Shown here: piece by piece, positions 1 to 64,000 of the stretch
Layout of the letters: every line of letters begins with the position of its first letter
Position numbering within the stretch: position 1 is the first letter of the stretch
Assembly (NCBI GenBank): GCA_964036275.1
Contig: OZ038433.1
Coordinates: 16,436,257-16,500,256, forward strand
Direction: 5' to 3'
From: Litoditis marina
Lineage: Eukaryota; Nematoda; Chromadorea; Rhabditida; Rhabditidae
Length of the DNA stretch: 64,000 nt
The notes under the pieces: generated by a model
Told to the model about the DNA's origin: nothing
The model's input: only the letters and a program-made list of their open reading frames with translations
The model's database searches: none
Program-made: the position numbers and the translations under genes

Positions 1-90
1 AAATGTGACAAAATGGAATAAACACTATTCGAAGGCGAAACAACTGAAAACGGTGCGGGAAACAGGAAAAAATCGTGAAAATGACGAAAT

Positions 91-3000
91 TTAGATGGTG
101 GAGGAAGACAGATCGTGTAGGTATTTGTGTAGATTTTCGGCCGAGACGCAGCCGTCTTCAAAGGTGGAACTAGAGGCGACGATCTGCGCACCCAGGTACG
201 CCGCGTTGTACCGCCACGGAGAGATGTGCACCTGAAATCAGAAATACCTCTCAAATTGAAGATAATTACTGGATATAAAGTTCAAACTATGCTCAGAGGT
301 ACCACCCAGAAGATATGTGAACCTGGAATTATTTGCAAGTGTACAGAATCAGACTTCTGTAGGTTCATCGACCATCAAGTACTCGCTGTTACAACGGGAA
401 AGACCGTTCCCACAAATACTGACTCACGCTACGTGAGATATATTTCCACGCTATGAACAGTTGTAGTTCAGGTGGTTCTTTCTGAAAATTCTCAACCGGA
501 AGCATTGCATTTTGTTCGTTTTTCTGTTGAGATTCATTTCTCACAATATTGAAAATCTCTTCCACTCGATGTTCATACTCTCTCTTTCTCAATTTACATG
601 TCTACATCTCTACAACCATGCCAATCTCACCTGAGTGTGAATGGTACTGGGTACGATATTGGCCAGTTCTGACTCCAGTTTCTCAGCCAAACCGGGCAGC
701 AGAGACGCACCGCCGGCAAGGAAAATGTTCCTGAAACGGAGAGTTGTTGCCCTTGTTTTGTTCACTGTTTGTTGAAATCACCAATAACAATAAGTTCAAC
801 AGTGGTTTTTTGTGGTTTTCCGCAAATGGATAATTCGGGTGTCTGTCTATAAAACAATCGGTTGGAAGGTACAGTAGTAACACCACACCTACTCACAACG
901 TTGACTTACTAGGCACAATAAAATGAAAACATTAATCATCCCGTAATGGTGTTGAAGACTGTAGCACCTCAATATGTCTTAAGATTTGTTTTCAATGAGG
1001 TTTTCCTTGCTTTTAACACCACATCTTTTTATCATCATTTTGTTGGAAGTGAACTCCACAAATATAGAACTGTATAATACTTTTCCACGCCTATAGTTAC
1101 CGTCCTATCATCAGATATCGATTGATTATTGATTATTCTCGCATGTAGTTGTTTTCAACCAACACCTTTCATGCGTGTCACCTGATTTAGGTTGCCCTGG
1201 AATACATTTCATACGCATCAACTGATTATTGATTATTTCCACCTGTACAGTAATCGCCGGCTGTCAATAGGGCTCATCTGGACTGCCTCGTGGATGAGTT
1301 GGTGAATTCCCTTGGTATCCATTCCCCATTTCTTGGGACGGAAAAGTCCCTCCGTACACGAAAAACGCGACGAGTCGATCTGAAATCAGAGAACTACAAT
1401 CCAATCGAAAACCGAGTCTCACACATCATACTGTGCACACAGTATAGTGCTCACATTTATGCTCAGAACGATTGGCGCCAATTCTCTTCGATTGGCCAGC
1501 TACAAAAGCGAGATAGTGTGCAGGTCAATGAGGCCGCAGACATCTGGGTCTCTTTGACCTGCACACACTCTCGCTCAGCCAATGAAAAAGTGGCTGGCCA
1601 ATTGGCTGGGAATTGTCTGAGCCCAACTGGACTCGTTGGCAGCGTGCCAAAAACTTTGGAAGACTCTTATTAAGAGAAAACATATATTTAGCAAAAAGTT
1701 TCTTTGAATACGAATTGTAACGAAGGGAGAGAACCCTTCACATGAATTTCTATTGTTTTGAAGTTTTCAACGTGTTGAAAAACTGCATTGAAATTTCATT
1801 GGCAGGCTGCCCAAGTCCAGTTGGGAAATGTGCGAACTATATGTCTAGTCGCGATGTACTAGTTCGGTAGAAATCGACGATAATCTATGTTTCTCTATTT
1901 TTCTCCCGAATCGACTCGATGAACTCAAACAAATGACGTGGAAAGTTCTGGAACGAAGGAAGGGTTTTCAACGTTGCAAAAATGCTAGTCAAAACATGGT
2001 GACGATGCTGAAAAAACAAGCTAAACTTCTCTTAGACCTACCTTGAAGTGAGTGGGTAATAGATTTCCTCATACACATCAAAAACGTGGTCTTCTTACAA
2101 CGGACAAAACAAATTCGATCTACAACAAGTGAACGTACCTTGAAATGGGTGGGCATTGCGTGTGTTGGATTGAACTCATCTAAAGAGATGTCAATGTCAG
2201 GGTGGCTGGTTTTCTCCTCTTTACCGTAGTCCTCGGGCACGTAACACGTCTGGAACACAACATTGATTCCATTTTTCGGAAGTAAAAAAACACAATAAAT
2301 TGATATAAATCTGTTTCAAGTGTGGACCACCACAGTAATAATTTGAAAGCTTGCGTAAAACCGAAACATTTGACACGGAATCAAATAATTCTTTCGCAGA
2401 TACCTTATTTTAGGAAAAGAATTATACAAAGTAAAACAGAGATCGATATCACTCGTCATGTAATTTACGAAAAATTCAAATGTTCCATTTCATGTTGTTT
2501 TTGAAATGTTTAGGTCATTGTTCATCAAAATTTGTGTCGAGATCTTTCTCATTCTGCAGTTTTATTAACTATAATTCCGAAACTACTAAACTACTCACAT
2601 GTTCCATGACGTATCTGAGGATGAGCTTCTCAATGGGGCTCTGATAGGAGTACAACCCTCTGTTGTTGGCGGACAATTGCGTGCGCAACGCTTCGCGCAC
2701 CTGCGTAGCTCCGTAAGGAATGGAGCAGATTGCGGAGTCGACCACGTAGCCTAGAGAGAAACTTTGTTTTTCAATAGAAATAACATTTCTGTTTGATACT
2801 GATTTTGTTTAAACAATAATCAATTGAACACGGATTAATTAATGTACACCATATTAATTAAAATTGTGTACAATAAAAGTGAACGAATGCTTCTCTCCAA
2901 ACGTATTCATTGTGACTTCACAGTGAAACTTTTTTTGTTACAGATTCGATAAATTATCTTGAACGATGGTTGTTGTCTTTCCAGAAGACTCCTTTTCTCC

Positions 3001-4820
3001 AGCTAAAAGCACCCGTTTGACGCAAACAACAACCAGTAATACGGAATAACAATGAAACTTGTATTGTACCACGTATCGTTGAACAAAACCAACCATCAAT
3101 GACCGGTACAATATTGAGTGTGTCCCCGATGTCGACAACTACCCCAGTTGTGACGTCATAGGAGTAGAGGATCAGAGAGGGCTGGCGGGTTATCGCAGCA
3201 CCCTATATTAAAGAAAAAAGTTAGTACAATAGGTAAGATGGCTATGTGTAAGAAAACACAATAGTTATGTGTAAGAACACTTGAATACTCGTGATTGAGT
3301 TATAGTTCAACTATTTGCTATTTCACGTTAGAGTCATGTACAAGAAGTATAGTAGAGAGAAAGAGAACGTAGTCTTGTTTCTCATCCATACAAATCGATG
3401 TTGTTGACTGATTCATCATGAAAAAAACCTATGTTTCTGATCTACCGACCTGGAACTTGATGTCCTGAAGGGCAATTGTGAGAAGTTCGCCGATCAACAC
3501 ATTCGGGAGGTTCTGCGGCACCGAGAGAAGAACCTTGAAGCGAAAAAATATTTTCCCAACTGATTGTAACAGGAGCGTTATGTTCATAGACTTGTTGAAT
3601 TGTTTGAGAAAGTTTGCCAATCTGAGGCCGTATGCATGGAACATCCCGGGCCGGGTGGGGATGCTATCCCGAGCTCAATTCGACTATTTTCCTGCCAAAT
3701 TATATCGGGATAACATCCCAACCTCGCTCGGGATGTTTCATGCATACGGCCTCAGGTACGTTGTTCTTCAGTCATTAGATCGTTTCTGTGAAACTTCTTC
3801 CCAAGAGGTTACTGTAACGCACTAGGTATAGATGAACGGTATACATTTCTCGAAAGCAGTCCTGTACGTTTTATATATTTTCTATCACGCGTTGTTCATA
3901 GTTTGATTCCATGTTTTTCGGTCGAGAGTCGCAGATTCTGATGTATCTAGATCAAACTACAACTGTCCATACCTTGTACTTGGTGGGGTTGACCTGCACG
4001 TCGCGTACCACCTTGGCCATGCATTCTCGTACCACTTCGCGGTCGATGGTATATCGCTCGAGGGCCGGGTCCGCGGCCTGGATTGGACGCACGAAATCGC
4101 CAGAATGGCGGGTCTGCAAAGGGGCTGTAGTTTGTAGTTCAGTGGATTACGTTCTTTCTCTCTCTTCATCTCTCTTTTTCAAACATCTTCATCTCTCTTT
4201 TTGTTCGCTCTCTGTCTCTCGGTGTAGTTTCGTGAAGAGTAAGCAAAAAACCTAACTAGATTCTGTACCTGACTCATACTTGACATATTAACTGATCGAA
4301 TTGTTTTTTATTATGATTTATTCAGCATTTTCACGCATATTCATACTGTACTACTCTTTTTCTATACTTTCTGATAATTTCCGTACCTGAGGCCTCTGTC
4401 CTCAGTATGCTTCCTCTTCCACTACCACTTTCCTCTTTCTCTTCCCTCTCTCTTTCCGTCCCTTTCTCCCTCCCTACCTAAGGTGCGTATGATCTTTCCC
4501 CTACCAGCACTTCACTTTCTCTCCCTGTCCTTCCCCTCTCTTACTCTCTTCTCTCTCTCTCCCTTCCCCATCTTCTCTCTTCTCTCCTTCTCTTCCTCCC
4601 TCCTCTCTCGCTCCCTCCTCCCCTCTCTCTCCCTCCCTCTCTCCCTCCCTCCTTTTCTCTCTCTCCCTACCTGTGGTGCGTATGCCTCCTCTCCCACCAC
4701 CACTTTCCCCTCACTGGTTCTCACTGCGATGGCGGGGAAGAACGACTGTGGCAGCGTCGTTTCGCTCATCAGAACTCCCCCTCGAATCGAAGACGAACCG
4801 AGTTCGATCACCACCACTCG
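91..4820 (-). CDS. C-terminal actin-fold domain (exons 38-46)
   Basis: Nine exons (4671-4820 down to 91-231) encode 374 residues, almost exactly the length of conventional actin. Conserved features appear in order: phosphate loop 1 as RVVVIELGSSSIRGGV; a VLLSVPQNLPN segment; phosphate loop 2 as TTGVVVDIGDTLN; VIDGYVVDSAI; the EHTCYVPEDY region; GLFRPKKWGMDTKGIHQLIH; NIFLAGGASLLPGLAEKLE; and the end WRYNAAYLGAQIVASSSTFE. By eye alignment, residues equivalent to actin Gln137 and Asp154 are kept, Asp11 is Glu, Lys18 is Arg, and His161 is Ile. Nucleotide binding is thus plausible while polymerisation is doubtful. It is divergent, at the level of an actin-related protein, and I cannot assign it to a numbered Arp class. 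Phase 0 continuity with exon 37 ties it to the PH-like domain. Confidence 0.85.
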
Positions 4821-7800
4821 CTGAAAATACAACATGATACTTTAGAAAGATAACAATTTAGGTTTTTGTTATGAAATCTGAAAAGGGATCCACATTGGCC
4901 AAAGACAAAAACAACGATTTCTAGCGGGATACTTCGCAACATTTGCAATTTCCCAAAGATGATCTCAATCTAGTACAGAGTTGCATTTATGATTTTCCCG
5001 AAGGAGAACTCATCACAACTACAGCTACTGCCAGCTTTGTCTGGAGCGACCGCAACAGAAGTGACACTTCTCGTTCTGACGTGGTTTTAGTGCAACCTCC
5101 TGTTTCGAGCAGAACGCTCTACCTCTGTCAAATGTGCTCATGACTTGGGGAAATTTCTAGTTTATCCCGTGGTTCACAGTCATAAATTGTGCTAGGCTCC
5201 CGATTCAAACTATAACTCAAACTACAAACCACAGCCTCACCTCCGTCAAATGTGGCAATGCCTTGGGAATATTTGTAGTTTATTGCGTTGTTTCTAGCCA
5301 CAAATTGTGCTGTGTTTTCCAATCAAACTACAACTCACCGATCAGACTACAACTCAAACTACAAAGTGTTCCTTACCTCTTTTAAATGTGGCGATGCCTC
5401 GGGAACATTCTCAGTTCTTCTCATTGTTCACAGTCATGAATTGCGCTGTGCTCCCCGTTCAAACTATAACTCAAACTACATACTTACCTCAGTCAAATGT
5501 GTTCATGCCTTGTGTATATTTGTTGTTTGATTCTTGGATTTTTCAGGCAAGTTTACAGAGTGATGTGTTCACCGAGCAAACCACAATATAACGACCAAAC
5601 TACAACTTAAACTACAAAGTATGTCCTACCTCTTTTAAATGTGGCAATGCCTCGGGAACATTCTCAGTTCTTCTCATTGTTCACAGTCATGAATTGCGCT
5701 GTGCTCCCCGTTCAAACTATAACTCAAACTACATCCTCACCTCAGTCAAATGTGTTCCTTCCTTGTGTATATTTGTTGTTTGATTCTTGGATTTTTCAGG
5801 CAAGTTTACAGAGTGATGTGTTCACCGAGCAAACCACAATATAACGACCAAACTACAACTTAAACTACAAAGTATGTCTTACCTCTTTTAAATGTGGCAA
5901 TGCCTCGGGAACATTCTCAGTTCTTCTCATTGTTCACTGTCATAAATTGCGCTGTGCTCCCCGTTCAAACTATAACTCAAACTACATCCTCACCTCAGTC
6001 AAATGTGTTCATGCCTTGTGTATATTTGTTGTTTGATTCTTGGATTTTTCAGGCAAGTTTACAGAGTGATGTGTTCACCGAGCAAACCACAATATAACGA
6101 CCAAACTACAACTTAAACTACAAAGTATGTCTTACCTCTTTTAAATGTGGCAATGCCTCGGGAACATTCTCAGTTCTTCTCATTGTTCACTGTCATAAAT
6201 TGCGCTGTGCTCCCCGTTCAAACTATAACTCAAACTACATCCTCACCTCAGTCAAATGTGTTCATGCCTTGTGTATATTTGTTGTTTGATTCTTGGATTT
6301 TTCAGGCAAGTTTACAGAGTGATGTGTTCACCGAGCAAACCACAATATAACGACCAAACTACAACTTAAACTACAAAGTAGGTCTTACCTCTTTCAAATG
6401 TGGCAATGCCTCGGGAACATTCTCAGTTCTTCTCATTGTTCACTGTCATAAATTGCGCTGTGCTCCCCGTTCAAACTATAACTCAAACTACATCCTCACC
6501 TCAGTCAAATGTGTTCATGCCTTGTGTATATTTGTTGTTTGATTCTTGGATTTTTCAGGCAAGTTTACAGAGTGATGTGTTCACCGAGCAAACCACAATA
6601 TAACGACCAAACTACAACTTAAACTACAAAGTATGTCTTACCTCTTTTAAATGTGGCAATGCCTCGGGAACATTCTCAGTTCTTCTCATTGTTCACTGTC
6701 ATAAATTGCGCTGTGCTCCCCGTTCAAACTATAACTCAAACTACATCCTCACCTCAGTCAAATGTGTTCATGCCTTGTGTATATTTGTTGTTTGATTCTT
6801 GGATTTTTCAGGCAAGTTTACAGAGTGATGTGTTCACCGAGCAAACCACAATATAACGACCAAACTACAACTTAAACTACAAAGTATGTCTTACCTCTTT
6901 TAAATGTGGCAATGCCTCGGGAACATTCTCAGTTCTTCTCATTGTTCACTGTCATAAATTGCGCTGTGCTCCCCGTTCAAACTATAACTCAAACTACATC
7001 CTCACCTCAGTCAAATGTGTTCATGCCTTGTGTATATTTGTTGTTTGATTCTTGGATTTTTCAGGCAAGTTTACAGAGTGATGTGTTCACCGAGCAAACC
7101 ACAATATAACGACCAAACTACAACTTAAACTACAAAGTAGGTCTTACCTCTTTCAAATGTGGCAATGCCTCGGGAACATTCTCAGTTCTTCTCATTGTTC
7201 ACTGTCATAAATTGCGCTGTGCTCCCCGTTCAAACTATAACTCAAACTACATCCTCACCTCAGTCAAATGTGTTCATGCCTTGTGTATATTTGTTGTTTG
7301 ATTCTTGGATTTTTCAGGCAAGTTTACAGAGTGATGTGTTCACCGAGCAAACCACAATATAACGACCAAACTACAACTTAAACTACAAAGTATGTCTTAC
7401 CTCTTTTAAATGTGGCAATGCCTCGGGAACATTCTCAGTTCTTCTCATTGTTCACTGTCATAAATTGCGCTGTGCTCCCCGTTCAAACTATAACTCAAAC
7501 TACATCCTCACCTCAGTCAAATGTGTTCATGCCTTGTGTATATTTGTTGTTTGATTCTTGGATTTTTCAGGCAAGTTTACAGAGTGATGTGTTCACCGAG
7601 CAAACCACAATATAACGACCAAACTACAACTTAAACTACAAAGTATGTCTTACCTCTTTTAAATGTGGCAATGCCTCGGGAACATTCTCAGTTCTTCTCA
7701 TTGTTCACTGTCATAAATTGCGCTGTGCTCCCCGTTCAAACTATAACTCAAACTACATCCTCACCTCAGTCAAATGTGTTCATGCCTTGTGTATAATTGT

Positions 7801-10800
7801 TGTTTGATTCTTGGATTTTTCAGGCAAGTTTACAGAGTGATGTGTTCACCGAGCAAACCACAATATAACGACCAAACTACAACTTAAACTACAAAGTAGG
7901 TCTTACCTCTTTCAAATGTGGCAATGCCTCGGGAACATTCTCAGTTCTTCTCATTGTTCACTGTCATAAATTGCGCTGTGCTCCCCGTTCAAACTATAAC
8001 TCAAACTACATCCTCACCTCAGTCAAATGTGTTCATGCCTTGTGTATATTTGTTGTTTGATTCTTGGATTTTTCAGGCAAGTTTACAGAGTGATGTGTTC
8101 ACCGAGCAAACCACAATATAACGACCAAACTACAACTTAAACTACAAAGTATGTCTTACCTCTTTTAAATGTGGCAATGCCTCGGGAACATTCTCAGTTC
8201 TTCTCATTGTTCACTGTCATAAATTGCGCTGTGCTCCCCGTTCAAACTATAACTCAAACTACATCCTCACCTCAGTCAAATGTGTTCATGCCTTGTGTAT
8301 ATTTGTTGTTTGATTCTTGGATTTTTCAGGCAAGTTTACAGAGTGATGTGTTCACCGAGCAAACCACAATATAACGACCAAACTACAACTTAAACTACAA
8401 AGTATGTCTTACCTCTTTTAAATGTGGCAATGCCTCGGGAACATTCTCAGTTCTTCTCATTGTTCACTGTCATAAATTGCGCTGTGCTCCCCGTTCAAAC
8501 TATAACTCAAACTACATACTTACCTCAGTCAAATGTGTTCATGCCTTGTGTATATTTGTTGTTCGATTCCTGGATTTTTCAGGCAAGTTTACAGAGTGAT
8601 GTGTTCACCGAGCAAACCACAATATAACGACCAAACTACAACTTAAACTACAAAGTATGTCTTACCTCTTTTAAATGTGGCAATGCCTCGGGAACATTCT
8701 CAGTTCTTCTCATTGTTCACTGTCATAAATTGCGCTGTGCTCCCCGTTCAAACTATAACTCAAACTACATCCTCACCTCAGTCAAATGTGTTCATGCCTT
8801 GTGTATATTTGTTGTTTGATTCTTGGATTTTTCAGGCAAGTTTACAGAGTGATGTGTTCACCGAGCAAACCACAATATAACGACCAAACTACAACTTAAA
8901 CTACAAAGTATGTCTTACCTCTTTTAAATGTGGCAATGCCTCGGGAACATTCTCAGTTCTTCTCATTGTTCACAGTCATAAATTGCGCTGTGCTCCCCGT
9001 TCAAACTATAACTCAAACTACATACTTACCTCAGTCAAATGTGTTCATGCCTTGTGTATATTTGTTGTTCGATTCCTGGATTTTTCAGGCAAGTTTACAG
9101 AGTGATGTGTTCACCGAGCAAACCACAATATAACGACCAAACTACAACTTAAACTACAAAGTAGGTCTTACCTCTTTTAAATGTGGCAATGCCTTGGGAA
9201 CATTCTCAGTTCTTCTCATTGTTCACAGTCATAAATTGCGCTGTGCTCACCGTTCAAACTATAACTCAAACTACATCCTCACCTCAGTCAAATGTGTTCA
9301 TGCCTTGTGTATATTTGTTGTTCGATTCCTGGATTTTTCAGGCAAGTTTACAGAGTGATGTGTTCACCGAGCAAACCACAATATAACGACCAAACTACAA
9401 CTTAAACTACAAAGTAGGTCTTACCTCTTTTAAATGTGGCAATGCCTTGGGAACATTCTCAGTTCTTCTCATTGTTCACAGTCATAAATTGCGCTGTGCT
9501 CACCGTTCAAACTATAACTCAAACTACATCCTCACCTCAGTCAAATGTGTTCATGCCTTGTGTATATTTGTTGTTCGATTCCTGGATTTTTCAGGCAAGT
9601 TTACAGAGTGATGTGTTCACCGAGCAAACCACAATATAACGACCAAACTACAACTTAAACTACAAAGTAGGTCTTACCTCTTTTAAATGTGGCAATGCCT
9701 TGGGAACATTCTCAGTTCTTCTCATTGTTCACAGTCATAAATTGCGCTGTGCTCACCGTTCAAACTATAACTCAAACTACATCCTCACCTCAGTCAAATG
9801 TGTTCATGCCTTGTGTATATTTGTTGTTCGATTCCTGGATTTTTCAGGCAAGTTTACAGAGTGATGTGTTCACCGAGCAAACCACAATATAACGACCAAA
9901 CTACAACTTAAACTACAACGTATGTCCTACCTCTTTTAAATGTGGCAATGCCTTGGGAACATTCTCAGTTCTTCTCATTGTTCACAGTCATAAATTGCGC
10001 TGTGCTCACCGTTCAAACTATAACTCAAACTACATCCTCACCTCAGTCAAATGTGTTCATGCCTTGTGTATATTTGTTGTTCGATTCCTGGATTTTTCAG
10101 GCAAGTTTACAGAGTGATGTGTTCACCGAGCAAACCACAATATAACGACCAAACTACAACTTAAACTACAAAGTAGGTCTTACCTCTTTTAAATGTGGCA
10201 ATGCCTTGGGAACATTCTCAGTTCTTCTCATTGTTCACAGTCATAAATTGCGCTGTGCTCACCGTTCAAACTATAACTCAAACTACATCCTCACCTCAGT
10301 CAAATGTGTTCATGCCTTGTGTATATTTGTTGTTCGATTCCTGGATTTTTCAGGCAAGTTTACAGAGTGATGTGTTCACCGAGCAAACCACAATATAACG
10401 ACCAAACTACAACTTAAACTACAAAGTAGGTCTTACCTCTTTTAAATGTGGCAATGCCTTGGGAACATTCTCAGTTCTTCTCATTGTTCACAGTCATAAA
10501 TTGCGCTGTGCTCACCGTTCAAACTATAACTCAAACTACATCCTCACCTCAGTCAAATGTGTTCATGCCTTGTGTATATTTGTTGTTCGATTCCTGGATT
10601 TTTCAGGCAAGTTTACAGAGTGATGTGTTCACCGAGCAAACCACAATATAACGACCAAACTACAACTTAAACTACAAAGTAGGTCTTACCTCTTTTAAAT
10701 GTGGCAATGCCTTGGGAACATTCTCAGTTCTTCTCATTGTTCACAGTCATGAATTGCGCTGTGCTCCCCGTTCAAACTATAACTCAAACTACATCATTAC

Positions 10801-13537
10801 CTCAGTCAAATGTGTTCATGCCTTGTGTATATTTGTTGTTCGATTCCTGGATTTTTCAGGCAAGTTTACAGAGTGATGTGTTCACCGAGCAAACCACAAT
10901 ATAACGACCAAACTACAACTTAAACTACAAAGTAGGTCTTACCTCTTTTAAATGTGGCAATGCCTTGGGAACATTCTCAGTTCTTCTCATTGTTCACAGT
11001 CATGAATTGCGCTGTGCTCCCCGTTCAAACTATAACTCAAACTACATCATTACCTCAGTCAAATGTGTTCATGCCTTGTGTATATTTGTTGTTCGATTCC
11101 TGGATTTTTCAGGCAAGTTTACAGAGTGATGTGTTCACCGAGCAAACCACAATATAACGACCAAACTACAACTTAAACTACAAAGTAGGTCTTACCTCTT
11201 TTAAATGTGGCAATGCCTTGGGAACATTCTCAGTTCTTCTCATTGTTCACAGTCATGAATTGCGCTGTGCTCCCCGTTCAAACTATAACTCAAACTACAT
11301 CATTACCTCAGTCAAATGTGTTCATGCCTTGTGTATATTTGTTGTTCGATTCCTGGATTTTTCAGGCAAGTTTAGAGAGTGATGTGTTCACCGAGCAAAC
11401 CACAATATAACGACCAAACTACAACTTAAACTACAAAGTATGTCTTACCTCTTTCAAATGTGGCAATGCCTCGGGAACATTCTCAGTTCTTCTCATTGTT
11501 CACAGTCATAAATTGCGCTGTGCTCACCGTTCAAACTATAACTCAAACTACATCTTTACCTCAGTCAAATGTGTTCATGCCTTGTGTATATTTGTTGTTC
11601 GATTCCTGGATTTTTCAGGCAAGTTTACAGAGTGATGTGTTCACCGAGCAAACCACAATATAACGACCAAACTACAACTTAAACTACAAAGTAGGTCTTA
11701 CCTCTTTTAAATGTGGCAATGCCTTGGGAACATTCTCAGTTCTTCTCATTGTTCACAGTCATGAATTGCGCTGTGCTCCCCGTTCAAACTATAACTCAAA
11801 CTACATCATTACCTCAGTCAAATGTGTTCATGCCTTGTGTATATTTGTTGTTCGATTCCTGGATTTTTCAGGCAAGTTTAGAGAGTGATGTGTTCACCGA
11901 GCAAACCACAATATAACGACCAAACTACAACTTAAACTACAAAGTATGTCTTACCTCTTTCAAATGTGGCAATGCCTCGGGAACATTCTCAGTTCTTCTC
12001 ATTGTTCACAGTCATAAATTGCGCTGTGCTCACCGTTCAAACTATAACTCAAACTACATCTTTACCTCAGTCAAATGTGTTCATGCCTTGTGTATATTTG
12101 TTGTTCGATTCCTGGATTTTTCAGGCAAGTTTACAGAGTGATGTGTTCACCGAGCAAACCACAATATAACGACCAAACTACAACTTAAACTACAAAGTAG
12201 GTCTTACCTCTTTTAAATGTGGCAATGCCTTGGGAACATTCTCAGTTCTTCTCATTGTTCACAGTCATGAATTGCGCTGTGCTCCCCGTTCAAACTATAA
12301 CTCAAACTACATCATTACCTCAGTCAAATGTGTTCATGCCTTGTGTATATTTGTTGTTCGATTCCTGGATTTTTCAGGCAAGTTTACAGAGTGATGTGTT
12401 CACCGAGCAAACCACAATATAACGACCAAACTACAACTTAAACTACAAAGTAGGTCTTACCTCTTTTAAATGTGGCAATGCCTTGGGAACATTCTCAGTT
12501 CTTCTCATTGTTCACAGTCATGAATTGCGCTGTGCTCCCCGTTCAAACTATAACTCAAACTACATCATTACCTCAGTCAAATGTGTTCATGCCTTGTGTA
12601 TATTTGTTGTTCGATTCCTGGATTTTTCAGGCAAGTTTACAGAGTGATGTGTTCACCGAGCAAACCACAATATAACGACCAAACTACAACTTAAACTACA
12701 AAGTAGGTCTTACCTCTTTTAAATGTGGCAATGCCTTGGGAACATTCTCAGTTCTTCTCATTGTTCACAGTCATGAATTGCGCTGTGCTCCCCGTTCAAA
12801 CTATAACTCAAACTACATCCTCACCTCAGTCAAATGTGTTCATGCCTTGTGTATATTTGTTGTTTGATTCTCGGATTTTTCAGGCAAGTTTACAGAGTGA
12901 TGTGTTCACCGAGCAAACCACAATATAACGACCAAACTACAACTTAAACTACAAAGTGTTCCTTACCTCTTTCAAATGTGGCAATGCCTTGGGAATGGGC
13001 TTCACGTAGGCGTCTATTTGGGACGAGGCTGCATGGGACAGAATCGCCTGACGCCATTTATCGAAAACGGCAGAAGGGACACTGAAAATTATACTAATAT
13101 TAATAAGATTAATAGTATCGATTATATTAATAACCTTAATATATTATTGTTTCAGAGCTATTCCAGCCGTGTTTTCTTCAAGAATACAGTACGAAACCAC
13201 GTTTGCGTACAATCGTACAGTTTGAATGCTTTGAAAGAGAAAATCTAGGGACTTCAAAAGTTTCATGTGGAAATTTTGTTAAGCAGAAGATAAATTTGAA
13301 ATATTTTCAAATTTGGGATAAGAAAAACAAGTTTTGTTGACACTGAAAGACAAATCGAAAAACCAGAAAACATGACACGAATTTGTTATTCCCGGCCTAT
13401 TTTCGGAAACACAACATTGTTTACAAAACGAAAGTTGGTTCTCGATCTTCGAAAGAAATTTGGATATTTCGAATGTTCTCGTTTGAAACGAAAATAGAGT
13501 GTTCAGAGCCCAGGAAGCAGTTGGAACCTCAGAAAGT

Positions 13538-13592
<55 letters not shown>

Positions 13593-16500
13593 AGGGAGAG
13601 AGAGAGAGAGAGAGAGAAATTAGAGGAGAGAGTGAGAGAGCGGGTGCGGAAGAGTAAAGAATAGAGAGAGAGAAAAGAGAGAGAGAGATAGATAGGAGAT
13701 AAATAGGCCAGAGAAAACAAGACATTTAAATGAAATGAGCAAAAAATAGAAGGGAAATGTGATGGGAGAGATGAAAAAACAGAAAACGAGAGATATAAAG
13801 AGAGACTCACCGAATGATGAGTTTCACGTGTTCCTTCCCCCCGTGGATGGTCAGTGTCCTCTCTTCTCTGTTGGCGTCGACGTCTGTTCCGGAGAGAATT
13901 ATCTCTTGAGCAGGCGACTCTTCCGCGCAATGGGTCTGTAACATGAAAAATTGAGTAAAAGTTATTCTATCTATTAAGTAAAAGTTGATTTCTCCATCTT
14001 AAACTAATCTACTGAGAAAGTGGTTATTTCTGTGATTTTCTGTTTGTGACAAACTTTCTGCGATTCTTCCGCGCAGTGTAACAGGGTTGTCAAAGTCGAA
14101 CTCGAAACTCGACCCGACTTGAAAGAACTCGGAAAATTTTCGAGTCGAGTCGAACTCGAACCTCGAAAACACGAAAGCTCGAAATTTTGAACTCGATCAA
14201 CAACCCTAGTCTGTAACGAGACAAATTGAATGAAAGGTATTTTATCTAAAAGTGAATTTCTCTATCGTAAAATAATCCATGGAGAAAAGGTTGTTCTGTT
14301 CCAATTTTCGACGAAAGTAACAGTTTCACTAAGTTCCACCACAAAAACCATGGTTTATACTTCGAAACGAGCCATGCGTTTTACAGTTCAATTTAGAGTG
14401 TCTTTTATTTCTCGGTGAGTCTGAATCACACTTTTTGTATGGATAACTGTTAGAAGCTCGCGAAAGATAGAAGATAACCCTGTAGTTTTCTCGAAAACTA
14501 ACATGTGTTCCAGGGAACACTATTTCGACCCCCTTTCATAGTTTCTTTGATTTGAAGAACCTCGACATCTCCAAACCCACCACAAATATCTGCAGTCGTC
14601 CCTCCTTGGTTCTCATGTACTGCTGTTTCCACTCCCTCTCCAACTCCGCCAAAGTGTTCGTCTCATCCGACGGTACATCCACGTGACCCTCCATGTTCAC
14701 GAAGCGGTTACGTTTCGTCTCCACGCGCGGCTCGTACGAAACCTACAAACGAAGTTTTGTTTTCAACTTTAATCTCAATTATTTAACAGTTTGAAACTTC
14801 CTAAAATACACTTAAAACCAAAAAAACTCGTATGAAACCTGGAAAAAGTCAGACTTTTATTTCCGCAAATCCACTCTTCAAAATTTCCTAACATTTGCTT
14901 GAAGCCCCAGCTTCATTGAAAACTATTACTAAAAATTATCCCGACCACTACGACTTTCAAGATCTGTTAACCGTTTTAGGTTTTAGTTTACGGAATTTTG
15001 ATATTTGGCAAGTGGACGGAAAATAATTAGCAAACCAGAACAACAGTACTGTTTTTAACCTATACATTATAATAGTTACAATAGTATAATATTACTCCAC
15101 GCGCGGCTCGTACGAAACCTGAATTAAAAATCTAGAGAACACCACGTTTCATAGACAAGTTTTCATGTATTCAACCCAAACTTATTTAAATTATTCAGAT
15201 GAGGTTCATGTTTTCCGCGCCAGGCAGGAGTTTCGTTCGTTACAAAGTAGATGTTCCAGCTCAACTAGACCAATGATTTTCTGTCCAGGATACAGAAAAA
15301 CATCACAACAAAAAGATTGATTAGTTGGAGAGAAGTTAAATTCTCCATTTCGTACCTCATATAGTGCGTGCACGAGTTTCCTCGGATCCCAGTCCTTTAA
15401 TACTTGCGATTCCTCTCCGCCCAACTTCTCCAATCCATTGGAGACGTCGCCATTTGACGTCGCAAATTCGATATCCGGCATCTTGAACAAAACAAGGTTG
15501 TTAATAAGTTATATATTGTTTATATGTTACTTGTTGAAACATTGTTTATATGTTAATACAACATTATTGAATAACTGAATTGAACCGAGTATATAAAAAA
15601 GTTCATACCAAACAGCAACAAAACTAGGAAAAAACCTTATTATAAAGAAATTAAACACTTTGCTACACGTTGACGTGCTCTCATTCTGAACGTGATCAGT
15701 AGGTTGGTAGATTTATATTCGTTCCAGGCTAGAACACCAAATCAACAATCTTAGATAATTTCTCACAGCACTACTTGTCTTTCTCTCTCTATTTAAGGAA
15801 AAATTACATTTCGGCAGTTTCATACCTTCAGTTTCTGATTCGAGAATCTGATGTTGTTCTCGTACGTCTTCACAGTCCACGATCTGAATTAAACGTAAAT
15901 AACTATTTTCAACGCGTTACTTGGTTTTCTAACTGTCTTTAATGTACTACAGCTAGATGATAGACATAAATCGTGAGCTCATTTTCTTGGTTTATCAGTG
16001 ATCGAAAATTCTGTCTTCAAAGTTTTTGGTGACCTTCCTCATATTTTTCCAACAATGGAGATTTTAATGGGCATGGTGTAAAATTCACAACTAACTTGTC
16101 GGAATACACAGACGAAATCATTCTGACGACTAACCTGCGACCACTGCCGTTTCTCTGAAGCGTCTGTACTTCAAGTTGTTCGGTCTCGTGAGATTCGACT
16201 GCCGACGGCGCACGGTTTTCCGCTTGTTCTACCGATGGCGCACGGTTTTCCGAAGACTCGACGACACGGACTTTTTCGATGATAGGCAGCGGCTCGTAGT
16301 GCGATGTTCTGACGGCTGCGCGTGGCTGCAGGGGCGAGGGTGCGGGTGAGCGAGTTGCTGCGGGGACTGCAGCTGCCGCACGGTTTTCGGGGACGAACGA
16401 CGCAACTGCCGCACGGTTTTCAATGGGCGACGGCGAGCGACGGACAATCCACGTGGGCGAGATACTACCGCCAGACGGGTGGTGAACACTGAAAGAAAAA

Positions 16501-19500
16501 TAATCAATATAGGGGAGAATACTTAGAAATTTCAAAGTATAGCCATATAAATACATTCGAAGACAGCTACAGTATACATTCCAGCTTCAACTGGAACTTT
16601 TATATCAAATTAGCGTGTATACAAGTTTCAAAATGATACCGTAAGTGTCTACCACTACAAATAACAGACTATATGCTCACCGAAGCATTTGGAAGACGTT
16701 CAAGCTCAAGTTTTCGAAAAGAATGCCTTATTTGGGGCGGGATTTCGCCCATTTTAGGGATAAACATTCTAGGGATGTCTGGCAAAACACAAAAATGTGA
16801 CTCGAAAGCAGCAAAAAACAGGAAAGAAGGGAAAATGATCAGAGATGGAGAAACGCAAAACAACCGCTAAGCTTCTTTCAAAACAGACACTCAGATTCAG
16901 ACAAAATGTCACTGACAAAAAATGTGAACAACTTTGGGGTATAATTCTGTCTACTCCCAATGATTTCAGTTTTCAGCTTTCAGCCCTACTGTTCATTGTT
17001 GTTTTATTATATTGAAAGTTTTAATACTTCTGTTCATCGAACTGTATAAAAATCAACAAAACGTTTACAGACTGAAGTTGCAGTATTTAGATTTGAGAGG
17101 CTTGGAGAGAAACAACACAGACAGTTCAATCTCATACAAAACACTTAAAGAAAATCAAGTATGGAATTTGGCTAATTGTATGGCACATTTATGTTGTGAT
17201 TTTCTGAATCAGAAATGACTCAAAGCGGAGTAACCAAATGAGTAACAGAATTATTCTTTCTATATAAATATTCATGTAGTTTACTCTGGTGGAGTAGAGG
17301 GGAAACGTACTACTTATATCTGTTTTTCTCTTAACTAATTTTTTAAACTGTACCTATTTTAACTAGATATTTCATTTTGATTTGGAGTGAAACGAATCAA
17401 AATCACCAGAATATCGGGGTGAAGTTTCGAGAAAAAATTTACTGCCAGATAAAAAATAGTTTGAAAAAACGACATAGGGGAGTGAAATATTGAAATTCCG
17501 CCTAATAACGTTTTTGAATGTGAATTGTTCTAACCGTTCAAATAACTACTACTCGAAAGCTCATATGGTGCTTGAAAACTTATAAAACAATTGGTCGCAC
17601 ACATACATTTTGTTGTAGATTTATATTAAAGACAAAATGAGAATCAAAAAATCTCAAAGTTGCGGTAATTTGGGCAAAGTAATGAATAGTTGAACCTTGC
17701 TTATGTCGAATGTGTTTGCAATTTGTGTACAAAAAGACATGGCGGCGATCGATCGAAGTTTTGCGGGCACTCGAAACATTGAAAGGGGGATAGATTATAA
17801 TAATATAGTAGTTTTAAGGGGATAAAAAGAGAGGAGACGAAAGTGGGAGAATAGTGGGGTGAGAAATAACTTGACCCTCAGACACAGATAAGGTGAAAAG
17901 GAGGAAAGATTTAAAAAAGAAAGATAAAAGAGAAAGAAAGAGAAAAGAGAGCAAGAGCAAGAGCAAGAGAACGAGAACGAGAAAAAGAAAGAGAAAGAGA
18001 AAGAGAAAGAGAAAGAGAAAGAGAAAAGGGAAGAGAAAGAGAAATAGAGAGAAAGAGCAAGAGAAAAAGAAAGAGAAAAAGGGAAAACGAGCAAGAGAAA
18101 GAGAAAGAGAAAAAGAAAGAGAAAAGGGAAGAGAAAGAGAAAGAGAGAGAAAGAGGAAGAGAAAGGGAAAGAGAAACGGCAAGAGAGAGAAAGAGCAAGA
18201 GAAAAAGAAAGAGAAACGGCAAGAGAGAAAGAGAAATAGTGAAAGAACATGGAAATAGAGAAGAAGGAAGGGAAAGAGAAAAGAAAAAGAACATGAAATT
18301 ATACAAGAAAAGAAGGAAAGATTGAATTGTGAATGGGAAGATAACTGGAAAGAGGGGGTTTCGGGTCATTGAATTGATTCGGGGAAAAAAGCTTCGGAAG
18401 CGCCTGAATTGCATAGCCAGATGTTGTTTACAGAAAGACAGAAAGAGGGGGATGGAAATAAACAAATTCTGGAGAAAGGGAGAAATATTAATAGAATAGA
18501 ATAGTTATTGAATCACGTGTGACTTCAAAAGTTGAATATGAAAAGAAGTCGAAATGTGTTCCATAATGGCGGCAAAAGTACTAATGAAAATATTACTCAA
18601 AATAACCGGTTAGATTTCAAGTGAACACAAATATCAAGTTGTTGCTGTTAACTCCAATGAAATTTTTTCACGAACACATACGTCTGAGTAGGGCCAGAAT
18701 CAGTTTCGTTTTGGATACAACAGAATGGGAAACAATGCTTACATGACAATACCTACTGCAGAAAAAAAAAACATCCTCAAAGTACAGATGTATTTGTAGC
18801 TCGTAAAAACGAGTATTAATTCAATAAAAAAAGTCTGAATAAGGTTTTACTAGTGAACTTCTGGCTAGTTTTTTGTTTTCTGTATGTTACGGGCAGCTGG
18901 GAGTGAGGTGTGTTTGTTGTGTTTGCTAGGCGCCCAATCAATATGAGAAAAGGTAGATAACACATGCGGTAGGAGGGAGTTATAGTCCGCGTCACGTGAA
19001 TGTCACCTGTTACAGTACCCTTTTCTGTATTCAAATGAATGTTTTCTAATGGAACAAAAGACTAGTTAAGAAATGTATCACCTCATCATCTCATTTTTCT
19101 CTATTTCGAATCTACTTTATTTTTCATTATTTTCGAAACACAGATTCGCTCACTAAACATCCCGCTTTCAAAAACATGGTTTCATTATATTTTGCAATGA
19201 TACAAAAGGGTTCATGAACCTGTTATATAGAACCAGGGCTCAACACTTTTCTGCATTTTTGATATAATTACTACAAAGATTTTTATGAAAAGCAATCCGC
19301 TCAGAAACACACATTTCACGTGTCGTTTTACGTGTCGTTTTACGTGTCGTTTTACGTGTCGTTTTACGTGTCGTTTTACGTGTCGTTTTACGTGTCGTTT
19401 CACGTGTCGTTTCACGTGTCGTTTCACGTGTCGTTTTACGTGTCGTTTCACGTGTCGTTTCACGTGTCGTTTTACGTGTCGTTTTACGTGTCGTTTTACG

Positions 19501-21709
19501 TGTCGTTTTACGTGTCGTTTTACGTGTCGTTTCACGTGTCGTTTCACGTGTCGTTTCACGTGTCGTTTCACGTGTCGTTTCACGTGTCGTTTTACGTGTC
19601 GTTTTACGTGTCGTTTTACGTGTGAAGGTCTGGTGTCAGACACGGTTTTTTTTAAATAAAGAAGCATAGAGAAGCATAAGTATGAGGTGTTCAAGAGGTA
19701 GATACTAATTGCTACTGAGCCCGTTTAAAGTGACAATTAATCAATTCATCAATAGTAATTAGTACATTCTTTCATATAAATGGCAGGTTCAGGTGTGTTC
19801 ATTCTATGTTTCGGTTAATTCGTGAACATCAAGCTATATGGGGTCTGCTGCTACATGTTCGGCCCCTAGATGGCTCGCTCGCGAACATGTCGCCTAACTC
19901 TCTCTTAATTGCGAACATAACGCGGTCAGAGAGAACATAACGCGGTTAGAGAGAACACTACGCGAAAGTTTATAATAGTTGAGAACTCAGGGCGGTAGAG
20001 TTTCATACATTATGAAAGAATTTACTCAGTTGACATATCTAATGTCATTTCTGGTGTCAGGTTGGATGTATGCTTGGTTACAAGTTCACAAAAAATGGTA
20101 ACTATCAGAATCATATAATATAAAAAACAGTCGGATGTCGGTAATCTAAATTTCTCCCTCAAAATTTCGCCTCGAACTGCAACGAGCCAGTAACCTGAGG
20201 CGCAACGAGCCAGTGACTTAAGGTTCAACGACCTATTCTAGGAACCATGGCTTACCTAAGCCTAAGCCTTTTTATTAGGTAAACTGAAGTAAATGTGACA
20301 AATATTTAATTAGAACAGCATATATGGTTTTCTTCCTTTACACTTTGCACTGATCTGGGCAGGTGTAAATATTTCCCATAACTTCACTGATAACCAAGCC
20401 TAAAAACTGTTGGCAATACCGCGTTATGTTTTCTAGTACCGCGTTATGTTTCCAAGTTGAGCTTTATGTTCGCTGTTCAGGCTCGCTCTTCTATAATTGA
20501 TTTTACGATGGTTGTCTCGCTAATTGCGAACATAAAGCTGATCTCCCAGCTATATGCCAATTGTTCAGAATAGTTTATGTGGTCCTACTGGAGGTATTTT
20601 CTTCGAACATTTTCCGAAACCTAAAAAAAGTTAATTTCCTAATATTAATTTACTGTTGTTTTGTGTACTGTAATCAGTTTTTATTGAACTCAGAGCTCCG
20701 TATATAGTTCAAACTACAACTATGTGGAATCTACTTTACACCGGAAAGTTTGTGTGAAAAGAAAATCGGAGTGTATAAAAGTTATAATGGATACATATTG
20801 GTATATGTGTGAAAACGTTAAAAATCTTCCAGAATCACAATACTTTCGGTTTCTGGGCTTCCTAAATGCGAAAGTCAATTACACAGTCACCTGACACATG
20901 CTAAACACAGCAGAACTCAGAAACGTGCAATGACAAAGTGCACGATTCCTCATTAGAATGCTTACTTTACGTGACTGTTCAATTTACTTCTAGTATAACT
21001 TTGAATTGTATTTTTCTGTTTCTGGGCTGCCCAAATGTGAATAAAAGGGGTTGTGTTCGGTGTTCTAATACACTATTCACAGCCATTCTAATGTCTTTTC
21101 TTTTCCACTTTTTGGGGAACAAAAAAAACCAAATCGATGGAGGCAAATGGGAAGGAAATTATGGGTTGCGGGTGAAATATTCGAAATTCGTTGCATAAAA
21201 GAATACAATGTGGAAATGCACTTTTGGAATGGTTTGTATTGCTTAATTTTAATAGGGAATAGGGCAACTTCTGATCTACTAATCATCGAAAAGTTTGTAT
21301 GAAAAGCATAAGAAAGTGTAATAGAAACGTTATCGAATTCTACAACTAACACATATTTCTGGTCTCCGTTTTCATGAGAAAATATATGGTAAACAACTCG
21401 TCGAAACTTAGAAACATGAAAATGTTTTATCTAATTACTTATTAAAATATTCGGGTTAGGTTGCCGAAATCACTCAATTAGGTAGCTAGTCGGTGCCTTT
21501 TGACACTAAACTGACAAGTTATTCCGGTTTTGAGGTAGTGGGGGGGGGGGAGGTAAGAGGGGGAGAGAGGGGGGGAGAGAGGGAGAGAGAGGGCGAAAGA
21601 GAGAGGGAGAAAGAGAGAGGGAGAGAGAGAGAGGGGGAGAGGGAGGGGAGAGGGAGGGAGGAAAAGGAGAAAGAGGGGAGAGGGAGAGAGAGAAAGAGTG
21701 GGGAGAGAA

Positions 21710-21802
<93 letters not shown>

Positions 21803-22473
21803 GTAAGAGAGGGGAGGGGGTTGAGTCACAGCGTGTAAAATTCGCAGCAAAATTGCGGAACTGGTTTTTATTTAATTTTGGTGAATAAATTCAATGCTGC
21901 CAACACACTTAGATGTAGTCATCTTAGTTGACCCATCCGTTTAGTTTCATAAAAAAGTTTTGTAAAGAGTTTAGAAAGCTAATAAATGCATAGAAGGTGA
22001 GGGTCAAGAGCGGAAAACTAACAATTTAGAAAAAAAACTAACGCTGTCAAAGACATGATCTATCAGTGAAAACTACTCAAGAAAAGAAACTATTGAAGCA
22101 AAGGAGAAAGAGAAATACAGCTAAATAAAGAGGTAAATAGACAGAGAAACGAAGAAAGAAGAAAGAGAAAGAGATAAAAGAAGCGAGAAAGAGGAGAAGA
22201 GAAAGAGAGAAAAGGAGAAAGAGAAATACAGCTAAATAAAGAGGTAAATAGACAGAGAAACGAAGAAAGAGAAAAGAGAAAGAGATAAAAGAAGCGAGAA
22301 AGAGGAAAAGAGAAAGAGAGAAAAAGAGAAAGAGAGAAAAAGGCAGAGAGTAAGAGAGAAAGAGAGAAGATTTGCGAGGGTCATCTCTCTGACCAGTTGT
22401 GCCCTTCTTCGCTATTGATTGCCTCCCATAATGGACAGCCGTGTGTCACCCATTGGAACAGAATAATGAAGAG

Positions 22474-22538
<65 letters not shown>

Positions 22539-22595
22539 GAGAGAGACAGAGAGAAAGAGGAGAAAGAGAGAGATGAGGGAGAGAGAGAGAGAGGG

Positions 22596-22657
<62 letters not shown>

Positions 22658-23145
22658 AAAAGAGAGAGAGAGAAGGGGAGAGAGAGAGAGAGAGGGAGGG
22701 GAACGAGGAGAGAGAGGGAGAGAGAGGTAGAGAGATATAGAGGAGGAAATCGTGGAAGAGTTATTGAAAAGTACCGTTTCGATATTGAATATAAGTTTAA
22801 GTTTAACACTAGAGAGTGGAAATATTGCAAAAGAGTTTTACTGTTTTACACGAGCAAGGGTTGAAAAAACTTTTATGTAAAAACTGTATCTAGTACTGAA
22901 AAATCCAGCTTTCAATTCTCCCAAGCACCAAAACATGTTGGTCCTCTCTTGAATATATTATTGTGCGACCTCACGTCATCAAACATTTATTTTTGTTTGT
23001 TTTGCCGCCTCAAGTGGAATATTTCAAGGAGTTTTACACGAGAAATGGTAAACAAAGCGTAAATGGAGAAAGCTGTATCTAGAAAAATGAAAAGTTCACA
23101 TGACCCTACATTGAATCGACTTTTACAGTGAATTACGTGTTTCTG

Positions 23146-23211
<66 letters not shown>

Positions 23212-26200
23212 GAGGGAGAGAGAGAGAGAGACGGAGAGATAGAATAGAGGGAAGAGAGAGACAGAGAGAGAGTAGAGAGCATAGAGAGAGAGAGAGAAAC
23301 AAAGAAAGTGTACGTGCTCTCTATAAATCAACGAATTTCCCCATCTTGGGAATTGTATCTCCTTTCCCTTACCGCGCTGGGTCAGAAGACGCTAGAGAGT
23401 GTGTAGATGAAGAGACGCAGGTTTTCTCTGAAGATATTGTTTGGTACCGAATTGAGGCGGAACCACTTAAATATTTGTATCTGTATTTGTCTCAGGTTTA
23501 ACATCCCTCTCTTTCTCTGTGGGGAAAAGAGAGCTCGAAAGGAAGGGAGTTAGAGAAACAGAGAAGTGGCTAGAGAAGGGATAGAGAATTGTAGAGAACT
23601 AAGAACTAGAGAAACCGAAAAGCAGTGAGAGGAAGAGAGACAGAGAGAGAGAAAGAGAGAAAGAGAGGAGAGAAAGAGAGAAGAGAGAAAGAGAGAAAGA
23701 GAGAAAGAAAGAAAGAGAGAAAGAAGAGAAAGAGAGAAAGAGGAGAAAGAGAGAAAGAGAGAAAGAGAGAAAGAGAGAAAGAGAGAAAGAGAGAAAGAGA
23801 GAAAGAGAGAAAGAGAAGAAAGAGAGAAGAGAGAGAAAGAGAGAGAAGATGAGAAAGAAGAGAAAGAGAGAAATAGAGAATGAGAGAAAGAGAGAAAGAG
23901 AAAGAGAAATAGTCTTTTTTCGACAACATGACTATATGGCGTTTTTTAATCGTTCGCGCGCAAATAATTTAATGGAAGTCTAATATTATATGGGATGGCG
24001 GTGGTATTTGATTGCATTGCAAACACATGTTGCTGGGAATATGATATGGAGAGAGAGAAAGGGAGAGGATTTAGAGAAGCAGAGAGAGAGAGTGTGAGAA
24101 AGGAAGAGGATCAGAGAAACATAGAGAGAGAGAGTGTGTGTGTGAGAAAGGGAGAGGAATAGAAAAACACGGCGGGAGGGGGGGGGGATGAGAAAGAGAA
24201 TTAGAGAAGCAGAGAGAGAGAGAGATGGGTGGGGGGCGGAGAGAGAGAGAGGGGGGTGGGGGGGGGGGGGGTAGAGAAGGTTGGAAACTAAGCGAAGTGG
24301 AGGAGGAGAAAGGCAGAAGATTAGAGGAGCAGAAAGGGAGAGGGTTAGGAAAACAGAGAAGTGGTGAGATAGAAAAAGAGAGAGTGAGATAAAGAGGAGA
24401 GAGAGAGAAGAATAGAGAGAGAGAAGAATAGAGAGAGATGGAAATTAATATTCGTCCATATGACCACATTGACAAGTAATTGGGAGCAGATTGAAGGTCG
24501 TAGATCTGTGTGTAGATAAGTGGGTATATTCGATATATCGTTCTTATTTTTTTTCCTTAATATAAAATTCTCCAAAACCCATTTCAGAGTGGAATAGAAA
24601 TTATACTTGAAGTAAAAGTTGAAAATTCATCCACTTTTTGAAATGGATGAATTTTCTTGAATACAACTTTTACAACCCTAGAAAGAACATATCAAAACCT
24701 GATGTAATTTGTTCTTATTGAGTGAACTAATACATTTTATTGAAAATAGAATATACTAGAACTAAATTGAATAGTCACGTGAAGTTAGCAATCTAATGAA
24801 GTATCGTGCACTTTGTCATTGCAAGTTTCTGAATTCTGATGTGTGACATGTTAATATGTTTCACGTGCGACTGTGCAATTGACTTTGACTAACATTATAC
24901 TGAAAAATGTACACCCAGACCTAATTTATTGCGGTGGGACATTTTTTGTCCAATTTCAGTTATTAGATCAAATGCATTCGCTGAGCTCCAATGTCACTCA
25001 AGTGTTTTGTTGCAAAGCCAAATTAGAAGAATGCCCCGGCCAGGGCTCATTAACCTAAACTCATCTGGAAAGCCTAGAAACATAATGGAAAAACACAATA
25101 TAGCCATTTGTGTGTGTATAAGTTACCGAATTCTCGTTTTTTCTCAATATAGAGTAACTTTTGGTTGAGTTACGGTTCTCCAGCCATCACTATATCTAAA
25201 ATAGTAAAGAATCACTATAGTCGTCGCCAACTCCTAGGCAGTAGGTTACTGTATATTTCAGTTTCCGTTGTGAACGGACACATGTCGCCAATTTCAAAGC
25301 TTTTCAGTTAACGACTCTCGTAGCGCAGTGGTTACCGCCTGGCTACAAATATTTCGCTCGCAGGTTCGATTCCCGTGAGATAAAACAATGTATGAATTTG
25401 GCACGCTCTATAATAGGTCTCGACGTGAGCATTTACCAAACATCAAAATAATGAGTTTGTGCGCACCTTGAACTGAACTGGGGTTATCTTCTTGGTTTAT
25501 GTTTATTGCTCGAAACTTCTAGGGGAGTGTAGTTTACATGTTCACAACATACAATCTAATAATATTTACAGATAAGTACTTACTCTCTATCTCTCTATTC
25601 GGCTTTGATGAAATAAAACTTCACAATTGAACTTATAGTTTTGTTCTCCCCCCAACTCGTTAACCACCCAGAATTCCATTCAATTTCTTATCAAAAGACA
25701 TTTTGCTACGGGTTATGACGGATTTATCGGCGGTTTAGTGATAACGTGAGCGATGGCAAATGTCAGGAGAAAAAGTTTGATGTCAGTAAAAGCGGAGTAT
25801 ACTCAATGTAAATTGAATAGTCACGTGAATTTGGCATTCTAATAAGAAATCGTTCACTTTGTCATTTAACGTTTATGAGTTCTGCTGTGTTTAACATGTT
25901 TCACGTGACTGACATTATTTCGAGTTAAAGTTAGCAACACGAGAGATCACGTGTTCAGTTGAACATTAATGTATTTGTTTTTGTTCCCAAAACCTTGCAG
26001 CAGCTAGAGAAGCCTAGCAAGAAAAACCCAACAATCTACATGATTTCCAAAAAATAAAATGCCTGAACTGTCTTAAAGGAACGATTGACACTGTTCTTGT
26101 TCGTGTTCAAACTCGGCCCGTTGCCACGGCCTCTCTACAGTGTTTGCACATAATTTCTATTTAGTTTTTGAGTGTTGAATAATCGATGGTACGGTATCCA

Positions 26201-29200
26201 CAACGGTTCGATAAGTTCTATAACTTATCATACTTGCTCATTCTACGAAAATCAGATTTTGGAGCATTCTCAGTTTGCAGTCAGCCAGTTTCGATGTTAA
26301 AAAAAGACAATGTTGAGGACCAATCCCAACGCTTCAGTCCTTTGAACTGCAATATTTTTCAGTTGCAGTTTAGAGAACCGATGCGCCGGGATTGGTCCAC
26401 ATGATCGTCCGAGTTCAAACGAGCCACATGGTATTCAGTGAAAAAAAGAGGATTCTCGGGATGAGTGACAAACATTTGGGTGAAATGGGTAACAGAGGAC
26501 ACTTTTTGATTTATTCAAAAACACTCAACCGAAGAATCATCTTTATTTCACATGAATACAATGAAGGCAAGCAGCACAGTATAAATACAGTCTAATAAAC
26601 AAATTTGAGCGAAGTATTGGAATATAAACTCTGTGTAAATACTATTGATATCTCTTGAATCTGTGTATCTGTTAATGGGACAGCTTACTCACTTGATTGA
26701 TCCGGTGCTCAAAGTGGTAGAATTTTAGTTCTAAATGGCAGAGTTTTGTTTGTTCACCACCGTGTTCACTGGTTCAACAAAAAAGCTATATGACAAGAAT
26801 GCCGAAGTATAAAATAAGCTGTAGAAGTTGTAGGAAGATAATACTGCTCGGCAGCCCAGTTGGGTGTGTACTTACTGCGCGGCAGCCCCTTCTCGTTCGC
26901 GGTCCATTTCGGCCACGGCTTCGCGTACGTCTTGCGTGGTGCTGCGACGAAGGGTCGTCGAACTGAAAAAGATATATTTTGATCCGATCGGAATTGTAGT
27001 TTGAACTCTTTCGCACATTCTATCCTGGAATCGTAACGAAACGACGTGCATGATTACATATGTAATTATAAAACATGTAATATATAAAACCATACATTCT
27101 AGCGGCCTCTTGTTCCGTGGGAGTGACAATGTGTCCCGTTTCTTTGTCCAATTCTTCTACCGCCTGCTGAACCGGCGAAGCCACGTGTTCCACACTTTCT
27201 ACTGGTTGATCACTGGAAAATCAATCGATAACTATACTCAAATTTAATCGCGTGTGAAAATGTTAGAGAGTTGTCACTCGGCACAGTGCAACTCATACTT
27301 TTTCACGTGTCCAGTCGCTTTTGAAGAACACTCAATTAACCAGTGATAAAGAAGCTGTTGTATGCTAAAAAGCCAGCACATTCCGCTTGAAACGCATGAA
27401 ATTCATTAATAGTATCTGCTTAAGTATGCGAGAAATGCCCTACTATTGATGAATTTCGGACGTTTTTCTAACATACCCGAAGTGGCTAAGTGAACACAAA
27501 TCAGTTGTAACACTGATTTAAGTACCCGTTCCTGTCTAGAAAAGAAATCCAATACATGTACTCACTTATAGAAAGCTGCCAATGTTATCGGCCGAAAGGC
27601 GAGGCTTAATTTCGGTTCATGTGAGGGGGCGTGGTCTAATTCGGGTAGCGGCACATCATTCAGACAGCCAATTTGCGAGCTAAAACACTAGTCTACACGC
27701 GGCTGAATCATCAACGAAGAAGGACTGTTATGTTTACAATGCTGCTGCAGAAATATTGGCAAGCAATAATCTTTTGCGTTTGCAAAAAAAATAGAAATAA
27801 AACTCACACAAAACTTCTGAGTGTTCTGTGAATTGTCCTCTTTGCTGTAGAAGATTGTTCAGTAGGAATCGCACTAGAAGAGACGCTTGTAGTGAGGTCA
27901 CTGAAAAGAGAAAATGAGTAAATGCTAGTTTTTTGGTTGAATAAACCAATTTCATGTATCTAAAGGAGAGTTTAAAGAAGAACGAGTATGTGATCCAATC
28001 TCATCGACTCAGTCCTTTAAACGCATAAAACCATGTTTCGAGATCAAACTACAAATATTATTAGAAGATAATCTACCTCATTTGCTTGTCGACCTTGTCC
28101 AGACTGGGCACATCTCTTTTCGGTTCGGGCGAATTGGCGCGGGACGAGGAACGGGAACGGGTCACCAACATCTCCTCGTAAGATCTGGAAACGTGAATTT
28201 ACAAAAATAGAAAACTAATTTCAAGATAACACTTAGGCCCAGGAGAAAACTACATAGCTTTCAGGCTAAAATCTGAGCACTAGGACTGTTAATTTCAAAC
28301 TCAAAATTAGCAAGCCTTTTTCGCCTAAAAACCTCTAAAACATCTAAAAGCGAAATCATAATTTTGAACTCGATTGTCAACGTCACTTAGCACTTTCAAC
28401 TGCTTCTCCTTCAAATTGACTGTTACAGTATAGTCTTTTCCATACCTACTCATACATGGGTATTGGAAAATTCCAAGCCGTTTTGCTCACTCACTTTTGA
28501 TCGGAGAAGTTCAGTGTTTTCGTACCTTTTTCTCATTCTCAGGTAGAGTAAATAATTGCGAGCTTTTTCTATGAACTTCATTTTCAGCTTCACAACAGCC
28601 TTCGGAAAGTTGGTAAAGTGTACTGTAGGAGTATCAGTAGGAATGGTGTCGACCATACCAAAGCCAGCCACGAGAACCAAACCATTTTTATATTTCATGT
28701 TCAAATCTGTGTATTTAGTGACGTACTTTGTCATTTCGGAGACGCTCTTTCTTCTTTCGCTGTATTCCTCCCTTCTGGCGTCGGCACGGGATACGCGGTG
28801 CTCCACGTGATCCTAAAATATTGAATTGAACTGGAACAAACATATAGTGGGTGTCAAATTTATAACTGTCTGTCCCTCGCCGGAATCGAGCCTGCGAGCA
28901 AAAAATTTGTAGCGAGGACTCTAACCACTAGGCTATTGGAGTATACATAACCGGAAAGCTTTGGAATCGAAGACATGTGTGCTTACACAGCGGAAAGAGA
29001 GATATACAGTACCCTTCCGCCTTTCCGTTGGCGACGACTATAAAACAGGACAAACAGAAAACTACTTAACACATGCAGAGCTTGGTTTTTACTGTGTTTC
29101 TATCCATACAGAATTTGCAACCGTGGTCCCAAGCCTACAAACCATAAAACGCAAATTTCGTTCATAAATAAAGTCAGAAAATAGATCAATTGTTTGGTTT

Positions 29201-32200
29201 ATCAGTTACCTCGCTCGAGCTCTGCAATGGCAAGGCGGTTTCCTTCTTTGCTTCTTCGGCATGATGTTCCACCTAAAAACGCAATCATTATTTGGAGATA
29301 TGTGGTTGTGCTAAACTACTCACATGCTTTTGGGGGTGTTGTGATACACCAATAGATACTTGTTCTAGTTGAGTATATAGGTTTTGTCGTTAAAATAGAA
29401 TAGAATAGAATAGAATAGAATGAATAGTTGAATAGATATGATAGTAATTTTTCATTTTTGATCTCGAAACCACCCAATAATCAAAAATATATGTTTGATC
29501 AACATGGTGGAAATGTTTTCCAAATACTCACCGCAATTTCATCTGCGACCACTTTCTGTTCTGTTTCTGCAGGTCTTCTGTGCTTCACCGGACTTCTGGC
29601 TCGGTGTAGTTTTATCTGTTGTGAAGTTTTGTGAACAGACGAGTCCTCTGGGTTCCTGAAATAAACAGGTATTTTTACAATTTCTACTTACTTATCAAAC
29701 ATTTAATGTTCTTCTCACCAGTTGTTTCTCAAAAACAGTTGACTTGGAGTCCAAGCGTACCACTTTAACATTTTCGTTTAATTAAAATTTTATATACATT
29801 ATGAACTGTTCTAACGTTGATTTTCTAAACTTGTTTCAAGTTCGGGGAAGAAAAGTTTAAGAAAAAATTTCTTACTCGAATTTCTTCTTGGCGTCGTTTA
29901 CAAATCCCTTGTAGTACTGTATTTCGGGTGTGATAGGAGTAGCGGGAGTGGCTGGTTCTACTTCCACGTGCTTCAATCCACGTCCTGAAGCAAAGAAATT
30001 AGACCACGCCCCTTATATTTTCTAAATTCTGTATAAAGCGACTGAGGTTCAGACATTAGTAGTCTAGCATAGTGATTCTATACAGTATTAAGGAATGAAT
30101 AACTATTGTATGGAACAATCAGTCATGAAAATGTTAGCTCGGTAGAAACTGGTTGGTAAATTTTGACATGGAGATGGAGGCTTAGTGTTATTGCTGGGCG
30201 TGACTCTTATCCCAAAGTTGAACACAAAGCTCACCATCGACATTTCGTTGACTGGTCTCTGTGTAGGTCAAATCAAGAGGAGCCGGAATCGATTTCTCTG
30301 TAAACAGACAGTTATTTAAAAATAAACTTTTTTAGATGAATAAGATTTACTAGACAAGTGTGAATTCCTTTCGTTATACGAAGAAGTTCCGTAGTAAAAT
30401 GTACGTTTGTAGGTATAACACTGATGTAATTTACTACCTTGCAACTTAGAATACCACAGTTCATAACGTGTTTGATGCGTTTGCAACTAGAAATACCGAA
30501 TTTCTAGGAACCGTTTTCTATAATTAAGTGTACAATACTATTGTTCAAGACAACTGGTACCTTTGTGTCGTGTTTACTGCCATTTTGACAGTAATCCGTT
30601 ACTATCCTTCGTTAGGTACTTATAGTGTTAATGCCTCATTAGCAAGTGTTATTAATCCTTATCTTTAAGAGCTGTTAAGTACTTAAATAAACATTAGCAG
30701 GCATTCTTCGAATAGTTCTCTCCCTTGTTAGTTCAGTCCACTTTGCAAGTTGGGTTAGATCGGTTAGTAGCTCGGGTGCTAGTGAGAACGTGCAAAGTTG
30801 AACGAAACAACAGGTAGAGAGTAATATTCATTCAGCATCAATATACGAAAACATCACACTACAAGAATGATACGCAATCCGTACGCGGCTAATGTTAGAA
30901 GAGATACAAGAAATACGATAAGAAATATGGAAAACATTAGTTTCTCAACATCACTAGGTTTATCTGACTTTTTCTGATCAAGTACAGCACAACCAGTGGT
31001 ATCACTAGAAATAACATATTTTCTATTCGAATGTTTTCGTTTTCTATTTTTGTTGGAATCAGACGGACCGATTTTGGCTTCTACTGAGACGATTCTTCTC
31101 GGAATTTTTGATTTGTCGACAAATGGTGAATTTGGAGGGATCACGTCCTCGAGGTTCACACTTCTTTGACGGGAAATCTGGAAAGGTTAGCGTTCATTAG
31201 TGGGATACAACTTTGAATATTGAAGAGCAGGCAGTTTATCACACAGTAGATGGCTATAACTTCGTTGCAGTATGGTCTGCATATCGTGCTTAACTACTCT
31301 AAATGTTCACACTACGGAACCAATTCAGTTCCGTCAATTCCATCATGAAGATTGACAAAATTTATAAAGATAGTTCCAACAGATTTTCGACCACGTCATT
31401 TGGAATCAGAAAACATGAGAAAGTCTGAGTCTGAATGTATACTGTAGTATTCTCCTTAGGAATGGTGTGAACTATACCATTTGACCTACCGAACCCCGAC
31501 TTGACCTACTTAACAGTTCATATTCAGTTTGACCTACGAACCAGTTGAACATGTATTTGACCTACCATGGCAGTGTTCTCCTCCTCACTCCACTGATTGT
31601 TCCTGCTCATTCTGCGGATTGCGTGGGTAGTTCTGGCTAGTTCTCTCTCCCCATCTTCGTCCAAACGCGGCTTCACCACCACATCCTCGTACACATTCTT
31701 GTCGTAGGCTGCAAATCGATGTTTGTAGTTTGGTGTGTAACGAAATTTGGAGAAAAAACTAATAAAACGTGCAAATACGTGAGGAAGTTGTGAAGTTGTA
31801 AAAATTGAAGGAAACCTATCCTCAACAGACAGGTGTTGTTATTGATGTTTACCCTTATGTGATTATTTGACCTACCTCTATCTTCCAGTTCCACCTGTCC
31901 GTTGTTGGTGATAACTGTGGTGGGAGAAGAGAGCACCGATACGTCTTCCAAAGTGCGAGACTGGATTTCTTCCGGGAAAAACTCTCGTTGAAGTTTGTTG
32001 AAAGAGGGAGAGCCACCTAGAATGAGAGTATGTCATACTGAAACTCGTTTAAATTACCTAATCTTCGTATGACTCACTTCAACATTTAGTACAACGAATT
32101 TCGTACATTTGTGTAGTACCATATTTGTCATTCGTGACTTCACATGGAAACTCCTTAGTAGATATTTTCCTAATATGGTCATTTACGGTACGAAAACGAA

Positions 32201-35200
32201 ATTTAGGGTCTCGACGCTAGTACGCAATTTTGTTACGCTTCCGAATGAAGTTAATCAGAGAAAAACGTATTCTTCGAAGTTCAAACTATATCTTCAACCA
32301 CTAATATATGTGGAACATAGTTAATAAGAAGTTTGTCGAAAAACTAGCTCATTTCAACGATTGACAAGATACTCACTGGGAAACACAAAGTAGTTTCTCT
32401 CTTTTGAGCACATGGCGACATTCGAAAAGCACATCAAACAGTCTTTTACATCACAAATATATGGGGTTCAAAGCAGAAAATGATAGATTCAACTGAGATG
32501 TGATAATCGATACCGCGATGTTGGGATGTTCATTTATGGCTCTACCCCGGAATGTTTCGAATGGTTTTTATACTTTTCCCGTCGGCTTAAAACATGGCAT
32601 GCATACTGATTCGGTTGACTTATTACCCGACGTAGATCAAAATTCACGTTTTATTTCACTTTTTATATGAATAATGAAACACTCACTGTATGGTTTAACA
32701 TCTCTGTGTATTTTGTACGCGGATTCCTTTTCCAATTGCTCAAACTCTTGTGTGGAGGATCGTTCATAGGGAGCGAGGGTCTCTGAAAAATAATAAAACT
32801 AATACAATGTTTTTATTTAAATATTTGTTTCGAAATTACTCGAATTGGCTATTCGCAATATTTTGATACAAGGTGTGCTCAGGATGAGTGAGAGTCCAAG
32901 AATGCTCAATAGAATGCCAACGTGACTATTCAATTTACTTCTAATTCAACAACTTTGAACAAAGATTACCGTGAGCCCGATGTGCAGCTTCTAGTTCTCC
33001 CTCAATGAGGGTATGACCGATCTGTACTCCGTCTTGCGATTCTGAAAAGTACTTTTACTTTTATTTGTACTTTGTACGTTGTATTTTGAACAAATGTCAT
33101 TTTCACGTAACTTGGAAACCCTGCACGTGTCTGTCAACAGTTGAAGAAGTTACTACAAACAAACAATATCTACTACTTGATATTCGAATGCTATTTGCGT
33201 ATCATGAAGCACTGTTCTTCAACCTCCAAGTTTGTATTATCTGTTTGAGTTCGTTGTGCTTCTCACATCCCATTTTCAGTTACATTTTTCATTTATCCGT
33301 CAGCTGTTCAGATTCTCAAATTTGCATCCTGACCATATTTTTTGAAACACCAGAACCTCTTTTGAACAAAGTCAACCGTCACTCACTTTCTCTGTGCACT
33401 GTCTTGTCTTCTTCGACATTAGCGTTGACATCGGCAGAAATGTCTTCCTTCGCTGAAAAACACGCGATCAAACTAGATTCTGACTATGTTTCAACTATTT
33501 TTCCATGTATTTTTTCAATTTCCCGAAAAATCTTGTTAGTTCCGAAATATGTGATATCAATAAGTTTTACTTCATTTCTCGTGGTTCTAGGCTAGAACTA
33601 CACGAAGAGCCACAAGCGTCGTTTCCCTAGTTTGTAGATGCAGTGTGAAATCATATAGTTTCGATGGGATTTCCACGTTTTGGGCAGTCGACAAAGTTCG
33701 GAGTCGAATTTCAAGTCAATCGATTATTTTGAGTTTTTTTGAACGTCGAAGTTGAACTTTCCACTCCGAGGTGGAACAGGGTTGTAACCCAGTCCCTTCG
33801 GGGTTCTAAGGTTATTCCCGCCACTAACTTTTAGATAACATGTGTATGATTTTTGTGGAATAAACCTATAATTATAGACTGACATTCCTGTGCCCCGAAG
33901 TCCCTTCTCTTCGGCACCGGTCTCTTGTGGACACTTTCTTCTGAGCAACTCTTCTCGAACTGTTGTCGAAGCTCGGCAATTGATTGACCTGAATAAAGGT
34001 TGGCTCTTGGCAATTATACATGTTGTTTTGGGTTTCGTACCTGAGAATTCCACATTGAGATTTGTGATTTGTTTGGGTGAACATCACGTTAAAGCAAATA
34101 TTTACTTTTCCTGGAACGTAGTTTTGTCTGCCTCTATAAAACCAGTAAAAACAGAACATTTTGTATGTTCATGTACAAGGCGACCAACAAGTTCCACCAA
34201 TATATTGTCAAACAAATGGGGAATTTTCAAGATTATGTTTTGAAAGAGAGAGAGGCAGGACATACTGTTTATAGTGAAAAAAGTTTTTGTCCCAGAACTT
34301 GAAGGTTCAGAAACTTAGAATAATTCGAATGAAGATCGAATGACTGACTCGAAGAAACAATCTCCTCCTTCTGAATCCCCGAATTCTCCACGTCCGCGTG
34401 CAGTGGAGTCGCTCCGAGAGGCGTTTCGTAGATGTGGTCTTCCTCTGAATGTTTCATCATAAGTTTGATTTTCATGAATTTGAACCATCAATGCTTGCAT
34501 TATATCAAATTAACTCGTATGTCATCGACATATGTTCGTTTCAATTTGTCTCAAATGATGGATTTCAACAGGAATTGCCCGAAACAATATTTAGATCACG
34601 GTAACCAACGTTTCTCTATGTGTCTGTCGTCGATTTCCTCGTAAATGTTCTCATCGTCCTTGTAGAGATGCTCTTCTCCTTTACGGATTCCCGTCGCCGC
34701 GTAGTGAAGTTCTTCGTTCGAAATGGCCCTGAACAGGTTTACTATTTATTTAACCACTAATGATTATTTGTGATCTACTGAAAGTATTTCCAGACCTTCG
34801 GTGATGTTATTGTGTCGACGGGTGGACAACTCTTCCTTTCTTTTTGAAAATTCTGTTGAGGTTCCAAGGTGGAGACCAGCATGAATTACGGGCTAAGATA
34901 TAGACTGCGAGTTTCGGCCTCTCGTGAAGATTCAAATAGACTTTTTCTACGGGGATTGCTCTTTTCTACTTGAGTAACGTGAGATCAAACTGTCTAAGTG
35001 CTTACCCCTTGGCTTGGAATGGGGGATTGGTGAGACCATTGGCGGGGGTAGAGGGCGGGGTTCCGTTCTGTAATCAAAATTTGAGAAAATCCACTTTCTA
35101 TGTTTTCTCTATATCAGAAGCAAGCATTCCCCTTCCGTGAATAGAACGATCGGCAATTTAGATTCTTAGTTGAGCAAAACCTGTCAAACATGATGTTGGG

Positions 35201-38200
35201 GAGTGAGTTTTTTTGGAAATCACAATGCTGCCAATCTTTTTAACAGTTTAATGTTCAATTCAACTCGGAACTTTTAAAAAATGTGTAGTATAAAATGAAA
35301 AAAGGAAAAGGCATCGTTCTTAGTTTTGAAGTGTGTGTACTTTCCCGAACCTTGGTTTCAGCATGGTCTCCGGCAACTTCGTCGTAAATTCGCTCCTCGT
35401 GAACGGTGGAGTAGATTGGCTGCAAACAACATTAATTTTATTACTTTTACAGATAACTGTAAACACGTCGTGTTCAAAATCAACGAAGTACAATTTTAAC
35501 ATCATATTTATTTTGTGAAAAGTTCTTCGTCAGACGCCCGGGAAGATTTGAACGTAAATTCCAATCAAAAGTTTTCCGTTGAAATGCTCCCGCTCATCGC
35601 GCAGTATGCGTGCAGAATTCAGAATAATTTTTGTCAGTTCGCAATTCAACAGCTGTTCCAAACCTCTTCCTTGGCCTTAGACTTGTCCAAATACTCCTTG
35701 GACTCCTTCAGAATCTCCTCCACGTGAGCCAAATCCGCGGTGAACTTCTCCGCGAAGCCATCGATGACCGAAGTCGAACTGGCGTGGTAGATTTCGGCGT
35801 AGTCGCCTTCCTAGAACAAGATCAACTTTCAAATACACTTTTATTATTGAAGTAAAAACGCATGGTTATCCCACATTGATTTCTTTTCGATTTCACATAC
35901 TTGTTTGTCTCTTTTTCACTGTTACAACTGTCGTTTCTCTATTATAACCGATCGAACGGCTAGTTCCAATCATTTTCCCCCTCATTTTCCGAATATGTTC
36001 ATTTTGAATTTCCATCCATCCATGTTTTTATCATTATACATACTTATCTTCTTGTTTTTCCCGACATTTTTTGTCTATTCACTCGCATTTCCATTTAACT
36101 TGTGAATCTCACCTGGTAGTGTGTGTGTAGAGATGAAACAATCTGAAGATAATAAGGAATTCTCGAAAAATCTTTAATCTTGAAAAATCCCACCTGGCTA
36201 ACTGGTTGAGCAGAGTACAAATCCGAATGGCTCTTCGAGAGCTGAAATGAAATGTTCTGGGAGAAGATGTTATTGTTTTATTCACAAACAAAAAAGTTCA
36301 CCGCGGATCCCGCGTTATTTCGAATTGATATAGTGCGCGCTAAAAAGGGCGCGAAAGTGCACACCGTCCACTTTTGAACGAAGGGGGCTGTTTTTCCCCA
36401 GCCAGCGCAAAACCGTTCTTGTTTTCAGTTTGATTTGCATTGATTACGACTCGTGCGCCTTAATAATGTTTTACATATTTACATTCTTGAAAGATTAGAA
36501 CTCTGAAATAGATCTATTCGATCACGGAACGATTGTTTACTATAATACAAATTCAATGAACAACGCCGCTGGGTAACTAATTTTGCTTACTCTAGTCTCT
36601 TGGCCAACTTGGATCATCGAGGCATGATGAATTCCCTGTAAGTTCCATGTAAAATGAAATGAAAAAAGAAATCAGTCCACAATATCACTTTGATTGATTA
36701 TTTCAATCAAGTATGGGTTGCATATGAATAGTTAGAATTTCTCTCTGTTTAATGGAAAAAGCACAATTTGACACAATAAATGGAAAATTTAGCCAGGTTA
36801 TATATGAACACCGAAGAATGGAACGAAATGACCAACTGCCCGCCCATTTCATTGTGATATCTTCAAGTGAACCCACGTTCTCCTGTTCCTCCGTCATTTC
36901 CGTGTGGCTGGTGTGTACTCCTCCGGTGCCAGTCTCCTCGTGCTGAAAAAAAACAATTACTCTCAAATCTACTCCCATGACCCCCTCAATCCTATGTCTC
37001 TAACCCTCACCCCTTCCAGGATGTTCTTGGCGCATTCTGCATCTTCCCCAACAGACGTGGCGACAGCCTCCAGAGACGAGTTTGACACGACAGCTTCATC
37101 CGTTTCTGATGTGTCGTCAGGAGTACTCTGCAAATTCTCATCGTGTTCGACTACTTCTACGGATTCTGTGGTGGTTTTCTCGTTGATGGAAGAATCCTCC
37201 GACAGTTGAGCATGCTCAGTTTCTTGTACTTCGTCCGATTGGTGTTCTTCGAGGGTCATGGCTTCTGCCGCGGCCTCAACTATCTCGGCTTCTGAGATTT
37301 CAACCCAGTCTTCGGTTGTCTTTTGTTCGTCCTCTGATAGGTTGTCTACATTTTCCGTGTCTTGTTCGAGTTGAACGGCTTCCACTTTGAGATGTTCTTC
37401 TTCCGAGTTTTCAGCTGTTTTAGTGAGAACCACCTCGGTATGTTCAGCCGCTGTTTCAAGCACCAAACTGGCTGTGGTTGTTACATTCTCCGTGGTCTCC
37501 TCGGTAACAGATTCGTGCTCCTCTCCATCGGAGTGATTGTCAACGACGTCCTCTGTAGCTTCTTGTTGCTCGAGAACAACTTCTTCCGAGTGAACTTCAT
37601 GATGTTCTTCTTGCTGTTCGGCGGTTTCCTGCGTTTCTTCCACAACGTCATGAGTTTCGGCCTCAGTGTGAATTTCGTTTGATTCTATTTCTTCGTTGAC
37701 TTCAATCTCTTCATGTGCTTCAGTGGCGTGTTCTACACTTCCAATTTTTTCATCTTGCGAATCCGTTGCTGGTTCAGCAGTTTCCGAACTATTGTTGTCT
37801 CCCACAACTTCAGCTTCATCGGAAGACTGTTGTGTTACTGTGTATTTCACCTCAGTTTCAGTTTGTTCAATATGCTCCGAAGTTTCGTCTGACGTGCCAA
37901 CATCCACACTGGAAGTTGTTTCATTCTCGATCTGCACGGCCAACTCTTCTTCGTGATGATCGTCAGAGTCATTGTTGGTTTTCTCTACGTGAGGCACGTA
38001 TTCAGCTGAGTTTTCCATCATCTTTACAAGATGTTCTTCTTGTGTGCTCTCTTGAATCACCACAGTTTCCATGTGCTCAGCTTCAGAATCAACGTTTCCT
38101 GCATCTTCAAGTGACACGCTTTCAACGGAGTTCTCGGTCGTCTCCACTTGATGTTCTTCTTGTGTGCTCTCTTGAGTTACTACAGTTTCCATGTGCTCAG

Positions 38201-41200
38201 TAGAAGTGCCCTTTTGCAGCTCTAGCGACGAGACCGTGATCTCGGCATGAGAAGCCAAGTTGGTGCTGCTTCCCACATCTTCAACTCGTTTTACTTCGAG
38301 AGGCTGTGATTGGGTTTCGCTCTTCATTCCGACAACATTCAGGACACTCTCCTCGAATAGTTGAGAGTTTATGTCCGTAGCCGATATGTCTGCATCTGAT
38401 ATCAAATTGCACTCCAGCACCAGTTCATGAGAGTCAATTTGGTGATTGGGGGATTCTGAAACGTAGGATTCCGTGCGCATCCTATTCTCGTACTCTTCCA
38501 GGGAAACTTCATCTTCGATGTGGAGTTCGCGAATGATCGGAATCGGATCGGTCAACAAATTTTTTTCCTTGGTTACAAAGAGGTTCAGGGGTTCAATTTC
38601 CGGGAAACTCTCAACGTCGAGGATCTTTCGTGGACCAGGAACAACAGACTCGGTGAAGATGGCATCTCTAGCAACCTGTCGATTCGGACTCGCTATGGGG
38701 ATGTGATCAAACATTCCAATTGTATGGTTGGAAGCCACCGAGCTGGCACGTGTCTGCTCATGTTCTGGGTAATGGACCGACGTTTCAACTGAATATGCTT
38801 TTTCGTTGCTGGTATTGTTCATTTGCGAGTCGTCAATACTGATTGTTCCTGTCATCGTGCCACTGCAGCAAGGCTGGCTATCGTGCACTGTGTGCACTTC
38901 TTGTTGTTGCACTTGGCGTGTGGAGCTCATGATCGGTATGTGATCTGTCAATGAGTGTTTCGAGCTGACATTGCCATGATGTTCGATGGAAACAGACGAG
39001 ATCTTCTTTTCGGTCAAGGTATGAGGTCGCACGACCTCAATCGGACTGCTGGCTATCGGGATGTGTTCGTAGCGAGTGATGGGACTGGTGAGATTTTCTT
39101 GGCTGTAACTTCTTTTGACGGATGTTTCTGCGGTGGCGCCTCGTTCAACATGATGGTGTTCCTCACGTGTCGTTGAAACATGATGGAGACTGTGAACTCT
39201 AGGAGTGGTCAACTCATACGGTAGGGTCGCGTAGGAATGGGAACGTTGTGCTGTCACCTCGCGCGTCCGGCTCATTATGGGAATGTGTTCGTAGATGGAT
39301 GATGAAGTCGACACAGCTCTTTCCACGCGAGTGAAGTCGGTTTCGACGGTATTGTTGCGTGTCTCACATAGTCCACTCGTCTCCACAGAATGTGCCACTG
39401 ATTTGTGCATGCTCGGAAGAGGAATGTGTTCATATCTTGCTGTTTTGATTGAAGACGAATACATGGAACTGTTGTTTGCACTTTCCGATGACCGTTTGCC
39501 ACTGGCTTCGTGAGTGGATGCCGGTCTTCTGATAGCAATGCTCTCGTGGAATGACGAGGTGGGACGAATTGAGTTCAAGGAGTGCATCGACTGGGAGCGA
39601 TCGGCCAGCACATGGCGATTTCTACTCGAGATCGGAATGTGCTCATAGATTGACGATGTCGTTGACACTTTTCTCTCGACGTGATCTGTTGTGTGCGCCT
39701 CTTGGTGAACTTCTTCCTGAGAGCTTTCATGCTGGTGTTCTTGAATAGTAGCCACAGGTGTTCTATGCAAAAAGTGATCGGGAAACGAGTGAACCGGACG
39801 GACAGAGTTCAGTGATTGCAGAGATTGCGAGCGCTCGGCCATGACCGTGCGGTTGGTGCTCATTATCGGAATGTGTTCGAACAATGATGAACTGGTGGAA
39901 ATGCTTCGCTCAAGACCAGAATCGTGATGACCGGTGCTGTTTGAGACGTGAACCACTGTTTCAACCGATGTATTGGTGCTGCTCCTCTGATCACGACTGA
40001 GTTGTTGGCACTCTTCTACTGTCACTGGTGTGTAAAGCGGAATGTGATTGTACGGCGACACAGATGGTCCGACTGAGTCAAGCGACATGAGTGACTGCGA
40101 ACGCTCTCCCAACACGTCTGGATTTGGGCTTCTGATGGGGATGTGTTCGTATACCGATGCTGTTCTGGAGAAACTCTTCTCAACGGAAACTGGATGAACC
40201 ACGGAGTTACGCACACTGACTGCCTCGTAATGATGTTGGGGTGACGTGGCCAGGATAGAAGTGTCCACAGAAGAGACGGTACTCTCGATAGGAATGTTTG
40301 CGGGCGCGGAATGCACGTGTTCAAGTGTGGTGGAGTGTTGTTCTGTCTTGTTGACAGCGGCGTCATCGTGACGTGTGGCGGCATTCGCCTCGTGCGACAG
40401 TTGACTCAACATTGTTCTGGTGGTCGATGAGTTCTGCTCCGACTCGAGAGGAGTGTAGAGCGACGGCGTAGACGCGGTAAAGTCTTGCGACAAAGTGCCG
40501 TACGGACTTCTGATGGGGGTGTGGTGGTACCGCACATAGAGCTCGGACTGCGAGCTGGACGAGTCGCCGCGACGATGCAAGTTTTGATATTTCGCGAACT
40601 CGCTGCTGGGACTAGCCACATGTCTGAAGGGGGACGCTTCGTACTGCGCACTGTCACGCGAAAACAAATTTTCACGTACCCGGTGATCCTGGAGAGTCGG
40701 GTGCAGCTCGAGATTCCGTTCTCCCAGCGGTCGAATGAAATCGCGAGACGAGTCGTGTTGACGAAATCCGTAGCCATAGCCGGCGCCCGACAAATTGCTC
40801 ACAGACCCGACCGACTCCTTACGAATTGTTGAGGAAACGATGGGTTGGGACAGGGTGGAAATGTCCAGATTAGGCATACTGGAATAGAATGATCTGGCGC
40901 TCAATAGCTCCTCGCCGGTGAAAAAGTGGTGAATTTTGGCGGGCAGCTGCAGGGAAAGGTCTCTGGCCGTGTCAAATCCATACAAATGGTCTCCCACGCG
41001 CAGAGTCACCGTCTTCCCGTTCACGCTGTCTTCCTGAAAATATTCATGATATCGAAGACCATTGGATAAATACAACTATTTACAGACTGTCACTTCAGGA
41101 AAGCATACATTCAAATAGTAATGTTGTGTTCAAATAAACAGTAAGTCTGTTTGAATTTGAAAGGTATATCTAATCATATGCTGGCTTGACTGCAAAAACA

Positions 41201-43368
41201 TCCTCAATGATGTAACTAAGATTGTGGAGGTTGATCTTTATTTTTTCACTCCCACAGCTGATTTCCCAATTTTATTTCGAACGGACTCTGACGGTGTTCC
41301 TGTGTTGTTCTCTGTTGTATAACAGTTTTATAATTTTTTCATATTGAGTACACTATAATAAAATGGAACCTTCTCCTTCACTGAATGGTCGTGACTCCAT
41401 TCCACGTGGTCGCGGGGGAGAGTCTTCTGAAGACGTTCAACGGCGGCCTCGTCGTCAGCCTGAACGTCTTCCTCCCCTCCTTCCAGCGTCTCGTGCCACT
41501 CCAAACGAACTTGGTTGTCACTGAAATCGATATTGGAACATTTTTTCGGAAAAAAACATGATCAAGCATCAACGATAATACATCAAAAACAGAAAAACAG
41601 CAAATGAATCAGGGCCGAAGGACAGTAGTACTAAACATTAAGATTTCGATCGGTTTTATTTCAGTGATAGAGTACCTTTTCGTGTTTTTTCTTCGCTTCC
41701 CGCTATTAACTCAAGGAATGCATGAAGTTTTTTTCATTCGGAATCAATAGTTTCATTACAAAAACTTACTCAATTTCATTTTCAAAATAGTCAGTCTTCT
41801 CGGGAGCAACGTGGGACAAAGATGGGGTAACCGAATTCTGGAATCACAATGTGAATCAACAAAAACCAATAAATTACAAGTATAACCACAATTGTTGAAA
41901 TGTGAGCTCTTTTTACTACCGAAGAAGAAGAACGTGAGGCGATAATACAAATGTGAGAAAAACATGTTTCGTGGCAAGTAGGTTGCACGAGAAGACAAAT
42001 TCATAGCAAATTCTTCAATCAAAGCTAAGAAAGAAGTTAACAAAATTGGTTTTCTCACCGATCTCTCTTGTTTCTCTTCTACGTAAACCCTAGTCAGAGA
42101 ACGGCTTCGACGAGATGTTGGATGATGCTGAAAAGTATAATTTGAAATTTGAATTTGAAAAACTGGTTCCACAAGTATTGAATTTTTCAAATCTGTATTC
42201 AACTTCCTTAAATTATGCTTCTTTCTTGTTGTTAAAATGAAAACGTGGGATTTTTAATTGAACAGTTCGTTATTACTATTTGTGGTTGCATCAAACTATC
42301 ATTCCGTCCTTGTTTAGTCTACACCTCAAACTAGATAAGCTGCGGTTTGTTTTATATGAGTTTTTGTTTGCTTAAGGGCTGGATTTTCGTACTAGTAACT
42401 TCTAGAAGGTCGACATTTGCAATGTATTAATCGGCTCTGTGAGTACGTTAACTTCTTTACAATAAAGATAAACTGTGCGGCTGGCACCAGATAAGAAAAT
42501 GGCATGTAGGTTCATATCAAATAACGAAGAAGAAAATGTTTGGTATTTGGAATGGAGTTTAGGTAAATAATCCATAAATGTATTGGTTCTGAGTCCAAAA
42601 CGAATTAAAAAATAGTCATTTCCAGTGAAACGCGTTTTTCATACAACAAGACTAGCGGTACGTTTTAGACTTGTAAACTTAAAGAAGGACGATTAAGTGG
42701 TCCAATTCCATTGCTCCAGTCCTTTAAACTGCCATACATTTTTCAATTGCAGTTTAAAGGACCGATGACACGAGGTTTGGTCCGCATAATCATCCTGCTT
42801 TAAGCTATTTGTTCAACAGATCATGGATTGATATAGAGACTTTACAAGTTACAACTACAATGTATGAATTGAACAACAATTGGAATTACCTTGGATGAAC
42901 TGAACTGATTTCTTGCGACAGCCACCGCGTAGAGATACCTCTTTACGTGGACGTCGTTCGAAATTGGCTGCAAATAAGTACCGATTTGAAGTGGAAACAG
43001 AATAAAAAAGTTCACAACTTTCTAGAGGACGGAATAAATCAACAGTAGAGCGTATACAACTAAACTGCCCTGCTTGCTCTCCGTAAAATCTGAGAGCAAC
43101 TTTGGTTGAAATGGTCGCAAAACTGAAGAAACAGTTCCGCAACACAGTTTGACACAACAAAACTTCTAACCCTAAATAATTTAAGTAAGTAATCAACCAT
43201 ACCACAAAATTGTTGAGAAAAAACTATCATTCTTGCACAATAATTCTGGGAATTGCTAATTTCGATTTAGTTGATCGAAATTTAACTAACCTGTTTCTTC
43301 CGAAGTTCGATGCAGTGTTTTTTGGCATGCAGAACCGCGGCATTCAACTCATCTTTAATGTCTTCCAT
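91..43368 (-). CDS. Giant multi-exon gene: repeat-rich protein with PH-like domain and C-terminal actin fold
   Basis: I do not recognise a named gene. Forty-six exons join in frame (8703 nt, about 2900 residues). Exons in transcript order, plus coordinates: 43291-43368, 42890-42967, 42059-42127, 41770-41837, 41370-41520, 37011-41033, 36877-36942, 36591-36635, 36194-36241, 36113-36142, 35664-35810, 35351-35419, 35006-35067, 34610-34728, 34349-34444, 33884-33988, 33387-33452, 32970-33041, 32687-32782, 31876-32016, 31566-31708, 31162-31177 (or 31069-31177), 30235-30297, 29876-29984, 29532-29655, 29210-29272, 28727-28812, 28077-28184, 27808-27900, 27096-27212, 26876-26962, 16135-16488, 15826-15883, 15356-15481, 14581-14742, 13811-13935, 12967-13081, 4671-4820, 3973-4113, 3450-3533, 3094-3202, 2599-2750, 2139-2249, 1243-1379, 631-730, 91-231. 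Every junction has GT/AG and matching phase; the least certain are 34610 (GTTGGT donor) and exon 22. The architecture suggests a cytoskeletal or membrane-cortex scaffold, which is inference. It may be annotated elsewhere as several genes; phase continuity across the 8.1-kb and 10.4-kb introns argues for one. Confidence 0.8.
1460..1625. mobile_element. Foldback (MITE-like) element in intron 43
   Basis: The left half (gctcagaacgattggcgcca, then gcgagatagtgtgcaggtca) is complementary, imperfectly, to the right half (tgacctgcacacactctcgc, then gctgggaattgtctgagc). The central arms around tgtgcaggtca are the best conserved. No coding capacity is seen. Confidence 0.6.
2039..2065 (-). repeat. Partial copy of the end of exon 43 with its donor
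   Basis: The plus-strand stretch taccttgaagtgagtgggta is a near copy of taccttgaaatgggtgggca at 2136-2155, the real exon end and donor. It lies 97 bp further into the intron and keeps a usable GTAGGT donor. Confidence 0.6.
3622..3755. mobile_element. 134-bp inverted-repeat element in intron 39
   Basis: A perfect 17-bp terminal inverted repeat (CTGAGGCCGTATGCATG at 3622-3638 and its complement at 3739-3755) encloses further complementary stretches (aacatcccg and cgggatgtt; gggatgctatccc and gggataacatccc). The whole forms a long hairpin, as in non-autonomous DNA transposons. Confidence 0.75.
4383..4670 (-). repeat. Pyrimidine-rich intron with duplicated copies of the end of exon 38
   Basis: The end of exon 38 plus donor (plus strand ctacctgtggtgcgtatg at about 4668) recurs in weaker form as ctacctaaggtgcgtatg at about 4475 and as tacctgaggcctctgtcc at 4384. 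The spacings are about 91 and 193 bp. Between them lies CT-rich low-complexity DNA (purine rich in the transcript). The copies also repeat the exon's ccaccaccactttcc-type stretch. Confidence 0.7.
5115..5387 (-). repeat. Degenerate older units at the far edge of the 253-bp array
   Basis: Two diverged half units begin at 5121 (acctctgtcaaatgtg) and 5239 (acctccgtcaaatgtgg), spaced 118 and 136 bp from the next. They share the donor-like start and the AACTACAA tail with the array. They are probably the ancestral monomers left at the edge, where homogenisation does not reach. Confidence 0.75.
5388..12977 (-). repeat. Tandem array: exactly 30 units of 253 bp in intron 37
   Basis: Equivalent bases recur at 5388, 5641, 5894 and so on to 12978, which is 30 x 253 bp with no net indel. 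Copies differ at a few sites only (for example CCTCGGG versus CCTTGGG). Each unit is itself a diverged dimer. Half A (about 111 bp) and half B (about 142 bp) both start with a copy of the end of exon 37 plus its donor (minus strand AAAGAGGTAAG in A, TGAGGTGAGG in B). Both end in a TCAAACTATAACTCAAACTA-type stretch. The last unit runs into the true exon at 12967. Each unit has a spurious 67-codon plus-strand frame, which I do not regard as a gene. Confidence 0.97.
12967..15481 (-). CDS. PH-like domain segment (exons 34-37)
   Basis: Exons 15356-15481, 14581-14742, 13811-13935 and 12967-13081 encode about residues 2351-2526. The core runs from EGHVDVPSDE through LAELEREWKQQYMRTKEGRL and QIFV, then EEIILSG-like and LTIHGGKEHVKLIIR strands. 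It closes with the amphipathic helix VFDKWRQAILSHAASSQIDA. The beta-strand pattern followed by a C-terminal helix with a Trp (KWRQAI) is typical of PH domains, which bind phosphoinositides or proteins. The preceding KDWDPRKLVHALYE may belong to the fold. Exon 34 starts exactly with ATG behind a TTCAAG acceptor, so a short isoform of about 550 residues (PH plus actin) could start here; this is inference. Profile comparison would be needed to confirm PH over a related fold. Confidence 0.65.
13537..13700. repeat. GA microsatellite in intron 36
   Basis: An almost uninterrupted (GA)n runs over the first 80 bases and then decays to GA-rich sequence. It is CU-rich in the sense of the transcript. Confidence 0.9.
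14083..14212. mobile_element. ACTCGAA-rich short element in intron 35
   Basis: The sequence cagggttgtcaaagtcgaac at the left and gatcaacaaccct at the right form short inverted ends. The interior is made of many gaactcgaa / ttcgagtcgag repeats that can pair with each other. No coding capacity is seen. Confidence 0.5.
15095..15120 (-). repeat. 26-bp perfect copy of the start of exon 35 with its own acceptor
   Basis: Positions 15095-15120 are identical to 14719-14744. On the minus strand the copy is preceded by TTTTTAATTCAG, a better acceptor than the real one (TTTGTAG). Use of this site would encode VSYEPRVE and then an immediate TAA, so it could act as a poison or terminal exon just before the PH-like domain. 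Confidence 0.75.
16135..16488 (-). CDS. Exon 32: ENRA-repeat, Pro/Ala-rich linker
   Basis: The 354-nt exon encodes 117 residues with short direct repeats PIENRAAVAS, VPENRAAAAV, SSENRAPSVE and QAENRAPSAV. These are underlain by repeated DNA of the type gcacggttttc. It is low in complexity and probably a flexible linker before the PH-like domain. The acceptor CTTTCAG ends a 10.4-kb intron and the phase (2) matches exon 31 exactly, giving HVHHPSGGSISPTW across the join. The donor leads in frame to exon 33 (SWTVKTYENNIRFSNQKLK). Confidence 0.75.
17893..18290. repeat. GAGAAA/AAGAGA-rich low-complexity tract
   Basis: About 370 bp of purine-only plus strand built on agagaa and gagcaa variants. It is polypyrimidine in the transcript of the surrounding gene. 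Apparent frames of Arg/Lys/Glu or Leu/Phe/Ser are artefacts. Confidence 0.95.
19319..19618. repeat. 12-bp minisatellite, 25 copies (CGTGTCGTTTYA)
   Basis: Twenty-five units of CGTGTCGTTTTA or CGTGTCGTTTCA follow each other without indels. They differ only at one T/C position. In order the variant is TTTTT TCCCT CCTTT TTCCC CCTTT. The C form creates a CACGTG palindrome at each junction, the T form TACGTG. Open frames here (RHVK or CRFT repeats) are by-products. Confidence 0.97.
19838..20565. mobile_element. Candidate non-autonomous element with GAACATAACGCG subterminal repeats
   Basis: Near the left end gcgaacataacgcggtcaga and gaacataacgcggttagaga repeat. Near the right end the complement, taccgcgttatgttttc and ccgcgttatgtttcc, appears twice, followed by tctcgctaattgcgaacata. 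Both ends also hold agctatatg. The arrangement is that of a foldback element; the exact ends are uncertain. Confidence 0.5.
20871..20997 (+). mobile_element. MITE family A copy (CACGTGA-ended), intron 31
   Basis: The element starts gtcaattacacagtcacctg and ends tttacgtgactgttcaattt, which are imperfect inverted repeats. The interior (aacacagcagaactcagaaacg then gtgcacgattcctcattaga) matches the copy at 52209-52332 very closely. Confidence 0.8.
21540..21815. repeat. G-rich and GA-repeat tract
   Basis: It starts with a run of ten or more G and continues as gagagg and (GA)n. It lies in intron 31 of the giant gene. Confidence 0.95.
22140..22375. repeat. GAAAGAG tract with an internal 125-bp duplication
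   Basis: The stretch aaaggagaaagagaaatacagct to aagcgagaaagaggag occurs twice (from about 22100 and from about 22212). It is followed by gagaaa repeats. Confidence 0.8.
22468..22745. repeat. GA microsatellite
   Basis: Nearly continuous (GA)n with interspersed gg and aa, plus strand purine. Intron 31. Confidence 0.95.
23147..23302. repeat. GA microsatellite
   Basis: A perfect (GA)n of about 60 bp followed by imperfect GA-rich sequence. Intron 31. Confidence 0.95.
23619..23912. repeat. GAGAGAAA repeat tract
   Basis: 8-bp periodic gagagaaa units, strongest at 23690-23815. Intron 31. Confidence 0.95.
24046..24440. repeat. GA-rich tract with G-run segments
   Basis: gagagaga mixed with gtgtgtgtgag and runs of 9 to 12 G at about 24180 and 24260. 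A unit of the type gagaaagggagaggaatagaa recurs about four times. Intron 31. Confidence 0.9.
24758..24890 (-). mobile_element. MITE family A copy, inverted and diverged
   Basis: Reads on the plus strand from aaattgaatagtcacgtgaa to gtttcacgtgcgactgtgca and is the complement of the 20871 and 52209 copies with scattered changes. Confidence 0.7.
25205..25440 (+). mobile_element. tRNA-like dispersed element (SINE-like), copy 1
   Basis: The first part reads gtcgtcgccaactcc, then tactgtatatttcagtttcc and gaacggacacatgtcgcc. It is followed by a tRNA-like stretch with A-box-like tagcgcagtggttaccgc and B-box-like gcaggttcgattcccg. Two related copies (28850-29045 minus and 46098-46320 plus) share both parts and the aatttggcaccc-type tail, so this is a dispersed family and not a functional tRNA gene. 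Confidence 0.7.
25806..25920 (-). mobile_element. MITE family A copy, inverted
   Basis: aaattgaatagtcacgtgaa at the left and catgtttcacgtgactgaca at the right, with the complement of the gagttctgctgtgttt interior. Slightly shortened relative to the 52209 copy. Confidence 0.7.
26316..26410. mobile_element. MITE family B copy (foldback)
   Basis: aggaccaatcccaacgcttc and agtcctttgaactgcaa pair with ttgcagtttagagaacc and gggattggtccacatgatcg. The whole is a hairpin with a loop of about 10 bases. Confidence 0.75.
26842..26862 (-). repeat. Copy of the end of exon 31 with a donor-like site
   Basis: atactgctcggcagccc repeats ttactgcgcggcagccc at 26873-26889, the end of exon 31. The copy lies about 31 bp into the intron and keeps a GTATTA donor-like sequence on the minus strand. 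Confidence 0.6.
26876..36942 (-). CDS. Middle region of the giant gene: about 25 small exons
   Basis: Exons 7 to 31 are 16 to 147 nt long and include a 30-nt microexon (36113-36142) and others of 45 and 48 nt. The encoded sequence is charged and low in hydrophobics. Recurrent Tyr motifs in acidic settings appear (IYEEIDD, IYDEVAG, HIYETPL, VYEDVVV), which resemble SH2 or kinase-substrate sites; that reading is inference. One segment (FAEKFTADLAHVEEILKESK in 35664-35810) could be a helix or coiled coil. A Ser/Arg stretch (RSRSSSRANSPEPKR) lies in 28077-28184 and a Pro/Thr stretch (PATPATPITPEIQYYKGF) in 29876-29984. Many exons are multiples of three, so exon skipping could generate isoforms. 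Confidence 0.75.
28850..29045 (-). mobile_element. tRNA-like dispersed element, copy 2
   Basis: On the minus strand: ttggcgacgactat region reversed, tactgtatatctctc, cacacatgtc, then tagtggttagagtcctcgct and gcaggctcgattccggcgag. Same order as copies 1 and 3. It lies in intron 26 of the giant gene. Confidence 0.7.
29394..29432. repeat. GAATA pentanucleotide repeat
   Basis: About six copies of tagaa/gaata in a row in intron 25, ending in atgaatagttgaatag. Confidence 0.8.
30854..31177 (-). CDS. Alternative terminal exon encoding a C-terminal transmembrane tail
   Basis: After a TTTCCAG acceptor the frame continues in phase 0 from exon 21 (31566-31708) for 107 codons to TGA at 30856-30854. The segment is first basic and Ser-rich (KIPRRIVSVEAKIG, then NKNRKRKHSNRK). 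It ends with KLMFSIFLIVFLVSLLTLAA followed by YGLRIILVV-stop, a single hydrophobic helix at the very C-terminus. That is the layout of a tail-anchored protein. To reach exon 23 in frame the transcript must leave this exon at an internal donor with phase 1. GTGTGA at 31161 and GTCCGT at 31068 both fit. Reading through gives an isoform of about 2031 residues without PH or actin domains; splicing gives the long isoform. The luminal tail is very short and lacks the Pro-rich end of KASH peptides. Confidence 0.7.
   Translation of the reverse strand: MSRQRSVNLEDVIPPNSPFVDKSKIPRRIVSVEAKIGPSDSNKNRKRKHSNRKYVISSDTTGCAVLDQKKSDKPSDVEKLMFSIFLIVFLVSLLTLAAYGLRIILVV
31481..31565 (-). repeat. Four donor-like GTAGGTCAA motifs behind exon 21
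   Basis: ttgacctac occurs at 31481, 31501, 31529 and 31557. The last is the real donor of exon 21 (minus strand ATG|GTAGGTCAA). Spacing is 20, 28 and 28 bp. The donor of exon 20 (31876) has the same GTAGGTCAA. Confidence 0.7.
37011..41033 (-). CDS. 4023-nt exon 6: EHIPI-repeat region and acidic region of the giant protein
   Basis: One uninterrupted exon of 1341 codons (about residues 149-1489) lies between a TTTTCAG acceptor and a GTGAGG donor. The start, EDSVNGKTVTLRVGDHLYGF, may be a small folded segment. The first half carries at least eight spaced copies of [YF][ED]HIPI, often followed by S-x-NR-x-V and RSQSLxSLNS, separated by Ser/Thr/His-rich linkers. The second half is strongly acidic (Glu, Val, Thr, Ser) and includes a tandem duplication of a unit beginning EHMETVV. 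No cysteine or transmembrane pattern stands out. The region is probably disordered and could array short binding motifs for a partner protein, which is inference. The opposite-strand open frames here are shadows of this biased composition. Confidence 0.9.
42685..42796. mobile_element. MITE family B copy, upstream intron of the giant gene
   Basis: The element runs from aggacgattaagtggtcca to tggtccgcataatcatcct, with agtcctttaaactgcca and ttgcagtttaaaggaccga as inner arms. It lies in intron 2 (42128-42889). Confidence 0.75.
43291..43368 (-). CDS. Exon 1 with start codon of the giant gene
   Basis: The exon encodes 26 residues beginning MEDIKDELNAAVLHAKKHCI and ends in a GTTAG donor. The ATG at 43368-43366 sits one base behind a CTCCAG acceptor-like site, so the first coding exon probably receives a spliced leader or a 5'UTR exon. 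The next exon (42890-42967) continues in phase 0 with PISNDVHVKRYLYAVAVARN. The segment looks like a short helical N-terminus with no domain I can name. Exons 3 to 5 (42059-42127, 41770-41837, 41370-41520) add a basic Arg/Ser stretch and then an acidic stretch before the 4-kb exon. No other in-frame ATG with comparable splice support was seen upstream. Confidence 0.7.
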
Positions 43369-43385
43369 TCTGGAGAACAGCAACC
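43369..43385 (-). promoter_or_regulatory. Probable spliced-leader (trans-splice) acceptor of the giant gene
   Basis: On the minus strand TGTTCTCCAG is followed by a single A and then the ATG. A 3' splice site this close to a start codon is typical of nematode trans-splicing. A cis-spliced 5'UTR exon further upstream is the alternative. Confidence 0.5.
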
Positions 43386-46097
43386 GTTTCGATTAAACCA
43401 AAATCATAAAATGAGAACAAAATTCGACCAATGTGGATAACCATAACTTTTTGCTGAGAAGTATTTAGAAGAGACATCGGCATACAAAAATTATAATTAG
43501 AGAAGTCGTAATGACAGCTACAATCTTGTGGGCACAGCGTAGGTCACAGTATACTGTATACTGTAACAAATCAGAAAAAGAACAAAAGAACACACCAAAC
43601 AGGAAAAGACTATATGTGAGTTGTAATTTGATCTGCCCACACCTCCTAACTTTGAATGAGTGCGGCGAGATTAATACAAACACGTTGGAAAAAATGCATC
43701 ATGTCCTGTTTTGGCTTAATATTGCTTGACTCCTGAGTACACGTGCTAGAAAAACCCCGGCACCTTTATCCCATCCTGAGTCTGCTCAATCATACGCTAT
43801 CTCTCTGGTTTTACATCCCGTAAAGATGTAAGAAACGAGAAATAGTGAGGCAGAGGAATAAGCGTAACGTATTTAGAACCACGTTTCATTCGAATACGAA
43901 ACTGGTCTCAGAAAACATGCCAACAATTCCAAAGTTAACAAATACAAGTAGAAAACAGGCCAACTATCGACATGGATTACTGTACATCTACATGTTTTAC
44001 TTAGTGGAAATGTTGAAACATGGCGATGTTCTACACGTGGAAGGAAGTTTGTATTCCACCAAAATAAGTAGATCCATTACCAGCACAAATAGCTTCTCTG
44101 ATAGCAATAAAAATGACTAATAAGGTATAAAAGTCATAAAATGTTTAGAAAAAAGGCTGGCCACCGCCCACATATACTACATTTTGGTGAGATGGACAGA
44201 TTACTGTTATCACTGGAATCGATTCAGTCTCTGGCGTCTCATAAACACACTAAGGCCCTGATAATGCCACACTCTCTGGGCGTTTGAGATAGAAGGGTTA
44301 CGTATACACTACAGCTTCGGAGCTTCAGTATAAATATCGCTGCTTTCCGATCGCAAAATTCGTTTTCTCAAAAAAAAATGTTCCACTGCACTCAGATCAT
44401 CTCATGGGAGGTCAAAGGTCCTGATAATATCAAACTTTCTGGTTGTTTGGGATGGGTTGGCTACATAGGGTGTAACCGAATCTTCCTATCAAGTTCAACC
44501 GAAAAGCAACAGCACCAAACTACAAACACAGTGCAAGAGGGTGAAATACACCGCCTAAGCTGACTTTGAACGAGCAATAGACAGTACACGTTAAGGGCCG
44601 TATTCAGCAATTTACCTGCTTTTACATCTTTCACATACCAAACTATATTGCCTCAAACATACGCTCTTTCGCTGCTTTTACAGCCCGTCGGGATACATAC
44701 AAATCGAGCGAAATAATGACGCAGGATGTGATCAAAGTGCCAGGATGTTCTAGTATAAGTATTCTGGTACTAAGTCGACAATCTTTACAGTAGTAAAAGA
44801 TGTTTTTTTTTGTTTCAAACTGTGTGGTCGTAACTTTCGGTCCACGACATATTGTAATTGACAGGCGGTTACCTCTCCAGATTGAAAGGAGCAAGAAGGA
44901 CAGAACATTTGGCTAATTTATCTAGAACAACTCATGCAGTAGAACTCTATGCACGAGTAACAACCAATAATGAAGTTCTCTCATACATCCGAAATGTACC
45001 CAAAGAGTAGTACATAATCAAAATGACTAAAACGTAAATTAGAAGGAAACCAAATGATGATTCTAAATTTCCTATAAGGAACTCCATTGCAAGAAGTGAA
45101 GCAATTGTTTGAGACTGGTTGAGTTGTGATCTCGAACACCATGAGTTGATCACCCATACAGAAGTGTACAATAAACACACTGAAAAGTAAATCAGAGAGA
45201 GAGACCAAGTAACTTTATAATAAGACTTGTTGCAAAAAGTAGAGAGGTTGTTAGAGACTGGTTGAGTTGTGAGGAAAATATCAAGTGATATTGCGTTCGT
45301 ATCATGTTTGCTCTGCGCAAAACATAGCTGGAACACGCTCTCGCTGCTCGTACTCGTCGAGAGAAAACCAGTGATGAAACAGCCCGAACAACGATCTAGA
45401 AGTAAATGAGTTAATAGTCACATAAAACTGAATAAAAGGTAGCAATTTTTTACTTTTTCTTTTAAAGTAGCTCAGTCTTGATGTTTTTCTCACACGTTTC
45501 CGTGAGAATGACATCTCTTGAAATAGCGTATACAGTATTTTTAAACGGTATTTGTGTATAAAATCGAGGTTTCATACCACAAAAACGAAAACTTTTTCAC
45601 ACTATTCCCACTAATCGTATTCACTGGCGAATTGTAGAACTGTTGACTCTCTCGAATCACAAGACAAACATGTTACTTATGAGAAAGACCGATGGAAAAA
45701 CAAAAACCTAGTCAGAAATAGTCTATCAAAAAGTGTGATTTCCATATGGAATATGAACATCCTTTGGATACAAAATAGATAAAAAATGACATAAGTATGG
45801 TCACAGCCAACGCACGCGCCTCAACCTTCAACTGAGTACATGTATCAGTAAAGTTATGTTTATGAATAGTGGTATCATGTATAAAGTGTGGCAGAAACAA
45901 AGACAAAGGAATGTTATCAACTAAATAGGGAGAACTGCTAAATGTCAAGAGGCTTGGTTGGCAGTTGTAAAACCCCAGAGATAAGGAGAACGGTTTACGA
46001 GTTTGCAAGTGAACACGACCAAAGTAGTAGTTGTTTGGCAAATGGTAATAAAAAGTTTAAGAAAGTATATCTCAATTGTGGTTGGTTTCTCGTATAC

Positions 46098-46320
46098 ATT
46101 AAGGTCGTCGCCAACGGAAAAGCGGGAGGGTACTGTATATCTCAATTTCCGCTGTGTACGGACACATGTCTTTGATTGCAGAGCTTGTTGGTTATCTACT
46201 CTGTTTGGGTAGTGGTTAGCGCCCAGCTACGAATCTTTTGCTCGCAGGTTCGATTTCGGCGAGAGACAAAAATTAGTAAATTTGGCATCCCCTATAGGTA
46301 TTGCTCATTGTGACTAGACA
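46098..46320 (+). mobile_element. tRNA-like dispersed element, copy 3
   Basis: gtcgtcgccaacggaaaag, tactgtatatctcaatttcc, gtacggacacatgtctttga, then gtggttagcgcccagctacg and gctcgcaggttcgatttcgg. The tRNA-like part is closest to copy 2. Intergenic. Confidence 0.7.
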
Positions 46321-48029
46321 AATGAGTGAGCAAACTATAAACAGAGCAAAGCAAACCAGCTGGAAAATTGCCAGTTCAGTCAAAAACTACGAATGACCAT
46401 TGCGCGGTAGGCGCAATTCGTTTCAGATCACAATATTTTCGAAACAAGCTCGAAATAAGTTATAGCACCTTTCGTAGAATGTACCGAGTTAATCTGAAAA
46501 AAAAAACTGTGATTTTGAAAAATCTACTAGCTAGAATTCGTCCATAAAGTCCATTTTTATAGTACCGTATTTCCGTGCTTTCCAGAATCCCAAACTTACG
46601 AAAAAAATGGTTTCCGCGAATGTTTCCAAAAGGTTTCTATAAGGTTTGAGGGTGGTGCAACCAGGTTCAAAGTTGACAGTTCTTACCGTTTCTCGATGTG
46701 TCCAACCACTAGCAAGGTTGTCCGAATAGTCAGAGAATTCGCCAAACGGACTACTTTCAGCCAAAAAGATGAAATTCGGTCCTTTTTTGATGAAAAATCC
46801 TGAATTTTCACGTGTTTACATCTGAAAACTGACGACTTTTCGTCGCTCAGTCGGACCTTACTGATGTATGGATGTATCCAGCAATCGCGACACGTATCAG
46901 ATGCTATTTTCCGTGGTGCAAAATATATTCTTTTCTTATTATTGTGGAGAACAAGAATATAACTCTTCCGACAGCACTGCCCGTGAAAATGTCGCCACGT
47001 TTCAACGTGTTTTTTTGGTGATCACAAGTCGTCAATGAACTCTCGAATTCGTGAAGAATTGAGGTTTGAGGTTGAAAACAGTTGGTGTACCGTCTCCAGG
47101 GGCAAGGTTGATAAATGGCAGAAGAACTCAAAGAGAAATGGTTTCCTGAGATTTTGAAGTCATGCTTTGCTTTGTTTTCAGGCGAGGAAGCAATTTCTAG
47201 AACATCAAGAGGGGTTCAGGAACAGTTCATCAACCATGTGGTAGTTTTTTTGGTATTTTTGAGTTCGGTGAGATCACAACAAAGGGCTAAACACAGTACG
47301 AAAAACACAATATGTGAAATTTTACTTTTTAGAACACAACTGTTGCCTTAGTTTCACATGTATGTCCCTTTGCACTGAATGAGAAGATGATCGCACCAAA
47401 CTGTTGCGTAGTCTACTTTTTGAACTTTCTTTTTGACGTTTCTCTCTCGTTAGAATTACGTCTCTTCATCATTAGACGTTATCCAGACCTTGAAAGATGA
47501 AAAACATTCAACTTACATGTCATTTCTCGAGAACTCCACCTTGATTGGACTATTCACTAGTGAATGTCCTGGCCACCAGTACAATCGAACAAGTAGACGT
47601 AATTCGAGTTGAATCTTAATGTTGCCATTTCCTTGCCATAATTCATACTTTTACGCGATTCAGCTCATTTTCGAAAGATTCATATCCTTGTCTACCTAGA
47701 AAACTCTCTTTTAACAAGAAGCCTCTCGCATTAGTATGTTTCCATTTAGGCAGTTTGTAATTTGTAAATTCGACATGAATTTGGCGACATAGCATACATT
47801 TATACAAATACACAAAGATAACTCATGAATGGAGGGCCTTACTGCAGTTGAAAGCACTCTTGATCTCCGTAAAAAGCATGAAACACAACACACACACACA
47901 CACATCTTTGATGTTGTTTAACCTCTACTTGCCATAGTTGACGAAACTACTGAAAATTGTAACGGGATCAAACTACAACCACTAGAGCGTGATAGAGCAA
48001 CCTACATCATATTGACTTGCTGTAGAACT

Positions 48030-48215
48030 ATCAGGCAGCGTAGCAATCCCCACAAATGTTCATGAGATCACCTCATGAGCTATTAGCACGAGTTTCTTGT
48101 GAGATTCTATTGATTTCTATGCTACAACAGTAAGAGCTCACGACTAGCTCATGAGGTATCTCATGAGAAACTCATATGAACTTCTCATGAGGTTGGACCC
48201 TTTGCTACGCCGCCA
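48030..48215. mobile_element. CTCATGAG-rich foldback element upstream of the receptor gene
   Basis: Ends ggcagcgtagcaa (about 48037) and ttgctacgccgcc (about 48201) are inverted repeats. Inside, catgag/ctcatg palindromes recur at least seven times (for example gttcatgagatcacctcatg and ctcatgaggtatctcatgag). No coding capacity is seen. Confidence 0.65.
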
Positions 48216-48340
48216 GACAAGCAACTCTTTACCAATCGGTTGATAACCCTAACTTCTTTTCAGAACCAGCACGAACCATACAAACTCGACTAACTGAACC
48301 CATCAAATTGTTAATAACTTGGTAGGAAATTTTCCTACAA

Positions 48341-48362
48341 TCTAAATTTTCCCAGAATCGAA
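48341..48362 (+). promoter_or_regulatory. Probable trans-splice acceptor of the receptor gene
   Basis: aattttcccag ends at 48355 and leaves a 7-base leader before the ATG, as expected for a spliced-leader site. Confidence 0.5.
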
Positions 48363-51300
48363 ATGAACTACGCCAACTCCTCGGACTGGACTCCATATCC
48401 CCTTTCCGATGCAACGATTGCCAGCTTCATCGACAACGTTAACTTCCACCATCTGAACTTCATGTTCGGCGCCGTGTGTTTCTGTGTCAATATACCGCTT
48501 TTAATCGCATTTCTCACTTCGAAATCGTTGAGGACTCGCTCGCAGGTTGGTTCTAGAGGCATAATTTGTTCCCAGTTCACAGAAAATGGGTGAAACTCTC
48601 CTAAAACATAGACCAAACTGCCGAAAAACTGGTTAACTGAAAAACAAACACATTGAAACACTAGTTCTCGAGATAGGACGGCATGACCAGGCCCACTTCG
48701 GAAGGTATACTGTAGTTCCAACTTGCCATTATCACTTTCCTGTATATGGATTTATCGAGTTCCACCTATTGTATTTCAGGTTTTGATAGCTCTGTGTGTC
48801 GCCGACGCCAACAATTGTCTCTCTATAATGTTCATGGGTCTGAACAGAGTCAATCTGTACTCTTCCATTCTGGAGACCGGTTACGCTCCCGTCAGAACCG
48901 CCTGGCAATGCGCGTTGGAACCGTGGATATCGTTGCGGCTTGTAGGTGCGGTAGACTGGAAAACAGAGAACAAAGTCCGAAATGTTACTTTGAGAAGTTA
49001 GCTACACCAACTTCTCCGACTAACCTCATCAAATACTAGTACTGAATTAGGTTTCGGAACGATTCTTCACCGCAACATCAGTAGTCATAGAATTATATTA
49101 GACATTGGAATGCTGACGAGCACTTGCGCTTTCACCCTTCTCTGTGTTACTTGTAATGTTTGACGTCGGTTCTGTAAGAAAAAGAAAAAATGATTTAAAA
49201 GACAAATTGGACACAGCAGAGCTTCAATAAATCGAGAAACACTCACGATTTTATAAGTTGAAATTTTTTTTTGTAAAATGACTTCTATTTAGGCGACCTC
49301 TGGGCTCCGGTACTTCAACTGGCAATGGGACTCGAGAGAGTTCTGGCAGTCTTCCAGCCGGTTGTTTATATGAGACTCAGCAAAAACAGGTGAGATCCAT
49401 TTCATATTTAGTGAAGGTGAACAACTTAGGATGGCAGGGAGACTTATTTTTGAGCAGTTACAGAAATTACACAATTTCCAAACCTATCTAAGTTATGAGT
49501 GTTCTGAGCGTCCGCGTTGTCCAGAATCAGAGAGAAAATTGGGAAAATCGAGTATGAACCTTTAACGAAGATTAAGTATAGTCCGTTTCACCGATCGATG
49601 TCCTTCTACAGTAGTCCGTCAGATATTCAGAAAGGTTTCTCTAATGAATGGTTCATTATTTCGGTTTCAAACTTTCAGAGTTTGTAGTAGTAAACGTGCA
49701 GAAGATACTACCAAAACTTGAACAGAACCCAGAAACGCCAATATACCAAACTTTAACCTGGAAATTTGATCAGATTACTGTAGAGGGTTAAAAGTGGGTG
49801 GAACAAACTATACATGTATGAACATCAACAAGACGTTTCCTCCGGCAGAATGACCAATTCAACATATCTAGTTCAGTCATTGTTTCCAGAGCCAAACTGA
49901 TCACCATCCCGAGTATTCTCTTCGTCATAGTCTGCTCCTCGGTTGGATTTCTTCTCGCGTACATCAACAAGGAGGAGATTGTGAGTAATGTAACCAATCT
50001 GAGTTGTAGTTTGATCTTTGATCATCATATAGGGCGGGGTAATAGCTGGAGAGAGCGGGACCAAACTACAAACACAGCATCTGACTTATATTTGCAGATA
50101 AGTGTAAAACACTGCAGAAAACCGGAGAGTGCAACAACAAAGTGCACAATCTCTGCTGTTCCTTCACGTGCCACGTGAACGTTCCATTCACTTCTAGCAT
50201 ACCGAGAACATCACTAGGTGTAAATATTGTCGTTCGTTCAGGGGAAACCGAGTTCCATAGCCTGATGAACACACAAATACCATCAGTACTAGGAAGATAG
50301 AAAAGCTCTTGATTAGGTCTTGTTCGTTGATTGTGTGTATTGGCAACGTGGCTTTTCTAGAGAATACGGTTGTTACTATGTTGCAATATCAGAGATCCTA
50401 GGATGTGCGTCATAAAGAAAATGCATTGTTATCCGCGCAAAAAGGTCATTTTTTGATCCGAAATGGAAAAAAACATATTTAAATTTCTCTGAATGAAACT
50501 ATTCAACAGTAACGCAATGATTCATTGTCATGGTGTGTGAAAAACCTTTAGAAAACCTAATTGCAGTTGTATCACACGGCCCTCAGTGACGTGTAAGAAA
50601 ACTAATGCTTGTGTTGTTCTTTATTGTATTACAAAAACGGACCAATTTCAAAAGAGCGATTAAAACGCACCGGAACCAAACTACACATGCATCCAATTCA
50701 TTGTTGGTTTTATTATTTGAACGAGACACATGCTGGCATAATGATTTTATTTGGATTCAGATTCAGTCAATCATGCAATCTTTGTACCTCATTCCGTGTT
50801 TTCTAGAAAAGTAATCTGAAACTGTTTCAGGCGAAGTACTACTGTGGCAGAAAGGCCGCGTTCAGTACGGAGTACGGTATCTTCATCTATATGACAAACG
50901 TCATTGGATACTCGATGGGACTCATCTTCAATGTGGCTGCCATGGCAAAAGCCATGTCCGGCATGACCAAGTGGGTGGAGCGAACTACAAAGATCAGACT
51001 ACAAATGAAACCACACGTATAGTCACCGACTCAGAGCTGATTGAAAGAACACGTGGAATCTGTACTTTTTTCTGTACTTTATCACGTGGAGTACTGTATA
51101 CACAGAACCATCTTTTGCGCTCTCTGATAAACCCAATGAAAACAAACAAAAACCGAAAAAGGAAACTTTCCCCTTATGTATTTTCTGTCTTTGATGTGCC
51201 CACTTCTTACGCAAACATAACAACGCATGTAAATGTCATAGATAAACTCTTTCTTCCACTTCCACTCACACAATAGGCTTGGACAAAAATCGAACCTGGA

Positions 51301-52193
51301 AAAATACAACTATTAAATTAATTAATATTACAGAGAGGGTCGCCGCCAGTTCAAGAAGATCCGCTACACTCTGTCCATTTCCCTTCTCTCAACAATTCTG
51401 GTTTCCATCCCAAACATTGTCTCGGCGTTGTCCGTTGTCATTACGGTGGGTTTAGGACAAAATAGGCCAATTCCACAAGGAACCCGGTATTTCGTTAACG
51501 TCAGGTATTCCTCACCGGGTTACCTCGTTAACCATATTGTTAACCCCTTTGTAACCCTCTTTTACAATGTCTTTCGGAGGAAATTTGGGGTTACCAAGTG
51601 GTTAACAAAAGTGTTAACCAAGTAACCCGGTTAAAACTGCTAGGGTTAACGAAATACCGGGTTAAATAAAGAATTCACCAACAAAATATCTGTCAATCGA
51701 CCTTTATAAAAAAAAGTCAATCGACCTTTATGTAAAAAACAATAAAATTAAATTTATTCTCGATAGTCACTTTCAAACTCACGATTCAACAGTACGTTAC
51801 TTTTCAGGTTTCATTTTTGATATGATCGTTTGTAACAATGGTGGTATCTTATCAGTTTCAACCAACCACTTTTTTTTTAGCAATTCTGGCTCGTTGAAGA
51901 AGTCCTCTAACAAAAGCACGAAATATACGTGAAACACTTTATCACTTTTTCAGTGCACGTTTCGAAACCGCATTAACACTTTTTACGTGACAGTTCATCT
52001 CACTTCACATTTCCAGATTTCCAACTTCATCAAAAAGACGTCCACGTACTACACGTGTATCAACTCCGGCCTCAACATCTTTGTGTACTTTGCACTGAAC
52101 GAAGAATTCCGGAATCACGTTCTGTCCAGTTTTAAACTTCGACAGAAACAGTCGACCACGTTATTTGTCACCAGAATGCATTCTACCACGTAA
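48363..52193 (+). CDS. Seven-transmembrane receptor, srsx-like chemoreceptor family
   Basis: Seven exons, 48363-48545, 48780-48945, 49293-49389, 49890-49980, 50831-50970, 51334-51445 and 52017-52193, give 321 residues with consistent phases. Hydrophobic helices appear in order: FMFGAVCFCVNIPLLIAFL, VLIALCVADANNCLSIMFMG, LWAPVLQLAMGLERVLAVFQ, ITIPSILFVIVCSSVGFLLA, IYMTNVIGYSMGLIFNVAAM, LLSTILVSIPNIVSALSVVI, and a seventh ending NSGLNIFVYFALNEEFRNHV. The ERVLAVF after helix 3 takes the DRY position and the NSGLNIFVYF end is typical of nematode Srsx receptors within the rhodopsin-like class. Cys before helix 3 (WQCALEP) and in loop 2 (YYCGRKA) could form the usual disulfide. The ligand is unknown; neuronal chemosensory expression is inferred from the family. 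Assignment to Srsx over other worm families is tentative. Confidence 0.85.
51481..51663. mobile_element. 183-bp foldback element in intron 6 of the receptor gene
   Basis: A perfect 19-bp inverted repeat, AACCCGGTATTTCGTTAAC at 51481-51499 and its complement at 51645-51663, bounds a body with further GTTAACC/GGTTAAC and GGGTTACC/GGTTACC repeats. No clear target-site duplication is visible. Confidence 0.85.
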
Positions 52194-52208
52194 TCGTAAC
52201 TATACTGC

Positions 52209-52335
52209 TAGTCAATTGCACAGTCACGTGAAACATGTTAAACACAGCAGAACTCAGAAACGTGCAATGACAGAGTGCACGATTCCTCATTAGAATGCCA
52301 ACTTTACGTGACTGTTCAGTTTACTTCTAGTATAT
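52209..52335 (+). mobile_element. MITE family A copy behind the receptor gene
   Basis: The ends gtcaattgcacagtcacgtg and tttacgtgactgttcagttt form an inverted repeat. It is nearly identical to 20871-20997 over about 125 bp. It begins just 15 bp past the receptor stop codon, so it probably lies in its 3'UTR. Fragments of the family also occur at 32930-32955 and 50095-50203. Confidence 0.8.
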
Positions 52336-53235
52336 AGTATTTTCTATTTCTATTGAGACTCCTACAGTATGCATACTAAACTTCTAGACTGTTTACATAA
52401 ACATGAATGTTATCAAAAAAAGATTATCAGGAGCGAATAAAAAGATTTTTCGCGAAACAGTTTCAACGACAAAGAGAAGTCACTAACTTTGCGCAATCTA
52501 AATGATTTTGTACATTATTCTACTTTCTCTCAAATCTAGCGAATTTGATATTATCATGTGCATTTTGTTTGGTTTGTACTTCTGCTGGCCAGTACGGTAC
52601 TGTACAATTTACACGATCTCCATACTACATGTAGACGACTGCAGCAGCTACTTTTCTTTCTTACCAAAGAGTTAGTTTATGATTTCATGTAGCATAACTG
52701 TATTTTTTGGTTGATTTCTAGTATATTTGCTTTTAGTTTCTTCACTCGTGTACATTTGATCTCTTTCCGATCTCAATCGTTTTTTGTTTACATTATAGAA
52801 CTCTATGAGTTCGAAGTTTTTCTGCTTCAACCCTCCTAATGTATGCTTCGATTAAAATGGATAATGAACTGTTCGGTTGACCATGAATCGATGTTTTACC
52901 GAAATTAGACAGAGCTCGGGCAAGAACCTTGAAAAATCAGGTCTGTTGCCATGACGTAGAAGAAGTTTGGTAATCACTGGTAAACAAGACAGACCAGTAT
53001 ATAAGATGGTTACACAATTAATCGCGCGCAGCGCGAAGCGCTGCGTGTGAGTTGTGTTTGGTTTGGCCATTGCGCACCCATTTTTGGCTTTCAAACCACA
53101 AAAGTCTTCAAATAAAACATTTTTTCGAAATTTAAAAAGAGAGAGAGCTAGATATATATTAAATAAATGTTGTGTGAAAAAATTAGGAAAATCGGTCAAG
53201 GTTGAAAAAAGTTATGCTGTCGTGTCGTTATGAAA

Positions 53236-53283
53236 ATTTCCGTTGTCCCTCGTCCCTCGTCCCTCGTCGCTCGTCGCTCGTCC
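53236..53283. repeat. CCTCGTC/CGCTCGT minisatellite
   Basis: About six 7-bp units (tccctcg, then tcgctcg) in a row next to a block with gaaatttggcacacatg, a sequence style common in dispersed worm repeats. Confidence 0.7.
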
Positions 53284-53539
53284 AATGTCCGCATAGAAAA
53301 TTATTTTTTTAACTACTGGACCAATTCGGCTGAAATTTGGCACACATGTGTAAACCCCAAAGTTAGCGCGGCCCAAAAAGTTTGGTGATGTCACGTTTCG
53401 TTTGGCGCTTGGCGCGGGCGCCAATAGGCGCCAGTCGTAGGAAAATATGTGTTCCCATGGATGAAATGCTCCGAAATTTCGCACAGAGGTTAGATTAGTG
53501 AATCCCAGCCTTCTCTGAAAATTTGGTGTCATGGTTTAT

Positions 53540-54150
53540 AATTGACGCCAAACGCTGGCGCCCAGTGGCGCCAAATTAGAACAACGCCAGGATTGTAGGG
53601 TAACGAGCGAAATGTTCCACAGATGTCCAAACGATGAACATAGTTAACGAATACGGCTTGGGTACCAACATTTCTTCGACATTATGCGCCAAAACGGTAC
53701 TTTATCCGCCAATTGGCACCAAAATTGAAAATAGGGTTTCTGAATCAAAAAACAGTCGGAAACTGTGCTAATTGGTCGAGGTCATTCATTCCAAGTTATT
53801 TGTTACCAATTAGAGTAACTTTATATTTGGCGCCAAACGCTGGCGCCCAGTGGCGCCAAATTAGAACAACGCCAGGCAAGTAGGGTAACGAGCGAAATGT
53901 TCCACAGATGTCCAAACGATGAACATAGTTAACGAATACGGCTTGGGTACCAACATTTCTTCGACATTCTGCGCCAAAACGGTACTTTATCCGCCAATTG
54001 GCACCAAAATTGAAAATAGGGTTTCTGAATCAAAAAAACAGTCGGAAATTGTGCTAATTGGTCGAGGCCATTCATTCCAAGTTATTTGTTACTAATTAGA
54101 GTAACATGTTCTGTATCTGGCGCCAATGGCTGGCGCCCGTTCGCGCCAAT
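53540..54150. repeat. 285-bp tandem duplication rich in GGCGCC palindromes
   Basis: The unit from gacgccaaacgctggcgccc (53543) to the end of gttatttgttaccaattag recurs from 53828 at a period of 285 bp with about 95 percent identity. A third, partial unit starts at about 54118 (ctggcgccaatggctggcgc). Each start holds several ggcgcc palindromes. An older related block is at 53400-53450. Confidence 0.85.
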
Positions 54151-54374
54151 GGAGAAAATATTTTCTTACTGTAATAACGCAGATTTTTCACAATACTCAG
54201 ATTTCAATTACCGAAGCGGAAAAAAGCTGTTTTTTGAATGTTTCAGGATCACATCGTTTGAAAACCTGGAACTTTCAGATATCAGGATGTTTTATAGTCA
54301 CCACTATTCAAAAATCGTTTTTCTAAGTCAACTCTAGAAGTGGTTGTACTAGTACAACTAGCAAAAAGAGAACA

Positions 54375-54716
54375 ATTTGTAAAAAGTGGGGGACCAGGAA
54401 GTGTGTGAGTTCTGTTCGGTTTCACCGTTTTCTGCAAAAAGTGAACAATACGATGTTGTGAATGAGTGTGCAACAAAAAAAGAACAATACATTTGTTTGC
54501 ACAACGATTCACAAGAAACAGAATATACAAAGTATAACTTGAACGTAAAAGTGCATAGTGGTTTCCCCTAAGAACGTTGTGAACCGTTGTGCAAACAAAT
54601 GTATTGTTCTTTTTTTGTTGCACACTCATTCACAACATCGTATTGTTCACTTTTTGCAGAAAACGGTGAAACCGAACAGAACTCACACACTTCCTGGTCC
54701 CCCACTTTTTACAAAT
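54375..54716. mobile_element. 342-bp hairpin with two 140-bp near-perfect arms
   Basis: Positions 54375-54514 are the complement of 54577-54716 with almost no mismatches, around a 62-bp loop. A transcript across it would form long double-stranded RNA. The reading frames on the arms mirror each other and are not genes. Confidence 0.9.
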
Positions 54717-55540
54717 ATGTGTTGTCTTTCCTGCCTAATAAAGATGGTCTACAAGCTGTCTCTTATACCATGAGAATAGCGCCCTCATGCGTTATAACGA
54801 TTCCACCCGTCTCTAACCTGTTACAGTAATCCCTTCAACACATTTTGATGTTTATATAAAACAAACCAACTTTGAAACAATATCTCTGATTGTTTGTGGT
54901 ATAAGTATAGGAGAGAAGAAATTTAAAATATTTCGAATGCTCAAAGAATACCTGAAAGTTTTGCTATTTTACTCGGGTGGTTCATAAGTGGAACCCACTG
55001 CCTACACCTGCGAATTCCACTTTTCGAAATTCTGTTTGTTTTACAAGCAAGAGAGCGAAGCACATTTTAGATGCCACTCCAAAAAAAAACTGAAGGTGAC
55101 TGAAGCTGTTTGGACATGCTGCACTTTATTCTGCTGTGTTTATAGTTTGTTTCAGCGGTGTTTGTAGTGTACACAGCTCAAACTACAACTACAGAACTAC
55201 AAGGATTCTCACCCGCTTTCGACAAAGAGATTAAATTCCGCGAAAATCACACCAAGTTCCGATGCAAGAGAAAACACTTGAATATTTCGGGGTGCTTCCT
55301 CATCTAAAACACTTTTGAGCCACTGAGAAACGGTTTACACATCTGAAACACTTGAAAATGATAGTTTCTCACAACTCGCCTTACCTTATATCCATACTTG
55401 TAGACCAGCAATGAAGCTTCGTCCCCATTGTTAGACCAATTATCGTTATCATGCGCGCCACTTTGGCAGCATTTTAGAGTACGTTTTGAACACTTTCCTT
55501 AATTTTGAAGAAATCAGTTTTATTATGCTGCATATTAAAG

Positions 55541-55646
55541 CAGGACGTGTCCTTTTTTTGTCAACGGTCCTTTAAACTGTAATTGTAAAATGTATTGCAG
55601 TTTAAAGGACTGAAGCGTTGGGATTGGACCACATAATCGTCCTTCT
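55541..55646. mobile_element. MITE family B copy, intergenic
   Basis: Inner arms ggtcctttaaactgtaat and attgcagtttaaaggact, outer right arm ggattggaccacataatcgt. The left outer arm is degraded. A half copy is at about 27975-28040 (agtatgtgatccaatctcat, agtcctttaaacg). Confidence 0.7.
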
Positions 55647-56437
55647 AGGATTAGTAAATACTTTTACACGTAACATCCACGACACTGGACTTTGATACTC
55701 TGTGATAACTTGTGGTGATAAGCCTCTATAAAAGATTTATCTCCTCAGAGCACAACACAAGTCTCTTTCAAGAATAGATATATGTGATTCAAGTGTATTG
55801 TATGTCGACGCAATTACCGCTAAACACAATATATTCCTTACAAGTTTCATAATGGAACGCACATACATACTACATCTGAAAACCACCGAAACGATGAAAA
55901 ACTTGTTTTTTTGTAAAACACGTATGGGTAAACCCCAACCAGATCAGATTTAACTTTGGCCAAAAGATTGCGTCACCTATATCATTCTTCTTTCTTTTTT
56001 CTTATAAAAAGATGACTAGAGTAAAATTGCTGATTTTATTGCGAAGCTGAGTTTTGTTCAGGTTTGTCGTTTAACTTTTCTCAACTCGTGATTTGACGCG
56101 CGGCGACCGCAACGCGCTCGGCGTTTTACAGGCTGACGGACAGATCGTAAACAGCTGTGATATCGACTAACTATTTCTATCTCCACCCCCTTTCTTGTGG
56201 CCATATTTCTCTTCTTCCCTCATGATTCTCAATTCCCAATGTTTAATTTAAGATCATATAAAGTCTTCTTCATTCATAATCGACAGAAGCTGTCCGAGTG
56301 TTTTTCCCGTAAATCTAATATTGAGTTACTTAGTGTTTAATTTTTGCATCCATTTTTTGATTTGAAAACGGGTTCCTCATTGTAGAATAGTCTCATCTTA
56401 CCTGGTGGACGTCTCCATACAACACAGTGATTCTATA

Positions 56438-57265
56438 ACGACAAGTAAACTACTAGTGAACTCCTACCACACCCCTATTCTACTACTAGAAAACTACTAG
56501 TTTTCTTGTAGTAATGTAGGCGTAGGGGAGGAGTTAAACTATAGTTCTACTCCTACCTAACTACTAGTGAGATGGTAGTCAGCTACTAGTTTATCTGTGG
56601 TAAAAGTCAATTTTGAAAAATAAAAAATAAAATAAAATTAATTATATTTTTAGGATCCTATATCTTCTACAAGTAGTTACGTTATCCTCTATCGCATTAC
56701 TCTGCTGTTTACCATGTTTTGCACCATCCGGGACTCGAACTCTCGAGCTCTCGCTTCTGAAGCGAGACACTTACCACTGCGCCACGCTGCTGATGTCTGA
56801 AGGCGCGTCACAATCGTATACGATTACAGGCGCGCTTCACTGTTCAGCGCTCACTATGGAATAACGTGAATGCGCCACGAGCCCTAACAAAAAATATTAT
56901 ACTTAAGCCCGTTCTACAGTAGCACTAAATCGATAGAAATTTTCCCATATTATGAATGTTCAGCACTTTCCTGCCTAGTTAGCGTACTACAGGTTTCTAC
57001 TAGCCTACGAGTAAGTTACTACTAGCCTACGAGTAAGTTACTACTAACTGTCTACGTGCTCATAATGCCTACAAATCACTGTGATTTAAATTCTGTGGAG
57101 ATAATGTAACGTAAAAAGACTAGTTTCAGACTGCCAAAATGCATTTTTTAATTTGACGTCCGTATTTACTACTAGTTTTCTACCAGGATACCCCTACTCT
57201 ACTACGAGAGTACTCCTCCTTTACTACTACTACTGGTTTACTACGAGTTTACCTGTAGTCCCAGA
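56438..57265. mobile_element. CTACTAGT-rich element with inverted halves
   Basis: The left block (56440-56605) repeats ctactagt and tagtaa in both orientations around tcctacc and cccctattctac. The right block (57165-57262) repeats tactactagttttctaccag and cctactctactacgag in roughly inverted order. Between them lie a tRNA-like sequence and unique DNA. It could be one non-autonomous element or two independent ones. Confidence 0.45.
56721..56790 (-). tRNA. tRNA-like sequence, degenerate (anticodon loop TTCAGAA)
   Basis: On the minus strand the first bases GCAGCGTGGCGCAGTGGTAA give an A-box-like start and six of seven acceptor pairs with the 3' end (ATGGTGC). CTCGC-TTCAGAA-GCGAG forms a perfect anticodon arm that would read CAG (Leu). 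The T arm around GAGTTCGAGTCCC pairs poorly and the long variable arm of tRNA-Leu is absent. It is more likely a tRNA pseudogene or tRNA-derived repeat than a working gene. Confidence 0.4.
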
Positions 57266-57363
57266 TTTCCTATGAATGTTTTATCATATAGTAATTTCAG
57301 TTTCCCGATATTTTCAACTGTACTCACGTGGTGTCGCCACATCTTTTTTGTTGAAGGTGGAAA

Positions 57364-60300
57364 ATGGAGAAACTAACGGATCAAATGGCTGAGGTATGAC
57401 CTATTCCAATGTTTTCTCACTTATTGTACTCATTCCACTCGAAAATGGAAATCGGTACTCGTTTTTACATATACAGTGTATATGTGTTTCAACCTTCCGC
57501 GGTTTGTAGGTCAATTACATACACATGCAACCAAAATGCAACCCGACCCGGCTGCTTTTGGTTATTATGGAAGTTCGAAGCTGTCTACTGTCGTTTTTCC
57601 GAATCAAATACGTTCACTCAACTCATGTTGAATCAAAAAATATCCAGATTCTGCCACATTTCGTAGAGTAAAAGCCCATATTTCTGCTAAGTTTGCTATT
57701 GCTAGAATACACTCACGTAATCCTGCGGCTGTAAGTGTTTAAGCCCGCGATCCACTTCTATTTTTGGACTCATCACCTCTCACAAACTGTAGAACTTTCA
57801 CTGTTCTTCCGTTCAACCGTGTTTGAATTGTGGCCTGGACCCCTACTTTCTACTATATACAATGTTTGACCTGCAACACCTAGCCTAAACGGTATACCGA
57901 GACCGACTTGAATGTATGTCTGTGATGTATGTATGAATATGAATTCGTGCATTGTATTCGTGCTGTTTCCTTACAGGTGACTGTGAAGAATGTTGCTTTT
58001 GCCACAAAGAAGCCGGCCGGCTCGTTGGGCGAGAAGTTGGAGATCAAAACTAATCTCTCGAAGATCAGTGAGTTTTTTTCTTAAATTATATTTTTCTCAA
58101 TCTTGCCCAAATGGCCAAATGTTCATATCATACAATCATACCCCAGTAAGGCCCGACTATTCGACAAAAAGGAGTCCGTTTTCAGATTTAAACACATAAA
58201 AAGTAGTGCTTGTTCGTCAAATATAGACAAATTGTCTCGTTTTCGGCGAGAAAGAAGTCCGTTTTCGATTTTTCTGGCCATTCGGACAACTTAACTGGGG
58301 TATGCCATTCACCTGCGTTCAAAAGCTGTTTGGTCGCATGTAGAAGCTGTCCTTTGATTGTCAGGGCTCAGTGAGGCAATTAGGCGAAGGTGTTACGGAA
58401 CGAATTTGGTCTTGGGCACAATGGAGGTTTCTCTTTAAAACTCGAAACCCCTCGCGGAACGCTCACGTTTCCTCAAAAGTAAGTTATTGTGATATTACCA
58501 CTTTCCTTACACACGCACCGTACTGGGTCTGATCATAATATCAGTTTTAATTTAAAGTGTTTCTTGTACATTTAACTTTCAGCTCTGAAAGCCAACATTC
58601 CGTACTACAAGTACGATCTCAGAATGTATGCCTTATTCGCTAAGAAAAATGGAGGAACTGCTGAGAAGGAGTTGTCAAAGCAGACAAAGGACGAGTGAGT
58701 ACATTCACACATTTGTAAAATGGGACTATTTGCAGAAATGAACTAGTTTCTCTATTTTAATAGTGAATTCAGAATTTTTCCGTCATTTACGTCTCGAGAG
58801 CTTGATGATGCCTTAGACTTCCACTCATTAAAAAGCTATCCAGATTCTAGATCCCCTCTTGATTAACGTTAAATTTGACATCCTATTTGCAGCAGTTTTG
58901 GATCAATTATCGATTCTCAAGCCCAGTTGAAAGAAATTTAGAATATTTCCTGTTTACCTAAGCACCTATTCTTCATAATGTTCTTAATATTCTGTTGCAG
59001 TTTCCCGGAACAGGAGAGAAAGACAGCTACAATGGCAATTTTCAAGAAGTTACTGGAGAAAGAAAAGGGATTCTTTGGAGACGGAAAAACCGTAACAGTC
59101 TTCTATGATAGAGTGGCAATCCTGTTCAGTTTGAAACAGCTGAAACTGACCGAGGTAAGATCATACTCCTGCAAACTTGGCTAAACAGTGTGAATTGTCT
59201 AAACGGATTTCTTTGCCTGAACTAACCTCAAAATACTGACAGCTGACCTGTTTCTATGAAAATCTGGTGTCTTTTTTGGAAAAATATGGACCTCCCGAAC
59301 AAGATTAGAACAAATCGGATTCTGAGTGGCGGGCAAACCAGGAACTGGCTACTTATCGGAAAATTTTGTGTTCACTCCTACTCCTACTTTCAAAGTTTCG
59401 ATAATGACCTTAAAAATTGTTTTGACTCGTGTGAATTGGTTTATAAATAGTGTTTACTATTTGTAGGAAGAAAAGGTGTGGAATCTGCCGGGGAACTTCA
59501 TCTCTGGATTCGAAGATGCAGTCGGGTTCAAGGCTGTCCTCAAGAAGTGCGCCGAATCTTTCCAGGTGAGCTCATTTTATAGTCGCCATTGTCCCAGAGA
59601 AAGACAGCAAAATGGAAATGACTCTGTTCATTTAGCGATGCGAGGCGAGCGGTCCTTGCTTCTTTGCCAGCAGACGAGAGAGTGTGTAGGTCGAAGACAC
59701 GCAGATGAGCTGGCCGCTTGCCAAACCCCGCCCCTTACCAAATTTACCGTACGCTGTCCACAACAGTTCGTAGAAAACCTATATACGCATTTTGTCTCAA
59801 GGCAGCTAGCCTCTTTTAATGTTTAGTGCAATGGCAATACATGCAAAATGTTTTGTGATCAGTGAGCAAACTAGTTTTCTGACTTTTTGGGCAATCAATT
59901 AATTTACGTCAACATTCCGAGATTCCGACAATCTTCTGGGTAACTAAATTAAGTACTTCACTTTTTCGCAAGGTTTTGGGGGTTTAAATGAATAGGCGGC
60001 GTCTAGACTAACGTTTATCTGTGTTGCAGACGAACACCAACGATCTGTCCAAGGTGGTTTCTGAGCGTGCCTCGCAGGCGGATAAATGTCTTCTGGAGGC
60101 GTTGAATCTGATTGTTGGACAGACCGCATTGATGAAGACGTTAGTTTTCTATGTTTCAATTCACGAGGCACTATTCAATGAAACATGAACGATGAACCGC
60201 CCTAGGGTCTCTTGTTTTTTTTTAAATAGCTGGCGATATCCCCTCTCTTTTTTTAGTCGCGACCCCTTCAAAGTAGTTCAAAATATGATTTTTTTAATAG

Positions 60301-61956
60301 TTTTTTATCCTCACTAGTTTTGTTTGAAATATGCTGGTTCTCAACTCGCGACCCCTACTTTTCGTTAAAATCAGTCTGGAATCCCCCATCTCATAAAAGA
60401 CGGTGTATGCAATGAAATATACTTTTGGTCAATAAAAAAGTTGTAAAAGTAGAGTAGCATCCATTTTCTGCTTCAGTTTTTATAGGAAAAGTGTAAATTA
60501 GACAATAGAAAGCTTTATATTTTCGTATAGTCATTTTTAAAAACTCTCATAGCTATAAATCTGTTATTTTTTCCAAATTCCCATGATTGTAGCTGTAGTT
60601 CTGTAACTGGTTAACAGGTTCATATTGGTCGTATCCACTGAGTTGACCAACCTATTCTTATCTAATTCAGGAATGAGTTTATCACGTACGGGAATGGCAC
60701 TCACTACTTGTACGATCCCTACCAGCATGGCTTCAAGTAAGTTTTCTGTCTTCTGTTTATCGGAACTTGGTCTGTTCGTTTATACCATCAAGTTTGAAGA
60801 TGTAGTAGCATCATGCAATTATTTGGTCTTCACATGTGAGTAAGTTGTTAGTTCATCGACACTTTGGTAGATGGATAGGAAGCTGTTCTATCGTGCACAC
60901 TGAATACCTTTTCGCTCACTTTCCGGCAAAAAACGTTCTGTTAAGCTAGCAACGTATATGACAAATTTTCTCTTTGAACCGACTTTTTCCGAACATACGC
61001 AAAAAAGGTTCACATCAGGTCGAAAAAAGTGGCATGAGGATCTCCAAACAGCAAGCATTCGTTATTGAAAACACGATTTTTTTTAATTTCACCGAGCATC
61101 TACAAAATTCCCCCAAAAAGTGAGCATATCCCGGTCAAAATCAGGCAAAAGTGAGCATCAGCCAACATCAAAATAAGGGAGTATCTATATGTGTGTTCTC
61201 CAACCAACTGTCTCTGTGAGAAACAAACCAATTCAGTTCCGTTTTCATATCCAAACTTGCACGGTAACCGAACCAATAAGACGTACAAATTGCATTACAC
61301 TAATTTGCTCTTGGTTGAATAGCTGGGCCCAACTTTATCTGGTTCGCTTCCGAGTTTTGGCTGTTTTGGGACGAACCCGTGCTTCGAGATAAATTTTACG
61401 AACGTATGATATACGTGAGGCGACTTTGTCCAGAGAAATTTTCTGAAAATCCTGTCTTTTTCTCCATAGAACCAAACTACAAAACAAGGGGGAAGATGGA
61501 GTTTTACCAGTAAAGTTCGACTGTTATTGGAATTCAAGTAGTTGGTTGGTTAGTTGATATTCTTGATTTGAACAAAAATGGGTGATTTAATGAAGCATCT
61601 AACAAAGTCGCCCTACGTTCGAATTGTAGGTCAGCTGAACTTCCGGCGTTGAAGGATGGGAAGTACATGGGAGCGGGTGCCTCCACGGCTGTCAAGGTAT
61701 TGGAGGGTGGCAACAAGGAGAAGGCGACAGCCTATGTGGCAGTAGACGGTCAGTTATCTCTCTCTCTCTCTCTCTATCTCTCTTTCTGTGGCTCTCGCGC
61801 TCTTTCTCTCCTCTCCATCTCCATCTCTCTCTATCTATCTCTCTCTTCCGACCTCTATCTTCCTCTCTTTCTCTTCAGCGCTCTCTCCCCCTGTCTTTTT
61901 CTTTCTCTCTCTCTCCCTCACTTTCTTCTGTCTTATTCTCTCTTTCTTTCTTTCTA

Positions 61957-62018
<62 letters not shown>

Positions 62019-63967
62019 TCTCTTTCACCGAACCATTTTCTGGATTCAATCTAGTGGGGAAACATTATTATTTCGTATGAAAAATATTGCATGAAATGGG
62101 CGAAACAGTCCGAATATCGAATGTTGTGATTTTAGCAATTTTAGTGAACTCAGTGAACCTATAAACTAATGTAATTCAACTGCTGTTTTCAGTGAAAAAG
62201 ACGGCTTTCCATGCGGACGACCAGGATCTTCTGGACAAACTTCTGTCGATTCTGAATCTGAGAATCTTCTCAGTCGACGTGGCCAACAGTAGTCAGAAAG
62301 CCGTCAAAGATCAGTTTCAGGGTTAGTTATACATCATTACGGTCCGAATATTCGACGAAGAGTACTTAGTTTTTAGACTGAAAAACGAGGAAACACTGGA
62401 AACTAACGATTTTGCTTCAAAAATAGAGTTTTCCCGTTTTCCACGTAAAAGTAGCCTGTTTTCGAGTAAATTATTGATTATTGGCATTAGTCTCCGTTTA
62501 TCGGAGAAAGGCAGCAAGCGGCTTAATTCATCGAGCAAAGAGCAATGCAGGGTGAGCGGTGATTGATTTCTTGCCAGCGAATGAGAGGTGAGATCATGGG
62601 ATGGTGAACAGATATACTACATAGTACATACACCAGTAATGTCCGACTATTCGACAGAATTGAGTTCGGTTTTAGATTTAACCAAGTGAAAATTGATTAT
62701 GCGGCAATCTGCATCAAAAAGAGACGGATTCTCTCATTTTCGACGAAAAAGTAGGCTGTTTTTCGGACAAGTTTACTGTGGTGTCTGGGTAGATCAAACG
62801 TAGGGCGACTTTGTTAGATCGTTCATTTATTCACCCAATTTTCTTCAAAATCGGGATTTCAATCTGCCCCAAGTTCAATAATTGTCTAATTTTACTGTGG
62901 AAAACTTCAGTTTTCGACAAGTTTTCAATTTAGTAATCCAGATGAAACTCCTCATTTTCATCAAAATTTTGTTCACAACAAAGTCGCATGGTGTCTGGGG
63001 TAGATCGGGTAGATCAATGATACGCAGAACGCAGATGAGCTGGCTGCTGGCCAAACTGACAATAGTGACAATACCCCGAACGAAAAGTGGTGTCGATCGT
63101 AATTAGGTGAAAATGAACATCAATCATTATCAAAATAGGAGGATATATTACGTACAAGGTAGGTCGCCGGCGGCTAATGCCGCCTCCGCCTTCCTTGTTT
63201 TTATTCCGGGCTGACAATTTGGGGAGAAATGTCTGGGTTTTTTTTTCAGTGAAATCAACAAAAGTGAAAAACGGGAAAAAAGCATTGTGTTCTGTTCAAG
63301 GTCTGTACGTGGAGACCAACTATGGCGAAAGAAAGCGTCGCTTTAAGATTGACGGAATCGCGGAGTCCGCATCTCACAAAAGGTAGGAATGTTGTATAGC
63401 TCTCGCTTGGTGATAGATGGTGTTATTAAAACCTCGGGAGTTTCTGAACATACGCCAGTAAGGTCTGACAAAGCGACATAAAGTAGTCCGTTTTCAAGTT
63501 TCAAGTGTAAACACGTGAAAATTCAGGGTTTTTCATCAAAAGTAGACCGATTTTCATCTTTTCCACTAAAAAGTAGTCCGTTTTTCAAAGTTTTCTGACT
63601 ATTCGGACAACCTTGCTGGTGTATGTTTCTGAATTGTGCGAATTTCCGAAAATCTAGGCAATTTTGGTCACATGAAAATCGATTTTATCCATTCACTAGC
63701 GTTGAGAGAAAATATAATTCAGGGCTGCACGTGCGATTTTGATTTTAATATCGCTGTGTTGGTCAAATGGGCTCAATAAGGCCTCACATGTGGAAGTTCG
63801 TCAATTATTAGAATTATTACAGTTCCAGTTTTTTCCCATGCAAAAGCTTTAGCAAACGTTTGACCGCAAAATTATTTATATTTATATGTTTGTAGATTCA
63901 ATTTGGAGAATGGACAGACCATTACTGTGGCCAGCTACTTCCAGAAGAAGTACAGTGTCAAGCTGAA
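57364..63967 (+). CDS. Worm-clade (WAGO-type) Argonaute, 5' part; runs off the right edge
   Basis: Eleven exons, 57364-57393, 57977-58067, 58583-58694, 59001-59154, 59467-59565, 60030-60139, 60671-60736, 61630-61748, 62193-62321, 63250-63382 and 63896-63967, encode the first 371 residues with consistent phases. Argonautes bind small RNAs to silence targets. Recognisable parts are ATKKPAGSLGEKLEIKTN with the N domain to about residue 160; the linker (DUF1785-like) DGKYMGAGASTAVKVLEGG; and PAZ from VKKTAFHADDQDLLDKLLSI through GLYVETNYGERKRRFKIDGI to FNLENGQTITVASYFQKKY, which matches the LENGQT-xTVAxYF core of PAZ domains. Similarity is closest to the nematode-specific WAGO clade, from memory. 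MID and PIWI, and so the slicer residues, lie outside. The start at 57364 gives a 10-codon first exon; an upstream first exon cannot be excluded. Confidence 0.85.
58137..58305 (+). mobile_element. MITE family C copy in Argonaute intron 2
   Basis: It begins cataccccagtaaggcccga and ends ttcggacaacttaactgggg plus tatg, an inverted repeat of about 20 bp. The interior has repeated agtccgttttc stretches. It shares ends with the copies at 62629 and 63449. Confidence 0.8.
61758..62030 (+). repeat. CT-rich low-complexity tract in Argonaute intron 8
   Basis: It starts 10 bp behind the donor of exon 8 and is polypyrimidine on the coding strand, ending in a near-perfect (CT)n of about 50 bp. Confidence 0.95.
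62331..62480 (+). mobile_element. Degraded MITE family C copy in Argonaute intron 9
   Basis: catcattacggtccgaatat then tcgacgaagagtacttagtt resembles the left end of the family. The right end is missing or fused with another repeat. Confidence 0.5.
62627..62786 (+). mobile_element. MITE family C copy in Argonaute intron 9
   Basis: Ends tacaccagtaatgtccgact and tttcggacaagtttactgtg plus gtgt match the inverted ends of the 58137 copy. Confidence 0.75.
63449..63626 (+). mobile_element. MITE family C copy in Argonaute intron 10
   Basis: Ends catacgccagtaaggtctga and attcggacaaccttgctggt plus gtatg. The interior repeats agtagtccgttttt, as in the other copies. Confidence 0.8.
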
Positions 63968-64000
63968 GTGAGTTTGGCATTCAGTGACGGATTGTATGTC

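Follow-up and report, generated by a model that had tools for sequence, protein, structure and literature searches.

An intronic higher-order array in a Litoditis marina PH and actin-like gene repeats the end of the adjoining exon together with its splice donor

The window analyzed here comprises 64,000 nucleotides of Litoditis marina (contig OZ038433.1), and its minus strand, on which all features given below lie, encodes a nematode PH and actin-like protein. The PH domain label comes from orthologue records, Pfam returned an actin match together with a sub-threshold MreB match, and a PDB sequence search yielded nothing. The exon at 12967 to 13081, placed by tblastn with orthologues and by alignment, encodes the C-terminal part of the PH-like domain and ends in ...KPIPKALPHLKE, while the next exon, at 4671 to 4820 (domain search and tblastn), starts the actin-like domain with RVVVIELGSSSIRGGVL.... 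Between them, at the boundary of the PH and actin parts, lies a phase 0 intron of 8146 bp (4821 to 12966; donor scoring and tblastn). The number 37 given to the first of these exons in a preliminary description rests on a gene model without homology support upstream of 16488, and no relatives of that upstream part were found among 7995 scored candidates. Orthologues share the exon end (Heterorhabditis has KPIPKSFQHLTE/RVVVLELGS; a slash marks the splice position throughout), and the intron position looks old, since two orthologue proteins (P0018 and P0021) are apparently mispredicted at this very point.

The bulk of this intron, about 7.8 kb of 8,146 bp, consists of tandem copies of the exon end. 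Exactly 30 indel-free units of 253 bp (7,590 bp) occupy 5406 to 12995, in agreement with Tandem Repeats Finder (TRF; period 253, 5339 to 12995, 30.3 copies, 98% matches, 0% indels) and with a self-identity of 98.7% at lag 253 versus 25 to 36% at the 14 further lags examined outside the multiples of 253. Read on the transcript strand, each unit consists of a half A of 142 bp and a half B of 111 bp, and each half carries a version of the last ~31 bp of the exon 13081-12967 (12967 to 12997, by sequence alignment), a donor and a spacer. The two halves are 63% identical to each other and the units 97.8% on average, which fits a higher-order repeat satellite, that is, a multimer of diverged monomers in which units are far more alike than monomers. 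The preliminary description had placed 30 indel-free copies of 253 bp in 5115 to 13081; the copy number and regularity hold for 5406 to 12995, and 5115 to 5405 instead contains diverged flanking copies outside the exact array. Its two exon-end copies with donor per unit are recovered in the unit alignment, the array does adjoin the real exon at 12967, and the recent expansion or homogenization that it proposed agrees with the presence of only 13 distinct sequences among the 30 units, lying in ordered blocks, with identity dropping from 98.8% between neighbours to 96.8% between units 20 and 25 apart.

Beside the dimer array, copies with a 118-bp period persist at 5121 to 5337. The older copy F1 (5241 to 5271, donor at 5240) encodes IPKALPHLTE and F2 (5123 to 5153, donor at 5122) encodes ...HLTE; the likeness of F2 to the other copies stops at about its own GAG/GT, with unique intron beyond. 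The outermost A-type copy (5377 to 5407, donor at 5376) has GTAAGGAACAC in common with the real junction, a sequence lost from the inner units. Threonine is found at the exon-end site in 22 of 23 homologues, the remaining one being gapped, and it is encoded by half B, F1 and F2, whereas the exon, half A and the copy at 5376 encode lysine. In a genome search, the 253-bp unit was placed at the host locus only among the matches listed, so that the occurrence elsewhere without the exon, which the preliminary description had named as evidence against its reading, did not appear there; likewise, a 17-base exon-end word (at most one mismatch) was found in at least 31 places, those listed all being at the host locus. 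Rfam gave no match at gathering scores.

The spacer of the outermost A-type copy (5275 to 5376) is akin to a dispersed MITE-like core, TTGTAGTTTGA...TCAAACTACAA, with a score of 56 versus a shuffled maximum of 34. The spacers of half A (41 versus 30) and F1 (40 versus 28) also score above their shuffles, and the half B spacer does not do so clearly (32 versus 27 on one strand, 32 versus 32 on the other). The core has 1,595 exact matches of 62 to 92 bp genome-wide, compared with 0 for the reversed pattern, and the dispersed element is short, present in high copy number and bounded by inverted end repeats, as MITEs are. Judged by these scores, the array spacer is a diverged relative of the element only. 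A long target-site duplication around the core looks doubtful: the sequence on either side of 34 core matches, with more than one match at a locus in several cases, gave a clear direct repeat at one locus (L039) and a weaker one at another (L040). The preliminary description contained neither this tie of the spacer to a MITE-like element, nor the dimer structure of the unit with the 118-bp-period copies next to it, nor the junction copies in further introns of the host gene and in some myosin genes.

With respect to splice signals, we scored donors with our own matrix, written from the nematode consensus, on which the real donor GAG/GTAAGG (12961 to 12966, first intron base 12966) reaches 10.8 bits. 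Past it, the intron contains 63 GAGGT motifs, one of them (5096) unrelated to the repeat and 62 repeat-related (59 within 5406 to 12995 and the flanking 5376, 5240 and 5122), which agrees with the about 60 decoys anticipated ahead of the actin part; elsewhere on the minus strand there are 35 in 55.9 kb. The intronic motifs are spaced by 111 bp (30 times) and 142 bp (29 times), then by 136, 118 and 26 bp. The donor motifs described earlier as strong in both halves are largely uniform in half A (GTAAGA in 27 of 30 units) and mixed in half B (GTGAGG 19, GTAATG 6, GTAAAG 2, GTAAGT 3). Counting the real donor, 52 sites in the intron lie within 2 bits of it, and sites at most 1 bit below it occur at 6.4 per kb of intron versus 0.13 per kb in the rest of the window. 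Since 27 GTAAGA decoys score 10.7 bits and 3 GTAAGT decoys 12.1 bits, weakness does not explain their disuse, which we regard as probable. The best acceptor within the array reaches 6.3 bits (16 places) versus 10.9 for the real acceptor; in the lack of a good sense-strand acceptor, the decoys are probably orphan donors that the spliceosome disregards. The real donor is, as proposed earlier, the first that the polymerase meets, before all decoys. An exon extended past it runs into a stop after VRNTL, so that decoy use would cost the actin-domain protein.

Smaller copies of this kind are found in other introns of the host gene, where 6 of 26 exon-sides, the array included, show the exon end and splice site repeated on the same strand in the facing intron at a cut-off score of 26. 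This value was chosen with two cases at 27 already in view; the stricter cut-off of 28, applied in most myosin tests, leaves 4 of 26. All six cross the facing splice site and none is inverted, and in a separate alignment comparison the best alignment crosses the splice site in only 4 of 6. The end of exon 4820-4671 is copied, within GA-rich sequence, at 4443 to 4527 with the donor CACCTTAG/GTAGGGAG (a further exon copy lies at 4405 to 4436). The start of exon 14742-14581 recurs as an exact 26-bp copy (AG/GTTTCGTACGAGCCGCGCGTGGAG) at 15095 to 15120, which has an acceptor of its own of 8.5 bits versus 4.5 for the real one and a TAA directly after it. A third copy, incomplete, is located 96 bp ahead of the real acceptor. 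The acceptor region of exon 13935-13811 is copied at 14209 to 14266, with an exon-start piece further on (14078 to 14060), and two copies have a modest score of 27, one reproducing the exon 2249-2139 donor (ACTTCAAG/GTAGGT, 2036 to 2056) and the other the exon 231-91 acceptor (ATTCCAG/GTTCACAT..., 299 to 329). Local repeats as a window-wide trait were rejected on an exact-seed scan, which gave 7 pairs with a score of 16 or more beyond the array, the 26-bp junction copy sharing the top score.

In the myosin genes, we observe 12 same-strand and 0 inverted matches over 83 exon hits, with 6 of the 12 being clear junction copies; exon ends were taken as ends of HMM hits, some of which run across introns, and the intronless L044 was excluded. 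In a first test, 2 of 43 junctions beat 20 controls by more than 4, and as those controls were inflated by paralogous loci, inverted strands were used as the control instead. The copies concentrate in few genes: at L055, the real exon end with its donor is accompanied by two complete tandem copies and by another two that are shorter and more diverged, and two myosin genes have junction copies on 0 of 28 exon sides. A reading of junction copies as cassette exons was rejected, because an in-frame upstream acceptor above 0 bits is lacking for 4 of 7 donor copies, the 3 at L055 have acceptors above 1 bit inside the copy only, and 4 acceptor copies reach stops after 24 to 105 nt; without usable acceptors and with such early stops, translation of the copies is unlikely. 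Given the decoys in the array and the smaller copies in some other introns, splicing must probably ignore near-perfect decoys.

The sequence shows that the repeat is derived from the conserved coding exon end and the donor that follows it, linked to sequence akin to the MITE-like element; the direction, from exon to array, follows from the presence of this exon end in orthologues. We consider it likely that a duplication spanning the junction was tolerated and grew into the higher-order array, that the decoys need no function, and that the array is the extreme of a recurrent process by which exon ends, with their splice sites, become copied into the intron that they face. Such a duplication would persist because the copy nearest to the exon remains whole, with a complete exon end and a working donor, and everything downstream of that donor would be spliced out. 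Monomers of ~118 bp (F1, F2 and B-like) would have arisen while the exon still encoded threonine, and the A+B dimer later, after the change to lysine, unless half A was converted; unequal exchange or slippage could then have spread the dimer to 30 copies. The exon-proximal donor would be transcribed first and paired with the acceptor of its own exon, and pseudo-exons would stay undefined in an array without a good sense-strand acceptor. Counting against this account, the short copies elsewhere do not resemble decayed tandem duplications.

How much of this needs a special mechanism is a separate matter. Ordinary local tandem duplications of any segment, of which those in exon interiors are purged and those at junctions survive, with pairing to the conserved exon prolonging their recognizability, are a serious candidate that we rate at somewhat below even. 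The copies from the exon screens lie nearby and on the same strand, the array, L055, exon 4671 and exon 13935 are tandem cases that include the intron side, and same-strand local copies are also found for arbitrary 60-bp windows (1.8 to 3.6% per side, versus 0.95 to 2.2% inverted). However, 21 of the 26 same-strand window matches lie in four loci with junction copies, and the other 5 in 1470 window-sides compare with 6 clear ones among the 83 myosin exon hits, although query lengths differ. Similarity of the non-array copies often ends shortly beyond the splice site. In 10 of 17 anchored comparisons, the intron sequence past +6 appears unrelated (in an eleventh, 7 bases were comparable), and 7 of these 10 retain 16 to 20 of 20 exon-side bases. 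Differences of the non-array copies from their own exons are also mostly synonymous, with changes partly shared within L055, in a count that omits F2, the copies of exons 13935 and 4671, and the third copy of exon 14742; those of the array, counted apart, show no such excess (A 1:2, B 2:5, F1 1:1). We hold it rather doubtful that the array is instead the extreme product of recurrent exon-end copying into the facing intron by a mechanism sensing splice borders, for example RNA-linked or break-repair copying. Such copying would be bounded at or a few bases past the splice site and frequent enough to leave near-intact decoy junctions in several introns of one gene, with splicing rejecting, by position alone, decoys that equal the real sites in strength.

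A function of the array, in which ~60 orphan donors would bind U1 snRNP against premature polyadenylation or tune a PH-only versus a PH-actin product, seems improbable. It would suit a sense strand rich in strong donors and poor in acceptors, the single AATAAA in the 8.1-kb intron, a read-through stop right behind the PH part, and the match of F1 to the exon at 30/33 positions compared with 45/85 between its spacer and the real intron start (p = 9e-5). Against this, homogenization alone preserves donors, donor positions are if anything more variable (5 of 18 versus 16 of 235 sites elsewhere, p = 0.01), and the low AATAAA count weighs little in a repeat of 253 independent bases. An assembly artefact, with an array collapsed or falsely expanded or with diverged haplotypes placed in tandem, is very unlikely: the exact, indel-free count would suit it and synonymous copy-exon differences would fit haplotypes, but the ordered blocks of distinct units diverge with distance, the array sits inside a 55.65-Mb contig, and a second copy of the locus was not found among the genome matches listed. 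A repeat-first history, with a satellite inserted into the intron and supplying the final 31 bp of the exon, is barely credible, for although the spacer comes from a dispersed family, the exon-like word is seen nowhere else among the genome matches listed and orthologous proteins conserve the exon end, which contradicts such an origin.

The array is a natural experiment on how a spliceosome chooses one donor among ~60 alike that share largely the same nearby exon sequence and differ in distance from the exon. The copies also form a record of the exon, some retaining a codon that it has since lost. Should such junction copies prove frequent across the genome, introns would grow and gain alternative splice sites through them, a source that we did not find described in the open-licence literature.

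The minisatellite of the human 6-16 gene (IFI6/G1P3), reportedly described by Turri, Cuin and Porter in 1995, is said to supply multiple splice donor sites, with a unit of ~12 bp and some of its repeats used as donors. The worm array likewise consists of tandem units at an exon-intron border, each with a 5' splice site motif, which gives many candidate donors, and differs in its 253-bp unit, which holds two versions of the 31-bp exon end and a spacer akin to a MITE-like element, in its 59 predicted decoys over 7.6 kb, and in the presence of junction copies elsewhere in the genome. It also resembles intron gain by tandem duplication, in which a duplication over the exon-intron border brings splice signals and a new intron arises; here an old-looking intron would have been lengthened on its donor side and then amplified. 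Introner elements are mobile element sequences that carry or create the splice sites of a new intron. The array shares with them, a group mentioned in PMC9169325, mobile element sequence adjoining splice sites, but its donor belongs to the exon-derived 31 bp and GT, not to the element, and the intron position appears old. Tetris of Drosophila virilis (PMC4079207) is an example of satellites built from foldback or MITE-like elements, and the worm array is similar in that element sequence joins a tandem array, with the difference that its unit also holds a coding exon end and donor and is found at one genic locus.

The dominant tandem array of the intron lies at 5339-12995 (TRF: period 253, 30.3 copies, 98% matches, no indels), shows 98.7% self-identity at lag 253 and, when cut in register, is made up of 30 units that exactly fill 5406-12995, as the preliminary description had claimed for a 30 x 253-bp array without indels. 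On the transcript (-) strand, each 253-bp unit is composed of half A (142 bp) and half B (111 bp), and each half carries, in this order, a variant of the final ~31 bp found in the real exon (13081-12967, -), GAG|GT and a spacer. Three copies lie outside the array on the same strand, namely, an A-type copy (donor 5376), the B-like copy F1 (donor 5240) and F2 (donor 5122), whose likeness to the other copies stops at about the donor, with unique intron thereafter. We count 62 related GAG|GT decoys, 59 of them within the 30 units, while the 63rd GAGGT of the intron is not related to the repeat; the earlier estimate of about 60 decoy donors thus holds, and the original observation of the array is correct.

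In the PH-actin gene, the array intron (12966-4821, -, phase 0) separates ...LPHLKE from RVVVIELGS. The proteins homologous to the assembled product (23 of 840 candidates at E <= 0.001; best, Heterorhabditis, 79%) come from nematodes and combine a PH-like part with an actin part, and four of the 23 were used in tblastn to place the exons; the genome searched comprises 261.8 Mb in 522 contigs. Taken alone, these identities point to a probable rhabditine nematode. Pfam recognized actin in the composite product (E 3e-16) and did not confirm a PH domain in it. Elsewhere in the window, we observe a 12-bp tandem repeat, TTTTACGTGTCG, at 19314-19623 (25.8 copies, 97% matches), an open frame of 1368 aa at 36969-41075 (-) that contains repeated EHIPI motifs and has an acidic end, a local direct duplication, a few hundred bases long, at 53560-54120 and a tRNA-Leu (cag) at 56720-56790 (-).

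The exon end is kept in orthologues (Heterorhabditis reads KPIPKSFQHLTE|RVVV), and because of this conservation the proposed derivation of the array from the exon-intron junction, with the exon as the source of the repeat, appears well supported. The residue preceding the final Glu is Thr in 22 of the 23 homologues (one gap) and Lys in the window exon; since Thr is encoded by half B, F1 and F2, and Lys by the exon, half A and the 5376 copy, one or more rounds of copying seem older than the Thr-to-Lys change of the exon. Half A, with a spacer 94% identical (102/109) to the real intron start, seems to have arisen later or to have undergone conversion. The 30 units vary at 21 sites and comprise 13 distinct sequences, with identities of 98.8% between adjacent units and 96.8% between units separated by 20 or 25. 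The outermost A-type copy has GTAAGGAACAC, as does the real junction, and inner units instead carry GTAAGACCTAC, GTAAGACATAC or, in two units, GTAGGA. This pattern is consistent with local unequal exchange and older ends, and such ordered variation argues against a fabricated array.

The spacer appears to be related to a dispersed element. Genome-wide, the motif CAAACTACAACTCAAACTACA (<=2 mismatches) matches 109 forward and 48 reverse places versus 1 + 1 for the reversed pattern, with ~60 of the forward matches falling within the array, and the exact core TTGTAGTTTGA-N40-70-TCAAACTACAA occurs at 1595 places versus 0 for the reversed pattern. Against 15 element cores, with the shuffled maximum as baseline, the 5376-copy spacer scored 56 (34), the half A consensus spacer 41 (30) and the F1 spacer 40 (28); for half B the outcome is ambiguous (32 versus 27 on one strand, 32 versus 32 on the other). 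The element, characterised here by its core, can be called MITE-like. At one locus (L039), a 42-bp flank forms a local direct repeat that includes the core, which would fit a joint duplication of the element and its flank.

Scored in bits with a self-written matrix based on the nematode consensus, the real donor reaches 10.8, and the decoys reach 10.7 (27 decoys), 12.1 (3), 10.1 (20) or less (the remainder); the real donor would have to be chosen by position rather than strength. The top sense-strand acceptor within the array scores 6.3 (16 places) versus 10.9 at 4820 and 11.8 at 4877, so that pseudo-exons from the array would be poorly defined, and read-through beyond the real donor gives VRNTL and then a stop, which would make exon extension unproductive. 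The 4877 site, an acceptor-like CTTTTCAG at 4870-4880 with its exon start 57 bases ahead of the real acceptor, would, if used, lead to a stop after two codons. On its + strand (antisense, 5406-12995), the array contains the strong acceptor-like motif TTTTTCAG at 30 sites, while its sense strand carries donors but almost no acceptors.

Junction copies, that is, exon ends duplicated with their splice site into the facing intron, also occur at other junctions of the gene. In the facing intron, seven of 26 junction tests scored above all of 60 shuffles; one of the seven lies in GA-rich sequence, and one is ahead by just 2 points. With the other introns of the gene as controls, 6 of 26 exon-sides beat every control by >4, and in four of these six the best alignment spans the splice site. 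Scores of >=26 were reached by same-strand copies on 6/26 exon-sides (array counted), all six spanning the facing splice site, versus 0/26 for inverted copies; this cut-off was picked after two cases at 27 were known, and four are left at 28. An exact 26-bp copy at 15120-15095 (-) has an acceptor that scores higher than the real one, after which TAA follows.

Screens of myosin head genes gave 6 same-strand copies for 29 exon hits and 5 for 30 further hits at cut-off 28, and 0 for 14 and 1 for 10 further hits at cut-off 26, with 0 inverted copies in every set. Half of these 12 same-strand hits were judged clear junction copies (L055, L073, L052, two in L070 and one in L061), and the others are short or away from a junction. 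The six clear copies map to only three genes (C1 ~4.94 Mb, C3 ~17.63 Mb and C3 ~4.06 Mb), and the effect is therefore clustered. L055 has an architecture that looks like that of the array, with the real 72-bp exon end and donor, two full-length copies in tandem (TRF period 176, 2.4 copies) and a further two that are shorter and have diverged more; its next junction is one more case, spotted by eye. A further locus, L044 on contig C318, is an intronless myosin head with a single 1338-aa open frame, unlike the other myosins of the genome, and is perhaps a contaminant.

Ordinary local duplication, with selection acting as a filter, may account for part of the junction signal, as local copies on the same strand are also seen for arbitrary 60-bp windows: on 1.8% of sides at myosin loci (26/1470, 21 of the 26 in four loci with junction copies), 3.6% over positions 63500-16700 (44/1222) and 3.6% for the PH-actin gene's interior introns (8/224, mostly already-known copies). 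Inverted local copies number 14/1470, 18/1222 and 5/224, respectively, so such copies do arise in introns; the exon screens of the PH-actin gene and the myosins yielded no inverted copy that reached the cut-off.

Some features of the copies fit this picture poorly, and it is also possible that copying is bounded at splice sites. In 17 copies compared with their junctions and anchored at the splice site, 16 to 20 of 20 exon bases are kept in 12 copies (5 to 15 in the remaining five) and 5 or 6 of the first 6 intron bases in 13, and the following 30 intron bases appear unrelated in 10, an 11th offering just 7 comparable bases. Between 12 non-array copies and their exons, synonymous changes (30.5) outnumber non-synonymous ones (10.5), against an expected synonymous share of 24% under copy decay only or 39% with change on both sides; the p-values are too small, since frames and ends were hand-chosen, four copies were omitted (exon 13935, exon 4671, third 14742 and F2) and the L055 copies have some changes in common. 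Array copies show no synonymous excess (synonymous:non-synonymous, A 1:2, B 2:5, F1 1:1). Translation of the junction copies into protein is unlikely; the non-array copies are possibly young and made from diverged alleles.

Junction copies may be new for nematodes, as the titles and abstract beginnings covered by our literature search contain no report of them. As a precedent for the array, human 6-16 comes closest, with its donor minisatellite, reportedly a tandem repeat that provides splice donors.
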